Source of the DNA: Aphanomyces cochlioides
Taxonomy: Eukaryota; Oomycota; Saprolegniomycetes; Saprolegniales; Verrucalvaceae
DNA length: 64,000 nt
Reading direction: 5' to 3'
Assembly (NCBI GenBank): GCA_019828595.1
Contig: JAHQRK010000010.1
Span: 1,178,001-1,242,000 of the forward strand
The notes under the pieces are model-generated. The model had not been told where the DNA came from. It was given only the letters and a program-made list of their open reading frames with translations, and ran no database searches. Every line of letters begins with the position of its first letter. Within the stretch, counting starts at the first letter, position 1. The translations under genes were made by a program, and so were the position numbers. Below, one piece after another: positions 1-64,000 of the stretch.

Positions 1-3000
1 TGTAGAGCATACCACCATTTATGATCGGGAGTGGCTAAATGGCGTCTTGAGCATTGAGATTTAATCCAATCTAACAGGATTTTCCGATCCATAAGATTGC
101 CATTTTCATCGAGTAGGTGGCGAACATGGGTAAAATTTAATTTTGCCAGTGATACAGCATAATCATAAGTCTTTGGATAGCAGTGTTCAAAGACAGTTTT
201 CTCCAAGGGTAAGAATTGATTGTGCCAAAGTGGAAAATTTCCATCGACTTGTACTGTGGGAAATTTAAGTGGGGTTGGAGATAAGGATAACCATAGTCGA
301 GTAAATGCTGACCAGAGAGGTGGAACCTTATCTTGGTGTGATATGGCTTTGTACATACTAGAGTGTGGACTCATGAAAAGGAGATCATAAAAATTTCCCC
401 ATGGACTGAAGGCTCTGGAGAGTAAATATTCTCCAATGGATAGCCATGCTGGCAATTTCGTTTGACCATACGAGTTGTGAGGTGGTGCTAGGAGTAGCTT
501 GAAGCATTTAAAGGTCATGACCCGGTGTAGTTTTGACCACCAGTGGGTAGACGATTTAAATCCGAGACCACCTTGTGCTTTTGGAAGGAAAATAATGTCC
601 GAGTTGAATTGATGCAAATAACGTTGAGTCGAATATGGATCAATTGTATCGCCGTGAATAAATTGCTTGGCGACCTTGTCGAATAGTTTGGCATATTCTT
701 TGTCGATCGGAATAAATTGGAGTTGATACCAGAGCACAGGAAAACAAATTGACCTTAGGATTGTCACTTTTCCGGGTAGGGTTCGTGCTCGATAAGACCA
801 TAATTGTGTTCTTGAGACCAATTTCTCCAATAGCGAATTTAAACGTGTTGTGGCTGTGATGTTGGGAGAAATTAAAAGGCCCAACGATTTAGCAGGTTTG
901 TCATCAGTAATAGCCAAAGGTGCCAGGTCTGGAGGTAAATTGGCATGGGTTAATAATTCTGTCTTGGAGAGATTTAACTTGAAACCAGAGATATCACAGA
1001 ATTTTTTGACGATGTCGAGTTGGAGTTGCAACGTCGATGTATTTTTGGAGTACAATTGGGAGTCGTCTGCATAATAGCTCCCGGTGTGAGTGTGATGACC
1101 AATTCGTATGCCCAAATCTTTTCTCTCTTGCGTATGGCTAAACACATAGGTTCTAGCGCCAAGACAAATAAAAGAGGTGATAATGGGTCGCCTTGTAAAA
1201 CACCACGTTGGATCTTAAATGGGTTGGATAAATGTCCATTGACAATAATTCGTCCACGACGATTTGAATAAAGCACTTTGACCATGTTGAGAAAGGACGG
1301 TGGAAAATTAAATTCCTTCAGGGTTGCCAATAAATAGGAATGGTTGACCCTATCAAAGGCTTTTTCAAAGTCCAAGAGGGCCACAATAGACTCGGAGGAA
1401 TAAAACTTCATAAAGTGATTCAGGTCTTCCAAGCGCAGTAAATTGGTTTGGATTGATCGACCACGAATAAAACCTGTTTGATCCGGGTGGACTATCGACT
1501 GAATGATTCTCTGCATTCGTTCTGCAAGGACCATTGTGAGGATTTTCACGTCGATATTGACCAAGCTGATGGGACGGTAATTTTTTGGGAGTAGTTTGTC
1601 GTCCTTTTTGTACAGCAGTACAATTAAACTTGTCAATTGGGAGGGTGCCAAGTTGGAGTGAGAGTTGATTTGGTAATAGTATAGCATTTCCAAAGCCAGG
1701 GACCATTCATGGGGAAACATTTTCAAAATTTCGTAGGGCAGTGAATTTGGCCCAGGAGTTGAATTCCGTTTGGAGTGTTTAATGGCAAAATAAAATTCGT
1801 TTGCCGTGAGAGGAGCCCCAATAAATCTCTTGTCGTCGATATTGAGTCGGCGAGATATCAGAGTTTTTAAATACTTGGCCATTCTTTCCTTGTCAACTGC
1901 CTCATGGTCGCCATACAGGTCAGAATAAAACTCGTGGAGTGTCGAGGAAATTGATTGTTGATCAGAAGCAATATTTCCATTGGACATTTTGAGTGCCTTG
2001 AAGGGAGATTTTTGTAAAGGGATTGTGCGAGGTGGCTTCAGGTGAAATTTGGTACACCTTTCCGCTTTCTCGAGATGAGTTTGCATAGCAGTATCTTCCC
2101 GTAGGACTTTTTTCCTGTCATGATATTCATGTATGGCAGCTTGAATTGTTTTGATACGTGCCATCAAGGACGCACATGGGGCGTTTTGGTAATCCCGAAT
2201 CAATAAAGCCAAATCCATAGATAATTTCTTGAGAGGCCTTTGTTGATTTTCGACCAACTCGTCGTGTAGGTATTTTAATTGATTTCGCATGTTGGTGATC
2301 ATGGTGTCGAAATGTAGACCAACATTTGAGTTTAATTGGGTCTTGGTAAGGAAGGTTTCAAGTTGACGAGAGATAATTAATTTGGCCTTGTCATTGTTGA
2401 GAACCCATTGTGGTGTTTTCCATGGACCAGGTCCCATTGATACTGCTGGACGTTTGGTCAATAATTTGCAGGGAGTGTGGTCAGCATGAGGAATTAGTTC
2501 CAGGTGACAAAATTTCAGATGACGTAGGGATGCCATAGCAGACGAGATGAAAATATAGTCAAGCCGATTGACAAATTTTGGACTTGTGAAAGCACGTTTC
2601 AGTGGATTTTGTTGACGGAAAATGTCAACGAGGTGTAAATCTTGTAGCCATAGGTTGAGTTCATATGAGCCATGGGTCGCATGAGTCGAAGGACGGCATG
2701 AATCTAATGTTGGGGAGAAAATAACGTTAAAGTCGCCACCAACAATATGAAAAGCTTCGGGTGGAAAATCGCGAGGCAGATCATTAAAAAAATCCACACG
2801 GTCGTGATAGTCGTACGGAGCATAGATGTTGTGAATAAAAACCGGTATATTGTCCAGAGTGGCCGATATAAGTAAATAACGACCACGGAGGAGAGGTTTG
2901 TCCCAAGAGTGGTTTAAATTGGTGCAATTGTCCAGAGGGCAGTCAGGATGAATAAATGTAGCAAGGCCTCCAGTAGGATGAGAGGTATTGCTGATGGAAT

Positions 3001-3247
3001 AAATTGGCTCCTCGTAGAAGAAAGTGCCTTGTTGGTTGGTATGTTTTTTCCAGTAGAAATTGATTTTGCCATGGTCGCTGGGGTAAGGCAGTCGAGTTTC
3101 TTGGATAAGTGAGATAGAGTTTTTGAGGAGAAAGTTCTTGAGAAGGTGGTGGAAAGAGTTGGAGAGACCATTTGTGTTGAGAGAAAACAAGCTAATATCC
3201 CAGTCGATAATGGCTTGTGGTAGCGCGTTAATTGTGGTCACGGTCAT
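1..3247 (-). pseudogene. gamma ORF2: APE endonuclease-reverse transcriptase, frameshifted, partial
   Basis: Starts at ATG 3247. The N-terminal APE-type endonuclease shows SLNTNGLS, the catalytic-type IQETR, GGDFN, NRLDYIF and HADH motifs. The reverse transcriptase shows NYRPISL, GFIRGRS, LLDFEKAFDRVNH and RGVLQGDPLSP. The frame then breaks near 1119-1122, where a T run on the plus strand appears one base short. From there the neighbouring minus frame continues the enzyme with YYADDSQLY (catalytic DD) and stays open to position 1. A single-base deletion therefore splits an otherwise complete protein. The C-terminus is outside the window. In a live element it would nick target DNA and reverse-transcribe the element RNA. 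The break could also be a sequencing error. Confidence 0.85.
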
Positions 3248-3347
3248 GATTAATATTTGGGTTTTGATTTTTTGACTTCAAGTCGTTGTGTTGGTTTGGG
3301 TCGGGGTGTGGTGATTGTGGTTTTAATTGATTTTGTGTGTTGGCGAG

Positions 3348-5873
3348 TCAATTGGAGTCTGCATTGTCACCATCGCCAAGTTCTTTGTAGTCGAGTTCAG
3401 GAGCCTTTTCGTCCGGAAGTAAAGTTAACAAGGCATCAGTATCCGAGTCAAAACACTTCGTAGGGTCAATTGTTTGGAGTGCCAGATCTTTCACAATATG
3501 GCTCAACTCTTCTTCAATTTTATGATGTTGCACCAGGTTTCCAGCAGCAGGACTGGAAATTAATTTAATCAAGGAGGCGTCCGTGATTAAATTGCAATTG
3601 GGCCAACGGTGGACTTTGTCTTTCAGGCACAGATTAATATACTCATCGTTCGTATAAGCTTCAGGTGCTCTGTTGGACAGAAATAGATCGATTGCTGCTA
3701 GAGATCTTCTCATGTGGTAGTCTTCGTCATTTGGACACAAACTTTGGAATAGATTTGTGGGGCTGTAATTTTCAGGAGGAGGATGGCCATGCTGTTTTTG
3801 GTAGTACGAGGTAAATCGTTCTTCATCAATAGCTTGCATGGGATTTTCTCCAGCCATTAAACGTATAATTCCTCTCGAGGCAATTAAATTGGATGCGATT
3901 TTGCGAGATTTTGGGTCCATATAGATATTTCCAATAAAGCCAGGTTGGTTGAGGGTTTCATCATGAAATACCAATGGGTTGGTAGATTCATTCAGTTTTT
4001 TCTTCAGCTCTGTGATTTGAGCCTTCACTTTGGCTCCTGCTGGTTTCGTAGAGGCTGGAAGTTTTTGGGGTATCGTTGATTTTGGGGACGAAGCAGGACG
4101 TTTTTTGGGCGTGTCGGTAGGAACGATATCAAGATGGAATCGAGGAACCGTTGTGCCTGAAGTTGTCACGTCAGAGTCGTCTGAGCTGAGGATAGCGAAT
4201 CGATTTTGTGTTGGAATCGAGGTAGCTGATATTTTGTATTGGGGACCTTGAATAAAACCGGCTCGAGTTGGTTTAAATTCGTCCTGGGATAAATTGGGTT
4301 TGTCTGTGAGAATAATATTATTCTCGCTCGAGCCCTTGGGTGATTGTGGAGGATTTAATATCTTCTTGGGTTGAGCTACCATTTCTTCCTCTTCGATATT
4401 TGATTTCTCCTCTTGTTCCATGTCCACATCGCTTGACAGGTCGACAAAGTTTTCCTTGCCATTTTGATTTTCCTTGGGATCGGCATTAGGGGATTCGGAG
4501 TTTCCAGTTGTGCCAGTATTTTCCTTCGGGGTGTTGGGTGGTTGGTTTTCTGTCGATGGATTTTCGGGAGCATCAGTTTTTTCCTCTGTAGCGTTTTCCT
4601 CGACATGGTCTGTATTCTTTTTAGCGTCGTCTTTTTGTTTGGCTTTTTCCAGTCTAGCTTGAACGCTGGGAGGGACCGTTTGGTTGAGGGACCGAATTTT
4701 ATGTTGAAAAACATAAACTTGGTTTTGGATCTCGATTTCTCTCAGAGGCTCGCCTCCATCATCTGGTACCAATGCCAAAGGAGGAGTTTCGGAGTCAAAA
4801 AGGACTCGAAATTGGGTCGAGCGTAATAAATTGTCAGTACTGGGGTTAAAACCAACAATGACGCAGTGAGTGAGCTCTTCCAACTTTTTCAAAATCGCTT
4901 TTTGAATATCGTGATCCACCAGGTTGTTGAAAGTAATAAAATAAAGTTTCGAGTGGGGAGAATATTCAGGCACAGTAAATTCTTGTTTTCCCAGACGAAG
5001 GGAGGTTCCACAAGTTTTGCGCAATAGATCATCGTCATAAAACGTCAAAGAGAGAGTAGTCGGGTTTTTCTTGTGGAACAGAATTTCCTTGAATTTCGAT
5101 TCCCAAAGCGTACCCGGGTTTTGGGTAATTAAATTCGCTCGGATTTGGTAGTCCTTGACTTGACGGAAAGCTTCTCCCAGAGGAATGTCCACAGTGCAAG
5201 CCTTCGAGGATGGAGTTTTCAAGATGTCTTCAATGAATTCATCCATAGCAGTAGGGTTTTGGCGGAATTCTCGAGCTTGTCGAATTAATTCTTCCAATTC
5301 AGAGTCGTCAATGGGATGCCCACCAGTGTTGCGAACCAATTGGGTTTTCACATGGCGGGCTCCTTCCCATACATTATTTTTCTTCGAGTTGGTTTTTTTG
5401 CCTTCGTTGTTGGACGAAGCTTGTTTTTTGGGGTTGGAGGGTTTGGCAGGAGAGTTTGTCCCGTCTTTGGAGGGATTTTTCGAATTAGGTAAAACTCGTC
5501 CATGAGGGGTGCCGTCAGGATGGGTAATATTCTCCCCAGGCTTGTCAGAATCCTTGGGTAATTTGCCACCATTGGCGTCAGAGGCAGGTTTTTCGTTGGA
5601 ACCATTAATATCCATACCCATTCCTGCATCATTGGGTCCATTTTTTTTGTCCATATTTGGACCAGTGTCACCACCTAAGTCAACACCATCTTGGTTGGAA
5701 ACATTTTCCCTACGAAGAGAGTCGGACGCAGCGGCGCTGTTCCTAGAGGAAGGAGGTTTTTCAGCGGCTTCTCGGCTCGGACCGGGCGTCGCTTGGCTAG
5801 GGTCAGGCGTCGATTCACGTTGAGCGAATCGAGACACCGTCGAAAGGATGGTTTTTTCCGCGCTAGAGGCCAT
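3348..5873 (-). CDS. gamma ORF1 protein (putative RNA-binding LINE ORF1p)
   Basis: Intact 841-codon frame from ATG 5873 to TGA 3348. The N-terminal quarter is low-complexity and rich in S, P, N, D and K. A folded-looking segment (about residues 230-400) has the alternating strand/helix character of the ORF1 nucleic-acid-binding regions in alpha and beta, but I see no CCHC knuckle. An acidic E/D-rich linker follows. The C-terminal third is hydrophobic-patterned and ends just upstream of ORF2. Position immediately before a LINE ORF2 is the main argument for function; by analogy it would coat element RNA. No family can be named by eye, and an RRM-like fold is only a guess. Confidence 0.75.
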   Translation of the reverse strand: MASSAEKTILSTVSRFAQRESTPDPSQATPGPSREAAEKPPSSRNSAAASDSLRRENVSNQDGVDLGGDTGPNMDKKNGPNDAGMGMDINGSNEKPASDANGGKLPKDSDKPGENITHPDGTPHGRVLPNSKNPSKDGTNSPAKPSNPKKQASSNNEGKKTNSKKNNVWEGARHVKTQLVRNTGGHPIDDSELEELIRQAREFRQNPTAMDEFIEDILKTPSSKACTVDIPLGEAFRQVKDYQIRANLITQNPGTLWESKFKEILFHKKNPTTLSLTFYDDDLLRKTCGTSLRLGKQEFTVPEYSPHSKLYFITFNNLVDHDIQKAILKKLEELTHCVIVGFNPSTDNLLRSTQFRVLFDSETPPLALVPDDGGEPLREIEIQNQVYVFQHKIRSLNQTVPPSVQARLEKAKQKDDAKKNTDHVEENATEEKTDAPENPSTENQPPNTPKENTGTTGNSESPNADPKENQNGKENFVDLSSDVDMEQEEKSNIEEEEMVAQPKKILNPPQSPKGSSENNIILTDKPNLSQDEFKPTRAGFIQGPQYKISATSIPTQNRFAILSSDDSDVTTSGTTVPRFHLDIVPTDTPKKRPASSPKSTIPQKLPASTKPAGAKVKAQITELKKKLNESTNPLVFHDETLNQPGFIGNIYMDPKSRKIASNLIASRGIIRLMAGENPMQAIDEERFTSYYQKQHGHPPPENYSPTNLFQSLCPNDEDYHMRRSLAAIDLFLSNRAPEAYTNDEYINLCLKDKVHRWPNCNLITDASLIKLISSPAAGNLVQHHKIEEELSHIVKDLALQTIDPTKCFDSDTDALLTLLPDEKAPELDYKELGDGDNADSN

Positions 5874-5954
5874 GACGTTGTCGAAAGCACCTAAAAAGCA
5901 AGATTTTCCGTTGGGGGGCTGTGGTAGTTTAACCTACAAAGCAAAAACGAAAGT

Positions 5955-8836
5955 CCACGCACAACGAAGCGGCTACATCTCACTTCTTTCGAAAGCCCCA
6001 ATCAAGTCGTTACGCAGTTCCTATCGTGGAATGTTATGACAGTGAAGGGAACATCACAGACATACCTGAAGAAATCCACCAAGCATTCAATAACCATTGG
6101 TCTGCAGTCATGACTGACGATGACGTCGTGTCAAACAGAAACACTGAAGAGCTCAACTCCTTCCTTGAAGTCCTGGAACGCGAACTGTCGGAGGACGAGT
6201 CCGCTTCGCTAGATATACCAGTGACAGCGGCGGAACTCGCTCAATCCATAAGAACAATGAATCCACACAAGTCGCCTGGCATCGATGGATTCCCAGCTTG
6301 TTTTTACCAAGTGGACTCACTTCTCTTCGGCGAAATTCTACGAATTGTGTTTCAAGATCGAAGTCGCAAGGGAAGCTTACTTGACTTCCAGCGATGGTCA
6401 GCAATCTCATTGCTCTTCAAGGGCGGCGACCGTCGGAATCCCGCCAACTATCGTCCCATTGCATTGATTCCAGTGGAGGTGAAGGTCTTGTCGAGAGCTT
6501 TGGCCTACAGGCTATCGCATGTATTGCCAAGTATCATCCAACCAGAGCAAAATGGATTCGTCAAAGGCAGACGTATTCATGATCACGTCATTTTCCTTCA
6601 AGATCTTCAGCATTATTGCACAATATTCAGTGAAGAAGCTTACGCCATGTTCTTGGATTTCGAGAAAGCTTATGACCGCGTGAACCACAACTTCATGTAT
6701 CAAGTACTCCAAAAGTTTAATGTGGGAGACAACTTTATTAACTGGATCAAACTCCTCTACAAAGACACCAAAGTAAGTTTGAACATCAATGGAGAACTTA
6801 CACAGCCGTTCCATCCAACGCGGGGAGTCAAGCAAGGCGACCCTTTGTCTTCAATGTTGTTTGTGATGACGATCGAGCCACTTGCACAATTGTTGCGCAA
6901 CCACCCGGAGCGCGGCTTCGCCTTTTCCAACGCAGAAGGAGGGATCGCTTCGGTCCTCTTGTTCGCAGACGACACAACCCTTGTTTCTGGATCTCTGGTA
7001 GACCTTGAAGCGCAATTGCAACTTGTCGACAAGTTTTGTCGTCACTCTGGTGCCAAGTTAAACAGGAGCAAAAGCAAAGTACTCACTCTCGACAGCAAAC
7101 AGCCCGTTGTCCACCACCCGAGATTGAATATGGTTCCCAGTGGAATTCCAGTCAAGTATCTGGGCATCCACCTAGGTCATAACTTGGATCCAAACCTACA
7201 AATCAAAACCATCACCGACAAGTTCTACAAATCCTTCACCACTTGGGCGTGTCGAGCGAGAACGATCAAAGGTCGAAGATTACTCGTAAACACCATGCTC
7301 CTATCACAGTTGTGGCATTACACCATGGTTTTACCAATTCAAGACAGTACCATTCAGCAGTGGCAATCCATGGTGAACAAATTTGTTCTCAGTCGCAGGA
7401 CTCAAACGACAGAAAAATATCTGGCTCTTGCTGCTGGTGGCCTTGTGCACGACCCAAAAATTGGCTTGAAAGTGCCTCACATAGCCTCAACTATTCGCAA
7501 ACAACGACTCATACGGCTCCAGCTTCTAGTCAAAGAGGAGCATGATACATCGCAATCGTGGGCAATTTTACCTTCAGATCGATTGCGCCGATGTATGAGC
7601 CCATATTCTCGTAATGATCGGTGGGATTTCTTGGTATACCATCCATCGCTCAACAACAAGCTTGTCCAACGCAATTTGCTGTCGCCATTATGGCAAGACA
7701 TTTGGAAGCATTGGGCCAAAATTCCAATGACTGCCAAAACGCCACATGAACCTACAATTCATCAGATGATCCAAATGCCGATTTGGTTGTCGTCGCACCC
7801 ACTGTTCCAAGTGTCCGGTCGAGAGGGGACGTCTTCCTTGGCGATCAAGTTGAAAAATCATCGCGATTGGTATCGTCACTTGGCCCGCAGTGACTTTCAA
7901 AGCTTGCAAGATTTCTTGACTCCAACAAGGACATGGCCAACCTACGACGAATTCAAAGCCATGATGACCGCACTCGAAGACGACTTTGTCGATGACTCAC
8001 CAATTCCAACGAGTTTCCAACACTTCTACAAGCTCTTGACCTCAATGGCAACCGATGTTTGGACTCAGGCTGACGTGCCGGTTGCAGGTGCAGTTCCACG
8101 TAGTCCTGAACAACAAAGCTTCATTGTCTTTCGACACAATGAACAAGATATACCTTTCTGTTCCTGGACAGCCAAGATACTGAAGCAGATAACCTTCCAT
8201 GCACCGCCAATGACGAAGAAGCATCCCCTAGAAACATCAATGAGACCAGACAAGAAAACGATCAGCGTTTACCTGTTGAGATACGTCAAGCCATTGTCCA
8301 AGATTGTTACACCAGTTCAGGCGGACGTTTGGTTTCGTGCTATCTATGACATTCTTCCCGTTAGCGACAAGTTTCGATTCATGGAATCTGCTCACCCCAA
8401 TGCTGTACAATGCTGCTATCCCCGTTTGTTACCTCACAGAGAAGCTTGGGGTCCATTCGGAGTACGCTTCAGTTGGGATTGGATTGAAAATCTTGACTCC
8501 TTTCAAGTCGCAAGGCGTTGGTCTTCGCACAAGGACTTGTTGCACCAGTTATGGTTCATGTTGATGTGCACCATCCTTCATCTCCTATGGACACACCGCA
8601 ACCGAGTCAAATTCGACAATGCTCCAACACCATACATACCTGCTCTCAATGATATCGCGTTCACGTTTTGGAGTTCAAACGTCCGCCGATGGCTTCGTCA
8701 AAATAACGATGAGCAGACGCTCCAAACCATCAACCGCATTCTTGTTGTCCTAAAACGACAAACTCAATACAAGGAATATTTCAAACGACATACCAAGGCG
8801 TTTGCAAGTCATGGACGCGGAGGATCAACTTCATAA
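5955..8836 (+). pseudogene. beta1 ORF2 fragment: reverse transcriptase, zinc-knuckle deleted
   Basis: Open frame encoding the reverse transcriptase and C-terminal part of beta ORF2; the endonuclease is absent. RT motifs are intact: NYRPIALIP, GFVKGRRIHDH, MFLDFEKAYDRVNH, RGVKQGDPLSS and FADDTTL. A 60-nt in-frame deletion around 8420 replaces 22 residues of beta3 by RL, removing the second Cys, the His and the last Cys of the CX3CX7HX4C motif while keeping the frame. The stop at 8834-8836 matches beta2 and beta3. Without endonuclease, ORF1 and the knuckle it cannot support its own mobility. Confidence 0.88.
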
Positions 8837-9028
8837 AAATCGACTCGCCTTCTTCAGCCAACATAAAGCCGCTCCAAATTTCAAGAGTGGATTTGAACTT
8901 GATCGATCCAATGCAAATTCAAACTAAATTTTCAAGTTAGAAGTGATTCTAGCTGACCAACTTACTTGCAGCCAAGGCAAACTTGAAATCAAACCAAAAA
9001 ACACAAGAAAAATTGGTAATTTAAGGCT

Positions 9029-9079
9029 GAATTACAAAATTAAGAATTTGGGCAGCGCTTCGCGTGAAATCGGCGAGAA
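9029..9079 (+). other. 3' UTR block conserved between alpha and beta
   Basis: Contains GGGCAGCGCTTCGC followed by AAATCGGCGAG, preceded by an AATTACAAAATTAAGAA-type stretch. The same block lies in the alpha 3' UTRs (near 20091-20140 and 39981-40030) and in the other betas (near 30917-30968 and 50807-50858), although the surrounding UTRs have diverged. It may be a functional RNA element; role unknown. Confidence 0.5.
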
Positions 9080-9912
9080 ATTTCTTGAAGACTTAGCGAT
9101 TTTCAGAAGGTTTCGTCGCAAACCAAAAGCAAACTAAGCAAAAGTCAAGCCACAAAAACAAAGAAGAAACTTACCGAAAGTTGGTGAACGGGCCGCCCAT
9201 AGCTGCGCTCGTGTGCTAACCCCCACGTTTCTTCGCGCTTTCTTGAAGTCGAAAATCGCCAAACTTGATCGCCAACAAACACAAAAAGCAAATATCGCGC
9301 GCGCTCGCCACCCTACACAAACAAGTCATCAAAGCCAAAGTCGCCAAACCTCCTTTTCCGACGAAGTCTTGACTTGACCGCTACCCCCGGGGGCTCCAAC
9401 AAAGGAGTAAAAAGAAAGGGACACCCAAAATCAAGGCCAAAGGCCGAAAGGCATAAAGCCATAAAGAGACAAACCCACAAAGAGGCAAACCCAAAGCACT
9501 CAATCCACTTCTACGGACACGAACTGACCAGGTTCTTAGCCCTGCATCCATGCATGAAGGGAGTCAGCCAACATACACTTCCGCAGAACTGTCCGGCTCC
9601 ATGAATTGAGGCCAAAAAATGTCGAAGCAAGTCAACCGCTACCCTCAGACCGGGGTCATTGCGAGAAGACGTCCATATGCGTAGAGAGCCCTCCAGGAAG
9701 GCCCCCATCGCTGGCAGTTCAGACTCCTTCTACCACCCCTTCCTCCGACAAGCGAAGTACACAGGATGGTCGCCATTCGGAGCCATAGCTTCAAAAAACC
9801 AAGTCTTGAACGCCTTGATGTCTTCAACGCCTTGAAATTCTTCCTTGGAAACGCCCATCGTAGCAGCAGCACCACGAACATGGAGAGGAAGCAGCCAAAG
9901 CACCATGAGCGT

Positions 9913-10433
9913 AGAGACGAAAGCGACAGCGACACGGCCAAAACAGAGACAAGCGAGCAGCCACACGGCAGAGACGACAGCGACAGCGACACGGCCAAAA
10001 CAGAGACAAGCGAGCAGCCACACGGCAGACACGACAGCGACAGCGACACGGCCACAACAGAGACAAGCGAGCAGTCACACGGCAGACACGACAGAGACAG
10101 CGACACGGCCAAGACAGAGATAAGCGAGCAATCACACGACAGAGACAGCGACACGGCCAAGACAGAGACAAGCGAGCAGCCACACGGCAGACACGACAGA
10201 GACAGCGACACGGCCAAGACAGAGACAAGCGAGCAGCCACACGGCAGAGACGACAGAGACAGCGACACGGCCACAACAGACACAAGCGAGCAATCACACG
10301 GCAGACACGACAGAGACAGCGACACGGCCAAGACAGAGATAAGCGAGCAGCCACACGGCAGACACGACAGAGACAGCGACACGGCCAAGACAGAGACAAG
10401 CGAGCAGCCACACGGCAGAGACGACAGCGACGG
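9913..10433 (+). repeat. 57-bp minisatellite in beta1 3' UTR
   Basis: About nine tandem units of 57 bp, one of them shortened, each with a GACACGGCCA core and a GACAAGCGAGCAG segment. The period is a multiple of three, so several frames stay open on both strands. One plus-strand frame reads as a 19-residue hydrophilic repeat (SEQPHGRDDSDSDTAKTET). I treat it as noncoding because the open frame is not the same in beta2 and beta3. Confidence 0.9.
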
Positions 10434-11020
10434 CAACAACGAGCTTCAATGCAGAGGGAACAACGTCGGACAAGCAAGGCCAAACCACGGACGAGAAGGA
10501 ACGCAAACGAGAGGCAAGCAACCAAAGCGAGGCAACGGAGAGGCAGCCTGACGGTGTGTTGGGCAGCAGGCAAATCGGAAAATGAACCCGCAGCCATTAA
10601 ATCCACAAAGAAGTTCTCCAATCTCATCCTCAAGAATTTCACACTACCCAACGAGTGGACTCCAAGATGCCCTATACAAAAATCAAGATACAAGATGTGG
10701 CCGAAGAAACATTTGGACACAGCGCACCCATGTTCCGACAATGACGCGCCATTGAGACAAGAAATCTGCTCCGTCCAAGATGAGTCCAACCAACATTTGG
10801 ATATTTCCTATGGCACTGGTCCCGTCCAAGATTAGTCAAGCCAACATTTGGGAGTTCTCCAGATGATGGCCCCGTCCAAGATTGTTCCACAGCCATCTGA
10901 TGACGAAGACCAGACACTACTGTCCCATGTCTACACCACCCAAGACCAGTCACCTTGTCACGAAACATGATGACCCTCACCCAAGTCCAAGATTCGACGT
11001 GTCAAGTGTCAACATTGCAC

Positions 11021-11168
11021 TGTATCAACTGATACAACAGAAATCAAGTTTCAAGAGGTAAAACTTCTTGAGTTCAAATCTCACAAGCACCAATATTATT
11101 CACTCAAGAGTGATTAATGACGGTCATTACTATTTAGCGTATAATTAAATTTAATATACGCGATTGTA
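11021..11168 (+). other. Structured 3' terminus of beta1
   Basis: Last 148 nt of the element, nearly identical in alpha and beta copies. Hairpins: TGTATC/GATACA at 11021-11036, TCACTC/GAGTGA at 11100-11113, TAATGAC-G-GTCATTA at 11115-11129, and GCGTATA/TATACGC at 11137-11161. The element then ends in GATTGTA with no poly(A) tail. This is the expected place for the RNA signal recognised by the element's own reverse transcriptase. Confidence 0.7.
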
Positions 11169-11185
11169 CACTGAGCTATAGGGGC
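11169..11185 (-). repeat. 17-bp target-site duplication (tRNA-Thr nt 1-17)
   Basis: CACTGAGCTATAGGGGC, the reverse complement of the first 17 nt of the tRNA-Thr(CGT) gene. It follows the beta1 3' end directly and precedes the 2-kb array unit. The full tRNA that should lie at the element's left end is not in the window. Confidence 0.9.
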
Positions 11186-12025
11186 GGACATACTTCCATA
11201 CCCCATTCCTACACCACAAACAATTTTTTCACACAATCCTCCTGCGTCTCTACATCCCCTCGCATCGCTACCTACAAAACAAACATACACCAATCGTCTC
11301 ATCTTCTCATATACACAAAAAAACATAGATTCCACAGGCCGTTCAAAACATACCAACACATACGGCTGCATTGCACTCACCATCCTTTTATACAAAATCA
11401 CACTCACCACATGGCCTACATTACCAAATCTCGTCAAGAAACTCGTCTCAATTGCTGCATACAGTCTCCACTTCGTATGATCTAGAATATCCTCCTTCCA
11501 CTGTAATCTTTCACATGGAACACATTTCGTCAAAAATTATTCTGACTTGCGACTTTAGACCGATGTACGAATTTTTGCTTACTTCAAAGCTGACTATGAG
11601 AATGAATCTTCTTCACTTTGGTCGTCTCAAGCTAAACCAGGACGCGTCTCCTGCACATGAATATCGCGATCAAAATACGAGAAATATCTCAAATACATAT
11701 GTGTGGACAGTATTCGCACCCCTTCCAGATTAAACGTCCAGTGAGTCATTGTGATAGGTCTTAGACCGCTGAGCTCGCCGAATGTGTGGTGATAAAAGAC
11801 CAACCTAACATCGTGAAATGTCTTGTGTGTCAAATTCGTGAAATTGGGATATGAAAAGCGGCAAAATATTTCCTCTAAAAGTTGGAGTGGGTGAAATAAT
11901 CTCACAACACGAGAGCTTTCCGTCGCTTTATTTCCGATGGGCGTGAGGATCCTGACACAGCCATGACGATCGTCGATTTCTGATCGACAGATTGTTGATA
12001 AATGTGCTTTTTATGGCTCTCATGG

Positions 12026-12038
12026 AAAAAAGGGAAAA
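12026..12038 (-). terminator. Pol III terminator of tRNA-Val copy 1
   Basis: On the minus strand, T4 then T6 begin 3 nt after the tRNA 3' end, a standard Pol III termination signal. Confidence 0.8.
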
Positions 12039-12041
12039 GAG

Positions 12042-12114
12042 TATCGATGGAGGGGATCGAACCCTCGATCTCAAGCGTGTGAAGCTTGCGTCCTAACCAC
12101 TAGACGACATCGAC
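12042..12114 (-). tRNA. tRNA-Val (anticodon CAC), copy 1
   Basis: A 73-nt cloverleaf read on the minus strand. The acceptor GTCGATG pairs with CATCGAT (one G-U), the D-arm is GTCTAGTGGTTAGGAC, the anticodon stem CAAGC/GCTTG carries loop TTCACAC, and the T-stem GAGGG/CCCTC carries loop TTCGATC. Discriminator A; no intron and no encoded CCA, as usual for nuclear eukaryotic genes. It decodes GUG. A T-run terminator follows, so Pol III expression is plausible. Confidence 0.94.
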
Positions 12115-13099
12115 TCCTTACTCCAGACCTCAATCCCAAAGTGTCATACATCCAACTCATCACGCCATTTTCACTCCGATACCACTCAGCTCTTATACTC
12201 TATGACCATGCCTTAGAAAACACGACTAACCAAACAAAACCTGTTCAACTCACACATGACTTTCACAATAAGTATAACTTTAGCATACACTGAAACTTAT
12301 CATGATACATAGAGAACACATGTCAGACTGAATTAGCCCATGCATTTGTAGACTATGACTTGCACTTCACTCCGTTCGATCGTGATAACAAATGTAGCCG
12401 TTGCAAGGTGTGGTTCAATCTTTTGGTCCATTCGCACTCCCAGCAATTGGTCGCGTGCAAAACATAGAGCTCGCGAGTCATGTAGACACCAGGAAACTAA
12501 ATGTGACTAGCATGTGATTTTACTTTCTATTCGCCATGCCGATGGTCTATCTTGGCTAGAAGAGTATTGAAAGAAACGTTTTTTACATTCAACAGTAAAT
12601 GATCCTTTTTGACAGGGTTTCATTGCATTGGGAAGACTCTAACATAGGAATGGGTTGTGTTTGCGAAAAACGAACGACGACAAAGAGAAAGAGAGTTTCA
12701 GGTACAAACGGTCACGGTGTTGGGGGATATGCTCACCACAACGAGAAAGAAAACCCTCAAGGACAGCCTCTTCTGTTCTGTGACAAACTCAACTAATGCT
12801 CCTGAGCACCATGAATAAATCTTGCACGATGTTAATTGTTTTCAGACGACCCAAATCTGTCAATTTTACATCAATTGATTTTCATACAGTGAGAATGAGT
12901 GAACTTTTAGTGTCAAGTCTTTGAAATGGCGGGGATAGCCTGGGCTCATGCGAGATGAAGGACTTGTGTATTTGGCGAGACTGACGAGTGTTCGTGAATG
13001 TAGTTTGTTTTGAGTGATTGAGGGGTAAGGATGATGTCTAGACTTTGGGGTTGAAAGGACAGATCCGACAATAGAGCTGTCGAGGGATAAACGTGTGGG

Positions 13100-13104
13100 A
13101 AAAA
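13100..13104 (-). terminator. Pol III terminator of tRNA-Thr copy 1
   Basis: T5 on the minus strand, about 10 nt beyond the tRNA 3' end. Confidence 0.75.
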
Positions 13105-13114
13105 CATAAATGCA

Positions 13115-13186
13115 AGCCCCCACGCGGGATCGAACCACGGACCTTTCGCTTACGAAGCGAGTGCTCTACCACTGAGCTATAGGGGC
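13115..13186 (-). tRNA. tRNA-Thr (anticodon CGT), copy 1, LINE target
   Basis: A 72-nt cloverleaf on the minus strand. Acceptor GCCCCTA pairs with TGGGGGC, D-arm is GCTCAGTGGTAGAGC, anticodon loop TTCGTAA, and T-stem CGTGG/CCGCG carries loop TTCGATC. The first base pair of the anticodon stem is a C-A mismatch. It decodes ACG. Its 5' end touches the first base of LINE alpha1 with no spacer. Because Pol III promoters are internal (box A TAGCTCAGTGG) and a T5 terminator follows, the gene can remain active despite the insertion. Nucleotides 1-17 are repeated at the far end of the LINE. Confidence 0.93.
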
Positions 13187-13246
13187 ACTTTTACTTTTGC
13201 CGTCAACCACTCAAGTCAACAGCCAAAGTAAGGTACCCCTCGACCA

Positions 13247-15804
13247 ATGTCGTCTACCGCTGCCGCCGATGCTGCCAAGCCCTCTATGCCGAATGTCTCC
13301 TCCGTGAAGTACCTTGTCCCTTCTGGTCCACCAGTGGACGAGCAGGGTCCGACGCCGTCTCCTTCCGCCGACGCTCAAGATCGCCTTCTCCACGCACCCG
13401 CCAACGAAATCTCTGTCGAGTCCAACGCGAGCGAGTCCGACAAGCGCCATGAAGATGGATTCCACCACGCCGAAGATGCCAATATGTCCCAACAAGCCCC
13501 TCCACCCGACCAAGCTAACGACCCTGCGCCGCGCCGAGTTATCATCGATCTCTCCGATCCAGTTGGTGCTCCGCCGCGCGAGAGTCCTCCTCAAAAAGAA
13601 CAAGAACAACCCAAGAAAAAATCCTATGCCGACCTACTCAAGGGCGATCAAGACAATGCACCTCCGAAACGAGTCAAGACTGTCGTCAACCGCCCCAAGC
13701 CGGAGTACCTCAGCAAACTCATCGACCTCGCGAGCCAAGAAGATGCAAACGAGGAAGACTTGCTTGAGGCCATCTCGCAGGCGACCCCAGTCAAGGTCAA
13801 GAAGGCCACCACCACGATGTGGATCGAAACTGATGGAGCCTTCTCCGACAAGGCCTATACCAACGAGAAGATCATCGACGCGATCTTCAAGGAAAACCAA
13901 GATGCCGAATGGGCGTACCTCCTATTGGAATTCGTTCAACTCAACAAAACGCGCACCGGCGACATCGTCGTGTCCATTACCTCGCGCGACGTGAAGGACA
14001 TGCTCGCTGGGAAAACCATTTCGATCTTCGGCAAGGAGTTCACGATTCCAGTGCCTACGGTCAAGGTCAGCGGATCATCTCAAGAATCGAACGACCCGAT
14101 GGACAAGTTCTTCTTATGGACATCGTGGGCATTCGATTCAACTTCGACTCTGTCAAGCTCTTCCGTTTGCTACGACGTTTGAAGATGAAGCCAATCTTTC
14201 AAGCGTATCGGCAACACATACCCAATGTCTCCTGCCAGTCCAATGTGTGGCGCGTCTACTTCTTGGAGGCAGAAGTCCCCAAACAACTAGTCGTCAACGG
14301 TCATCCAGCAGACCGACTGAAGATGGATGGTGTGGCCTACAATGTGTTTGTCAAGAACTTCCAACGCTCGGCTTCTCGCACCTCTTCTGCTTCACCTCAT
14401 TGCTTGGACTTGGACCACGCCGCAGCGTTGATGCAAAGTCCGGAGAAGCAAGTGCCGGAACCAGAAGGACAAGGCGCAGTGGACCAAGGAGCCAAACAAA
14501 CCAAACGCGCCAAAGTCAACGAGGAAAAACAACACGAAGAACCTATAATCCAAGGTCAGGGTGAAGAGTCACAAAATATGGAAGTGATCCCTCCTCATAC
14601 CGAGCCAAAATCAAACGAAGAACCTTTACTCCAGGGTAGAGAGGAAGAGCCACAAGACATGGAAGTCACACCTCTAGAGACCGAGCCAATTGTTCCTCCT
14701 GCTTCATCGCAGTTGAGCACCAACATGGAAGTCGATCCAAAATCAACTAAACGCACCACGAGTCAATCTGTCGACGAAGATGGATTTGTTGTACCTCGTT
14801 CGAAGAAGCGAGTAGCCGCTGCACAAGCGTCCCCATCATTTGTATCGTGGGCCTCCGACAACTTCTTCAATGCTCTCGCAACCATCGAAGCAACTACTAT
14901 GCCAGTGGATTCTCAGCATGAAACACCAACTCGTGTGTACATACCTGCGATCAAGAAGATCCCAGAAGAAAGCTTGAAAGCACGTGACGCCTTCGTGAAG
15001 AGGCAACATGTTGTCGACAGCAAGCTTTGCTGGCACCCAGACAACCTCACCATGGAGGAGCTTGTCCAAGTGCTCCAAGCCAGCGTTGGGGAAGGAGCTG
15101 CCTTCCAACACCACAACCAAGCCAACACCACGGACATCTCCGGAACGGAACTTGATGTTGTCGACTACATACGTCGATGCAACGTTGACGGACTCTGGAA
15201 AGTCATCCATTCCCACACCCAAAGCATGAACGTCGTCCTAACCAAGTTAGCCACACATACGTACAGTGATTACCTCAAGGTCGTCCGTATGCACGCTTGG
15301 CAACGTTGGATGTCGGCGACACAACTACCAGTGGTCGATTCATTCACGAATGGATTCAAGTTTACCTTTCAAGAACATCCAAAGTGGACCAGGCTTGAAG
15401 AAATCTCAAGCGTCTTGGGTTTCTTCGAGGACGCACCAAAACACCCTGCCTTCCCAACGGATCAAGTGGAAGATGCTCTTGCCGCTTTCGAACTATGGAT
15501 CGCTGTGCAAGCTCCGTTAGTCTTCAGAAATGACGCATGGATCTTGTACCTCACTCGTCAGCCAGTAGCGTGGCTTCCAGCCAAACATGGCCGCATGTTG
15601 GCACCATCCACGCTCTGGGCTTTGCTGAAGTCGCTGTTCGGGCAATACTTTGCGGAAGAACTGAATCGTGTGTGCAAAACCGAGATGTCTTCGCGGATAT
15701 GGCAGCTCAGTATTGATGCCTACCAGCCTACAGACAGCTCGTTAACAGCATTCGTTGGCAACGACAATACCCGCCTGCAACGCAGGAACAACTTGTTGTA
15801 CTAA
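13247..15804 (+). pseudogene. alpha1 ORF1, broken by a 1-nt deletion
   Basis: Same protein as alpha2 ORF1, starting at ATG 13247, but the TTCTTTATGG of alpha2 reads TTCTTATGG near 14111-14119, one T short. The frame then runs to a premature stop at 14182. The remainder is open in the next frame through to TAA 15804, including the conserved C-terminus. Only the first third of the protein would be made. A homopolymer miscall in the assembly is an alternative. Confidence 0.88.
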
Positions 15805-18800
15805 GGTCCTCGCGGCTTCAGTGCAGCCAACTTCATCGCATCCAAACCAACAACCACCACAGCCAACGTTCCCCAACTCTTCACTTGTCAACTTGTCCAT
15901 TGTCACGGCCAATATAAATGGCCTTTCGAGAGACAATGGAAACCAACTTGTCAATACCATGATCTCACGGAACGAGATCGTTGCCCTACAAGAAACCAAA
16001 TTTGCCAGTGAGAAGAAATTCTCCACGTTCATGTTTCACCTTGCTCACGCTCTTGGTCATGACAAGTACTTCATTGCTGCCAATGACCATCGGCTTCTGG
16101 GAGGCGAACTTGAACAATACCGATCTGGTGGCGTCGCCATGATCTTCCAACACACCATCCCTGGCTTCAGCACACTTCACCATGAACGCCAATACGACAT
16201 CGAAGATCGCTACATGGTGGTCAGTTCAATGTGGGGAGACGACCCCATCTACTACCACAATGTCTACGCACCTGTTGAAGACAGCGAGCGAGACGCCTTC
16301 TTTGATGCCTTGCCACGAAACTTCCCAATCGCGTCCAAACATGTCGTCATGGGAGACTTCAATCTCCCGATGGATCGAGCATTGGACTCAAGAGGCTCCA
16401 CCACCTCAAACCACCAAGTCAACAGGCAGTCTTGTTTCGCGTGGCTACAAGAACTTGAGGTCGTCGACGCCTGGAGATCTTTCAACCCCACGAAGAAGGT
16501 TTACTCTTCGCCGAAGGGACTCAATCGGCTTGATTACATCTTCCTTCAGCCTGCCTTGTGTCGAATGTATTCTGCTGGCGAGTACTTCGAGCCTACAGCA
16601 AACACAGATCACTTATGGCACAAAGTGGAGCTCCAACCAGTAAAAACAACACGCGTCAAGAGCTACTGGAAGCTGCCAAAAGAACTTTTGGCGATCCGAG
16701 AAGTTCGAGAGGCGATTGTGTCCGAAGCCAGCGAACTGCTCGAGCGACTGCGGACATCGAACCAGCCAGGGGTCTTGTGGACTCAATGGCAACGCCGCAC
16801 CAAACGCTTTCTTCAGAAATATCACGCTCGAATGGTAACGAACCAAAAGAACGCACTTCAAGAGGCCAAGATCCAATGGCTACAAGCTCAGTTACGACAT
16901 CATCACGGACGCCTCACCGAAGCAGCTCTCAATACTGCAAGGACACAGTATGAGACCAAGAAGCAAGACTTGAAACAGCACCACGCGGACTTGAGTTTTG
17001 ACTTCCACGCCACCCAAAACGAGGCACCGACAAGTCATTTCTTTCGCAAACCACGCGCTCGGCAGTTTTCCATACCTATCGTCGAATGTTACGACGAACA
17101 AGGAAACGTCACTGCCATACCAGAGGAAATTCATGCAGCATTCAATCGTCATTGGTCGGCGGTGATGAGTGAAGGCGACTTTCAACCTACAAGTCCACAA
17201 GAGAAGTCACAGTTCTTGAATGTACTTGAGAGAAACTTACCCCAAGACGATTCAGAGGCTTTGGATGCGCCGTTGACGATCGAAGAGCTAGCGCAATCCA
17301 TCAAGACGATGAATCCTCACAAGTCACCTGGAATAGATGGGTTCTCGGCTGGCTTTTACCAGCTACATCCAGCCTTGTTTGGCGAAATCTTGTCGGTAGT
17401 CTTCAACCACCAACTTCAGGAAGGCATCATGTTGGCCTCGCAACGCTGGTCCGCCATATCGTTGCTCTTCAAAGGCGGCGATCGACGCAACCCAGCGAAC
17501 TATCGACCCATTGCCTTGATTCCAGTTGAAGTCAAAGTCCTATCGCGCGCGTTAGCGTATCGAATGTCACAAGTCTTACCGTTGATCGTCCAACCCGAAC
17601 AAAATGGCTTCGTCAAAGGCAGGCGGATCCATGATCATGTCATCTTTCTGCAAGACCTTCAACATCATTGCACCACCTTCAATCAAGAAGCCTACGCGAT
17701 GTTCCTGGACTTTGAAAAGGCCTATGATCGTGTGAATCATGAGTTCATGTTCGCCGTTTTGAAGAAATTCAATGTTGGAGATCACTTCATTGATTGGGTT
17801 AAGTTACTTTACAACCAAACTCAAGTCAGTTTGAACATCAATGGCAGACTTACCGATCCATACTATCCATCGCGAGGAGTCAAGCAAGGCGATCCGTTGT
17901 CTTCGATGCTTTTCGTCTTGACGATAGAACCGCTCGCTCAAATGCTTCGCAATCATCCCGAGTATGGTTACGCTTTCTCGGACTCTGGGATCGCTTCCGT
18001 TCTTCTCTTCGCCGACGACACATCGCTCATCTCCAGCTCCGTGGGCGACTTGGAAGAACAGCTTAAGCTCGTCGACGAGTTTTGCCGTCACTCTGGAGCA
18101 AAACTCAATCGCAGTAAGAGCAAAGTCTTGACGCTAGACAACAATCAATCAGTATTCCAACATCCAAGATTGAACATGGTACCAAGTGGAACGCCAGTGA
18201 AATATCTTGGGATTGAACTGGGACACCAATTGGATCCTATGCTTCAAATCAATGCAATCAGCGATAAGTTTTACAAGTCGTTTACCACGTGGGCGTGTCG
18301 AGCAAGAACCCTCAAAGGCAGGCGGTTGCTTGTGAAAACGATGATCCTATCACAGCTTTGGCATTACACGATGGTGCTACCGATACCAGACAATACCGTG
18401 CGAAAATGGCAGTCTATGGTCAACAAGTTTGTCATGAGTCGACGCACGCAAGCCGAAGACAAGTATTTGGCCCTTGCTCCAAGTGGCTTGATCCATGACT
18501 CGAAGACGGGCTTCAAAGTGCCGCATATTGCTTCAGTGATTCGAAAACAAAGAGTCACTCGTCTTCAACTCCTAGTCCAAGCTGATCAAGAAGAGCCTCC
18601 ACAATGGGCAATCTTACCGACAGATCGCTTGAGTCGTTGCATGTATCCATACCCTCGAGTGACAAATTGGGACTTCATGATGTATCATCCTAGCCCAAAC
18701 AATAAGCTCGTCCAGTTCAAGTTGCTCTCACCGTTTTGGCGCAATGTCTGGAAGCAATGGGCTCAAATTCCAATGACAATGAAGACACCACACGAGCCTA

Positions 18801-19927
18801 CGCTGAGTCAGATGACACAAATGCCATTGTGGATGTCGTCGCACCCTCTCTTTCAAGTCCCGGGTCGAGACGGGATATCGTCGCTTGCAATCACGCTTCA
18901 AAACCATCGCGACTGGTACAGACACCTTGCTCGAAGAAGCATACACTGCCTTGAAGACTTGTTGACTCCAGGTCGAACGTGGCCAACCTACGATGAGTTT
19001 CGTGAGTCGATGGAAGACCACCTAGATCACTTCGTCGAAGAATTACCTGTCCCGACATCCTTCAAGCACTTTTACAAGCTGGTGACGCTGATTGCAACGA
19101 ATGTTTGGACTCAAGCCAACAAGCGGCTAGACGCCCCGGTTGAAAACGATCCTAGTCCGCAAACGGTGATTTCATATCGACAAGGAGATGTCGACGTACC
19201 GTTCAAGTCGTGGACAACGAAAATCATCAAGCGAGTGAGCTTCCATGCTCCTTTGTTAACGCGGCCGCATCCCTTCCACTCTAGCACACGTGAGACTCGA
19301 GCGAAAATCGCCAAATACCTTTCACATTTTGTCAAGCCTTTTGCCAGTCTTGTGACGCCAGTTCAAGCAGATCTTTGGACGCGAATTCTCTACGACATCA
19401 TCCCAGTGGGCAATAAATTCAAGTACAAGGAGGCCACTGTCCCAAGAGCACTTCGATGCTGCTACCCGAATTGTTATGCGCGAGAAACATTGCGGCACTT
19501 GTTCATGGAATGCACAATCACACGAGATCTTTGGCTACAACATCGTGAGGCATGGAGTTTGTTTGGGGTTCGCTTTACCTGGGAGTGGGTCGAAAACATC
19601 GATGCTTTTCAAGTCGCGCAGCGATGGGCTCGATATCGAGACGTTCTCCATCGGCTCTGGTTTATGCTTGCTTGCGGCATTCTTCACCTCCTATGGACAC
19701 ACCGAAACAAAGTCAAGTTTGACGGAGCCAAGACACCACACTTACCAGCGTTGAACGATGTTGCGTTGACTTTTTGGGCGTCTAATGTCCGCCGATGGCT
19801 TCGCCACATTCACGATCAAGACACCTATCAACAGGCAATGATTATCCTTGGATTGTTAAGACACCGTGGTTCGTACCGCCGATTTTTGAGTAAACATCCC
19901 GCAATCTTCAAGTTCAAGTTGGCTTGA
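15755..19927 (+). CDS. alpha1 ORF2: APE endonuclease-reverse transcriptase
   Basis: Intact frame of 1390 codons overlapping the end of ORF1 in the +1 frame. Order: endonuclease (TANING, QETKF, YRSGGVAM, GDFN, NRLDYIF, TDHLWH), linker, reverse transcriptase (NPHKSPGIDGF, NYRPIALIP, GFVKGRRIHDH, FLDFEKAYDRVNH, RGVKQGDPLSS, FADDTSL) and a C-terminal CX3CX7HX4C motif followed by a WTHRNKVKF-type segment. No ATG precedes the catalytic TANIN motif; the frame's first codon is TTG and the first Met is about residue 69. Translation probably depends on frameshifting from ORF1. Predicted role: nicking the tRNA-Thr gene and target-primed reverse transcription. Confidence 0.93.
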   Translation: MATTIPACNAGTTCCTKVLAASVQPTSSHPNQQPPQPTFPNSSLVNLSIVTANINGLSRDNGNQLVNTMISRNEIVALQETKFASEKKFSTFMFHLAHALGHDKYFIAANDHRLLGGELEQYRSGGVAMIFQHTIPGFSTLHHERQYDIEDRYMVVSSMWGDDPIYYHNVYAPVEDSERDAFFDALPRNFPIASKHVVMGDFNLPMDRALDSRGSTTSNHQVNRQSCFAWLQELEVVDAWRSFNPTKKVYSSPKGLNRLDYIFLQPALCRMYSAGEYFEPTANTDHLWHKVELQPVKTTRVKSYWKLPKELLAIREVREAIVSEASELLERLRTSNQPGVLWTQWQRRTKRFLQKYHARMVTNQKNALQEAKIQWLQAQLRHHHGRLTEAALNTARTQYETKKQDLKQHHADLSFDFHATQNEAPTSHFFRKPRARQFSIPIVECYDEQGNVTAIPEEIHAAFNRHWSAVMSEGDFQPTSPQEKSQFLNVLERNLPQDDSEALDAPLTIEELAQSIKTMNPHKSPGIDGFSAGFYQLHPALFGEILSVVFNHQLQEGIMLASQRWSAISLLFKGGDRRNPANYRPIALIPVEVKVLSRALAYRMSQVLPLIVQPEQNGFVKGRRIHDHVIFLQDLQHHCTTFNQEAYAMFLDFEKAYDRVNHEFMFAVLKKFNVGDHFIDWVKLLYNQTQVSLNINGRLTDPYYPSRGVKQGDPLSSMLFVLTIEPLAQMLRNHPEYGYAFSDSGIASVLLFADDTSLISSSVGDLEEQLKLVDEFCRHSGAKLNRSKSKVLTLDNNQSVFQHPRLNMVPSGTPVKYLGIELGHQLDPMLQINAISDKFYKSFTTWACRARTLKGRRLLVKTMILSQLWHYTMVLPIPDNTVRKWQSMVNKFVMSRRTQAEDKYLALAPSGLIHDSKTGFKVPHIASVIRKQRVTRLQLLVQADQEEPPQWAILPTDRLSRCMYPYPRVTNWDFMMYHPSPNNKLVQFKLLSPFWRNVWKQWAQIPMTMKTPHEPTLSQMTQMPLWMSSHPLFQVPGRDGISSLAITLQNHRDWYRHLARRSIHCLEDLLTPGRTWPTYDEFRESMEDHLDHFVEELPVPTSFKHFYKLVTLIATNVWTQANKRLDAPVENDPSPQTVISYRQGDVDVPFKSWTTKIIKRVSFHAPLLTRPHPFHSSTRETRAKIAKYLSHFVKPFASLVTPVQADLWTRILYDIIPVGNKFKYKEATVPRALRCCYPNCYARETLRHLFMECTITRDLWLQHREAWSLFGVRFTWEWVENIDAFQVAQRWARYRDVLHRLWFMLACGILHLLWTHRNKVKFDGAKTPHLPALNDVALTFWASNVRRWLRHIHDQDTYQQAMIILGLLRHRGSYRRFLSKHPAIFKFKLA
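15796..15804 (+). other. Candidate +1 frameshift site, alpha1
   Basis: TTG TAC TAA. Skipping the T of the ORF1 stop places ribosomes in ORF2 at AAG (Lys), giving KVLAA. The surrounding bases are conserved between the two families. Confidence 0.55.
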
Positions 19928-21627
19928 TTACTCCGGCTCGATTAGTCAACATGATGGATCTACAAGTTGAAGTGAGATCTTTGTTTGAATTGAAGCAAAC
20001 TTACCCGCAAGCGTGCCAAAGTTTTGAAGGCAAGTCCAACCAAGTTGAAATTCAACTACAAAAATCCAGAAAAATCGACAATTCAAGGGTGAATTACGAA
20101 ATTAAAAAATTGGGCAGCGCTTCGCACAAAATCGGCGAGGTCTTTCGGAAAGACTTGGTGGTTTTCGCCAACTTCGCTTGAAAAAGCAAGAAAAAAACAA
20201 GCTAAGCACAAAAGTCAAGCAAAAACAAAGGAAACAACTTACGAAGTTGGTCGAATGGACCTCGGATGGCTGGCCCGGCGTAGCCAATTCCCACCTTCTT
20301 GGACGCGCCGACGACGAATCATCGGCGCCAAAATGGGCGACCGGTCGCAAAAATCGCTCGCTTTCCTAAACAAGTCATACCAACAAGCACGAGATACAAA
20401 CCAAGCCAAATCGCTGAAGTCTTCCTTGAAGCCCCGGGGCATCCCCTTGAGACAAAGTCCCAAGGGTTGAAAGTCGCGGCCGAAGCCACGACTCGACGGC
20501 GGCAAAGTAAAAAGGCAACGCGCCCTCAAGAAGTATCCGGGTAGGGGGACTACCAACTGGCCTAGGAGCGATCGGAGGTATCCCCCCCTCGTCACACCCC
20601 ACAGCCAGCTTTTTTCGGCACTCCAAGCGACACGCTGGCGACTCCACAAAAGCAGAGCCGACTTGGAAAAAAGTCTTCGCGCTTTTCTTCCTTGAACGCC
20701 TTGGACGCCTTCTTCTCAAAAGCCAGCCGAATCAAACCACGAGCAGAAAGACGGGTGAGGCCCTGCGTCCCGACACTCACGAAGGGACGGAGATTTGACC
20801 GCTCGCTATTCGCTCCAGCTGGCTCTTGTTCTTGAACGCCTTGAATCTTGTCTTCCTTGAAGCCCATCGCCTTCTTCAGCCTTCGTGTATCGCGGTCGCA
20901 CCCATCGCACCCATGGCAGATCGCACCCACGGCAAGTCGCACCCACGGCAAGTCACACGAGCGTCGGCATAGCAAGCGGCAAAAACACGGCAGCACGGAC
21001 ACGGTAGCGGCAACAACGACACGGCACAGCAAGCGACCACAGCAGCAGCAGCACGGCACACCAAGCGGCAACAACAGCACAACACGACCACGAACAGCAA
21101 CAGCAGCGGCCAAACGAAGCAGCAGAGTGACAGTATCACGGCGGCATGGCAGCGGCAAAATTGAAAAATGGCCAAGGAACTTTTCAAAACATCCTCAAGG
21201 AAGTTCTCTGCCACTCAAAATTTTCAAGTCCGGCAAGAAAAAAATCCAGTGAACTTCCTCAGGCAAGACCATACAAACATCAAGACACGATCAACGACCC
21301 AAGAACATGCGACCACAAGGCACCCATGACGACTGCACAATCGACGGTGACGCACCAACGTTCAACGACGATGGCACTTTGCGACAAGAAAAAATCCAGT
21401 GGAAGATTAGTTCACACATCATCTGGTGCCAATGGTCCTGTCCAAGATTAGTCAAAGCAACATGTGGACGTTCTGAAGCCAGTCCAAGATTACTCCACAC
21501 CCATCTGACGTCGAAGACAAGACAAGTCTGTCCCATGTCCACATCACCCAAGACCATTCATGTTGTTACACGACTTGAAGACCACAATCGACAGCACATG
21601 CGACGTGTCAAGAAGCCAACTTTTACC

Positions 21628-21774
21628 TGTATCAACTGATACAACAAAATCAAGTTTCAAGAGGTAAATCTGCTTGCGTTCAAATCTCACAAGCACCAAT
21701 ATTATTCACTCAAGAGTGATTAATGACGGTCATTATTATTTAGCGTATAATTAAATTCAATATACGCGGTTGTA
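21628..21774 (+). other. Structured 3' terminus of alpha1
   Basis: Same four hairpins as in beta. The last part reads GCGTATA...TATACGC, then a final GGTTGTA in place of the usual GATTGTA. It is 147 nt here, one A shorter after the first hairpin. Confidence 0.7.
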
Positions 21775-21791
21775 CACTGAGCTATAGGGGC
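21775..21791 (-). repeat. 17-bp target-site duplication after alpha1
   Basis: CACTGAGCTATAGGGGC, identical to nt 1-17 (reverse complement) of the tRNA-Thr at the element's left end. Confidence 0.95.
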
Positions 21792-22631
21792 GGACATACT
21801 TCCATACCCCATTCCTACACCACAAACAATTTTTTCACACAATCCTCCTGCGTCTCTACATCCCCTCGCATCGCTACCTACAAAACAAACATACACCAAT
21901 CGTCTCATCTTCTCATATACACAAAAAAACATAGATTCCACAGGCCGTTCAAAACATACCAACACATACGGCTGCATTGCACTCACCATCCTTTTATACA
22001 AAATCACACTCACCACATGGCCTACATTACCAAATCTCGTCAAGAAACTCGTCTCAATTGCTGCATACAGTCTCCACTTCGTATGATCTAGAATATCCTC
22101 CTTCCACTGTAATCTTTCACATGGAACACATTTCGTCAAAAATTATTCTGACATGCGACTTTAGACCGATGTACGAATTTTTGCTTACTTCAAAGCTGAC
22201 TATGAGAATGAATCTTCTTCACTTTGGTCGTCTCAAGCTAAACCAGGACGCGTCTCCTGCACATGAATATCGCGATCAAAATACGAGAAATATCTCAAAT
22301 ACATATGTGTGGACAGTATTCGCACCCCTTCCAGATTAAACGTCCAGTGAGTCATTGTGATAGGTCTTAGACCGCTGAGCTCGCCGAATGTGTGGTGATA
22401 AAAGACCAACCTAACATCGTGAAATGTCTTGTGTGTCAAATTCGTGAAATTGGGATATGAAAAGCGGCAAAATATTTCCTCTAAAAGTTGGAGTGGGTGA
22501 AATAATCTCACAACACGAGAGCTTTCCGTCGCTTTATTTCCGATGGGCGTGAGGATCCTGACACAGCCATGACGATCGTCGATTTCTGATCGACAGATTG
22601 TTGATAAATGTGCTTTTTATGGCTCTCATGG

Positions 22632-22644
22632 AAAAAAGGGAAAA
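22632..22644 (-). terminator. Pol III terminator of tRNA-Val copy 2
   Basis: T4 and T6 runs directly downstream on the minus strand. Confidence 0.8.
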
Positions 22645-22647
22645 GAG

Positions 22648-22720
22648 TATCGATGGAGGGGATCGAACCCTCGATCTCAAGCGTGTGAAGCTTGCGTCCT
22701 AACCACTAGACGACATCGAC
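22648..22720 (-). tRNA. tRNA-Val (CAC), copy 2
   Basis: Identical to copy 1: 73-nt cloverleaf, anticodon loop TTCACAC, terminator immediately downstream. Confidence 0.94.
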
Positions 22721-23705
22721 TCCTTACTCCAGACCTCAATCCCAAAGTGTCATACATCCAACTCATCACGCCATTTTCACTCCGATACCACTCAGCTCTT
22801 ATACTCTATGACCATGCCTTAGAAAACACGACTAACCAAACAAAACCTGTTCAACTCACACATGACTTTCACAATAAGTATAACTTTAGCATACACTGAA
22901 ACTTATCATGATACATAGAGAACACATGTCAGACTGAATTAGCCCATGCATTTGTAGACTATGACTTGCACTTCACTCCGTTCGATCGTGATAACAAATG
23001 TAGCCGTTGCAAGGTGTGGTTCAATCTTTTGGTCCATTCGCACTCCCAGCAATTGGTCGCGTGCAAAACATAGAGCTCGCGAGTCATGTAGACACCAGGA
23101 AACTAAATGTGACTAGCATGTGATTTTACTTTCTATTCGCCATGCCGATGGTCTATCTTGGCTAGAAGAGTATTGAAAGAAACGTTTTTTACATTCAACA
23201 GTAAATGATCCTTTTTGACAGGGTTTCATTGCATTGGGAAGACTCTAACATAGGAATGGGTTGTGTTTGCGAAAAACGAACGACGACAAAGAGAAAGAGA
23301 GTTTCAGGTACAAACGGTCACGGTGTTGGGGGATATGCTCACCACAACGAGAAAGAAAACCCTCAAGGACAGCCTCTTCTGTTCTGTGACATACTCAACT
23401 AATGCTCCTGAGCACCATGAATAAATCTTGCACGATGTTAATTGTTTTCAGACGACCCAAATCTGTCAATTTTACATCAATTGATTTTCATACAGTGAGA
23501 ATGAGTGAACTTTTAGTGTCAAGTCTTTGAAATGGCGGGGATAGCCTGGGCTCATGCGAGATGAAGGACTTGTGTATTTGGCGAGACTGACGAGTGTTCG
23601 TGAATGTAGTTTGTTTTGAGTGATTGAGGGGTAAGGATGATGTCTAGACTTTGGGGTTGAAAGGACAGATCCGACAATAGAGCTGTCGAGGGATAAACGT
23701 GTGGG

Positions 23706-23710
23706 AAAAA
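23706..23710 (-). terminator. Pol III terminator of tRNA-Thr copy 2
   Basis: T5 on the minus strand about 10 nt past the tRNA. Confidence 0.75.
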
Positions 23711-23720
23711 CATAAATGCA

Positions 23721-23792
23721 AGCCCCCACGCGGGATCGAACCACGGACCTTTCGCTTACGAAGCGAGTGCTCTACCACTGAGCTATAGGGGC
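23721..23792 (-). tRNA. tRNA-Thr (CGT), copy 2, LINE target
   Basis: Identical to copy 1. Its 5' end directly abuts LINE beta2; nt 1-17 (23776-23792) recur at 33060-33076 after beta2 and at 41665-41681 after alpha2. Confidence 0.93.
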
Positions 23793-23875
23793 ACTTTTTA
23801 CTTTTGCCGTCAACCACTCAAGTCAGTAGTCAGTTCAAGTAAGGTACCCCTCCCGCCTCCCAAGTGAAGTGAAGT

Positions 23876-26569
23876 ATGTCGTCCACCGCCACGTCAGCTA
23901 CCGCCAATGCTCCCAGCGCTCGCGTCTTTGAAGATTCTTATGGTCGCATGCCTAATGAAAACAATCACCACGATGAAACCTCGTCCTTTGCACCTCTTGT
24001 CGATGCGCCGATGACCGAACCACCGCTCGTCGCGAGCACCTCTTTGGACTCTCGTGAGGATGCTGATCACTTGTCGCAGCCTCCAAACGAGTGTCGTGAA
24101 TCACTGGAACCTTCCACCGACTCGAACGCTCGAAACGTTCCAAGTCCCGAGCCAACCGCCGAGTCTCACAACCGAGACGATGCGCCGCTCGCTCGCGCTG
24201 CTGAAGCCGCAATGAGCGCTCCTGGCTCAAATGACTCGCCACCTAATGAAGAAACATCACCACCAACTCCTTCGAACAACGCACCTGGCACTCGACTCCA
24301 TGTCGACCTCTCGGACCCCGAAGGAACTCCGCCACGTGTCGTGCAACCAGCACCTCAAAAATTGACCTATGCGGATTTGTTACGCAAAGGGGTAGGGAAA
24401 CCTACTACGGAGCGGGTGAAGACCGTCTTGACCCGCCCGACGACCGAGTATCTCGACAAGTTGATGCAACTTGCTCGCAACGAAGAAGCTGACGAGGATG
24501 AAGTCCTACAAGTCATTTCAGACGCCACACCTTCGAAACCAAAAACAGCTACCGCCACAGTGTGGATCAAAACGGGCGACGCTTTCAAAGACCGCGAGTT
24601 CTCCAATGAGAAACTCATTGCCGCAATCTTCAAGGAGAACGCCCAGGCTTCTTGGGCTCACCTCTTGCTCGAGTTTGTTCAACTCAACAAGGCACGCGAT
24701 GGTGATATCGTGGTGTCTATCACGTCGCCATTCGTTCGCTCTGAATTGGAAGGTCAAGAGATCTCCATCTATGGCAAGTCGTACCCATTCTCGACAGCCA
24801 CAACCAACAAGACGCCGCGTCACTTCTCGGGAGGATCAAAAGCGCCAAAGGACCCAATGGATGCACTTTACTTCATGGATATTGTTGGTATCCGTTTCAA
24901 CTTTGATACGGACAAACTGTTTCGCCTATTGAAGCGACTCAAGACAAAACCAGTCTTTCAAGCGTACCGTCAACATTTACCCAATATCACGTGCCAGTCG
25001 AATGTGTGGAGGGTTTACTTCTTGGAGTCAACCGCTCCTAATCAACTCATTGTTAACGGACACGCCACCGATCAATTGCGCATGGACGGCGTAACCTACA
25101 ATGTCTTCGTCAAAGACTACGAAAAGTCAAGCCAACGTACGGGCGCGCGTTCTCCTCATTGCTTGGATCTTGACCAACTCGTGGAATCTATGGCTTTACA
25201 GCCGTCAAGTCCCCACAAGGAAGAAGAATCAGAATCGCAACAACAACCCAAGCGTCCAAAGACCGACGACCAGCCACCCCGCGAAGCAGCTAAGCCTCAG
25301 CAGGAGGAACAAGGCGAGGAAATGGAAGTCGAGGAGTTGCACCAAGGCTCCAACCAAACGGAAGAACCTCAGCAGGAGGAACAAGCCGAGGAAATGGAAG
25401 TCGAGGAATCCAATAATGATCCCAATCAACAAACGAACGACAGCACCTCCTCCCTTGATGGCCGCAACGCTGATAAGGGAGAAGAGATGGAAGTCGATGC
25501 CAAATCTACCAAGAGAAACACAAGTCAGACCGGCGAAGAAGACGGATTTGAAGCACCACGACGCAAGAAGAGAACGGCAGTTCAGCAGTCATCGCCGACT
25601 GTCAAGTCGTGGGCATCCGACAACTTCTTCGATGTCCTCAATCAAATCGAGGCCAGCACACGCACACTTGAAATACATCAAGATGTTTCAACTCGAGTGT
25701 ACATACCAAAAGTCAACAAACTCCCCACCGACGTAGCGGCCATGAAGTCTGCCTACGTCAAGAAGCAACACGTCGTTAGCAACAAACTCGACTGGCATCC
25801 AGACAACCTTACCATGGAAGAGTTCATGAATGTCCTGCAACAAAGTGCTGAAGACGGAACCTCCTTCGAGCAACACACTCAAGTCATCGCAACCACAGAC
25901 TACTCAGGAACAGAACTTGATGTAGTCGATTCGATCCGACGGTGCAATGTGGACTCTTTGTGGAAGATAATCCACACGCAACCTCAAAGCATGAACGTCG
26001 TGCTCACCAAACTCGCTATCAATTCGTACCATGAATACTCCAAAGTCGTCCGAATGCATACCTGGCATCGATGGATTGCCGCGACTCAACTTCCTTTAGT
26101 GGATTCATTCACCAACGGGTTCAAATTTACGTTCCAGGAACACCCACGGTGGTCACGACTTGAAGAAATCTCAAACTCTCCCGAGTTCTTCAAGGACGCC
26201 GCAAACCATCCAGCCTTTTCATCTGAGCACGTCGAAGACGCCCTCTCAGCATTCGAGTTATGGCTCTCTGTCCAAGCACCGTTAGTCTTCAAGAATGACA
26301 TTTGGCTACTTTACCTCACACGCCAACCCGTTGAGTGGCTCCCAACCAAGCATGTAAGGATGCTTGCATCGAATACGCTCTGGGCGCTGTTGAAATCGTC
26401 GTTTGGACAACAATTCGCAGAGGAATTGCACCACTTGTGCAAAACGGAAATGACTTCGTGGATCTGGCAACTCAGCCTAGACGCATATCAACCTACAAAC
26501 AACTCGTCAATGGCATTCGTCGGCCAGGACAATACCCGTCTGCAGCGCCGACACATCCTCTTGTACTAA
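23876..26569 (+). CDS. beta2 ORF1 protein (putative RNA-binding LINE ORF1p)
   Basis: Intact 897-codon frame, homologous along its length to alpha ORF1. The N-terminus (to about residue 150) is P/S/E-rich and disordered-looking, followed by LHVDLSDPEGTPPR. A first folded region contains VWIKTGDAF and LLEFVQLNKARDGDIVVSIT. A second begins YFMDIVGIRFNFD and ends near YNVFVKDYE. Acidic repeats with EEMEVEE follow, then an NLS-like RRKKR. The conserved C-terminal half ends RLQRRHILLY. No CCHC is visible. By analogy it binds element RNA; I cannot assign a Pfam family by eye. Differences from beta3 include E/D and L/S. Confidence 0.85.
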   Translation: MSSTATSATANAPSARVFEDSYGRMPNENNHHDETSSFAPLVDAPMTEPPLVASTSLDSREDADHLSQPPNECRESLEPSTDSNARNVPSPEPTAESHNRDDAPLARAAEAAMSAPGSNDSPPNEETSPPTPSNNAPGTRLHVDLSDPEGTPPRVVQPAPQKLTYADLLRKGVGKPTTERVKTVLTRPTTEYLDKLMQLARNEEADEDEVLQVISDATPSKPKTATATVWIKTGDAFKDREFSNEKLIAAIFKENAQASWAHLLLEFVQLNKARDGDIVVSITSPFVRSELEGQEISIYGKSYPFSTATTNKTPRHFSGGSKAPKDPMDALYFMDIVGIRFNFDTDKLFRLLKRLKTKPVFQAYRQHLPNITCQSNVWRVYFLESTAPNQLIVNGHATDQLRMDGVTYNVFVKDYEKSSQRTGARSPHCLDLDQLVESMALQPSSPHKEEESESQQQPKRPKTDDQPPREAAKPQQEEQGEEMEVEELHQGSNQTEEPQQEEQAEEMEVEESNNDPNQQTNDSTSSLDGRNADKGEEMEVDAKSTKRNTSQTGEEDGFEAPRRKKRTAVQQSSPTVKSWASDNFFDVLNQIEASTRTLEIHQDVSTRVYIPKVNKLPTDVAAMKSAYVKKQHVVSNKLDWHPDNLTMEEFMNVLQQSAEDGTSFEQHTQVIATTDYSGTELDVVDSIRRCNVDSLWKIIHTQPQSMNVVLTKLAINSYHEYSKVVRMHTWHRWIAATQLPLVDSFTNGFKFTFQEHPRWSRLEEISNSPEFFKDAANHPAFSSEHVEDALSAFELWLSVQAPLVFKNDIWLLYLTRQPVEWLPTKHVRMLASNTLWALLKSSFGQQFAEELHHLCKTEMTSWIWQLSLDAYQPTNNSSMAFVGQDNTRLQRRHILLY
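26561..26569 (+). other. Candidate +1 frameshift site, beta2
   Basis: TTG TAC TAA followed by AGTCCTCGCGGC, shared with alpha. Skipping T continues as KVLAA in the ORF2 frame. Confidence 0.55.
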
Positions 26570-26585
26570 AGTCCTCGCGGCTGTT

Positions 26586-29500
26586 GTGCAAGGTCAACCA
26601 CAAACACACCCAAACAATCCACCAACAAACTCAACGCAACCATCCTTTCCAAACTCTTCGCTATCCAAGTTATCTATCGCCACAGCCAATATCAATGGTG
26701 TATCGAGAGATAGTGGAAACTTACTTGTAAATTCCATGATCTCGAGGTACAACATTGTCGGCTTACAAGAGACCAAATTTGCTGGTATCGTGCAATTCGA
26801 CAAGTTCCAATTCCACTTGACGCATGCTCTTGGCAAAGACCAGTACTTCCTTGCTTCAAACGACCATCGACAAAATTCCGACCAAGTGGAGCAATACCGC
26901 TCAGGTGGTGTTGCGATGGTCTTCCAAGCCACAGTGCCGGGTTTCGAACATCTTCACCACGAAACCCAATACGACATCGAGGATCGCTACATGGTGGTTA
27001 GCTCTATGTGGGGTGATGATCCGATTTATTACCACAATATATACGCGCCAGTGCAAGACAATGAACGTGACGCGTTCTTCAATTCCTTGCCGCGAAATTT
27101 TCCGCTCAACTCTAGGTGTCGTCTTGGGTGACTTCAACCTTCCAATGGACAGAGACCTTGATTCCAGGGGGTCAGAAGTTTCAAATCATCACACTCACCG
27201 ACAATCTTGCTTTGCTTGGATCCAAGAGCTCAATGTCGTGGACGCTTGGCGCAGCTACAATCCTACACGAAGGGTTTATTCGTCACCTCAAAGACTCAAT
27301 CGGCTGGATTACATTCTGCTGGATCCAATCTTATCTAGCTGGGTTCGTACAACGGAATACTTCGAACCCACAGCAGACACCGACCACCTTTGGCACTTCG
27401 TGGAGCTTCAACCTATCCAAATTAAGCGCCAGAAGAGCTATTGGAAATTACCAAAAGAATTGATGACCATCTCAGAAGTAAGAGAAGCCATCAAAAATGA
27501 AGCGGATGCACTCCTCAATGAGTTGAGAGCATCTCAGGAGCCAGGATCACTGTGGTCCCGTTGGAAACATCGGACGAAGAAGTTCCTGCAGAAGTATCAT
27601 GCTCGATTGATAACCGACCAGCGCAATGAACTTCAAGCGGCTCAAATTCAGTGGCTTCAAGCTCAATTGAAACATCGACAACGACGGATCAACGATGACG
27701 CGCTCGAGGTCGCAAAAGCCAACTATGAAGAACGTAAACAAGAGATAAAACAACGTCGCGCCGACCTCAGCTTTGACTTCCATGCCACGCACAACGAAAC
27801 GGCTACATCTCACTTCTTTCGAAAGCCCCAATCAAGTCGTTACGCAGTTCCTATCGTGGAATGTTATGACAGTGAAGGGAACATCACAGACATACCTGAA
27901 GAAATCCACCAAGCATTCAATAACCATTGGTCTGCAGTCATGACTGACGATGACGTCGTGTCAAACAGAAACACTGAAGAGCTCAACTCCTTCCTTGAAG
28001 TCCTGGAACGCGAACTGTCGGAGGACGAGTCCGCTTCGCTAGATATACCAGTGACAGCGGCGGAACTCGCTCAATCCATAAGAACAATGAATCCACACAA
28101 GTCGCCTGGCATCGATGGATTCCCAGCTTGTTTTTACCAAGTGGACTCACTTCTCTTCGGCGAAATTCTACGAATTGTGTTTCAAGATCGAAGTCGCAAG
28201 GGAAGCTTACTTGACTTCCAGCGATGGTCAGCAATCTCATTGCTCTTCAAGGGCGGCAACCGTCGGAATCCCGCCAACTATCGTCCCATTGCATTGATTC
28301 CAGTGGAGGTGAAGGTCTTGTCGAGAGCTTTGGCCTACAGGCTATCGCATGTATTGCCAAGTATCATCCAACCAGAGCAAAATGGATTCGTCAAAGGCAG
28401 ACGTATTCATGATCACGTCATTTTCCTTCAAGATCTTCAGCATTATTGCACAATATTCAGTGAAGAAGCTTACGCCATGTTCTTGGATTTCGAGAAAGCT
28501 TATGACCGCGTGAACCACAACTTCATGTATCAAGTACTCCAAAAGTTTAATGTGGGAGACAACTTTATTAACTGGATCAAACTCCTCTACAAAGACACCA
28601 AAGTAAGTTTGAACATCAATGGAGAACTTACACAGCCGTTCCATCCAACGCGGGGAGTCAAGCAAGGCGACCCTTTGTCTTCAATGTTGTTTGTGATGAC
28701 GATCGAGCCACTTGCACAATTGTTGCGCAACCACCCGGAGCGCGGCTTCGCCTTTTCCAACGCAGAAGGAGGGATCGCTTCGGTCCTCTTGTTCGCAGAC
28801 GACACAACCCTTGTTTCTGGATCTCTGGTAGACCTTGAAGCGCAATTGCAACTTGTCGACAAGTTTTGTCGTCACTCTGGTGCCAAGTTAAACAGGAGCA
28901 AAAGCAAAGTACTCACTCTCGACAGCAAACAGCCCGTTGTCCACCACCCGAGATTGAATATGGTTCCCAGTGGATTTCCAGTCAAGTATCTGGGCATCCA
29001 CCTAGGTCATAACTTGGATCCAAACCTACAAATCAAAACCATCACCGACAAGTTCTACAAATCCTTCACCACTTGGGCGTGTCGAGCGAGAACGATCAAA
29101 GGTCGAAGATTACTCGTAAACACCATGCTCCTATCACAGTTGTGGCATTACACCATGGTTTTACCAATTCAAGACAGTACCATTCAGCAGTGGCAATCCA
29201 TGGTGAACAAATTTGTTCTCAGTCGCAGGACTCAAACGACAGAAAAATATCTGGCTCTTGCTGCTGGTGGCCTTGTGCACGACCCAAAAATTGGCTTGAA
29301 AGTGCCTCACATAGCCTCAACTATTCGCAAACAACGACTCATACGGCTCCAGCTTCTAGTCAAAGAGGAGCATGATACATCGCAATCGTGGGCAATTTTA
29401 CCTTCAGATCGATTGCGCCGATGTATGAGCCCATATTCTCGTAATGATCGGTGGGATTTCTTGGTATACCATCCATCGCTCAACAACAAGCTTGTCCAAC

Positions 29501-30726
29501 GCAATTTGCTGTCGCCATTATGGCAAGACATTTGGAAGCATTGGGCCAAAATTCCAATGACTGCCAAAACGCCACATGAACCTACAATTCATCAGATGAT
29601 CCAAATGCCGATTTGGTTGTCGTCGCACCCACTGTTCCAAGTGTCCGGTCGAGAGGGGACGTCTTCCTTGGCGATCAAGTTGAAAAATCATCGCGATTGG
29701 TATCGTCACTTGGCCCGCAGTGGCTTTCAAAGCTTGCAAGATTTCTTGACTCCAACAAGGACATGGCCAACCTACGACGAATTCAAAGCCATGATGACCG
29801 CACTCGAAGACGACTTTGTCGATGACTCACCAATTCCAACGAGTTTCCAACACTTCTACAAGCTCTTGACCTCAATGGCAACCGATGTTTGGACTCAGGC
29901 TGACGTGCCGGTTGCAGGTGCAGTTCCACGTAGTCCTGAACAACAAAGCTTCATTGTCTTTCGACACAATGAACAAGACATACCTTTCTGTTCCTGGACA
30001 GCCAAGATACTGAAGCAGATAACCTTCCATGCACCGCCAATGACGAAGAAGCATCCCCTAGAAACATCAATGAGACCAGACAAGAAAACGATCAGCGTTT
30101 ACCTGTCGAGATACGTCAAGCCATTGTCCAAGATTGTTACACCAGTTCAGGCGGACGTTTGGTTTCGTGCTATCTATGACATTCTTCCCGTTAGCGACAA
30201 GTTTCGATTCATGGAATCTGCTCACCCCAATGCTGTACAATGCTGCTATCCCCAGTGCTACGAACGCGAGACTAAGCAGCATCTATTCATGGATTGCCGA
30301 CGGATCCGCAGTGTTTGGTTACCTCACAGAGAAGCTTGGGGTCCATTCGGAGTACGCTTCAGTTGGGATTGGATTGAAAATCTTGACTCCTTTCAAGTCG
30401 CAAGGCGTTGGTCTTCGCACAAGGACTTGTTGCACCAGTTATGGTTCATGTTGATGTGCACCATCCTTCATCTCCTATGGACACACCGCAACCGAGTCAA
30501 ATTCGACAATGCTCCAACACCATACATACCTGCTCTCAATGATATCGCGTTCACGTTTTGGAGTTCAAACGTTCGCCGATGGCTTCGTCAAAATAACGAT
30601 GAGCAGACGCTCCAAACCGTCAACCGCATTCTTGTTGTCCTAAAACGACAAACTCAATACAAGGAATATTTCAAACGACATACCAAGGCGTTTGCAAGTC
30701 ATGGACGCGGAGGATCAACTTCATAA
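26586..30726 (+). pseudogene. beta2 ORF2, broken by a 2-nt deletion in the endonuclease
   Basis: Same protein as beta3 ORF2, but CTAGGCATGTCG of beta3 reads CTAGGTGTCG near 27113-27120, losing CA. The first frame stops shortly afterwards, just before the GDFN motif. The remainder, including GDFN, the whole reverse transcriptase (FADD) and the CX3CX7HX4C motif, is open in the shifted frame to 30726. The RT portion is otherwise undamaged, so the lesion is probably recent or a sequencing error. Confidence 0.9.
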
Positions 30727-31757
30727 AAATCGACTCGCCTTCTTCAGCCAACATAAAGCCGCTCCAAATTTCAAGAGTGGATTTGAACTTGATCGATCCA
30801 ATGCAAATTCAAACTAAATTTTCAAGTTAGAAGTGATTCTAGCTGACCAACTTACTTGCAGCCAAGGCAAACTTGAAATCAAACCAAAAAACACAAGAAA
30901 AATTGGTAATTCAAGGCTGAATTACAAAATTAAGAATTTGGGCAGCGCTTCGCGTGAAATCGGCGAGAATTTCTTGAAGACTTAGCGATTTTCAGAAGGT
31001 TTCGTCGCAAACCAAAAGCAAACTAAGCAAAAGTCAAGCCACAAAAACAAAGAAGAAACTTACCGAAAGTTGGTGAACGGGCCGCCCATAGCTGCGCTCG
31101 TGTGCTAACCCCCACGTTTCTTCGCGCTTTCTTGAAGTCGAAAATCGCCAAACTTGATCGCCAACAAACACAAAAAGCAAATATCGCGCGCGCTCGCCAC
31201 CCTACACAAACAAGTCATCAAAGCCAAAGTCGCCAAACCTCCTTTTCCGACGAAGTCTTGACTTGACCGCTACCCCCGGGGGCTCCAACAAAGGAGTAAA
31301 AAGAAAGGGACACCCAAAATCAAGGCCAAAGGCCGAAAGGCATAAAGCCATAAAGAGACAAACCCACAAAGAGGCAAACCCAAAGCACTCAATCCACTTC
31401 CACGGACACGAACTGACCAGGTTCTTAGCCCTGCATCCATGCATGAAGGGAGTCAGCCAACATACACTTCCGCAGAACTGTCCGGCTCCATGAATTGAGG
31501 CCAAAAAATGTCGAAGCAAGTCAACCGCTACCCTCAGACCGGGGTCATTGCGAGAAGACGTCCATATGCGTAGAGAGCCCTCCAGGAAGGCCCCCATCGC
31601 TGGCAGTTCAGACTCCTTCTACCACCCCTTCCTCCGACGAGCGAAGTACACAGGATGGTCGCCATTCGGAGCCATAGCTTCAAAAAACCAAGTCTTGAAC
31701 GCCTTGATGTCTTCAACGCCTTGAAATTCTTCCTTGGAAACGCCCATCGTAGCAGCA

Positions 31758-32240
31758 GACAAGCGAGCAGCCACACGGCAGAGACGACAGCGACAGCGAC
31801 ACGGCCAAAACAGAGACAAGCGAGCAGCCACACGGCAGAGATGACAGCGACAGCGACACGGCCAAAACAGAGACAAGCGAGCAGCCACACGGCAGACACG
31901 ACAGCGACAGCGACACGGCCACAACAGAGACAAGCGAGCAGTCACACGGCAGACACGACAGAGACAGCGACACGGCCAAGACAGAGATAAGCGAGCAATC
32001 ACACGACAGAGACAGCGACACGGCCAAGACAGAGACAAGCGAGCAGCCACACGGCAGAGACGACAGAGACAGCGACACGGCCACAACAGATACAAGCGAG
32101 CAATCACACAGCAGACACGACAGAGACAGCGACACGGCCAAGACAGAGACAAGCGAGCAGCCACACGGCAGACACGACAGAGACAGCGACACGGCCAAGA
32201 CAGAGACAAGCGAGCAGCCACACGGCAGAGACGACAGCGA
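31758..32240 (+). repeat. 57-bp minisatellite in beta2 3' UTR
   Basis: Eight tandem units with the GACACGGCCA core. It has fewer units than beta1 and the same number as beta3. The rest of the 3' UTR (30727-33059) shows no gene. Confidence 0.9.
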
Positions 32241-32911
32241 CGGCAACAACGACGATCGAACAGCGAGACAGGAGAACACGAGAGACGCAGCAACAAGTGT
32301 GGCGCAAAGCAGGAACACAACGAGGCAGGTCGAGCTTCAAGGCAGAGGGAACAACGTCGGACAAGCAAGGCCAAACCACGGACGAGAAGGAACGCAAACG
32401 AGAGGCAAGCAACCAAAGCGAGGCAACGGAGAGGCAGCCTGACGGTGTGTTGGGCAGCAGGCAAATCGGAAAATGAACCCGCAGCCATTAAATCCACAAG
32501 GAAGTTCTCCAATCTCATCCTCAAGAATTTCACACTACCCAACGAGTGGACTCCAAGACGCCCTATACAAAAATCAAGATACAAGATGTGGCCGAAGAAA
32601 CATTTGGACACAGCGCACCCATGTTCCAACAATGACGCGCCATTGAGACAAGAAATCTGCTCCGTCCAAGATGAGTCCAACCAACATGTGGATATTTCCT
32701 ATGGCACTGGTCCCGTCCAAGATGAGTCAAGCCAACATTTGGGAGTTCTCCAGATGATGGCCCCGTCCAAGATTATTCCACAGCCATCTGATGACGAAGA
32801 ACAGACACTTCTGTCCCATGTCTACAACACCCAAGACCAGTCACCTTGTCACGAAACATGATGACCCTCACCCAAGTCCAAGATTCGACGTGTCAAGTGT
32901 CAACATTGCAC

Positions 32912-33059
32912 TGTATCAACTGATACAACAGAAATCAAGTTTCAAGAGGTAAAACTTCTTGAGTTCAAATCTCACAAGCACCAATATTATTCACTCAAGA
33001 GTGATTAATGACGGTCATTACTATTTAGCGTATAATTAAATTCAATATACGCGATTGTA
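32912..33059 (+). other. Structured 3' terminus of beta2
   Basis: Four-hairpin, 148-nt terminus as in beta1, ending GATTGTA with no poly(A). Confidence 0.7.
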
Positions 33060-33076
33060 CACTGAGCTATAGGGGC
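33060..33076 (-). repeat. 17-bp tRNA-Thr sequence between beta2 and alpha2
   Basis: CACTGAGCTATAGGGGC is the only sequence separating the two full-length LINEs. It serves as the 3' duplication of beta2 and the 5' duplication of alpha2. Confidence 0.95.
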
Positions 33077-33136
33077 ACTTTTACTTTTGCCGTCAACCAC
33101 TCAAGTCAACAGCCAAAGTAAGGTACCCCTCGACCA

Positions 33137-35695
33137 ATGTCGTCTACCGCCGCCGCCGATGCTGCCAAGCACTCTATGCCGAATGTCTCCTCCGTGAAGT
33201 ACCTTGACCCTTCTGGTCCACCAGTGGACGAGCAGGGTCCGACGCCGTCTCCTTCCGCCGACGCTCAAGATCGCCTTCTCCACGCACCCGCCAACGAAAT
33301 CTCTGTCGAGTCCAACGCGAGCGAGTCCGACAAGCGCCATGAAGATGGATTCCACCACGCCGAAGACGCCGCCACGTCCCAACAAGCCCCTCCACCCGAC
33401 CAAGCTAGCGACCCTGCGCCACGCCGAGTTATCATCGATCTCTCCGATCCCGTTGGTGCTCCGCCGCGCGAGAGTCCTCCTCAAAAAGAACAAGAACAAC
33501 CCAAGAAAAAATCCTATGCCGACCTACTCAAGGGCGATCAAGACAATGCACCTCCGAAACGAGTCAAGACTGTCGTCAACCGCCCCAAGCCGGAGTACCT
33601 CAGCAAACTCATCGACCTCGCGAGCCAAGAAGATGCAAACGAGGAAGACTTGCTTGAGGCCATCTCGCAGGCGACCCCAGTCAAGGTCAAGAAGGCCACC
33701 ACCACGATGTGGATCGAAACTGATGGAGCCTTCTCCGACAAGGCCTATACCAACGAGAAGATCATCGACGCGATCTTCAAGGAAAACCAAGATGCCGAAT
33801 GGGCGTACCTCCTATTGGAATTCGTTCAACTCAACAAAACGCGCACCGGCGACATCGTCGTGTCCATTACCTCGCGCGACGTGAAGGACATGCTCGCTGG
33901 GAAAACCATTTCGATCTTCGGCAAGGAGTTCACGATTCCAGTGCCTACGGTCAAGGTCAGCGGATCATCTCAAGAATCGAACGACCCGATGGACAAGTTC
34001 TTCTTTATGGACATCGTGGGCATTCGATTCAACTTCGACTCTGTCAAGCTCTTCCGTTTGCTACGACGTTTGAAGATGAAGCCAATCTTTCAAGCGTATC
34101 GGCAACACATACCCAATGTCTCCTGCCAGTCCAATGTGTGGCGCGTCTACTTCTTGGAGGCAGAAGTCCCCAAACAACTAGTCGTCAACGGTCATCCAGC
34201 AGACCGACTGAAGATGGATGGTGTGGCCTACAATGTGTTTGTCAAGAACTTCCAACGCTCGGCTTCTCGCACCTCTTCTGCTTCACCTCATTGCTTGGAC
34301 TTGGACCACGCCGCAGCGTTGATGCAAAGTCCGGAGAAGCAAGTGCCGGAACCAGAAGGACAAGGCGCAGTGGACCAAGGAGCCAAACAAACCAAACGCG
34401 CCAAAGTCAACGAGGAAAAACAACACGAAGAACCTATAATCCAAGGTCAGGGTGAAGAGTCACAAAATATGGAAGTGATCCCTCCTCATACCGAGCCAAA
34501 ATCAAACGAAGAACCTTTACTCCAGGGTAGAGAGGAAGAGCCACAAGACATGGAAGTCACACCTCTAGAGACCGAGCCAATTGTTCCTCCTGCTTCATCG
34601 CAGTTGAGCACCAACATGGAAGTCGATCCAAAATCAACTAAACGCACCACGAGTCAATCTGTCGACGAAGATGGATTTGTTGTACCTCGTTCGAAGAAGC
34701 GAGTAGCCGCTGCACAAGCGTCCCCATCATTTGTATCGTGGGCCTCCGACAACTTCTTCAATGCTCTCGCAACCATCGAAGCAACTACTATGCCAGTGGA
34801 TTCTCAGCATGAAACACCAACTCGTGTGTACATACCTGCGATCAAGAAGATCCCAGAAGAAAGCTTGAAAGCACGTGACGCCTTCGTGAAGAGGCAACAT
34901 GTTGTCGACAGCAAGCTTTGCTGGCACCCAGACAACCTCACCATGGAGGAGCTTGTCCAAGTGCTCCAAGCCAGCGTTGGGGAAGGAGCTGCCTTCCAAC
35001 ACCACAACCAAGCCAACACCACGGACATCTCCGGAACGGAACTTGATGTTGTCGACTACATACGTCGATGCAACGTTGACGGACTCTGGAAAGTCATCCA
35101 TTCCCACACCCAAAGCATGAACGTCGTCCTAACCAAGTTAGCCACACATACGTACAGTGATTACCTCAAGGTCGTCCGTATGCACGCTTGGCAACGTTGG
35201 ATGTCGGCGACACAACTACCAGTGGTCGATTCATTCACGAATGGATTCAAGTTTACCTTTCAAGAACATCCAAAGTGGACCAGGCTTGAAGAAATCTCAA
35301 GCGTCTTGGGTTTCTTCGAGGACGCACCAAAACACCCTGCCTTCCCAACGGATCAAGTGGAAGATGCTCTTGCCGCTTTCGAACTATGGATCGCTGTGCA
35401 AGCTCCGTTAGTCTTCAGAAATGACGCATGGATCTTGTACCTCACTCGTCAGCCAGTAGCGTGGCTTCCAGCCAAACATGGCCGCATGTTGGCACCATCC
35501 ACGCTCTGGGCTTTGCTGAAGTCGCTGTTCGGGCAATACTTTGCGGAAGAACTGAATCGTGTGTGCAAAACCGAGATGTCTTCGCGGATATGGCAGCTCA
35601 GTATTGATGCCTACCAGCCTACAGACAGCTCGTTAACAGCATTCGTTGGCAACGACAATACCCGCCTGCAACGCAGGAACAACTTGTTGTACTAA
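33137..35695 (+). CDS. alpha2 ORF1 protein (putative RNA-binding LINE ORF1p)
   Basis: Intact 852-codon frame from ATG 33137, the first ATG of the element, 60 nt from its 5' end. The N-terminus is A/P/S/E-rich, with RVIIDLSDPVGAPPR matching the beta ORF1 counterpart. A first folded region includes MWIETDGAF and LLEFVQLNKTRTGDIVVSIT (about residues 190-270). A second runs from FMDIVGIRFNFD (about 293) to YNVFVKNF. Acidic imperfect repeats (EEPLLQGREEE, MEV) follow, then an NLS-like RSKKR (about 517-521). The C-terminal half is well conserved with beta and ends RLQRRNNLLY. No zinc knuckle. The RNA-chaperone role is inferred from position only. Confidence 0.85.
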   Translation: MSSTAAADAAKHSMPNVSSVKYLDPSGPPVDEQGPTPSPSADAQDRLLHAPANEISVESNASESDKRHEDGFHHAEDAATSQQAPPPDQASDPAPRRVIIDLSDPVGAPPRESPPQKEQEQPKKKSYADLLKGDQDNAPPKRVKTVVNRPKPEYLSKLIDLASQEDANEEDLLEAISQATPVKVKKATTTMWIETDGAFSDKAYTNEKIIDAIFKENQDAEWAYLLLEFVQLNKTRTGDIVVSITSRDVKDMLAGKTISIFGKEFTIPVPTVKVSGSSQESNDPMDKFFFMDIVGIRFNFDSVKLFRLLRRLKMKPIFQAYRQHIPNVSCQSNVWRVYFLEAEVPKQLVVNGHPADRLKMDGVAYNVFVKNFQRSASRTSSASPHCLDLDHAAALMQSPEKQVPEPEGQGAVDQGAKQTKRAKVNEEKQHEEPIIQGQGEESQNMEVIPPHTEPKSNEEPLLQGREEEPQDMEVTPLETEPIVPPASSQLSTNMEVDPKSTKRTTSQSVDEDGFVVPRSKKRVAAAQASPSFVSWASDNFFNALATIEATTMPVDSQHETPTRVYIPAIKKIPEESLKARDAFVKRQHVVDSKLCWHPDNLTMEELVQVLQASVGEGAAFQHHNQANTTDISGTELDVVDYIRRCNVDGLWKVIHSHTQSMNVVLTKLATHTYSDYLKVVRMHAWQRWMSATQLPVVDSFTNGFKFTFQEHPKWTRLEEISSVLGFFEDAPKHPAFPTDQVEDALAAFELWIAVQAPLVFRNDAWILYLTRQPVAWLPAKHGRMLAPSTLWALLKSLFGQYFAEELNRVCKTEMSSRIWQLSIDAYQPTDSSLTAFVGNDNTRLQRRNNLLY

Positions 35696-38600
35696 GGTCC
35701 TCGCGGCTTCAGTGCAGCCAACTTCATCGCATCCAAACCAACAACCACCACAGCCAACGTTCCCCAACTCTTCACTTGTCAACTTGTCCATTGTCACGGC
35801 CAATATAAATGGCCTTTCGAGAGACAATGGAAACCAACTTGTCAACACCATGATCTCACGGAACGAGATCGTTGCCCTACAAGAAACCAAATTTGCCAGT
35901 GAGAAGAAATTCTCCACGTTCATGTTTCACCTTGCTCACGCTCTTGGTCATGACAAGTACTTCATTGCTGCCAATGACCATCGGCTTCTGGGAGGCGAAC
36001 TTGAACAATACCGATCTGGTGGCGTCGCCATGATCTTCCAACACACCATCCCTGGCTTCAACACACTTCACCATGAACGCCAATACGACATCGAAGATCG
36101 CTACATGGTGGTCAGTTCAATGTGGGGAGACGACCCCATCTACTACCACAATGTCTACGCACCTGTTGAAGACAGCGAGCGAGACGCCTTCTTTGATGCC
36201 TTGCCACGAAACTTCCCAATCGCGTCCAAACATGTCGTCATGGGAGACTTCAATCTCCCGATGGATCGAGCATTGGACTCAAGAGGCTCCACCACCTCAA
36301 ACCACCAAGTCAACAGGCAGTCTTGTTTCGCGTGGCTACAAGAACTTGAGGTCGTCGACGCCTGGAGATCTTTCAACCCCACGAAGAAGGTTTACTCTTC
36401 GCCGAAGGGACTCAATCGGCTTGATTACATCTTCCTTCAGCCTGCCTTGTGTCGAATGTATTCTGCTGGCGAGTACTTCGAGCCTACAGCAAACACAGAT
36501 CACTTATGGCACAAAGTGGAGCTCCAACCAGTAAAAACAACACGCGTCAAGAGCTACTGGAAGCTGCCAAAAGAACTTTTGGCGATCCGAGAAGTTCGAG
36601 AGGCGATTGTGTCCGAAGCCAGCGAACTGCTCGAGCGACTGCGGACATCGAACCAGCCAGGGGTCTTGTGGACTCAATGGCAACGCCGCACCAAACGCTT
36701 TCTTCAGAAATATCACGCTCGAATGGTAACGAACCAAAAGAACGCACTTCAAGAGGCCAAGATCCAATGGCTACAAGCTCAGTTACGACATCATCACGGA
36801 CGCCTCACCGAAGCAGCTCTCAATACTGCAAGGACACAGTATGAGACCAAGAAGCAAGACTTGAAACAGCACCACGCGGACTTGAGTTTTGACTTCCACG
36901 CCACCCAAAACGAGGCACCGACAAGTCATTTCTTTCGCAAACCACGCGCTCGGCAGTTTTCCATACCTATCGTCGAATGTTACGACGAACAAGGAAACGT
37001 CACTGCCATACCAGAGGAAATTCATGCAGCATTCAATCGTCATTGGTCGGCGGTGATGAGTGAAGGCGACTTTCAACCTACAAGTCCACAAGAGAAGTCA
37101 CAGTTCTTGAATGTACTTGAGAGAAACTTACCCCAAGACGATTCAGAGGCTTTGGATGCGCCGTTGACGATCGAAGAGCTAGCGCAATCCATCAAGACGA
37201 TGAATCCTCACAAGTCACCTGGAATAGATGGGTTCTCGGCTGGCTTTTACCAGCTACATCCAGCCTTGTTTGGCGAAATCTTGTCGGTAGTCTTCAACCA
37301 CCAACTTCAGGAAGGCATCATGTTGGCCTCGCAACGCTGGTCCGCCATATCGTTGCTCTTCAAAGGCGGCGATCGACGCAACCCAGCGAACTATCGACCC
37401 ATTGCCTTGATTCCAGTTGAAGTCAAAGTCCTATCGCGCGCGTTAGCGTATCGAATGTCACAAGTCTTACCGTTGATCGTCCAACCCGAACAAAATGGCT
37501 TCGTCAAAGGCAGGCGGATCCATGATCATGTCATCTTTCTGCAAGACCTTCAACATCATTGCACCACCTTCAATCAAGAAGCCTACGCGATGTTCCTGGA
37601 CTTTGAAAAGGCCTATGATCGTGTGAATCATGAGTTCATGTTCGCCGTTTTGAAGAAATTCAATGTTGGAGATCACTTCATTGACTGGGTTAAGTTACTC
37701 TACAACCAAACTCAAGTCAGTTTGAACATCAATGGCAGACTTACCGATCCATTCTATCCATCGCGAGGAGTCAAGCAAGGCGATCCGTTGTCTTCGATGC
37801 TTTTCGTCTTGACGATAGAACCGCTCGCTCAAATGCTTCGCAATCATCCCGAGTATGGTTACGCTTTCTCGGACTCTGGGATCGCTTCCGTTCTTCTCTT
37901 CGCCGACGACACATCGCTCATCTCCAGCTCCGTGGGCGACTTGGAAGAACAGCTTAAGCTCGTCGACGAGTTTTGCCGTCACTCTGGAGCAAAACTCAAT
38001 CGCAGTAAGAGCAAAGTCTTGACGCTAGACAACAATCAATCAGTATTCCAACATCCAAGGTTGAACATGGTACCAAGTGGAACGCCAGTGAAATATCTTG
38101 GGATTGAACTGGGACACCAATTGGATCCTATGCTTCAAATCAATGCAATCAGCGATAAGTTTTACAAGTCGTTTACCACGTGGGCGTGTCGAGCAAGAAC
38201 CCTCAAAGGCAGGCGGTTGCTTGTGAAAACGATGAACCTATCACAGCTTTGGCATTACACGATGGTGCTACCGATACCAGACAATACCGTGCGAAAATGG
38301 CAGTCTATGGTCAACAAGTTTGTCATGAGTCGACGCACGCAAGCCGAAGACAAGTATTTGGCCCTTGCTCCAAGTGGCTTGATCCATGACTCGAAGACGG
38401 GCTTCAAAGTGCCGCATATTGCTTCAGTGATTCGAAAACAAAGAGTCACTCGTCTTCAACTCCTAGTCCAAGCTGATCAAGAAGAGCCTCCACAATGGGC
38501 AATCTTACCGACAGATCGCTTGAGTCGTTGCATGTATCCATACTCTCGAGTGACAAATTGGGACTTCATGATGTATCATCCTAGCCCAAACAATAAGCTC

Positions 38601-39818
38601 GTCCAGTTCAAGTTGCTCTCACCGTTTTGGCGCAATGTCTGGAAGCAATGGGCTCAAATTCCAATGACAATGAAGACACCACACGAGCCTACGCTGAGTC
38701 AGATGACACAAATGCCATTGTGGATGTCGTCGCACCCTCTCTTTCAAGTCCCGGGTCGAGACGGGATATCGTCGCTTGCAATCACGCTTCAAAACCATCG
38801 CGACTGGTACAGACACCTTGCTCAGAGAAGCATACACTGCCTTGAAGACTTGTTGACTCCAGGTCGAACGTGGCCAACCTACGATGAGTTTCGTGAGTCG
38901 ATGGAAGACCACCTAGATCACTTCGTCGAAGAATTACCTGTCCCGACATCCTTCAAGCACTTTTACAAGCTGGTGACGCTGATTGCAACGAATGTTTGGA
39001 CTCAAGCCAACAAGCGGCTAGACGCCCCGGTTGAAAACGATCCTAGTCCGCAAACGGTGATTTCATATCGACAAGGAGATGTCGACGTACCGTTCAAGTC
39101 GTGGACAACGAAAATCATCAAGCGAGTGAGCTTCCATGCTCCTTTGTTAACGCGGCCGCATCCCTTCCACTCTAGCACACGTGAGACTCGAGCGAAAATC
39201 GCCAAATACCTTTCACATTTTGTCAAGCCTTTTGCCAGTCTTGTGACGCCAGTTCAAGCAGATCTATGGACGCGAATTCTCTACGACATCATCCCAGTGG
39301 GCAATAAATTCAAGTACAAGGAGGCCACTGACCCAAGAGCACTTCGATGCTGCTACCCGAATTGTTATGCGCGAGAAACATTGCGGCACTTGTTCATGGA
39401 ATGCACAATCACACGAGATCTTTGGCTACAACATCGTGAGGCATGGAGTTTGTTTGGGGTTCGCTTTACCTGGGAGTGGGTCGAAAACATCGATGCTTTT
39501 CAAGTCGCGCAGCGATGGGCTCGATATCGAGACGTTCTCCATCGGCTCTGGTTTATGCTTGCTTGCGGCATTCTTCACCTCCTATGGACACACCGAAACA
39601 AAGTCAAGTTTGACGGAGCCAAGACACCACACTTACCAGCGTTGAACGATGTTGCGTTGACTTTTTGGGCGTCTAATGTCCGCCGATGGCTTCGCCACAT
39701 TCACGATCAAGACACCTATCAACAGGCAATGATTATCCTTGGATTGTTAAGACACCGTGGTTCGTACCGCCGATTTTTGAGTAAACATCCCGCAATCTTC
39801 AAGTTCAAGTTGGCTTGA
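35646..39818 (+). CDS. alpha2 ORF2: APE endonuclease-reverse transcriptase
   Basis: Intact 1390-codon frame. Endonuclease motifs: TANING (about 51-56), QETKF, GDFN (about 200-203), NRLDYIF and TDHLWH. RT motifs: NYRPIALIP, FLDFEKAYDRVNH, RGVKQGDPLSS and FADD (about 752-755). The C-terminal knuckle is C1236, C1240, H1248, C1253. The frame opens with a TTG inside ORF1 and has no ATG before the catalytic Asn, so productive translation most likely begins by +1 shift at 35687-35695. It acts in cis on the element RNA. The endonuclease presumably provides the tRNA-Thr target specificity seen at all insertions. Confidence 0.94.
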   Translation: MATTIPACNAGTTCCTKVLAASVQPTSSHPNQQPPQPTFPNSSLVNLSIVTANINGLSRDNGNQLVNTMISRNEIVALQETKFASEKKFSTFMFHLAHALGHDKYFIAANDHRLLGGELEQYRSGGVAMIFQHTIPGFNTLHHERQYDIEDRYMVVSSMWGDDPIYYHNVYAPVEDSERDAFFDALPRNFPIASKHVVMGDFNLPMDRALDSRGSTTSNHQVNRQSCFAWLQELEVVDAWRSFNPTKKVYSSPKGLNRLDYIFLQPALCRMYSAGEYFEPTANTDHLWHKVELQPVKTTRVKSYWKLPKELLAIREVREAIVSEASELLERLRTSNQPGVLWTQWQRRTKRFLQKYHARMVTNQKNALQEAKIQWLQAQLRHHHGRLTEAALNTARTQYETKKQDLKQHHADLSFDFHATQNEAPTSHFFRKPRARQFSIPIVECYDEQGNVTAIPEEIHAAFNRHWSAVMSEGDFQPTSPQEKSQFLNVLERNLPQDDSEALDAPLTIEELAQSIKTMNPHKSPGIDGFSAGFYQLHPALFGEILSVVFNHQLQEGIMLASQRWSAISLLFKGGDRRNPANYRPIALIPVEVKVLSRALAYRMSQVLPLIVQPEQNGFVKGRRIHDHVIFLQDLQHHCTTFNQEAYAMFLDFEKAYDRVNHEFMFAVLKKFNVGDHFIDWVKLLYNQTQVSLNINGRLTDPFYPSRGVKQGDPLSSMLFVLTIEPLAQMLRNHPEYGYAFSDSGIASVLLFADDTSLISSSVGDLEEQLKLVDEFCRHSGAKLNRSKSKVLTLDNNQSVFQHPRLNMVPSGTPVKYLGIELGHQLDPMLQINAISDKFYKSFTTWACRARTLKGRRLLVKTMNLSQLWHYTMVLPIPDNTVRKWQSMVNKFVMSRRTQAEDKYLALAPSGLIHDSKTGFKVPHIASVIRKQRVTRLQLLVQADQEEPPQWAILPTDRLSRCMYPYSRVTNWDFMMYHPSPNNKLVQFKLLSPFWRNVWKQWAQIPMTMKTPHEPTLSQMTQMPLWMSSHPLFQVPGRDGISSLAITLQNHRDWYRHLAQRSIHCLEDLLTPGRTWPTYDEFRESMEDHLDHFVEELPVPTSFKHFYKLVTLIATNVWTQANKRLDAPVENDPSPQTVISYRQGDVDVPFKSWTTKIIKRVSFHAPLLTRPHPFHSSTRETRAKIAKYLSHFVKPFASLVTPVQADLWTRILYDIIPVGNKFKYKEATDPRALRCCYPNCYARETLRHLFMECTITRDLWLQHREAWSLFGVRFTWEWVENIDAFQVAQRWARYRDVLHRLWFMLACGILHLLWTHRNKVKFDGAKTPHLPALNDVALTFWASNVRRWLRHIHDQDTYQQAMIILGLLRHRGSYRRFLSKHPAIFKFKLA
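35687..35695 (+). other. Candidate +1 frameshift site, alpha2
   Basis: TTG TAC TAA then GGTCCTCGCGGC. Slippage over the T of TAA gives Lys-Val-Leu-Ala-Ala in the ORF2 frame. Confidence 0.55.
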
Positions 39819-41516
39819 TTACTCCGGCTCGATTAGTCAACATGATGGATCTACAAGTTGAAGTGAGATCTTTGTTTGAATTGAAGCAAACTTACCCGCA
39901 AGCGCGCCAAAGTTTTGAAGGCAAGTCCAACCAAGTTGAAATTCAACTACAAAAATCAAGAAAAATCGACAATTCAAGGGTGAATTACGAAATTAAAAAA
40001 TTGGGCAGCGCTTCGCACAAAATCGGCGAGGTCTTTCGGAAAGACTTGGTGGTTTTCGCCAACTTCGCTTGAAAAAGCAAGAAAAAAACAAGCTAAGCAC
40101 AAAAGTCAAGCAAAAACAAAGGAAACAACTTACGAAGTTGGTCGAATGGACCTCGGATGGCTGGCCCGGCGTAGCCAATTCCCACCTTCTTGGACGCGCC
40201 GACGACGAATCATCGGCGCCAAAATGGGCGACCGGTCGCAAAAATCGCTCGCTTTCCTAAACAAGTCATACCAACAAGCACGAGATACAAACCAAGCCAA
40301 ATCGCTGAAGTCTTCCTTGAAGCCCGGGGCATCCCCTTGAGACAAAGTCCCAAGGGTTGAAAGTCGCGGCCGAAGCCACGACTCGACGGCGGCAAAGTAA
40401 AAAGGCAACGCGCCCTCAAGAAGTATCCGGGTAGGGGGACTACCAACTGGCTTAGGAGCGATCGGAGGTATCCCCCCCTCGTCACACCCCACAGCCAGCT
40501 TTTTTCGGCACTCCAAGCGACACGCTGGCGACTCCACAAAAGCAGAGCCGACTTGGAAAAAAGTCTTCGCGCTTTTCTTCCTTGAACGCCTTGGACGCCT
40601 TCTTCTCAAAAGCCAGCCGAATCAAACCACGAGCAGAAAGACGGGTGAGGCCCTGCGTCCCGACACTCACGAAGGGACGGAGATTTGACCGCTCGCTATT
40701 CGCTCCAGCTGGCTCTTGTTCTTGAACGCCTTGAATCTTGTCTTCCTTGAAGCCCATCGCCTTCTTCAGCCTTCGTGTATCGCGGTCGCACCCATCGCAC
40801 CCATGGCAGATCGCACCCACGGCAAGTCGCACCCACGGCAAGTCACACGAGCGTCGGCATAGCAAGCGGCAAAAACACGGCAGCACGGACACGGTAGCGG
40901 CAACAACGACACGGCACAGCAAGCGACCACAGCAGCAGCAGCACGGCACACCAAGCGGCAACAACAGCACAACACGACCACGAACAGCAACTTCAGCGGC
41001 CAAACGAAGCAGCAGAGCGACAGCATCACGGCGGCATGGCAGCGGCAAAATTGAAAAATGGCCAAGGAACTTTTCAAAACATCCTCAAGGAAGTTCTCCG
41101 CCACTCAAATTTTCAAGTCCGGCAAGAAAAAAATCCAGTGAACTTCCTCTGGCAAGACCATACAAACATCAAGACACGATCAACGACCCAAGAACATGCG
41201 ACAACAAGGCACCCATGACGACTGCACAATCGACGGTGACGCACCAACGTTCAACGACGATGGCACTTTGCGACAAGAAAAAATCCAGTGGAAGATTAGT
41301 TCACACATCATCTGGTGCCAATGGTCCTGTCCAAGATTAGTCAAAGCAACATGTGGACGTTCTGAAGCCAGTCCAAGATTACTCCACACCCATCTGACGT
41401 CGAAGACAAGACAAGTCTGTCCCATGTCCACATCACCCAAGACCATTCATGTTGTTACACGACTTGAAGACCACAATCGACAGCACATGCGACGTGTCAA
41501 GAAGCCAACTTTTACC

Positions 41517-41664
41517 TGTATCAACTGATACAACAAAAATCAAGTTTCAAGAGGTAAATCTGCTTGCGTTCAAATCTCACAAGCACCAATATTATTCACT
41601 CAAGAGTGATTAATGACGGTCATTATTATTTAGCGTATAATTAAATTCAATATACGCGATTGTA
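41517..41664 (+). other. Structured 3' terminus of alpha2
   Basis: Hairpins at 41517-41532, 41596-41609, 41611-41625 and 41633-41657, then GATTGTA. Sequence nearly the same as in beta elements. Confidence 0.7.
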
Positions 41665-41681
41665 CACTGAGCTATAGGGGC
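41665..41681 (-). repeat. 17-bp target-site duplication after alpha2
   Basis: CACTGAGCTATAGGGGC immediately after the alpha2 terminus and before array unit 3. Confidence 0.95.
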
Positions 41682-42521
41682 GGACATACTTCCATACCCC
41701 ATTCCTACACCACAAACAATTTTTTCACACAATCCTCCTGCGTCTCTACATCCCCTCGCATCGCTACCTACAAAACAAACATACACCAATCGTCTCATCT
41801 TCTCATATACACAAAAAAACATAGATTCCACAGGCCGTTCAAAACATACCAACACATACGGCTGCATTGCACTCACCATCCTTTTATACAAAATCACACT
41901 CACCACATGGCCTACATTACCAAATCTCGTCAAGAAACTCGTCTCAATTGCTGCATACAGTCTCCACTTCGTATGATCTAGAATATCCTCCTTCCACTGT
42001 AATCTTTCACATGGAACACATTTCGTCAAAAATTATTCTGACTTGCGACTTTAGACCGATGTACGAATTTTTGCTTACTTCAAAGCTGACTATGAGAATG
42101 AATCTTCTTCACTTTGGTCGTCTCAAGCTAAACCAGGACGCGTCTCCTGCACATGAATATCGCGATCAAAATACGAGAAATATCTCAAATACATATGTGT
42201 GGACAGTATTCGCACCCCTTCCAGATTAAACGTCCAGTGAGTCATTGTGATAGGTCTTAGACCGCTGAGCTCGCCGAATGTGTGGTGATAAAAGACCAAC
42301 CTAACATCGTGAAATGTCTTGTGTGTCAAATTCGTGAAATTGGGATATGAAAAGCGGCAAAATATTTCCTCTAAAAGTTGGAGTGGGTGAAATAATCTCA
42401 CAACACGAGAGCTTTCCGTCGCTTTATTTCCGATGGGCGTGAGGATCCTGACACAGCCATGACGATCGTCGATTTCTGATCGACAGATTGTTGATAAATG
42501 TGCTTTTTATGGCTCTCATGG

Positions 42522-42534
42522 AAAAAAGGGAAAA
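42522..42534 (-). terminator. Pol III terminator of tRNA-Val copy 3
   Basis: T4 and T6 runs directly downstream on the minus strand. Confidence 0.8.
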
Positions 42535-42537
42535 GAG

Positions 42538-42610
42538 TATCGATGGAGGGGATCGAACCCTCGATCTCAAGCGTGTGAAGCTTGCGTCCTAACCACTAGA
42601 CGACATCGAC
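42538..42610 (-). tRNA. tRNA-Val (CAC), copy 3
   Basis: Identical 73-nt cloverleaf, anticodon loop TTCACAC. Confidence 0.94.
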
Positions 42611-43594
42611 TCCTTACTCCAGACCTCAATCCCAAAGTGTCATACATCCAACTCATCACGCCATTTTCACTCCGATACCACTCAGCTCTTATACTCTATG
42701 ACCATGCCTTAGAAAACACGACTAACCAAACAAAACCTGTTCAACTCACACATGACTTTCACAATAAGTATAACTTTAGCATACACTGAAACTTATCATG
42801 ATACATAGAGAACACATGTCAGACTGAATTAGCCCATGCATTTGTAGACTATGACTTGCACTTCACTCCGTTCGATCGTGATAACAAATGTAGCCGTTGC
42901 AAGGTGTGGTTCAATCTTTTGGTCCATTCGCACTCCCAGCAATTGGTCGCGTGCAAAACATAGAGCTCGCGAGTCATGTAGACACCAGGAAACTAAATGT
43001 GACTAGCATGTGATTTTACTTTCTATTCGCCATGCCGATGGTCTATCTTGGCTAGAAGAGTATTGAAAGAAACGTTTTTTCATTCAACAGTAAATGATCC
43101 TTTTTGACAGGGTTTCATTGCATTGGGAAGACTCTAACATAGGAATGGGTTGTGTTTGCGAAAAACGAACGACGACAAAGAGAAAGAGAGTTTCAGGTAC
43201 AAACGGTCACGGTGTTGGGGGATATGCTCACCACAACGAGAAAGAAAACCCTCAAGGACAGCCTCTTCTGTTCTGTGACAAACTCAACTAATGCTCCTGA
43301 GCACCATGAATAAATCTTGCACGATGTTAACTGTTTTCAGACGACCCAAATCTGTCAATTTTACATCAATTGATTTTCATACAGTGAGAATGAGTGAACT
43401 TTTAGTGTCAAGTCTTTGAAATGGCGGGGATAGCCTGGGCTCATGCGAGATGAAGGACTTGTGTATTTGGCGAGACTGACGAGTGTTCGTGAATGTAGTT
43501 TGTTTTGAGTGATTGAGGGGTAAGGATGATGTCTAGACTTTGGGGTTGAAAGGACAGATCCGACAATAGAGCTGTCGAGGGATAAACGTGTGGG

Positions 43595-43599
43595 AAAAA
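43595..43599 (-). terminator. Pol III terminator of tRNA-Thr copy 3
   Basis: T5 on the minus strand about 10 nt past the tRNA. Confidence 0.75.
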
Positions 43600-43609
43600 C
43601 ATAAATGCA

Positions 43610-43681
43610 AGCCCCCACGCGGGATCGAACCACGGACCTTTCGCTTACGAAGCGAGTGCTCTACCACTGAGCTATAGGGGC
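43610..43681 (-). tRNA. tRNA-Thr (CGT), copy 3, LINE target
   Basis: Identical to copies 1 and 2. LINE beta3 follows its 5' end; one extra C lies at that junction (43682) compared with the alpha junctions. Confidence 0.93.
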
Positions 43682-43764
43682 CACTTTTACTTTTGCCGTC
43701 AACCACTCAAGTCAGTAGTCAGTTCAAGTAAGGTACCCCTCCCGCCTCCCAAGTGAAGTGAAGT

Positions 43765-46458
43765 ATGTCGTCCACCGCCACGTCAGCTACCGCCAATGCT
43801 CCCAGCGCTCGCGTCTTTGAAGATTCTTATGGTCGCATGCCTAATGAAAACAATCACCACGATGAAACCTCGTCCTTTGCACCTCTTGTCGATGCGCCGA
43901 TGACCGAACCACCGCTCGTCGCGAGCACCTCTTTGGACTCTCGTGAGGATGCTGATCACTTGTCGCAGCCTCCAAACGACTGTCGTGAATCACTGGAACC
44001 TTCCACCGACTCGAACGCTCGAAACGTTCCAAGTCCCGAGCCAACCGCCGAGTCTCACAACCGAGACGATGCGCCGCTCGCTCGCGCTGCTGAAGCCGCA
44101 ATGAGCGCTCCTGGCTCAAATGACTCGCCACCTAATGAAGAAACATCACCACCAACTCCTTCGAACAACGCACCTGGCACTCGACTCCATGTCGACCTCT
44201 CGGACCCCGAAGGAACTCCGCCACGTGTCGTGCAACCAGCACCTCAAAAATTGACCTATGCGGATTTGTTACGCAAAGGGGTAGGGAAACCTACTACGGA
44301 GCGGGTGAAGACCGTCTTGACCCGCCCGACGACCGAGTATCTCGACAAGTTGATGCAACTTGCTCGCAACGAAGAAGCTGACGAGGATGAAGTCCTACAA
44401 GTCATTTCAGACGCCACACCTTCGAAACCAAAAACAGCTACCGCCACAGTGTGGATCAAAACGGGCGACGCTTTCAAAGACCGCGAGTTCTCCAATGAGA
44501 AACTCATTGCCGCAATCTTCAAGGAGAACGCCCAGGCTTCTTGGGCTCACCTCTTGCTCGAGTTTGTTCAACTCAACAAGGCACGCGATGGTGATATCGT
44601 GGTGTCTATCACGTCGCCATTCGTTCGCTCTGAATTGGAAGGTCAAGAGATCTCCATCTATGGCAAGTCGTACCCATTCTCGACAGCCACAACCAACAAG
44701 ACGCCGCGTCACTTCTCGGGAGGATCAAAAGCGCCAAAGGACCCAATGGATGCACTTTACTTCATGGATATTGTTGGTATCCGTTTCAACTTTGATACGG
44801 ACAAACTGTTTCGCCTATTGAAGCGACTCAAGACAAAACCAGTCTTTCAAGCGTACCGTCAACATTTACCCAATATCACGTGCCAGTCGAATGTGTGGAG
44901 GGTTTACTTCTTGGAGTCAACCGCTCCTAATCAACTCATTGTTAACGGACACGCCACCGATCAATTGCGCATGGACGGCGTAACCTACAATGTCTTCGTC
45001 AAAGACTACGAAAAGTCAAGCCAACGTACGGGCGCGCGTTCTCCTCATTGCTTGGATCTTGACCAACTCGTGGAATCTATGGCTTCACAGCCGTCAAGTC
45101 CCCACAAGGAAGAAGAATCAGAATCGCAACAACAACCCAAGCGTCCAAAGACCGACGACCAGCCACCCCGCGAAGCAGCTAAGCCTCAGCAGGAGGAACA
45201 AGGCGAGGAAATGGAAGTCGAGGAGTTGCACCAAGGCTCCAACCAAACGGAAGAACCTCAGCAGGAGGAACAAGCCGAGGAAATGGAAGTCGAGGAATCC
45301 AATAATGATCCCAATCAACAAACGAACGACAGCACCTCCTCCCTTGATGGCCGCAACGCTGATAAGGGAGAAGAGATGGAAGTCGATGCCAAATCTACCA
45401 AGAGAAACACAAGTCAGACCGGCGAAGAAGACGGATTTGAAGCACCACGACGCAAGAAGAGAACGGCAGTTCAGCAGTCATCGCCGACTGTCAAGTCGTG
45501 GGCATCCGACAACTTCTTCGATGTCCTCAATCAAATCGAGGCCAGCACACGCACACTTGAAATACATCAAGATGTTTCAACTCGAGTGTACATACCAAAA
45601 GTCAACAAACTCCCCACCGACGTAGCGGCCATGAAGTCTGCCTACGTCAAGAAGCAACACGTCGTTAGCAACAAACTCGACTGGCATCCAGACAACCTTA
45701 CCATGGAAGAGTTCATGAATGTCCTGCAACAAAGTGCTGAAGACGGAACCTCCTTCGAGCAACACACTCAAGTCATCGCAACCACAGACTACTCAGGAAC
45801 AGAACTTGATGTAGTCGATTCGATCCGACGGTGCAATGTGGACTCTTTGTGGAAGATAATCCACACGCAACCTCAAAGCATGAACGTCGTGCTCACCAAA
45901 CTCGCTATCAATTCGTACCATGAATACTCCAAAGTCGTCCGAATGCATACCTGGCATCGATGGATTGCCGCGACTCAACTTCCTTTAGTGGATTCATTCA
46001 CCAACGGGTTCAAATTTACGTTCCAGGAACACCCACGGTGGTCACGACTTGAAGAAATCTCAAACTCTCCCGAGTTCTTCAAGGACGCCGCAAACCATCC
46101 AGCCTTTTCATCTGAGCACGTCGAAGACGCCCTCTCAGCATTCGAGTTATGGCTCTCTGTCCAAGCACCGTTAGTCTTCAAGAATGACATTTGGCTACTT
46201 TACCTCACACGCCAACCCGTTGAGTGGCTCCCAACCAAGCATGTAAGGATGCTTGCATCGAATACGCTCTGGGCGCTGTTGAAATCGTCGTTTGGACAAC
46301 AATTCGCAGAGGAATTGCACCACTTGTGCAAAACGGAAATGACTTCGTGGATCTGGCAACTCAGCCTAGACGCATATCAACCTACAAACAACTCGTCAAT
46401 GGCATTCGTCGGCCAGGACAATACCCGTCTGCAGCGCCGACACATCCTCTTGTACTAA
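43765..46458 (+). CDS. beta3 ORF1 protein (putative RNA-binding LINE ORF1p)
   Basis: Intact 897-codon frame beginning at the first ATG of the element. Domain order as in beta2: disordered N-terminus, two conserved folded blocks (the second starting YFMDIVGIRFNFD), an acidic MEVEE-repeat linker, an NLS-like RRKKR near residue 562, and a C-terminal half shared with alpha. The leader is only 83 nt, so any promoter must lie inside the ORF or use the neighbouring tRNA region. Function inferred from position. Confidence 0.85.
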   Translation: MSSTATSATANAPSARVFEDSYGRMPNENNHHDETSSFAPLVDAPMTEPPLVASTSLDSREDADHLSQPPNDCRESLEPSTDSNARNVPSPEPTAESHNRDDAPLARAAEAAMSAPGSNDSPPNEETSPPTPSNNAPGTRLHVDLSDPEGTPPRVVQPAPQKLTYADLLRKGVGKPTTERVKTVLTRPTTEYLDKLMQLARNEEADEDEVLQVISDATPSKPKTATATVWIKTGDAFKDREFSNEKLIAAIFKENAQASWAHLLLEFVQLNKARDGDIVVSITSPFVRSELEGQEISIYGKSYPFSTATTNKTPRHFSGGSKAPKDPMDALYFMDIVGIRFNFDTDKLFRLLKRLKTKPVFQAYRQHLPNITCQSNVWRVYFLESTAPNQLIVNGHATDQLRMDGVTYNVFVKDYEKSSQRTGARSPHCLDLDQLVESMASQPSSPHKEEESESQQQPKRPKTDDQPPREAAKPQQEEQGEEMEVEELHQGSNQTEEPQQEEQAEEMEVEESNNDPNQQTNDSTSSLDGRNADKGEEMEVDAKSTKRNTSQTGEEDGFEAPRRKKRTAVQQSSPTVKSWASDNFFDVLNQIEASTRTLEIHQDVSTRVYIPKVNKLPTDVAAMKSAYVKKQHVVSNKLDWHPDNLTMEEFMNVLQQSAEDGTSFEQHTQVIATTDYSGTELDVVDSIRRCNVDSLWKIIHTQPQSMNVVLTKLAINSYHEYSKVVRMHTWHRWIAATQLPLVDSFTNGFKFTFQEHPRWSRLEEISNSPEFFKDAANHPAFSSEHVEDALSAFELWLSVQAPLVFKNDIWLLYLTRQPVEWLPTKHVRMLASNTLWALLKSSFGQQFAEELHHLCKTEMTSWIWQLSLDAYQPTNNSSMAFVGQDNTRLQRRHILLY
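46450..46458 (+). other. Candidate +1 frameshift site, beta3
   Basis: TTG TAC TAA followed by AGTCCTCGCGGC, same as beta2; the ORF2 frame resumes as KVLAA. Confidence 0.55.
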
Positions 46459-46474
46459 AGTCCTCGCGGCTGTT

Positions 46475-49400
46475 GTGCAAGGTCAACCACAAACACACCC
46501 AAACAATCCACCAACAAACTCAACGCAACCATCCTTTCCAAACTCTTCGCTATCCAAGTTATCTATCGCCACAGCCAATATCAATGGTGTATCGAGAGAT
46601 AGTGGAAACTTACTTGTAAATTCCATGATCTCGAGGTACAACATTGTCGGCTTACAAGAGACCAAATTTGCTGGTATCGTGCAATTCGACAAGTTCCAAT
46701 TCCACTTGACGCATGCTCTTGGCAAAGACCAGTACTTCCTTGCTTCAAACGACCATCGACAAAATTCCGACCAAGTGGAGCAATACCGCTCAGGTGGTGT
46801 TGCGATGGTCTTCCAAGCCACAGTGCCGGGTTTCGAACATCTTCACCACGAAACCCAATACGACATCGAGGATCGCTACATGGTGGTTAGCTCTATGTGG
46901 GGTGATGATCCGATTTATTACCACAATATATACGCGCCAGTGCAAGACAATGAACGTGACGCGTTCTTCAATTCCTTGCCGCGAAATTTTCCGCTCAACT
47001 CTAGGCATGTCGTCTTGGGTGACTTCAACCTTCCAATGGACAGAGACCTTGATTCCAGGGGGTCAGAAGTTTCAAATCATCACACTCACCGACAATCTTG
47101 CTTTGCTTGGATCCAAGAGCTCAATGTCGTGGACGCTTGGCGCAGCTACAATCCTACACGAAGGGTTTATTCGTCACCTCAAAGACTCAATCGGCTGGAT
47201 TACATTCTGCTGGATCCAATCTTATCTAGCTGGGTTCGTACAACGGAATACTTCGAACCCACAGCAGACACCGACCACCTTTGGCACTTCGTGGAGCTTC
47301 AACCTATCCAAATTAAGCGCCAGAAGAGCTATTGGAAATTACCAAAAGAATTGATGACCATCTCAGAAGTAAGAGAAGCCATCAAAAATGAAGCGGATGC
47401 ACTCCTCAATGAGTTGAGAGCATCTCAGGAGCCAGGATCACTGTGGTCCCGTTGGAAACATCGGACGAAGAAGTTCCTGCAGAAGTATCATGCTCGATTG
47501 ATAACCGACCAGCGCAATGAACTTCAAGCGGCTCAAATTCAGTGGCTTCAAGCTCAATTGAAACATCGACAACGACGGATCAACGATGACGCGCTCGAGG
47601 TCGCAAAAGCCAACTATGAAGAACGTAAACAAGAGATAAAACAACGTCGCGCCGACCTCAGCTTTGACTTCCATGCCACGCACAACGAAACGGCTACATC
47701 TCACTTCTTTCGAAAGCCCCAATCAAGTCGTTACGCAGTTCCTATCGTGGAATGTTATGACAGTGAAGGGAACATCACAGACATACCTGAAGAAATCCAC
47801 CAAGCATTCAATAACCATTGGTCTGCAGTCATGACTGACGATGACGTCGTGTCAAACAGAAACACTGAAGAGCTCAACTCCTTCCTTGAAGTCCTGGAAC
47901 GCGAACTGTCGGAGGACGAGTCCGCTTCGCTAGATATACCAGTGACAGCGGCGGAACTCGCTCAATCCATAAGAACAATGAATCCACACAAGTCGCCTGG
48001 CATCGATGGATTCCCAGCTTGTTTTTACCAAGTGGACTCACTTCTCTTCGGCGAAATTCTACGAATTGTGTTTCAAGATCGAAGTCGCAAGGGAAGCTTA
48101 CTTGACTTCCAGCGATGGTCAGCAATCTCATTGCTCTTCAAGGGCGGCAACCGTCGGAATCCCGCCAACTATCGTCCCATTGCATTGATTCCAGTGGAGG
48201 TGAAGGTCTTGTCGAGAGCTTTGGCCTACAGGCTATCGCATGTATTGCCAAGTATCATCCAACCAGAGCAAAATGGATTCGTCAAAGGCAGACGTATTCA
48301 TGATCACGTCATTTTCCTTCAAGATCTTCAGCATTATTGCACAATATTCAGTGAAGAAGCTTACGCCATGTTCTTGGATTTCGAGAAAGCTTATGACCGC
48401 GTGAACCACAACTTCATGTATCAAGTACTCCAAAAGTTTAATGTGGGAGACAACTTTATTAACTGGATCAAACTCCTCTACAAAGACACCAAAGTAAGTT
48501 TGAACATCAATGGAGAACTTACACAGCCGTTCCATCCAACGCGGGGAGTCAAGCAAGGCGACCCTTTGTCTTCAATGTTGTTTGTGATGACGATCGAGCC
48601 ACTTGCACAATTGTTGCGCAACCACCCGGAGCGCGGCTTCGCCTTTTCCAACGCAGAAGGAGGGATCGCTTCGGTCCTCTTGTTCGCAGACGACACAACC
48701 CTTGTTTCTGGATCTCTGGTAGACCTTGAAGCGCAATTGCAACTTGTCGACAAGTTTTGTCGTCACTCTGGTGCCAAGTTAAACAGGAGCAAAAGCAAAG
48801 TACTCACTCTCGACAGCAAACAGCCCGTTGTCCACCACCCGAGATTGAATATGGTTCCCAGTGGATTTCCAGTCAAGTATCTGGGCATCCACCTAGGTCA
48901 TAACTTGGATCCAAACCTACAAATCAAAACCATCACCGACAAGTTCTACAAATCCTTCACCACTTGGGCGTGTCGAGCGAGAACGATCAAAGGTCGAAGA
49001 TTACTCGTAAACACCATGCTCCTATCACAGTTGTGGCATTACACCATGGTTTTACCAATTCAAGACAGTACCATTCAGCAGTGGCAATCCATGGTGAACA
49101 AATTTGTTCTCAGTCGCAGGACTCAAACGACAGAAAAATATCTGGCTCTTGCTGCTGGTGGCCTTGTGCACGACCCAAAAATTGGCTTGAAAGTGCCTCA
49201 CATAGCCTCAACTATTCGCAAACAACGACTCATACGGCTCCAGCTTCTAGTCAAAGAGGAGCATGATACATCGCAATCGTGGGCAATTTTACCTTCAGAT
49301 CGATTGCGCCGATGTATGAGCCCATATTCTCGTAATGATCGGTGGGATTTCTTGGTATACCATCCATCGCTCAACAACAAGCTTGTCCAACGCAATTTGC

Positions 49401-50617
49401 TGTCGCCATTATGGCAAGACATTTGGAAGCATTGGGCCAAAATTCCAATGACTGCCAAAACGCCACATGAACCTACAATTCATCAGATGATCCAAATGCC
49501 GATTTGGTTGTCGTCGCACCCACTGTTCCAAGTGTCCGGTCGAGAGGGGACGTCTTCCTTGGCGATCAAGTTGAAAAATCATCGCGATTGGTATCGTCAC
49601 TTGGCCCGCAGTGGCTTTCAAAGCTTGCAAGATTTCTTGACTCCAACAAGGACATGGCCAACCTACGACGAATTCAAAGCCATGATGACCGCACTCGAAG
49701 ACGACTTTGTCGATGACTCACCAATTCCAACGAGTTTCCAACACTTCTACAAGCTCTTGACCTCAATGGCAACCGATGTTTGGACTCAGGCTGACGTGCC
49801 GGTTGCAGGTGCAGTTCCACGTAGTCCTGAACAACAAAGCTTCATTGTCTTTCGACACAATGAACAAGACATACCTTTCTGTTCCTGGACAGCCAAGATA
49901 CTGAAGCAGATAACCTTCCATGCACCGCCAATGACGAAGGAGCATCCCCTAGAAACATCAATGAGACCAGACAAGAAAACGATCAGCGTTTACCTGTCGA
50001 GATACGTCAAGCCATTGTCCAAGATTGTTACACCAGTTCAGGCGGACGTTTGGTTTCGTGCTATCTATGACATTCTTCCCGTTAGCGACAAGTTTCGATT
50101 CATGGAATCTGCTCACCCCAATGCTGTACAATGCTGCTATCCCCAGTGCTACGAACGCGAGACTAAGCAGCATCTATTCATGGATTGCCGACGGATCCGC
50201 AGTGTTTGGTTACCTCACAGAGAAGCTTGGGGTCCATTCGGAGTACGCTTCAGTTGGGATTGGATTGAAAATCTTGACTCCTTTCAAGTCGCAAGGCGTT
50301 GGTCTTCGCACAAGGACTTGTTGCACCAGTTATGGTTCATGTTGATGTGCACCATCCTTCATCTCCTATGGACACACCGCAACCGAGTCAAATTCGACAA
50401 TGCTCCAACACCATACATACCTGCTCTCAATGATATCGCGTTCACGTTTTGGAGTTCAAACGTTCGCCGATGGCTTCGTCAAAATAACGATGAGCAGACG
50501 CTCCAAACCGTCAACCGCATTCTTGTTGTCCTAAAACGACAAACTCAATACAAGGAATATTTCAAACGACATACCAAGGCGTTTGCAAGTCATGGACGCG
50601 GAGGATCAACTTCATAA
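46475..50617 (+). CDS. beta3 ORF2: APE endonuclease-reverse transcriptase
   Basis: Intact 1380-codon frame, open further upstream into ORF1; the first codon here is GTG and no ATG precedes TANING. Endonuclease: TANING, QETKF, YRSGGVAM, GDFN, NRLDYIL, TDHLWH. RT: NYRPIALIP, GFVKGRRIHDH, FLDFEKAYDRVNH, RGVKQGDPLSS, FADD (about 737-740). The C-terminus has the CX3CX7HX4C knuckle and a WTHRNRVKF segment. Clearly homologous to alpha ORF2 throughout, consistent with both families using the same tRNA-Thr target. Predicted to make the nick and prime cDNA synthesis there. Confidence 0.94.
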   Translation: MQGQPQTHPNNPPTNSTQPSFPNSSLSKLSIATANINGVSRDSGNLLVNSMISRYNIVGLQETKFAGIVQFDKFQFHLTHALGKDQYFLASNDHRQNSDQVEQYRSGGVAMVFQATVPGFEHLHHETQYDIEDRYMVVSSMWGDDPIYYHNIYAPVQDNERDAFFNSLPRNFPLNSRHVVLGDFNLPMDRDLDSRGSEVSNHHTHRQSCFAWIQELNVVDAWRSYNPTRRVYSSPQRLNRLDYILLDPILSSWVRTTEYFEPTADTDHLWHFVELQPIQIKRQKSYWKLPKELMTISEVREAIKNEADALLNELRASQEPGSLWSRWKHRTKKFLQKYHARLITDQRNELQAAQIQWLQAQLKHRQRRINDDALEVAKANYEERKQEIKQRRADLSFDFHATHNETATSHFFRKPQSSRYAVPIVECYDSEGNITDIPEEIHQAFNNHWSAVMTDDDVVSNRNTEELNSFLEVLERELSEDESASLDIPVTAAELAQSIRTMNPHKSPGIDGFPACFYQVDSLLFGEILRIVFQDRSRKGSLLDFQRWSAISLLFKGGNRRNPANYRPIALIPVEVKVLSRALAYRLSHVLPSIIQPEQNGFVKGRRIHDHVIFLQDLQHYCTIFSEEAYAMFLDFEKAYDRVNHNFMYQVLQKFNVGDNFINWIKLLYKDTKVSLNINGELTQPFHPTRGVKQGDPLSSMLFVMTIEPLAQLLRNHPERGFAFSNAEGGIASVLLFADDTTLVSGSLVDLEAQLQLVDKFCRHSGAKLNRSKSKVLTLDSKQPVVHHPRLNMVPSGFPVKYLGIHLGHNLDPNLQIKTITDKFYKSFTTWACRARTIKGRRLLVNTMLLSQLWHYTMVLPIQDSTIQQWQSMVNKFVLSRRTQTTEKYLALAAGGLVHDPKIGLKVPHIASTIRKQRLIRLQLLVKEEHDTSQSWAILPSDRLRRCMSPYSRNDRWDFLVYHPSLNNKLVQRNLLSPLWQDIWKHWAKIPMTAKTPHEPTIHQMIQMPIWLSSHPLFQVSGREGTSSLAIKLKNHRDWYRHLARSGFQSLQDFLTPTRTWPTYDEFKAMMTALEDDFVDDSPIPTSFQHFYKLLTSMATDVWTQADVPVAGAVPRSPEQQSFIVFRHNEQDIPFCSWTAKILKQITFHAPPMTKEHPLETSMRPDKKTISVYLSRYVKPLSKIVTPVQADVWFRAIYDILPVSDKFRFMESAHPNAVQCCYPQCYERETKQHLFMDCRRIRSVWLPHREAWGPFGVRFSWDWIENLDSFQVARRWSSHKDLLHQLWFMLMCTILHLLWTHRNRVKFDNAPTPYIPALNDIAFTFWSSNVRRWLRQNNDEQTLQTVNRILVVLKRQTQYKEYFKRHTKAFASHGRGGSTS

Positions 50618-51654
50618 AAATCGACTCGCCTTCTTCAGCCAACATAAAGCCGCTCCAAATTTCAAGAGTGGATTTGAACTTGATCGATCCAATGCAAATT
50701 CAAACTAAATTTTCAAGTTAGAAGTGATTCTAGCTGACCAACTTACTTGCAGCCAAGGCAAACTTGAAATCAAACCAAAAAACACAAGAAAAATTGGTAA
50801 TTCAAGGCTGAATTACAAAATTAAGAATTTGGGCAGCGCTTCGCGTGAAATCGGCGAGAATTTCTTGAAGACTTAGCGATTTTCAGAAGGTTTCGTCGCA
50901 AACCAAAAGCAAACTAAGCAAAAGTCAAGCCACAAAAACAAAGAAGAAACTTACCGAAAGTTGGTGAACAGGCCGCCCATAGCTGCGCTCGTGTGCTAAC
51001 CCCCACGTTTCTTCGCGCTTTCTTGAAGTCGAAAATCGCCAAACTTGATCGCCAACAAACACAAAAAGCAAATATCGCGCGCGCTCGCCACCCTACACAA
51101 ACAAGTCATCAAAGCCAAAGTCGCCAAACCTCCTTTTCCTTTTCCGACGAAGTCTTGACTTGACCGCTACCCCCGGGGGCTCCAACAAAGGAGTAAAAAG
51201 AAAGGGACACCCAAAATCAAGGCCAAAGGCCGAAAGGCATAAAGCCATAAAGAGACAAACCCACAAAGAGGCAAACCCAAAGCACTCAATCCACTTCCAC
51301 GGACACGAACTGACCAGGTTCTTAGCCCTGCATCCATGCATGAAGGGAGTCAGCCAACATACACTTCCGCAGAACTGTCCGGCTCCATGAATTGAGGCCA
51401 AAAAATGTCGAAGCAAGTCAACCGCTACCCTCAGACCGGGGTCATTGCGAGAAGACGTCCATATGCGTAGAGAGCCCTCCAGGAAGGCCCCCATCGCTGG
51501 CAGTTCAGACTCCTTCTACCACCCCTTCCTCCGACGAGCGAAGTACACAGGATGGTCGCCATTCGGAGCCATAGCTTCAAAAAACCAAGTCTTGAACGCC
51601 TTGATGTCTTCAACGCCTTGAAATTCTTCCTTGGAAACGCCCATCGTAGCAGCA

Positions 51655-52137
51655 GACAAGCGAGCAGCCACACGGCAGAGACGACAGCGACAGCGACACG
51701 GCCAAAACAGAGACAAGCGAGCAGCCACACGGCAGAGATGACAGCGACAGCGACACGGCCAAAACAGAGACAAGCGAGCAGCCACACGGCAGACACGACA
51801 GCGACAGCGACACGGCCACAACAGAGACAAGCGAGCAGTCACACGGCAGACACGACAGAGACAGCGACACGGCCAAGACAGAGATAAGTGAGCAATCACA
51901 CGACAGAGACAGCGACACGGCCAAGACAGAGACAAGCGAGCAGCCACACGGCAGAGACGACAGAGACAGCGACACGGCCACAACAGATACAAGCGAGCAA
52001 TCACACAGCAGACACGACAGAGACAGCGACACGGCCAAGACAGAGACAAGCGAGCAGCCACACGGCAGACACGACAGAGACAGCGACACGGCCAAGACAG
52101 AGACAAGCGAGCAGCCACACGGCAGAGACGACAGCGA
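51655..52137 (+). repeat. 57-bp minisatellite in beta3 3' UTR
   Basis: Eight units like those of beta2, followed by an identical GC-rich tail. Confidence 0.9.
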
Positions 52138-52808
52138 CGGCAACAACGACGATCGAACAGCGAGACAGGAGAACACGAGAGACGCAGCAACAAGTGTGGC
52201 GCAAAGCAGGAACACAACGAGGCAGGTCGAGCTTCAAGGCAGAGGGAACAACGTCGGACAAGCAAGGCCAAACCACGGACGAGAAGGAACGCAAACGAGA
52301 GGCAAGCAACCAAAGCGAGGCAACGGAGAGGCAGCCTGACGGTGTGTTGGGCAGCAGGCAAATCGGAAAATGAACCCGCAGCCATTAAATCCACAAGGAA
52401 GTTCTCCAATCTCATCCTCAAGAATTTCACACTACCCAACGAGTGGACTCCAAGACGCCCTATACAAAAATCAAGATACAAGATGTGGCCGAAGAAACAT
52501 TTGGACACAGCGCACCCATGTTCCGACAATGACGCGCCATTGAGACAAGAAATCTGCTCCGTCCAAGATGAGTCCAACCAACATGTGGATATTTCCTATG
52601 GCACTGGTCCCGTCCAAGATGAGTCAAGCCAACATTTGGGAGTTCTCCAGATGATGGCCCCGTCCAAGATTATTCCACAGCCATCTGATGACGAAGAACA
52701 GACACTTCTGTCCCATGTCTACAACACCCAAGACCAGTCACCTTGTCACGAAACATGATGACCCTCACCCAAGTCCAAGATTCGACGTGTCAAGTGTCAA
52801 CATTGCAC

Positions 52809-52956
52809 TGTATCAACTGATACAACAGAAATCAAGTTTCAAGAGGTAAAACTTCTTGAGTTCAAATCTCACAAGCACCAATATTATTCACTCAAGAGTG
52901 ATTAATGACGGTCATTACTATTTAGCGTATAATTAAATTCAATATACGCGATTGTA
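52809..52956 (+). other. Structured 3' terminus of beta3
   Basis: Same four-hairpin 148-nt terminus ending GATTGTA. Confidence 0.7.
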
Positions 52957-52973
52957 CACTGAGCTATAGGGGC
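52957..52973 (-). repeat. 17-bp tRNA-Thr sequence between beta3 and alpha3
   Basis: CACTGAGCTATAGGGGC, followed by one extra C and then truncated alpha sequence. Confidence 0.93.
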
Positions 52974-54182
52974 CAGCGATCGGAGGTATCCCCCCCTCGT
53001 CACACCCCACAGCCAGCTTTTTTCGGCACTCCAAGCGACACGCTGGCGACTCCACAAAAGCAGAGCCGACTTGGAAAAAAGTCTTCGCGCTTTTCTTCCT
53101 TGAACGCCTTGGACGCCTTCTTCTCAAAAGCCAGCCGAATCAAACCACGAGCAGAAAGACGGGTGAGGCCCTGCGTCCCGACACTCACGAAGGGACGGAG
53201 ATTTGACCGCTCGCTATTCGCTCCAGCTGGCTCTTGTTCTTGAACGCCTTGAATCTTGTCTTCCTTGAAGCCCATCGCCTTCTTCAGCCTTCGTGTATCG
53301 CGGTCGCACCCATCGCACCCATGGCAGATCGCACCCACGGCAAGTCGCACCCACGGCAAGTCACACGAGCGTCGGCATAGCAAGCGGCAAAAACACGGCA
53401 GCACGGACACGGTAGCGGCAACAACGACACGGCACAGCAAGCGACCACAGCAGCAGCAGCACGGCACACCAAGCGGCAACAACAGCACAACACGACCACG
53501 AACAGCAACTTCAGCGGCCAAACGAAGCAGCAGAGCGACAGCATCACGGCGGCATGGCAGCGGCAAAATTGAAAAATGGCCAAGGAACTTTTCAAAACAT
53601 CCTCAAGGAAGTTCTCCGCCACTCAAATTTTCAAGTCCGGCAAGAAAAAAATCCAGTGAACTTCCTCTGGCAAGACCATACAAACATCAAGACACGATCA
53701 ACGACCCAAGAACATGCGACAACAAGGCACCCATGACGACTGCACAATCGACGGTGACGCACCAACGTTCAACGACGATGGCACTTTGCGACAAGAAAAA
53801 ATCCAGTGGAAGATTAGTTCACACATCATCTGGTGCCAATGGTCCTGTCCAAGATTAGTCAAAGCAACATGTGGACGTTCTGAAGCCAGTCCAAGATTAC
53901 TCCACACCCATCTGACGTCGAAGACAAGACAAGTCTGTCCCATGTCCACATCACCCAAGACCATTCATGTTGTTACACGACTTGAAGACCACAATCGACA
54001 GCACATGCGACGTGTCAAGAAGCCAACTTTTACCTGTATCAACTGATACAACAAAAATCAAGTTTCAAGAGGTAAATCTGCTTGCGTTCAAATCTCACAA
54101 GCACCAATATTATTCACTCAAGAGTGATTAATGACGGTCATTATTATTTAGCGTATAATTAAATTCAATATACGCGATTGTA
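52974..54182 (+). mobile_element. LINE alpha3, 5'-truncated 3' UTR fragment
   Basis: Matches alpha2 from about 40457 to its 3' end. No ORF1 or ORF2 remains, so this is gene-free. Diagnostic bases agree with alpha2 rather than alpha1 (AACTTCAGCGG, TCTGGCAAGACC). It may be a 5'-truncated insertion, or an internal deletion after duplication of a whole unit-beta-alpha block. Confidence 0.92.
54035..54182 (+). other. Structured 3' terminus of alpha3
   Basis: Four-hairpin terminus identical in layout to alpha2. Confidence 0.7.
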
Positions 54183-54199
54183 CACTGAGCTATAGGGGC
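54183..54199 (-). repeat. 17-bp target-site duplication after alpha3
   Basis: CACTGAGCTATAGGGGC before array unit 4. Confidence 0.93.
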
Positions 54200-55040
54200 G
54201 GACATACTTCCATACCCCATTCCTACACCACAAACAATTTTTTCACACAATCCTCCTGCGTCTCTACATCCCCTCGCATCGCTACCTACAAAACAAACAT
54301 ACACCAATCGTCTCATCTTCTCATATACACAAAAAAAACATAGATTCCACAGGCCGTTCAAAACATACCAACACATACGGCTGCATTGCACTCACCATCC
54401 TTTTATACAAAATCACACTCACCACATGGCCTACATTACCAAATCTCGTCAAGAAACTCGTCTCAATTGCTGCATACAGTCTCCACTTCGTATGATCTAG
54501 AATATCCTCCTTCCACTGTAATCTTTCACATGGAACAAATTTCGTCAAAAATTATTCTGACTTGCGACTTTAGACCGATGTACGAATTTTTGCTTACTTC
54601 AAAGCTGACTATGAGAATGAATCTTCTTCACTTTGGTCGTCTCAAGCTAAACCAGGACGCGTCTCCTGCACATGAATATCGCGATCAAAATACGAGAAAT
54701 ATCTCAAATACATATGTGTGGACAGTATTCGCACCCCTTCCAGATTAAACGTCCAGTGAGTCATTGTGATAGGTCTTAGACCGCTGAGCTCGCCGAATGT
54801 GTGGTGATAAAAGACCAACCTAACATCGTGAAATGTCTTGTGTGTCAAATTCGTGAAATTGGGATATGAAAAGCGGCAAAATATTTCCTCTAAAAGTTGG
54901 AGTGGGTGAAATAATCTCACAACACGAGAGCTTTCCGTCGCTTTATTTCCGATGGGCGTGAGGATCCTGACACAGCCATGACGATCGTCGATTTCTGATC
55001 GACAGATTGTTGATAAATGTGCTTTTTATGGCTCTCATGG

Positions 55041-55053
55041 AAAAAAGGGAAAA
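55041..55053 (-). terminator. Pol III terminator of tRNA-Val copy 4
   Basis: T4 and T6 runs directly downstream on the minus strand. Confidence 0.8.
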
Positions 55054-55056
55054 GAG

Positions 55057-55129
55057 TATCGATGGAGGGGATCGAACCCTCGATCTCAAGCGTGTGAAGC
55101 TTGCGTCCTAACCACTAGACGACATCGAC
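55057..55129 (-). tRNA. tRNA-Val (CAC), copy 4
   Basis: Identical 73-nt cloverleaf; the flanking unit is truncated about 70 bp upstream of its 5' end. Confidence 0.94.
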
Positions 55130-55337
55130 TCCTTACTCCAGACCTCAATCCCAAAGTATCATACATCCAACTCATCACGCCATTTCCACTCCGATACCAA
55201 TAAAATAGCAATTTGAGGCCAAATTCAATAATTGAGGTCAAAATATGAACTTGTTTATCTCAAAGAGTTTTGCACCAAATCCATGGTTGGAATGTACTCA
55301 CTGGAGGCTCCTAAACAACTCGGGCCAGTGCCTTTTT

Positions 55338-55758
55338 GGCCCTGGTCCGAGTTTTTTGTTCTTATTGTAATTCTGTGATTGGAGACTGGATTTTTTTTCC
55401 TTCGTGGACCAGCAAAGTTCTCATTTTCATTCTCTCAAGTCATGATGCCATACAAGGTGGCCTTGAAACCAAGAAAAGTAGGGTTAAAATGCTATTCTTA
55501 TTGCTGTTCTTATCATAACTGTTGTGTCGCCACGGCGCCACTTAACTCACAGTAACGAGCATACAACAGCTCTTGCCGTTTCGTCTATCGTTTTCCGCAG
55601 GTACATTTGCAACCATATGAATGGGAGGGCACAACATGAGAATGAGCTACTTGGTCATTCTGGCTTGAGAATCGATTCTTAGGGTTAGGTCTATTTTCAG
55701 CCAATGAGAAATCGATATTTCAGAATGAGAATGGGAATTTGCAACTCGGACCAGGGCC
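55338..55758. mobile_element. MITE-like element with perfect 16-bp TIRs
   Basis: GGCCCTGGTCCGAGTT at 55338-55353 is repeated as its exact reverse complement at 55743-55758. The 421-bp interior has no coding capacity. A further imperfect inverted copy (AACTCGGGCCAGTGCC) lies just outside the left end, forming a hairpin. No clear target duplication was seen. Confidence 0.55.
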
Positions 55759-56711
55759 ATTTTACGAATTGGAGGTTTTACCTCTATTTTGAATATGCCA
55801 TAAATCGTTGATCCCAATTAAGCTGAAAATGGCATCTATACTACTAATAATAGCAATACATGGCCCCTTCTGGCGATCTGATTGGCCAAATGGGCACTGA
55901 CATGCTGCCGAGACAGCTGCTTTATCCACCACCTCACCCTTGAACAAGCTGGATTCCAAGGAGGAAGGGGAATGAATGTATTGTAATACTCCCATATAAC
56001 GTACAGGGCTTAGTTATAAATTATGAAAGGTATAAATATTGCCGAGTCAATTTGCTCCCCCAAAATGCTCGACAATATAACATTGTACAGTATATACGTT
56101 TTTAGTGGGTTCGTTATAGGGGGGTATTGTCTTTTTCACCCAAATTTGTATTTTTTTACCAAAACGAATTCTATTCCAAGTCGATTCGATCATACTGAAG
56201 TCAAGTATAAATGGAAAGTATGGCAAACGTCCCAAATTAATTACACGTGTGTCTGGGTGTGTTTTGCGTGAATTAGGTAAATACTCGATTCTGATTGGCT
56301 GAGCGATTTGCAGATCGATTTGAAAAATCGATACATTTCGGACCCCCCTCACAATTTCGAATGAAATTGACAATATTACTGTACAGTGCTCCCTCAATTT
56401 TTGCACCTGTCCAAAATATAAATAATGTCAGGTTATATTCGATCCAAAAGAAAAAATATTAGAGTTATTGTCGATTTGCTCGATATTTGCCAATTTGGAG
56501 TGATTCCTCGAATTGATCCCAAGAATATGAGAGCTTTTGATTGGCTAATTTTATTCACCATGCAGATGCCGAAAACCATTAAAGCATTTTGATTGGTCAA
56601 AATTCTGAAAATCTGTATATTGACCAATGGGATCGATTTAGGATCGGTTCTGCCCTTCGCGATTCTTCAAACCGATCCGGGAAATTCGTATCAAATCGAT
56701 AAGTGCTAAAT

Positions 56712-57355
56712 GTCTCTATTAGAGTCATTTAGCAATTCTGTAATTTGACCAAATTGCGGATTTCGTCTTCGTTCGGTTTGGAAATGCAAACTTGAAAGCG
56801 CAATTTGGGACTCGACGTTTAGCAACTCAGGAATATCATTTTCCGCTTTTGCAAGCATTACTACTGGGCTGCACTGCATTGATTGGACTCTGAATAAAGA
56901 CGAATTCTGTAGTGCTGAAGGATAGACTCATTGCCGTGCGTCTGACTCATCGTGCGCATGGTCGGGCGTTGCATTTCTAACGTCTGCAAGCTACGTTGAA
57001 TTTCCCTTAGTTTTTAAGCTTTTCAAATGGCTTAACACTAGTAACTTCATGAAGCAGTAAGATGTCGTCGTTTTCACTCCAAGCAATATTCTCTACAGGC
57101 AATGCATGCCGGCTGCAGTTGGGACAATGAGTAACACAGAATAAGCGCTGGCTTTACATAACTCCTCAAGATTGATTGGTCTTGCATCAGCAGTGGCTCA
57201 GAAGTACCACAGGACGATTCGAGGCTCCCGAAACGTTTATTTCAAGCAAATTCCGACCGGAATTTGAGCTAGTCGAATTTTGAAGTAGTCGTCTGCTCGA
57301 AGTATTCATTCCGGAAATTGAAATTTCGGAATTGCTAAAAGTCTCTAATAGAGAG
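56712..57355. mobile_element. Foldback/MITE candidate with CTCTATTAGAG ends
   Basis: GTCTCTATTAGAG followed by TTAGCAATTC at the left is mirrored at 57327-57355 with a few mismatches over about 27 bp. The interior has no recognisable gene. Confidence 0.4.
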
Positions 57356-58767
57356 GTTGCGAAAATTGACTTTTTCTTGTAAATTCCTCCAATTTTTTTA
57401 CAAGAATTTTTCTTGTTGCAAGCGTTTGCGAAAAGTAGAAATTTCTTCAAGCTGTAGTCACTCCTGATCCTCACAATCAGAGAGTGTACTACGAACGTTG
57501 TTGAGTGACTCCAGTGAAAACATGTGTGTTTATTTGGTTTTCCACTTCACACTGTGGCAAGTTGAGAAGCACACCTTGATGAATCATGCCAGTGCTGTGT
57601 CAGTCTGTCTGGTACTTATTTCCTATTGGTCGATGCAGTTTCCTGGATGCTGATTGGCTGATTCTTCAAGAAAATATTTTTGCTTGTAGTTCTCATTTAC
57701 AGGCATTTTTGATCCACCATTTGCGACATTTTTTCTTGTAAAGTTCTTACAAGAAAAATTTGTCATTCATCAACTTTTACAGTGCTCGACATATTGAAAT
57801 TAAGGGGGTTAGAGTGCAAAGATCACTGTTTTTTCCAATAAAGTGATATTTTTTCTCTGTATTTATACTTGCAATTTGTATTGTACGATTTGAATTTACC
57901 TCTCAATGGAAATCACAGAGCAGTTTGCACTGTGGATTCATTGTCCAATCAAATGATAATAAAATAGAGAAACCCGCCCAATGATTTATCCCAGCGCTAC
58001 ACAAAGGAAAACGTAGTTGAAAGCTAATCTAAACTCCCTTACCAGGCACTCATAACTAAGAAACAGGGTTCAGTGTGACAGAGGCAGGCTAGAATCGCAG
58101 TACACGCAAATTAGTTCTCACATCATTCGAAACTCACGTTCAACTGCATAACAGGTTGAATGAAAAACCACACACATGTAAACTCGTTGCATGTCGAGGG
58201 ACGATATGTAGTCTACAACTCAACATGCTGATTGCTAGCCATATAGAAAGTTGTCTACTTTCAGCATATTAACTGACACAATACATGTAGAAGAGTTGGT
58301 GCTGGTCATGTAACTTGTATTAGTTTAGCAACGCAATCTCGAATAAAGGACTGATACTAAGGAATCAACAATCATCTTGTCTCCTTAAATGTGTGATTTA
58401 TGATCTCTACGGGATTTTAAACACTTCGGAGTATCACGAGGCCGTATGTGATGGCATAGCTTTATCGCCCTAGCGTCCATCCCCTCAGAAATACTGTAAT
58501 CGCTCCGTTGTTGGTTAACAGTAAACTCAGAGAAATAGGAGTAAATTCATCGTAATTTATTTGGTCAGTTGTCATCATTATTGCTAGCCCAGGCGTGCAA
58601 GAATTCGTTGTAGCTCGACAAGCATGAGCGTGAGATGAGGGAGCTCTGACAACTCGCACGACATTGATGTACGCCTCCATATATATAGCCAATTGAAACT
58701 ACTATAAATTTGGATTGGACAAAATAGAAATGCCAGTGCAATCCACACTGTAAATTCTGATGACAAT

Positions 58768-59343
58768 ACAATTTTCGCAACCTCTCTATTAATAGAGAGA
58801 TTTCGCAAAATGGTCTAGTCACGAAAAATCTCACGAAAAATATAATGTTTTACAGGATATTGTTAAAAGTGATATTTCATGACTTTTTAGTTGTGATTTT
58901 CTCACGAAAGTCCTCGTTTTCATGACCATGAAAACTCAAGAGAAAACCTCTAGAAATGGAATATCTCAAAATATGATAAGGATATTTATTATTCCATGCA
59001 ATGCACCTGACACAATCTATTTTCATACGTGATGCTGCATGAATGGATATGCAAGAAAATAATGCTTCTACAAAGCCGCAAATCGCTGAACAAGTATTTA
59101 TTCACACTGGTATGTCGAGTGATCGGTCTTAAGAGGAAGTTCATGTCTTTCACCTTCAATTTCCAACGAGATGTGGTCAATGAGTTGCTCCACCATTCCT
59201 TATCCACTCTATCCTATGATATTTTTCGTGATTGAATTATTGCGAAACGCGCTCAAAAATTATCATGAAAAATCTCATCAGAAACTTTGTCATGATATTT
59301 TTCGTGAGAATGGCAATTTGCGAAATCTCTATAATATCTCTAC
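58768..59343. mobile_element. Foldback/MITE candidate with TTTCGCAAA ends
   Basis: The left end is itself a near-perfect hairpin (TTTTCGCAACCTCTCTATTA and its complement). Inverted matches to it and to the adjacent TCACGAAAAATC-type sequence occur near 59220-59343. No coding content. Confidence 0.4.
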
Positions 59344-60086
59344 GAATATTACAATAATTGTCAAAATGTATATGTTCAAATACGTTAATTTATATCAGTT
59401 TATTGATTTATATGGTGTTCAAAAGTTGAGGGAACACTATAGAAGCGTGTAAGTCATATTGCCACACCTGCTTAGAACAGACCAAGGTGTGATCATCTTC
59501 TGCAACGCGAGGCAGGACAGCAGCGCGTCGGTCACGAATGTCGTCTACCGTATTTCGGGTTGATTTATACCTAGTATTTTTATTGTTTCTCGATCCCACT
59601 CATAGAAAGTTGAAGTTCATGGTATACAATTTTTCATATATTTTTACTCATGAATTGTTTGAAAGAAATTCGGTTTTCGGAAAGATTTGTACCTAGTGTG
59701 ATCCGATTGGACAATAAAGTGCCAATGATCGAAGGACGGCACAGAGAGATCGATCGATGGTTCTCATAGCTGTCGACGTCGTTGGTTGCGATTCTGGAGA
59801 TGGAAGTCGGAGCTGCGCAGCTCACACGGCTTACACATTCATGGAGTTGCCATATTCCTGTATGACTCTCAACTTCTCGGCCACCGATATAGTTGCTCGA
59901 CGGGGCATCAAGCCGAGGAGGTCAAGATTGCAGTCAGTGTCTCCAGCCGCACATTCATAAATTCTTAAAATTTTAACCAATCGAATGGAAAGAAATGGAA
60001 TCGATGTGAAAGTACCACTTTACACTTTTGGGATTGATTTGTACCTATCTATTACTTAAAGCTCTAACGCAACACGTAAGTACGGG

Positions 60087-60205
60087 AGTAATTTTTACAT
60101 ACAAACGTCAAGTCAAAAAATGAGAAATTTTTCTATACAAATTCCAAGTACAAGAATGAGTAATTTTTACATACAAACGCCAAGTAAAAAAAAGAGTAAT
60201 TTGAG
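60087..60205. repeat. Short tandem repeat, period about 36 bp
   Basis: Three imperfect units built on TAATTTTTACATACAAACG and CCAAGTA with A-runs. The last unit merges into the 117-bp direct repeat that follows. Confidence 0.65.
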
Positions 60206-60294
60206 ACAAGTTCGTTCATAATAGTCAGCACTTTCAACAAACATCAACTAATTTGACCACTCAAGGTTGTATTGCCCGATATCCATGGCAAATA
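60178..60294. repeat. 117-bp direct repeat R1, left copy
   Basis: Nearly identical to 60947-61063; the two flank the 653-bp segment S. Confidence 0.85.
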
Positions 60295-60947
60295 CAATTG
60301 CATCGTACCGATGAATTGGACGATAAATCTTCGAGATTGGCTAACCCCAAACTACGCACCTTATACTTAGATTCAACGTTACAGTATTACAAGATGAAGA
60401 AGTAGGTGGTTGTCAACCAACGATGACCTCGATCTACTAATCGATCGCACAGATTGTGCAATCTGAACTTGGGTATATTCTGCTTAGATTCAACCTCAGC
60501 ATTAAAATGGGAGAAGCATATCGAACAGCGGCAAGCTATAAAATTATCAAAGAGTCTGCTTCTTGGAAACAGTCTTTTTGCCGTTCACATCGTGCGCAAA
60601 GTTGCCGCAACGGGAAAGATCTCTATACCAGCAGTACAACCAGCTGCTGAAACTTCGGCATCTAAATTGACCTTCTTGACCGTGCTCCTAGAACCTCCAC
60701 CCACCACATGCCACGTTCACATTGGACACAACCGCAGATTACCATCTAAGGTTCGCCTTTCTCCATCTAGATATACTATGTCTCCGACATGTTGGTAGTC
60801 GCCTTGAGCATCATCTAAGCGCATGGTCATCATTGTCTTGCCGTCAAATGCGCCGTGAATAGGACTGGGTACCTCGAGCGTCTGTATTATCACTGATAAG
60901 TCGTTCGTGTTATCTGTGCAAGTACTGGCATTTTTGCACAACAAAAC
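60295..60947. repeat. Segment S, copy 1 (653 bp)
   Basis: Duplicated at 62062-62742 with very few changes. A plus-strand 114-codon frame (60454-60798) is identical in both copies. On the minus strand it carries most of a 99-codon frame. No TIR or poly(A) suggests a transposon class. Confidence 0.85.
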
Positions 60948-61016
60948 GCCAAGTAAAAAAAAGAGCAATTTGAGACAAGTTCGTTCATAATAGTCAGCAC
61001 TTCCAACCAACATCAA
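60717..61016 (-). CDS. Hypothetical small secreted-type protein
   Basis: 99-codon frame starting in R1' and ending in segment S. The N-terminus has a hydrophobic stretch (LKLLFFLLGVLLC) that looks like a signal peptide, followed by a polar region with two Cys (CKNASTCTDN) and GDIVYLDGERRTLDGN. It is not recognisable. The second S copy lacks the R1 start and has a 28-bp internal duplication, so it cannot make the same protein. This may be a truncated gene, an exon, or a chance frame. Confidence 0.3.
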   Translation of the reverse strand: MMLVGSADYYERTCLKLLFFLLGVLLCKNASTCTDNTNDLSVIIQTLEVPSPIHGAFDGKTMMTMRLDDAQGDYQHVGDIVYLDGERRTLDGNLRLCPM

Positions 61017-61063
61017 CTAATTTGACCACTCAAGGTTGTATTGCCCGATATCCTTGGCAAATA
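60947..61063. repeat. 117-bp direct repeat R1, right copy
   Basis: Counterpart of 60178-60294; on the minus strand it encodes the start and hydrophobic core of the 99-codon frame. Confidence 0.85.
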
Positions 61064-62061
61064 TCCATTTGGTGTGATGTTGTCAATTATTTGGTGTGTT
61101 GCTCAACACTTGGTGTCATGTTTTGTCACGATGTAACCCATGTTGCTGGACGTGCCAGTTGTCGATAATATTAATAATCAAACAATTCCATATACAAAAT
61201 GAAAATATTGTCCTACTATTTAAAATAATACCTGCCAAAGATGAGATGGATGGCAGTTGGGTTTTTCTGGGACGATGCAAGGTGAGATGCATGTCTTAGG
61301 ATAGCTTCACTCGGGCAGAAAAGGCCGCTGAATAAGTGGTCAACACACTGTGCAGTAGGGTGACGAGCCCTTTCTGCCACTTTAAGCCATACTCTGGCCA
61401 GAGGCTTGGACTTCGAAAGGCGAATTCCGACGCGATATGCGAATGTTACGAAGTAGGGCCTTTTTGGCTCGAAATACCGGACATTTTCATAGAGCAGCCA
61501 GGGACAGCTAAAACGTGTGTTTTTACTGTATTTTCATATTGACTTTGGACGAGTAAATCCTCTCCCCATAGTTCAACTTTTTACAGTAAGGGGACAATGT
61601 GTAACGTTGGTTACCACTATTGCAACTGATGGTGCTACTTTTTTTGATGGAGTACCACTGTTGATAGTGAGCCTACAGCGAGTATCATGAATCACTTAAG
61701 GGGTGTTGCATGAATACTTAGCAGGTGTATTACCCAGTATCAAAGTTTCAACTCATTGGATGTACGAGTTCAATAAGCGATATTAAACAATGTGATGTTT
61801 AATAAATACCGCGAATTCTGTACGATTTATGAAAGAAATGAGTAGTATTTTCTGGCAAACCACATTATGTTAAGCTTAAGTGGCGGGACACATATCCACA
61901 GTATTTTTACGATCCAATCACAGAAAAACATTGTGTATCAAGAAGCATTAGAATAGTCAGGACTCCATAAAACTTCATCCATAACTAACAAACATTATCA
62001 TGTTCTTACAAATATATACACTGTGTTGTTGTGGAATTGCCGTGACTTCCTGGATCAAGTC
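61064..62061. other. Spacer without recognisable features
   Basis: AT-rich DNA between segment S copies; short frames only, no motif, tRNA or clear repeat seen. Confidence 0.5.
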
Positions 62062-62742
62062 CAATTGCATCGTACCGATGAATTGGACGATAAATCCTCG
62101 AGATTGGCTAACCCCAAACTACGCACCTTATACTTAGATTCAACGTTACAGTATTACAAGATGAAGAAGTAGGTGGTTGTCAACCAACGATGACCTCGAT
62201 CTACTAATCGATCGCACAGATTGTGCAATCTGAACTTGGGTATATTCTGCTTAGATTCAACCTCAGCATTAAAATGGGAGAAGCATATCGAACAGCGGCA
62301 AGCTATAAAATTATCAAAGAGTCTGCTTCTTGGAAACAGTCTTTTTGCCGTTCACATCGTGCGCAAAGTTGCCGCAACGGGAAAGATCTCTATACCAGCA
62401 GTACAACCAGCTGCTGAAACTTCGGCATCTAAATTGACCTTCTTGACCGTGCTCCTAGAACCTCCACCCACCACATGCCACGTTCACATTGGACACAACC
62501 GTAGATTACCATCTAAGGTTCGCCTTTCTCCATCTAGATATACTATGTCTCCGACATGTTGGTAGTCGCCTTGAGCATCATCTAAGCGCATAGTCGCCTT
62601 GAGCATCATCTAAGCGCATGGTCATCATTGTCTTGCCGTCAAATGCGCCGTGAATAGGACTGGGTACCTCGAGCGTCTGTATTATCACTGATAAGTCGTT
62701 CGTGTTATCTGTGCAAGTACTGGCATTTTTGCACAACAAAAC
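62062..62742. repeat. Segment S, copy 2 (681 bp)
   Basis: Same as copy 1 plus exactly 28 bp from a tandem duplication of TAGTCGCCTTGAGCATC-type sequence (around 62562-62617). Not flanked by R1. Confidence 0.85.
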
Positions 62743-62755
62743 AGGGAAACTATTG

Positions 62756-62993
62756 AGGCCAATTCGAAGTAAAATAAGAAAGAAGTGAATAAGGAGTGCG
62801 AAGTAAATGCCGTCTCCTTAGTTTCGAAATAATATGATCTCTGATTGGATAATTTATTTATCTTTCGGTACGAGTCGACGGTTTTTTGGTCAGGACATGA
62901 TTTATCTCCTGACGAAAAAAAAATATTCGTCAGTCAACAGTAGCCAATCAGAATGCTCGGCGTTAACTTATTTTTTTACTTCGAACTGGGCCT
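62756..62993. mobile_element. Short MITE-like element
   Basis: The ends AGGCCAATTCGAAGTAAAA and, inverted, AGGCCCAGTTCGAAGTAAAA differ by a substitution and a 1-nt gap. The interior is 238 bp overall and contains a hairpin around GGTCAGGA/TCCTGACG. Noncoding. Confidence 0.5.
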
Positions 62994-63200
62994 GAATCAA
63001 ATTCAAAATTCATAGTATGGCTTCATACGTTTCATGTGTGTGAGCAAATCTTTGTTATTTCCAAAGCAAAATGCTCCACCCAGGGGCGTAGCCCTGGCCT
63101 CACCCTAGTCGATCATTAAAATTGCTAGGTATAAATCAACCAGAAATACGGTACTCGGAAATCTTCCAGTGATAGTGGTTGTTTTATCCGTTTTCCACAA

Positions 63201-63362
63201 CACAGTTGTCAGACGCAGTGTATTTATTTGGCTCGAGATCTGGTGCGCAAGCCACCCGTTTTGCTTTTGGACGAAGCAACATCGGCACTCGATGCTGAGA
63301 CAGAAGCATCGATTATTGACAACTTGCAGAGGTTGGCCAAGCATCTCAACATGATTGTGTGA
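63201..63362 (+). pseudogene. ABC-transporter ATPase fragment
   Basis: One frame reads [11 protein letters not shown], then the Walker B and D-loop sequence [16 protein letters not shown], then [18 protein letters not shown] and a stop. The upstream LSGGQ signature is garbled and no Walker A lies nearby, so only a decayed piece of a nucleotide-binding domain (B/MDR-like by the SALD motif) remains. It could alternatively be one exon of an interrupted gene, but no splice signals were evident. Confidence 0.7.
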
Positions 63363-63399
63363 GTGAAGCAAGCGGACTCCCCTAGTACTATTAATAGTA

Positions 63400-64000
63400 C
63401 TCCCTCCGTTCGGAAATATAAGAGTCGATTCACGCCCCTCACCAGGAAACCTCGGTGAATCCGAATTTCGTTGTTTTAATTGGCTAAAATTATAGAAAAT
63501 AATCCAATCAATCTTTAGCACTTTGTTTCGTTGCAAACTTCGAAGTGGAAGCAGTCATTTGACATTTGAAATGGTTGGCAATGGGATTCGTAAGCGTCGA
63601 GTATTGAGCGACAAAGAAAGAAACGAGGTTGTCCGCCTTCTGTTGCATCATGCCACGGGCAATAAGCTGCCTAAGAACACGTTCAAGAATGTAGCTGCTG
63701 TTTATGGATGCGGCTTCAACGTCATAAAGAAGATTTGGTACAAACTCCGCCCACACCCAAGCGCGCAAGTCGACCATGCCGTCAGTGTAGATATGAAAAA
63801 GAAGAAGGCGTGTGGGCGAAAGGCCAAGTTCACACCAGAAACATTTGCTGAACGTCTTAAGAAGATTAAATTGAGAGATCGTGGTACATTTCGCGATCTT
63901 GCATTTCAATTTGGTATGATAGCAATGAAAATCAACCTTACAAGCTTCCTTCTAGACGTTTCAATATCAACTTTACACTCGTATTTGAAAAAAGGAATGA
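63400..64000 (+). mobile_element. Mariner-like element, 5' part
   Basis: Starts CTCCCTCCGTTCGGAAATAT after a TA at 63398-63399, the same start as plant Stowaway MITEs and plant mariner-like elements (CTCCCTCCGT). The transposase gene follows 171 bp later in the same orientation. The 3' end is outside the window. The element sits at the centre-right of an 18-bp palindrome, AGTACTATTAATAGTACT (63384-63401). Confidence 0.75.
63571..64000 (+). CDS. Mariner-like transposase, N-terminal part, with probable 42-nt intron
   Basis: ATG at 63571; open to the window end. The N-terminal helix-turn-helix region reads RRVLSDKERNEVVRLLL, GNKLPKNTFKNVAAVYG and IKKIWYKL, resembling the first HTH of plant/oomycete-type mariner transposases. 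A basic KKKKACGRKAKF linker and a second HTH (FAERLKKIKLRDRGTFRDLAF) follow. That HTH is interrupted at 63914-63955 by a 42-nt stretch starting GTATG and ending CTTCTAG. Removing it gives FQFDVSISTLHSYLKKG, the expected HTH continuation. Being 3n and stop-free, the stretch leaves the frame open either way. The catalytic DDD/DDE domain lies outside the window. Confidence 0.8.
   Translation, partial: MVGNGIRKRRVLSDKERNEVVRLLLHHATGNKLPKNTFKNVAAVYGCGFNVIKKIWYKLRPHPSAQVDHAVSVDMKKKKACGRKAKFTPETFAERLKKIKLRDRGTFRDLAFQFGMIAMKINLTSFLLDVSISTLHSYLKKGM

Follow-up and report, generated by a model that had tools for sequence, protein, structure and literature searches.

LINEs of Aphanomyces cochlioides joined to tRNA genes at a fixed position in box A

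The alpha, beta and gamma LINEs of Aphanomyces cochlioides are site-specific, with most copies at one sequence-defined site. They have fixed junctions and 14-bp target duplications, adjoin tRNA genes of many identities, differ in their truncations, stand beside empty sites and keep endonuclease and reverse transcriptase (RT) motifs. These are very probably non-LTR retrotransposons of an oomycete LINE clade that insert by target-primed reverse transcription (TPRT) at a fixed position in tRNA genes with a box A of TRGCTCA or near it. The window, which is the whole 64-kb stretch of DNA analysed, is part of a tandem array of approximately 2-kb units carrying tRNA-Val and tRNA-Thr(CGT). A preliminary description of this window proposed precise, repeated, sequence-specific insertion at the 5' end of a tRNA gene that is regenerated by the event. 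This is upheld, and the phenomenon is larger than first noted, being genome-wide and spread across several families.

The features of the window are listed in Table 1. The 17-mer CACTGAGCTATAGGGGC flanks alpha1, alpha2, beta2, beta3 and alpha3 on both sides and beta1 on the right, as first described, with nine exact copies at the implied places against a mean of 0.04 in shuffled sequences (up to 3 mismatches allowed). It corresponds to nt 1-17 of tRNA-Thr(CGT) genes called by ARAGORN, and the identification made earlier agrees with the three such genes in the table. The junction details are likewise as reported, except that the beta3 5' junction has one additional C (43682) and beta1 is split by a zeta copy, which has an 18-bp duplication, CCACGCACAACGAAGCGG. 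ORF1 of alpha1 is broken across two frames.

Table 1. LINE copies, junctions and tRNA genes of the window (positions are those of the window unless prefixed C2)
Feature	Position	Strand	CACTGAGCTATAGGGGC starts (left/right)	Remarks
zeta, second LINE lineage	1..5954	-		Nested in beta1; whole copy C2:1174723-1183954, 9232 bp
beta1, 3' part	5955..11168	+	right 11169	5' part left of window, C2:1170710-1174722
CAC + 14-bp duplication	11169..11185	+		beta1 right side
tRNA-Val(CAC)	12041..12114	-		ARAGORN; uninterrupted internal control, array unit of tRNA-Thr 13115..13186
tRNA-Thr(CGT)	13115..13186	-		ARAGORN; alpha1 sits at 5' end
alpha1, full length, 8588 bp	13187..21774	+	13170/21775	End 21777 with CAC read as element-supplied; duplication of tRNA nt 1-14 at 13173-13186 and 21778-21791
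CAC + 14-bp target duplication TGAGCTATAGGGGC	21775..21791	+		Right of alpha1; then native tRNA 5' flank GGACATAC
Further tRNA-Val genes	22647-22720, 42537-42610, 55056-55129			ARAGORN
tRNA-Thr(CGT)	23721..23792	-		ARAGORN; holds beta2-alpha2 stack
beta2, full length, 9267 bp	23793..33059	+	23776/33060	
CAC + duplicated target	33060..33076	+		beta2/alpha2 boundary
alpha2, full length	33077..41664	+	33060/41665	Both ORFs open
alpha2 ORF1	33137-35695	+		
alpha2 ORF2	35646..39818	+		1390 aa
Shared 3'-terminal ~350 nt	41315..41664	+		alpha vs gamma 96%, alpha vs beta 82%
CAC + 14-bp duplication	41665..41681	+		alpha2 right side
tRNA-Thr(CGT)	43609..43682	-		ARAGORN; holds beta3-alpha3 stack; 74-nt call takes in extra C at 43682
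beta3, full length	43683..52956	+	43665/52957	ORF1 43765-46458, ORF2 46475-50617
CAC + duplicated target	52957..52973	+		beta3/alpha3 boundary
alpha3, 5'-truncated, 1.2 kb	52974..54182	+	52957/54183	Begins at ~alpha position 7381; junctions as in other copies
CAC + 14-bp duplication	54183..54199	+		Right of alpha3; native flank beyond

The elements have the constant 3' end, variable 5' truncation and target duplication of LINEs. ORF2 of both alpha and beta matches PF03372 and PF00078, at residues 50-269 and 580-822 in alpha2. The alpha ORF2 retains QETK, NVYAP, GDFN, LDY and TDH, with FADD also kept in alpha2, which we take to be the motifs with catalytic roles in L1. L1 ORF2 structures are the best relatives in a PDB comparison (186 bits, with R2 at 101 bits). 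On these matches, ORF2 encodes an L1-type APE endonuclease and RT, nearer to L1 than to R2. The restriction-like endonuclease of NeSL/LIN-type LINEs lies downstream of the RT, whereas the endonuclease match here is PF03372 and is upstream of the RT; the domain search gave no other domain above cut-off downstream of it. In a rapid phylogeny of 35 sequences, 5 from this genome and 30 picked from a list of 120 relatives, with no named-clade panel, zeta has a long branch. The 3' end of these LINEs lacks poly(A). Its last 148 nt, with the 7 nt that follow, have a fold more stable than shuffled sequences (z -2.8), yet no cloverleaf was seen and a tRNA-like fold of the shared 3' end was rejected.

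There are 80 alpha, beta and gamma 3' ends genome-wide, 65 of them outside the tRNA-Thr/Val array, as found by a search that tolerated 3 mismatches and that therefore misses diverged copies. The reversed-pattern control gave 0 matches. All 80 ends read GTA-CACT. The sequence CACTGAGCYA fits 68 of these and 8 more are variants or have a slipped joint, the exceptions having been sorted by eye. A predominance of non-tRNA flanks had been named as the outcome that would speak against the original proposal; the reverse complement of box A, or a close variant, follows 76 of the 80 ends and 61 of the 65 outside the array, and the proposal stands. Exact copies of CACTGAGCTATAGGGGC number 33 in the genome and are all inside C2:1070982-1232199. 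Past the box A complement, the letters vary by site and come from many tRNAs, with 26 different 17-mers outside the array. The box A of a tRNA-derived SINE is also a target. It is therefore box A of many tRNAs and of this SINE that is targeted, rather than tRNA-Thr(CGT) as at first supposed. The four non-box-A sites are C8:1192092, C19:89041, C19:575645 and C22:798574.

A total of 61 five-prime junctions were found for these three families and their classes tallied by hand. Of these, 21 adjoin a tRNA called whole by ARAGORN (5 Thr CGT, 4 Thr AGT, 3 Phe, 2 each of Cys, Trp and Met, and 1 each of Asn, Lys and Ile). At another 8 the neighbour is a tRNA-Ala 5' half, the gene having been interrupted in its anticodon arm by zeta or a SINE. 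The others are at a LINE 3' end with box A (24), a SINE head (1) or tRNA-like sequence without an ARAGORN call (7). Three of the eight tRNA-Ala flanks were called by ARAGORN as well, completed with zeta letters. The 86-88-nt tRNA-Ala calls at C22:20967, C24:248275, C34:320235 and L015 were not accepted as complete genes, because zeta sequence makes up the 3' half. Not every target is therefore an intact gene, the tRNA-Ala ones carrying an existing break in the anticodon arm. A covariance tRNA model matched 13 of 20 5' flanks, two of them slightly under cut-off, and missed 7 (L078-L081, L090, L092 and L099).

Duplication was scored in 52 pairs of ends, 9 of the 61 5' ends having no 3' end in range. 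It is exactly 14 bp in 40 pairs, equal to tRNA nt 1-14, and 13-17 bp in a further 9, so that 49 of the 52 have a duplication; 24 different duplication sequences are found among the pairs. Of the three pairs without one, two are flanked by Cys at one end and Trp at the opposite end, a pattern suggestive of recombination between copies. The third has a 7-nt TGTACAC repeat at the 3' joint, which looks like slippage as cDNA synthesis starts.

The nick was originally placed after nt 17, which the paired copies contradict. In 19 of these the tRNA (or tRNA-like) sequence on the left side of the duplication does not read CAC and in 13 others it is the end of another LINE, yet all 32 have CAC at the 3' junction. 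The CAC right of alpha1 is read as supplied by the element. Likewise, a tRNA-Ala site free of alpha, beta and gamma LINEs reads GCTCAGATGG, while occupied ones read GCTCA|GTGTAC. The first nick is best placed, from these junction sequences, after A14 (GCTCA^). The endonuclease would nick the tRNA-sense strand at this position and the freed 3' end would prime reverse transcription of the element RNA. The end of this RNA would supply the next letters, GTG (tRNA sense) for alpha, beta and gamma and others for delta and epsilon. Cutting of the other strand at the mature tRNA 5' end would generate the 14-bp duplication of nt 1-14. The tRNA gene beside the element 5' end would stay complete and keep its two internal promoter boxes, and occupied genes are probably still functional. 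The second box A left at the element 3' end would be a landing site for another LINE, and its re-use would explain the stacks. The anatomy of the insertions suggests TPRT and this strand order, and recognition of the DNA sequence is presumably by the element's own endonuclease.

Two further families, delta and epsilon, have different 3' ends (227 and 204 ends) and join at the same base. The three 3' terminus types, ..TACAC, ..TTGCAG and ..GACAT, are all directly before an identical TGAGC. Three epsilon copies in the tRNA-Thr/Val array have a 14-bp duplication. Delta is known here from its 3' end alone. Many copies, both in this array and in the delta and epsilon stacks, may be segmental duplicates, and copy numbers are therefore not event numbers. 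The usual site of zeta is the tRNA-Ala anticodon arm.

Nine of the 18 tRNA-Thr genes in the array are occupied by LINEs and nine are empty, as sought in the preliminary description. It is highly improbable that there is no real target specificity and that the array arose from a single insertion, or a handful of them, later multiplied by segmental duplication and gene conversion. Clear duplicates do exist. An alpha with an alpha fragment from 7881 is present in two places, as is a beta fragment (8446) with a beta cut at an identical point, and these identical truncation points indicate that part of the array spread by segmental duplication. However, various families and truncations are joined at one base (7381, 7881, 8446, a 38-nt end, and epsilon both full and truncated) alongside the nine empty units, and the ends outside the array, with their different 17-mers, involve tRNAs of differing identity. 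The concern that the array was mere segmental duplication is therefore justified for part of its copies and their number, while for the entire family, which has 65 of its 80 ends elsewhere, the evidence is against it.

Tethering to the Pol III machinery (TFIIIC/TFIIIB), comparable to that of TRE5-A in Dictyostelium or Ty3 in yeast and with the endonuclease fixing only the exact base, is unlikely. The principal targets are transcribed by Pol III and have box A within the gene, and TRE5-A, in the portions of the source available, needs a functional B box and has an ORF1 protein that contacts TFIIIB (PMC5391098). Against this, none of the 19 tRNA-Val genes in the same array units is interrupted, and the joint falls at one exact base and not somewhere in a range of positions. 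In addition, box A remnants at element 3' ends adjoin further elements (24 of 61), although the order of arrival in a stack is not readable, and the four non-tRNA sites agree with the box A complement over only their first 2 to 4 letters (TGGA, TGAT, TGAC, TGAG). The same sites bear on another reading, in which the LINE RNA 3' end base-pairs with box A wherever the DNA is nicked or broken and the endonuclease is not the source of specificity. After GTA, all 80 ends have T at position 4 and 77 have G at position 5, these sites included, and the TGTACAC repeat is slippage-like. Even so, this is quite unlikely, as the 14-bp duplications show a fixed second-strand position too, and elements whose 3' termini differ between families join at one and the same base. 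Both pairing and cutting may play a part.

It is somewhat probable that a whole APE-type LINE clade predates the alpha/epsilon split, is thus probably common to the Saprolegniales water moulds, and recognises, through a GCTCA^ nick, the Pol III box A itself in any tRNA gene or tRNA-derived SINE with the motif. Each insertion would renew the site with a new box A, stacks would grow at tRNA arrays, and zeta and its own SINE would have taken the tRNA-Ala anticodon arm. This insertion geometry may allow spread with little damage and repeated landing side by side, with a bearing on the growth and decay of oomycete tRNA arrays. It offers a natural system for how an APE endonuclease gains sequence specificity and for the cooperation of RNA end and target when TPRT begins, and may be of use for directing insertions to many repeated sites.

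Among site-specific LINEs, R1 uses one site of a multicopy RNA gene, which is the general insertion mode of such elements, and Dewa is of the APE type. LINEs inside tRNA genes, or beside many of them, are already described, so that specificity of a LINE for tRNA genes has precedents. NeSL-1_TV (tRNA-Pro), LIN15_SM (tRNA-Arg) and LIN25_SM (tRNA-Glu) are NeSL/R5-related and are placed with the NeSL clade and relatives, treated as restriction-like-endonuclease elements, in the sections consulted (PMC4640811). Each uses one isoacceptor family, whereas the LINEs here are APE type with one site common to many tRNAs. Dewa, as described in the text available, is in the tRNA-Leu spacer of zebrafish (PMC3706591); it is likewise specific for a tRNA array, but in spacer and not in the gene, and for one tRNA family. 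Dp_NLTR-A of Dictyostelium purpureum is the closest in position, also being at the tRNA gene 5' end, but has an RNase H domain and a variable distance of 2-6 bp upstream of the coding sequence, and the parts of the paper available describe no duplication of tRNA nt 1-14 (PMC5006619). The Dictyostelium TRE5-A and TRE3 share the APE type, likeness to L1 and the use of many tRNA genes. As far as these sources were accessible, they insert tens of bp up- or downstream, with TFIIIB/TFIIIC contacts and a poly(A) tail (PMC5391098, PMC5911963, PMC5006619), whereas here the joints are at nt 14/15 and nt 1, at a fixed base inside the gene, and the 3' end has no poly(A). R2, Keno, Mutsu and Utopia are in rRNA or snRNA genes, with tandem insertion noted for Utopia-1_NVit, according to the extracts used (PMC4640811, PMC3706591). 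Like R1, they use one site of a multicopy RNA gene, as here, but in the present LINEs the tRNA gene survives intact through the duplication and many genes share the motif. Dada DNA transposons, again from partial text, have a fixed position in tRNA and snRNA genes with a family per tRNA (PMC3706591), and differ in their DDE transposase and 6-7 bp duplications. The open PMC literature searched, seen in part, gave no description of a LINE of APE type with a fixed place in tRNA box A, and within it a clade of this kind that uses box A of many tRNAs is new. Precise LINEs mostly hit one gene family, and LINEs of many tRNA genes rely on host factors and act at a distance; in the present case what a small endonuclease seems to read is a motif conserved in Pol III promoters, with the tRNA gene left complete.

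The 17-mer, which is tRNA-Thr(CGT) nucleotides 1–17 on the opposite strand, is present at all nine places in the window implied by the preliminary description, and the element boundaries match those described there. The window spans C2:1178001–1242000 of a 76.2-Mb assembly (94 contigs), across which this sequence occurs 33 times, in every case inside a single region of ~160 kb. This region consists of ~2002-bp units repeated in tandem, each carrying one tRNA-Val(CAC) and one tRNA-Thr(CGT) gene. Within the window and adjoining stretches ARAGORN identified 18 tRNA-Thr genes, of which 9 are empty, with the native 5' flank GGACATAC directly next to them; an element lies directly next to the other 9. 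All 19 unit alignments (17 over the full 2002 bp, two partial) form one unbroken match across the tRNA-Val gene, and ARAGORN and the alignments found no interrupted tRNA-Val gene in these 19 units.

The same base of the array carries full-length elements of three LINE families, alpha (8588 bp), beta (9267 bp) and epsilon, as well as fragments of alpha from 7381 and from 7881, beta from 8446, a 38-nt end piece and a truncated epsilon. Some combinations of elements are present twice; these are segmental duplicates. Since varied elements and truncations share one base and some combinations recur, the array is a mixture of true insertions and duplication. An elongation factor 1-alpha gene of the assembly shares 96% identity with a protein attributed to Aphanomyces stellatus, the top value among the 120 relatives listed, which puts the host, an oomycete, in or near Aphanomyces. 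Large tandem tRNA arrays are known from another oomycete, Phytophthora infestans (PMC9584435). The 3' region of beta contains a repeat array (see table).

The element-only pattern TAATTAAATTYAATATACGCGATTGTA, from the 3' end common to the related families alpha, beta and gamma, was found at 80 places genome-wide with up to 3 mismatches, a limit that misses more diverged ends; the reversed control gave none. The 3' flanks of all 80 were read. Counting from the element, all 80 have T at position 4, 77 have G at position 5 and 77 have C at position 8, and positions 11–17 are variable. CACTGAGCYA was matched at 68 of these ends, and the 12 exceptions, classed by eye, are eight with box A variants (TAAGCTA in 3, TGATCTA in 2, TGCGCTA in 2) or a slipped joint (1), and four that are not box A. 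The upstream end was read at one of these four, which has a duplication. The letters beyond box A come from different tRNAs.

The common 5' end, searched for as a pattern, was found at 61 places, and all 61 upstream flanks were read and tallied by hand. ARAGORN identified a tRNA at 24 (Thr(CGT) 5, Thr(AGT) 4, Phe 3, Ala 3, Cys 2, Trp 2, Met 2, Asn 1, Lys 1, Ile 1). As whole genes the Ala calls were rejected: all three are 5' halves completed with sequence of zeta, a second LINE lineage. Of the remaining 37 flanks, 24 carry the 3' end of another LINE and then the box A complement (9 alpha/beta/gamma, 8 delta, 7 epsilon), 5 are tRNA-Ala 5' halves (one assigned by eye), 1 is the head of a tRNA-derived SINE and 7 are tRNA-like without an ARAGORN call. 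A covariance search covered 20 of these flanks; it detected the tRNA model in 13, in two cases just under the Rfam cut-off, and missed it in 7. Two full-length copies have different tRNAs on their two sides, as if recombined, with tRNA partners exchanged between copies.

For 52 of the 61 five-prime ends a 3' end is in range. The duplication, taken from the T of TGAGC, the start of the box A complement at the 3' joint, as far as the 5' joint, measures 14 bp in 40 pairs, 13 bp in 2, 15 bp in 4, 16 bp in 2, 17 bp in 1 and absent in 3. tRNA positions 1–14 have no length variation. This constancy and the 14-bp duplication indicate that the second strand is cut at the mature tRNA 5' end. Extra bases, 1 to 5 and often C, are present at the 5' joint in 20 of the 49 paired copies with a duplication; untemplated addition and 5' heterogeneity are candidate origins.

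The preliminary description placed the first nick after tRNA nucleotide 17. The three letters left of the duplication differ from CAC at 32 of 49 sites, and the 3' junction carries CAC at every one of these. The left letters come from a tRNA or tRNA-like sequence in 19 and from a delta or epsilon end in 13. One tRNA-Ala/tRNA-His unit has a tRNA-Ala(AGC) gene without these LINEs; this gene reads GGGGATGTAGCTCAGATGG, and its upstream flank is AACAGTAAAAA. Several occupied Ala sites are followed by this same flank, and the gene there reads GGGGATGTAGCTCAGTGTAC. The ends of delta (..CATTGCAG) and epsilon (..CATTGACAT), two families with different 3' ends, join before the same TGAGC, and TGAGCTATAGGGGC flanks three epsilon copies of the tRNA-Thr array on both sides. 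On these sequence comparisons, the left letters, the LINE-free gene and the shared joint, the primer end is best estimated as GCTCA^, with the putative nick after A14, and the earlier position is corrected accordingly. One 3' joint repeats TGTACAC, which suggests slippage when cDNA synthesis starts.

ORF2 identity to alpha is 85% for gamma, 67% for beta and 38% for epsilon, and over the final ~350 nt gamma and beta are 96% and 82% like alpha. The 3' patterns of delta and epsilon match 227 and 204 places, and the patterns extended by the box A complement, with up to 3 mismatches each, match 223 and 203; these counts take in stacks and possible duplicates. In a quick tree, alpha, beta and gamma group with A. 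euteiches and A. astaci sequences, and epsilon with Thraustotheca and unnamed ones. If alpha and epsilon inherited the same site, the specificity would predate their split. Among the first 100 places per pattern there are long stacks of delta/epsilon ends, each joined to the box A complement, several near contig ends.

Zeta splits the beta1 copy in the window. Over some 700 residues the first portion of its ORF2 shares 29% identity with alpha; its RT is above the Pfam cut-off and its endonuclease domain is a weak match (E 0.47). The zeta 3' end was found at 134 places (reversed control 5), and a junction between a zeta or SINE 3' end and CCGCTTNGCATGCGG, the tRNA-Ala anticodon arm, at 113 (control 0), neither set being a subset of the other. 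The SINE, about 372 nt, lies at this arm with a 16-bp duplication, and its 3' end resembles that of zeta. With the anticodon arm as the usual site of zeta, the copy in beta1 looks as if it had inserted off target, at a sequence that resembles this site. Insertions at the arm are found on C24, C27, C22, C12 and others. Runs of ~1204-bp-type spacing among the 113 junctions suggest that an already interrupted tRNA gene was amplified. LINE copies have also used the SINE's own box A.

Features located in the window and on contigs (C) of the same assembly
Location	Feature	Observation
Window 1–5954	zeta, minus strand	18-bp duplication CCACGCACAACGAAGCGG
Window 9856–10602, 31723–32355, 51620–52252	beta 3' repeat array	mostly 57-bp period; minus strand open for up to 353 codons
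C2:1109617–1117760	epsilon copy	third open frame after ORF2, 465 codons
C2:1142617–1150759	epsilon copy	third open frame after ORF2, 465 codons; ORF2 split, two frames
C5:377021	LINE in SINE box A	3' joint
C13:1.40–1.56 Mb	delta/epsilon stack	single direction
C15:12021–266213	delta/epsilon stack	single direction
C15:1154919	LINE in SINE box A	both ends
C19:89041	3' end not box A	15-bp duplication, start TGATGACG
C23:3341046, C23:3407832	full-length copies	tRNA-Cys one side, tRNA-Trp sequence other side
C23:3364650, C24:44407	extra bases	between duplication and element 5' end
C23:3.87–4.02 Mb	delta/epsilon stack	mixed directions
C24:8800–10100	tandem tRNA-Ala(AGC)/tRNA-His(GTG) units, ~1204 bp	SINE in tRNA-Ala anticodon arm
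C34:2.53–2.79 Mb, 3.79–3.99 Mb	delta/epsilon stacks	single direction

ORF2 of the alpha2 copy matches PF03372 and PF00078, with no RNase H or restriction-like endonuclease over the cut-off in its domain search, and its nearest solved proteins are L1 ORF2. Alpha has the endonuclease motifs QETK, NVYAP, GDFN, LDY and TDH and the RT motif FADD, whose roles we take to be those in L1. For ORF1 of alpha2 the Pfam search gave no match at E 0.1. A literature search of open PMC papers turned up no description of an APE-type LINE that inserts at a single fixed box A base across many tRNA genes. LINEs specific for tRNA genes are already known. NeSL-1_TV, LIN15_SM and LIN25_SM are each specific for a single tRNA family (PMC4640811), the LINE Dewa occupies a tRNA-Leu spacer and the Dada DNA transposons lie within tRNA genes (both PMC3706591), and the L1-like LINEs of dictyostelids, TRE5, TRE3 and NLTR-A, adjoin many tRNA genes (PMC5391098, PMC5911963, PMC5006619), NLTR-A being located 2–6 bp upstream of them (PMC5006619).
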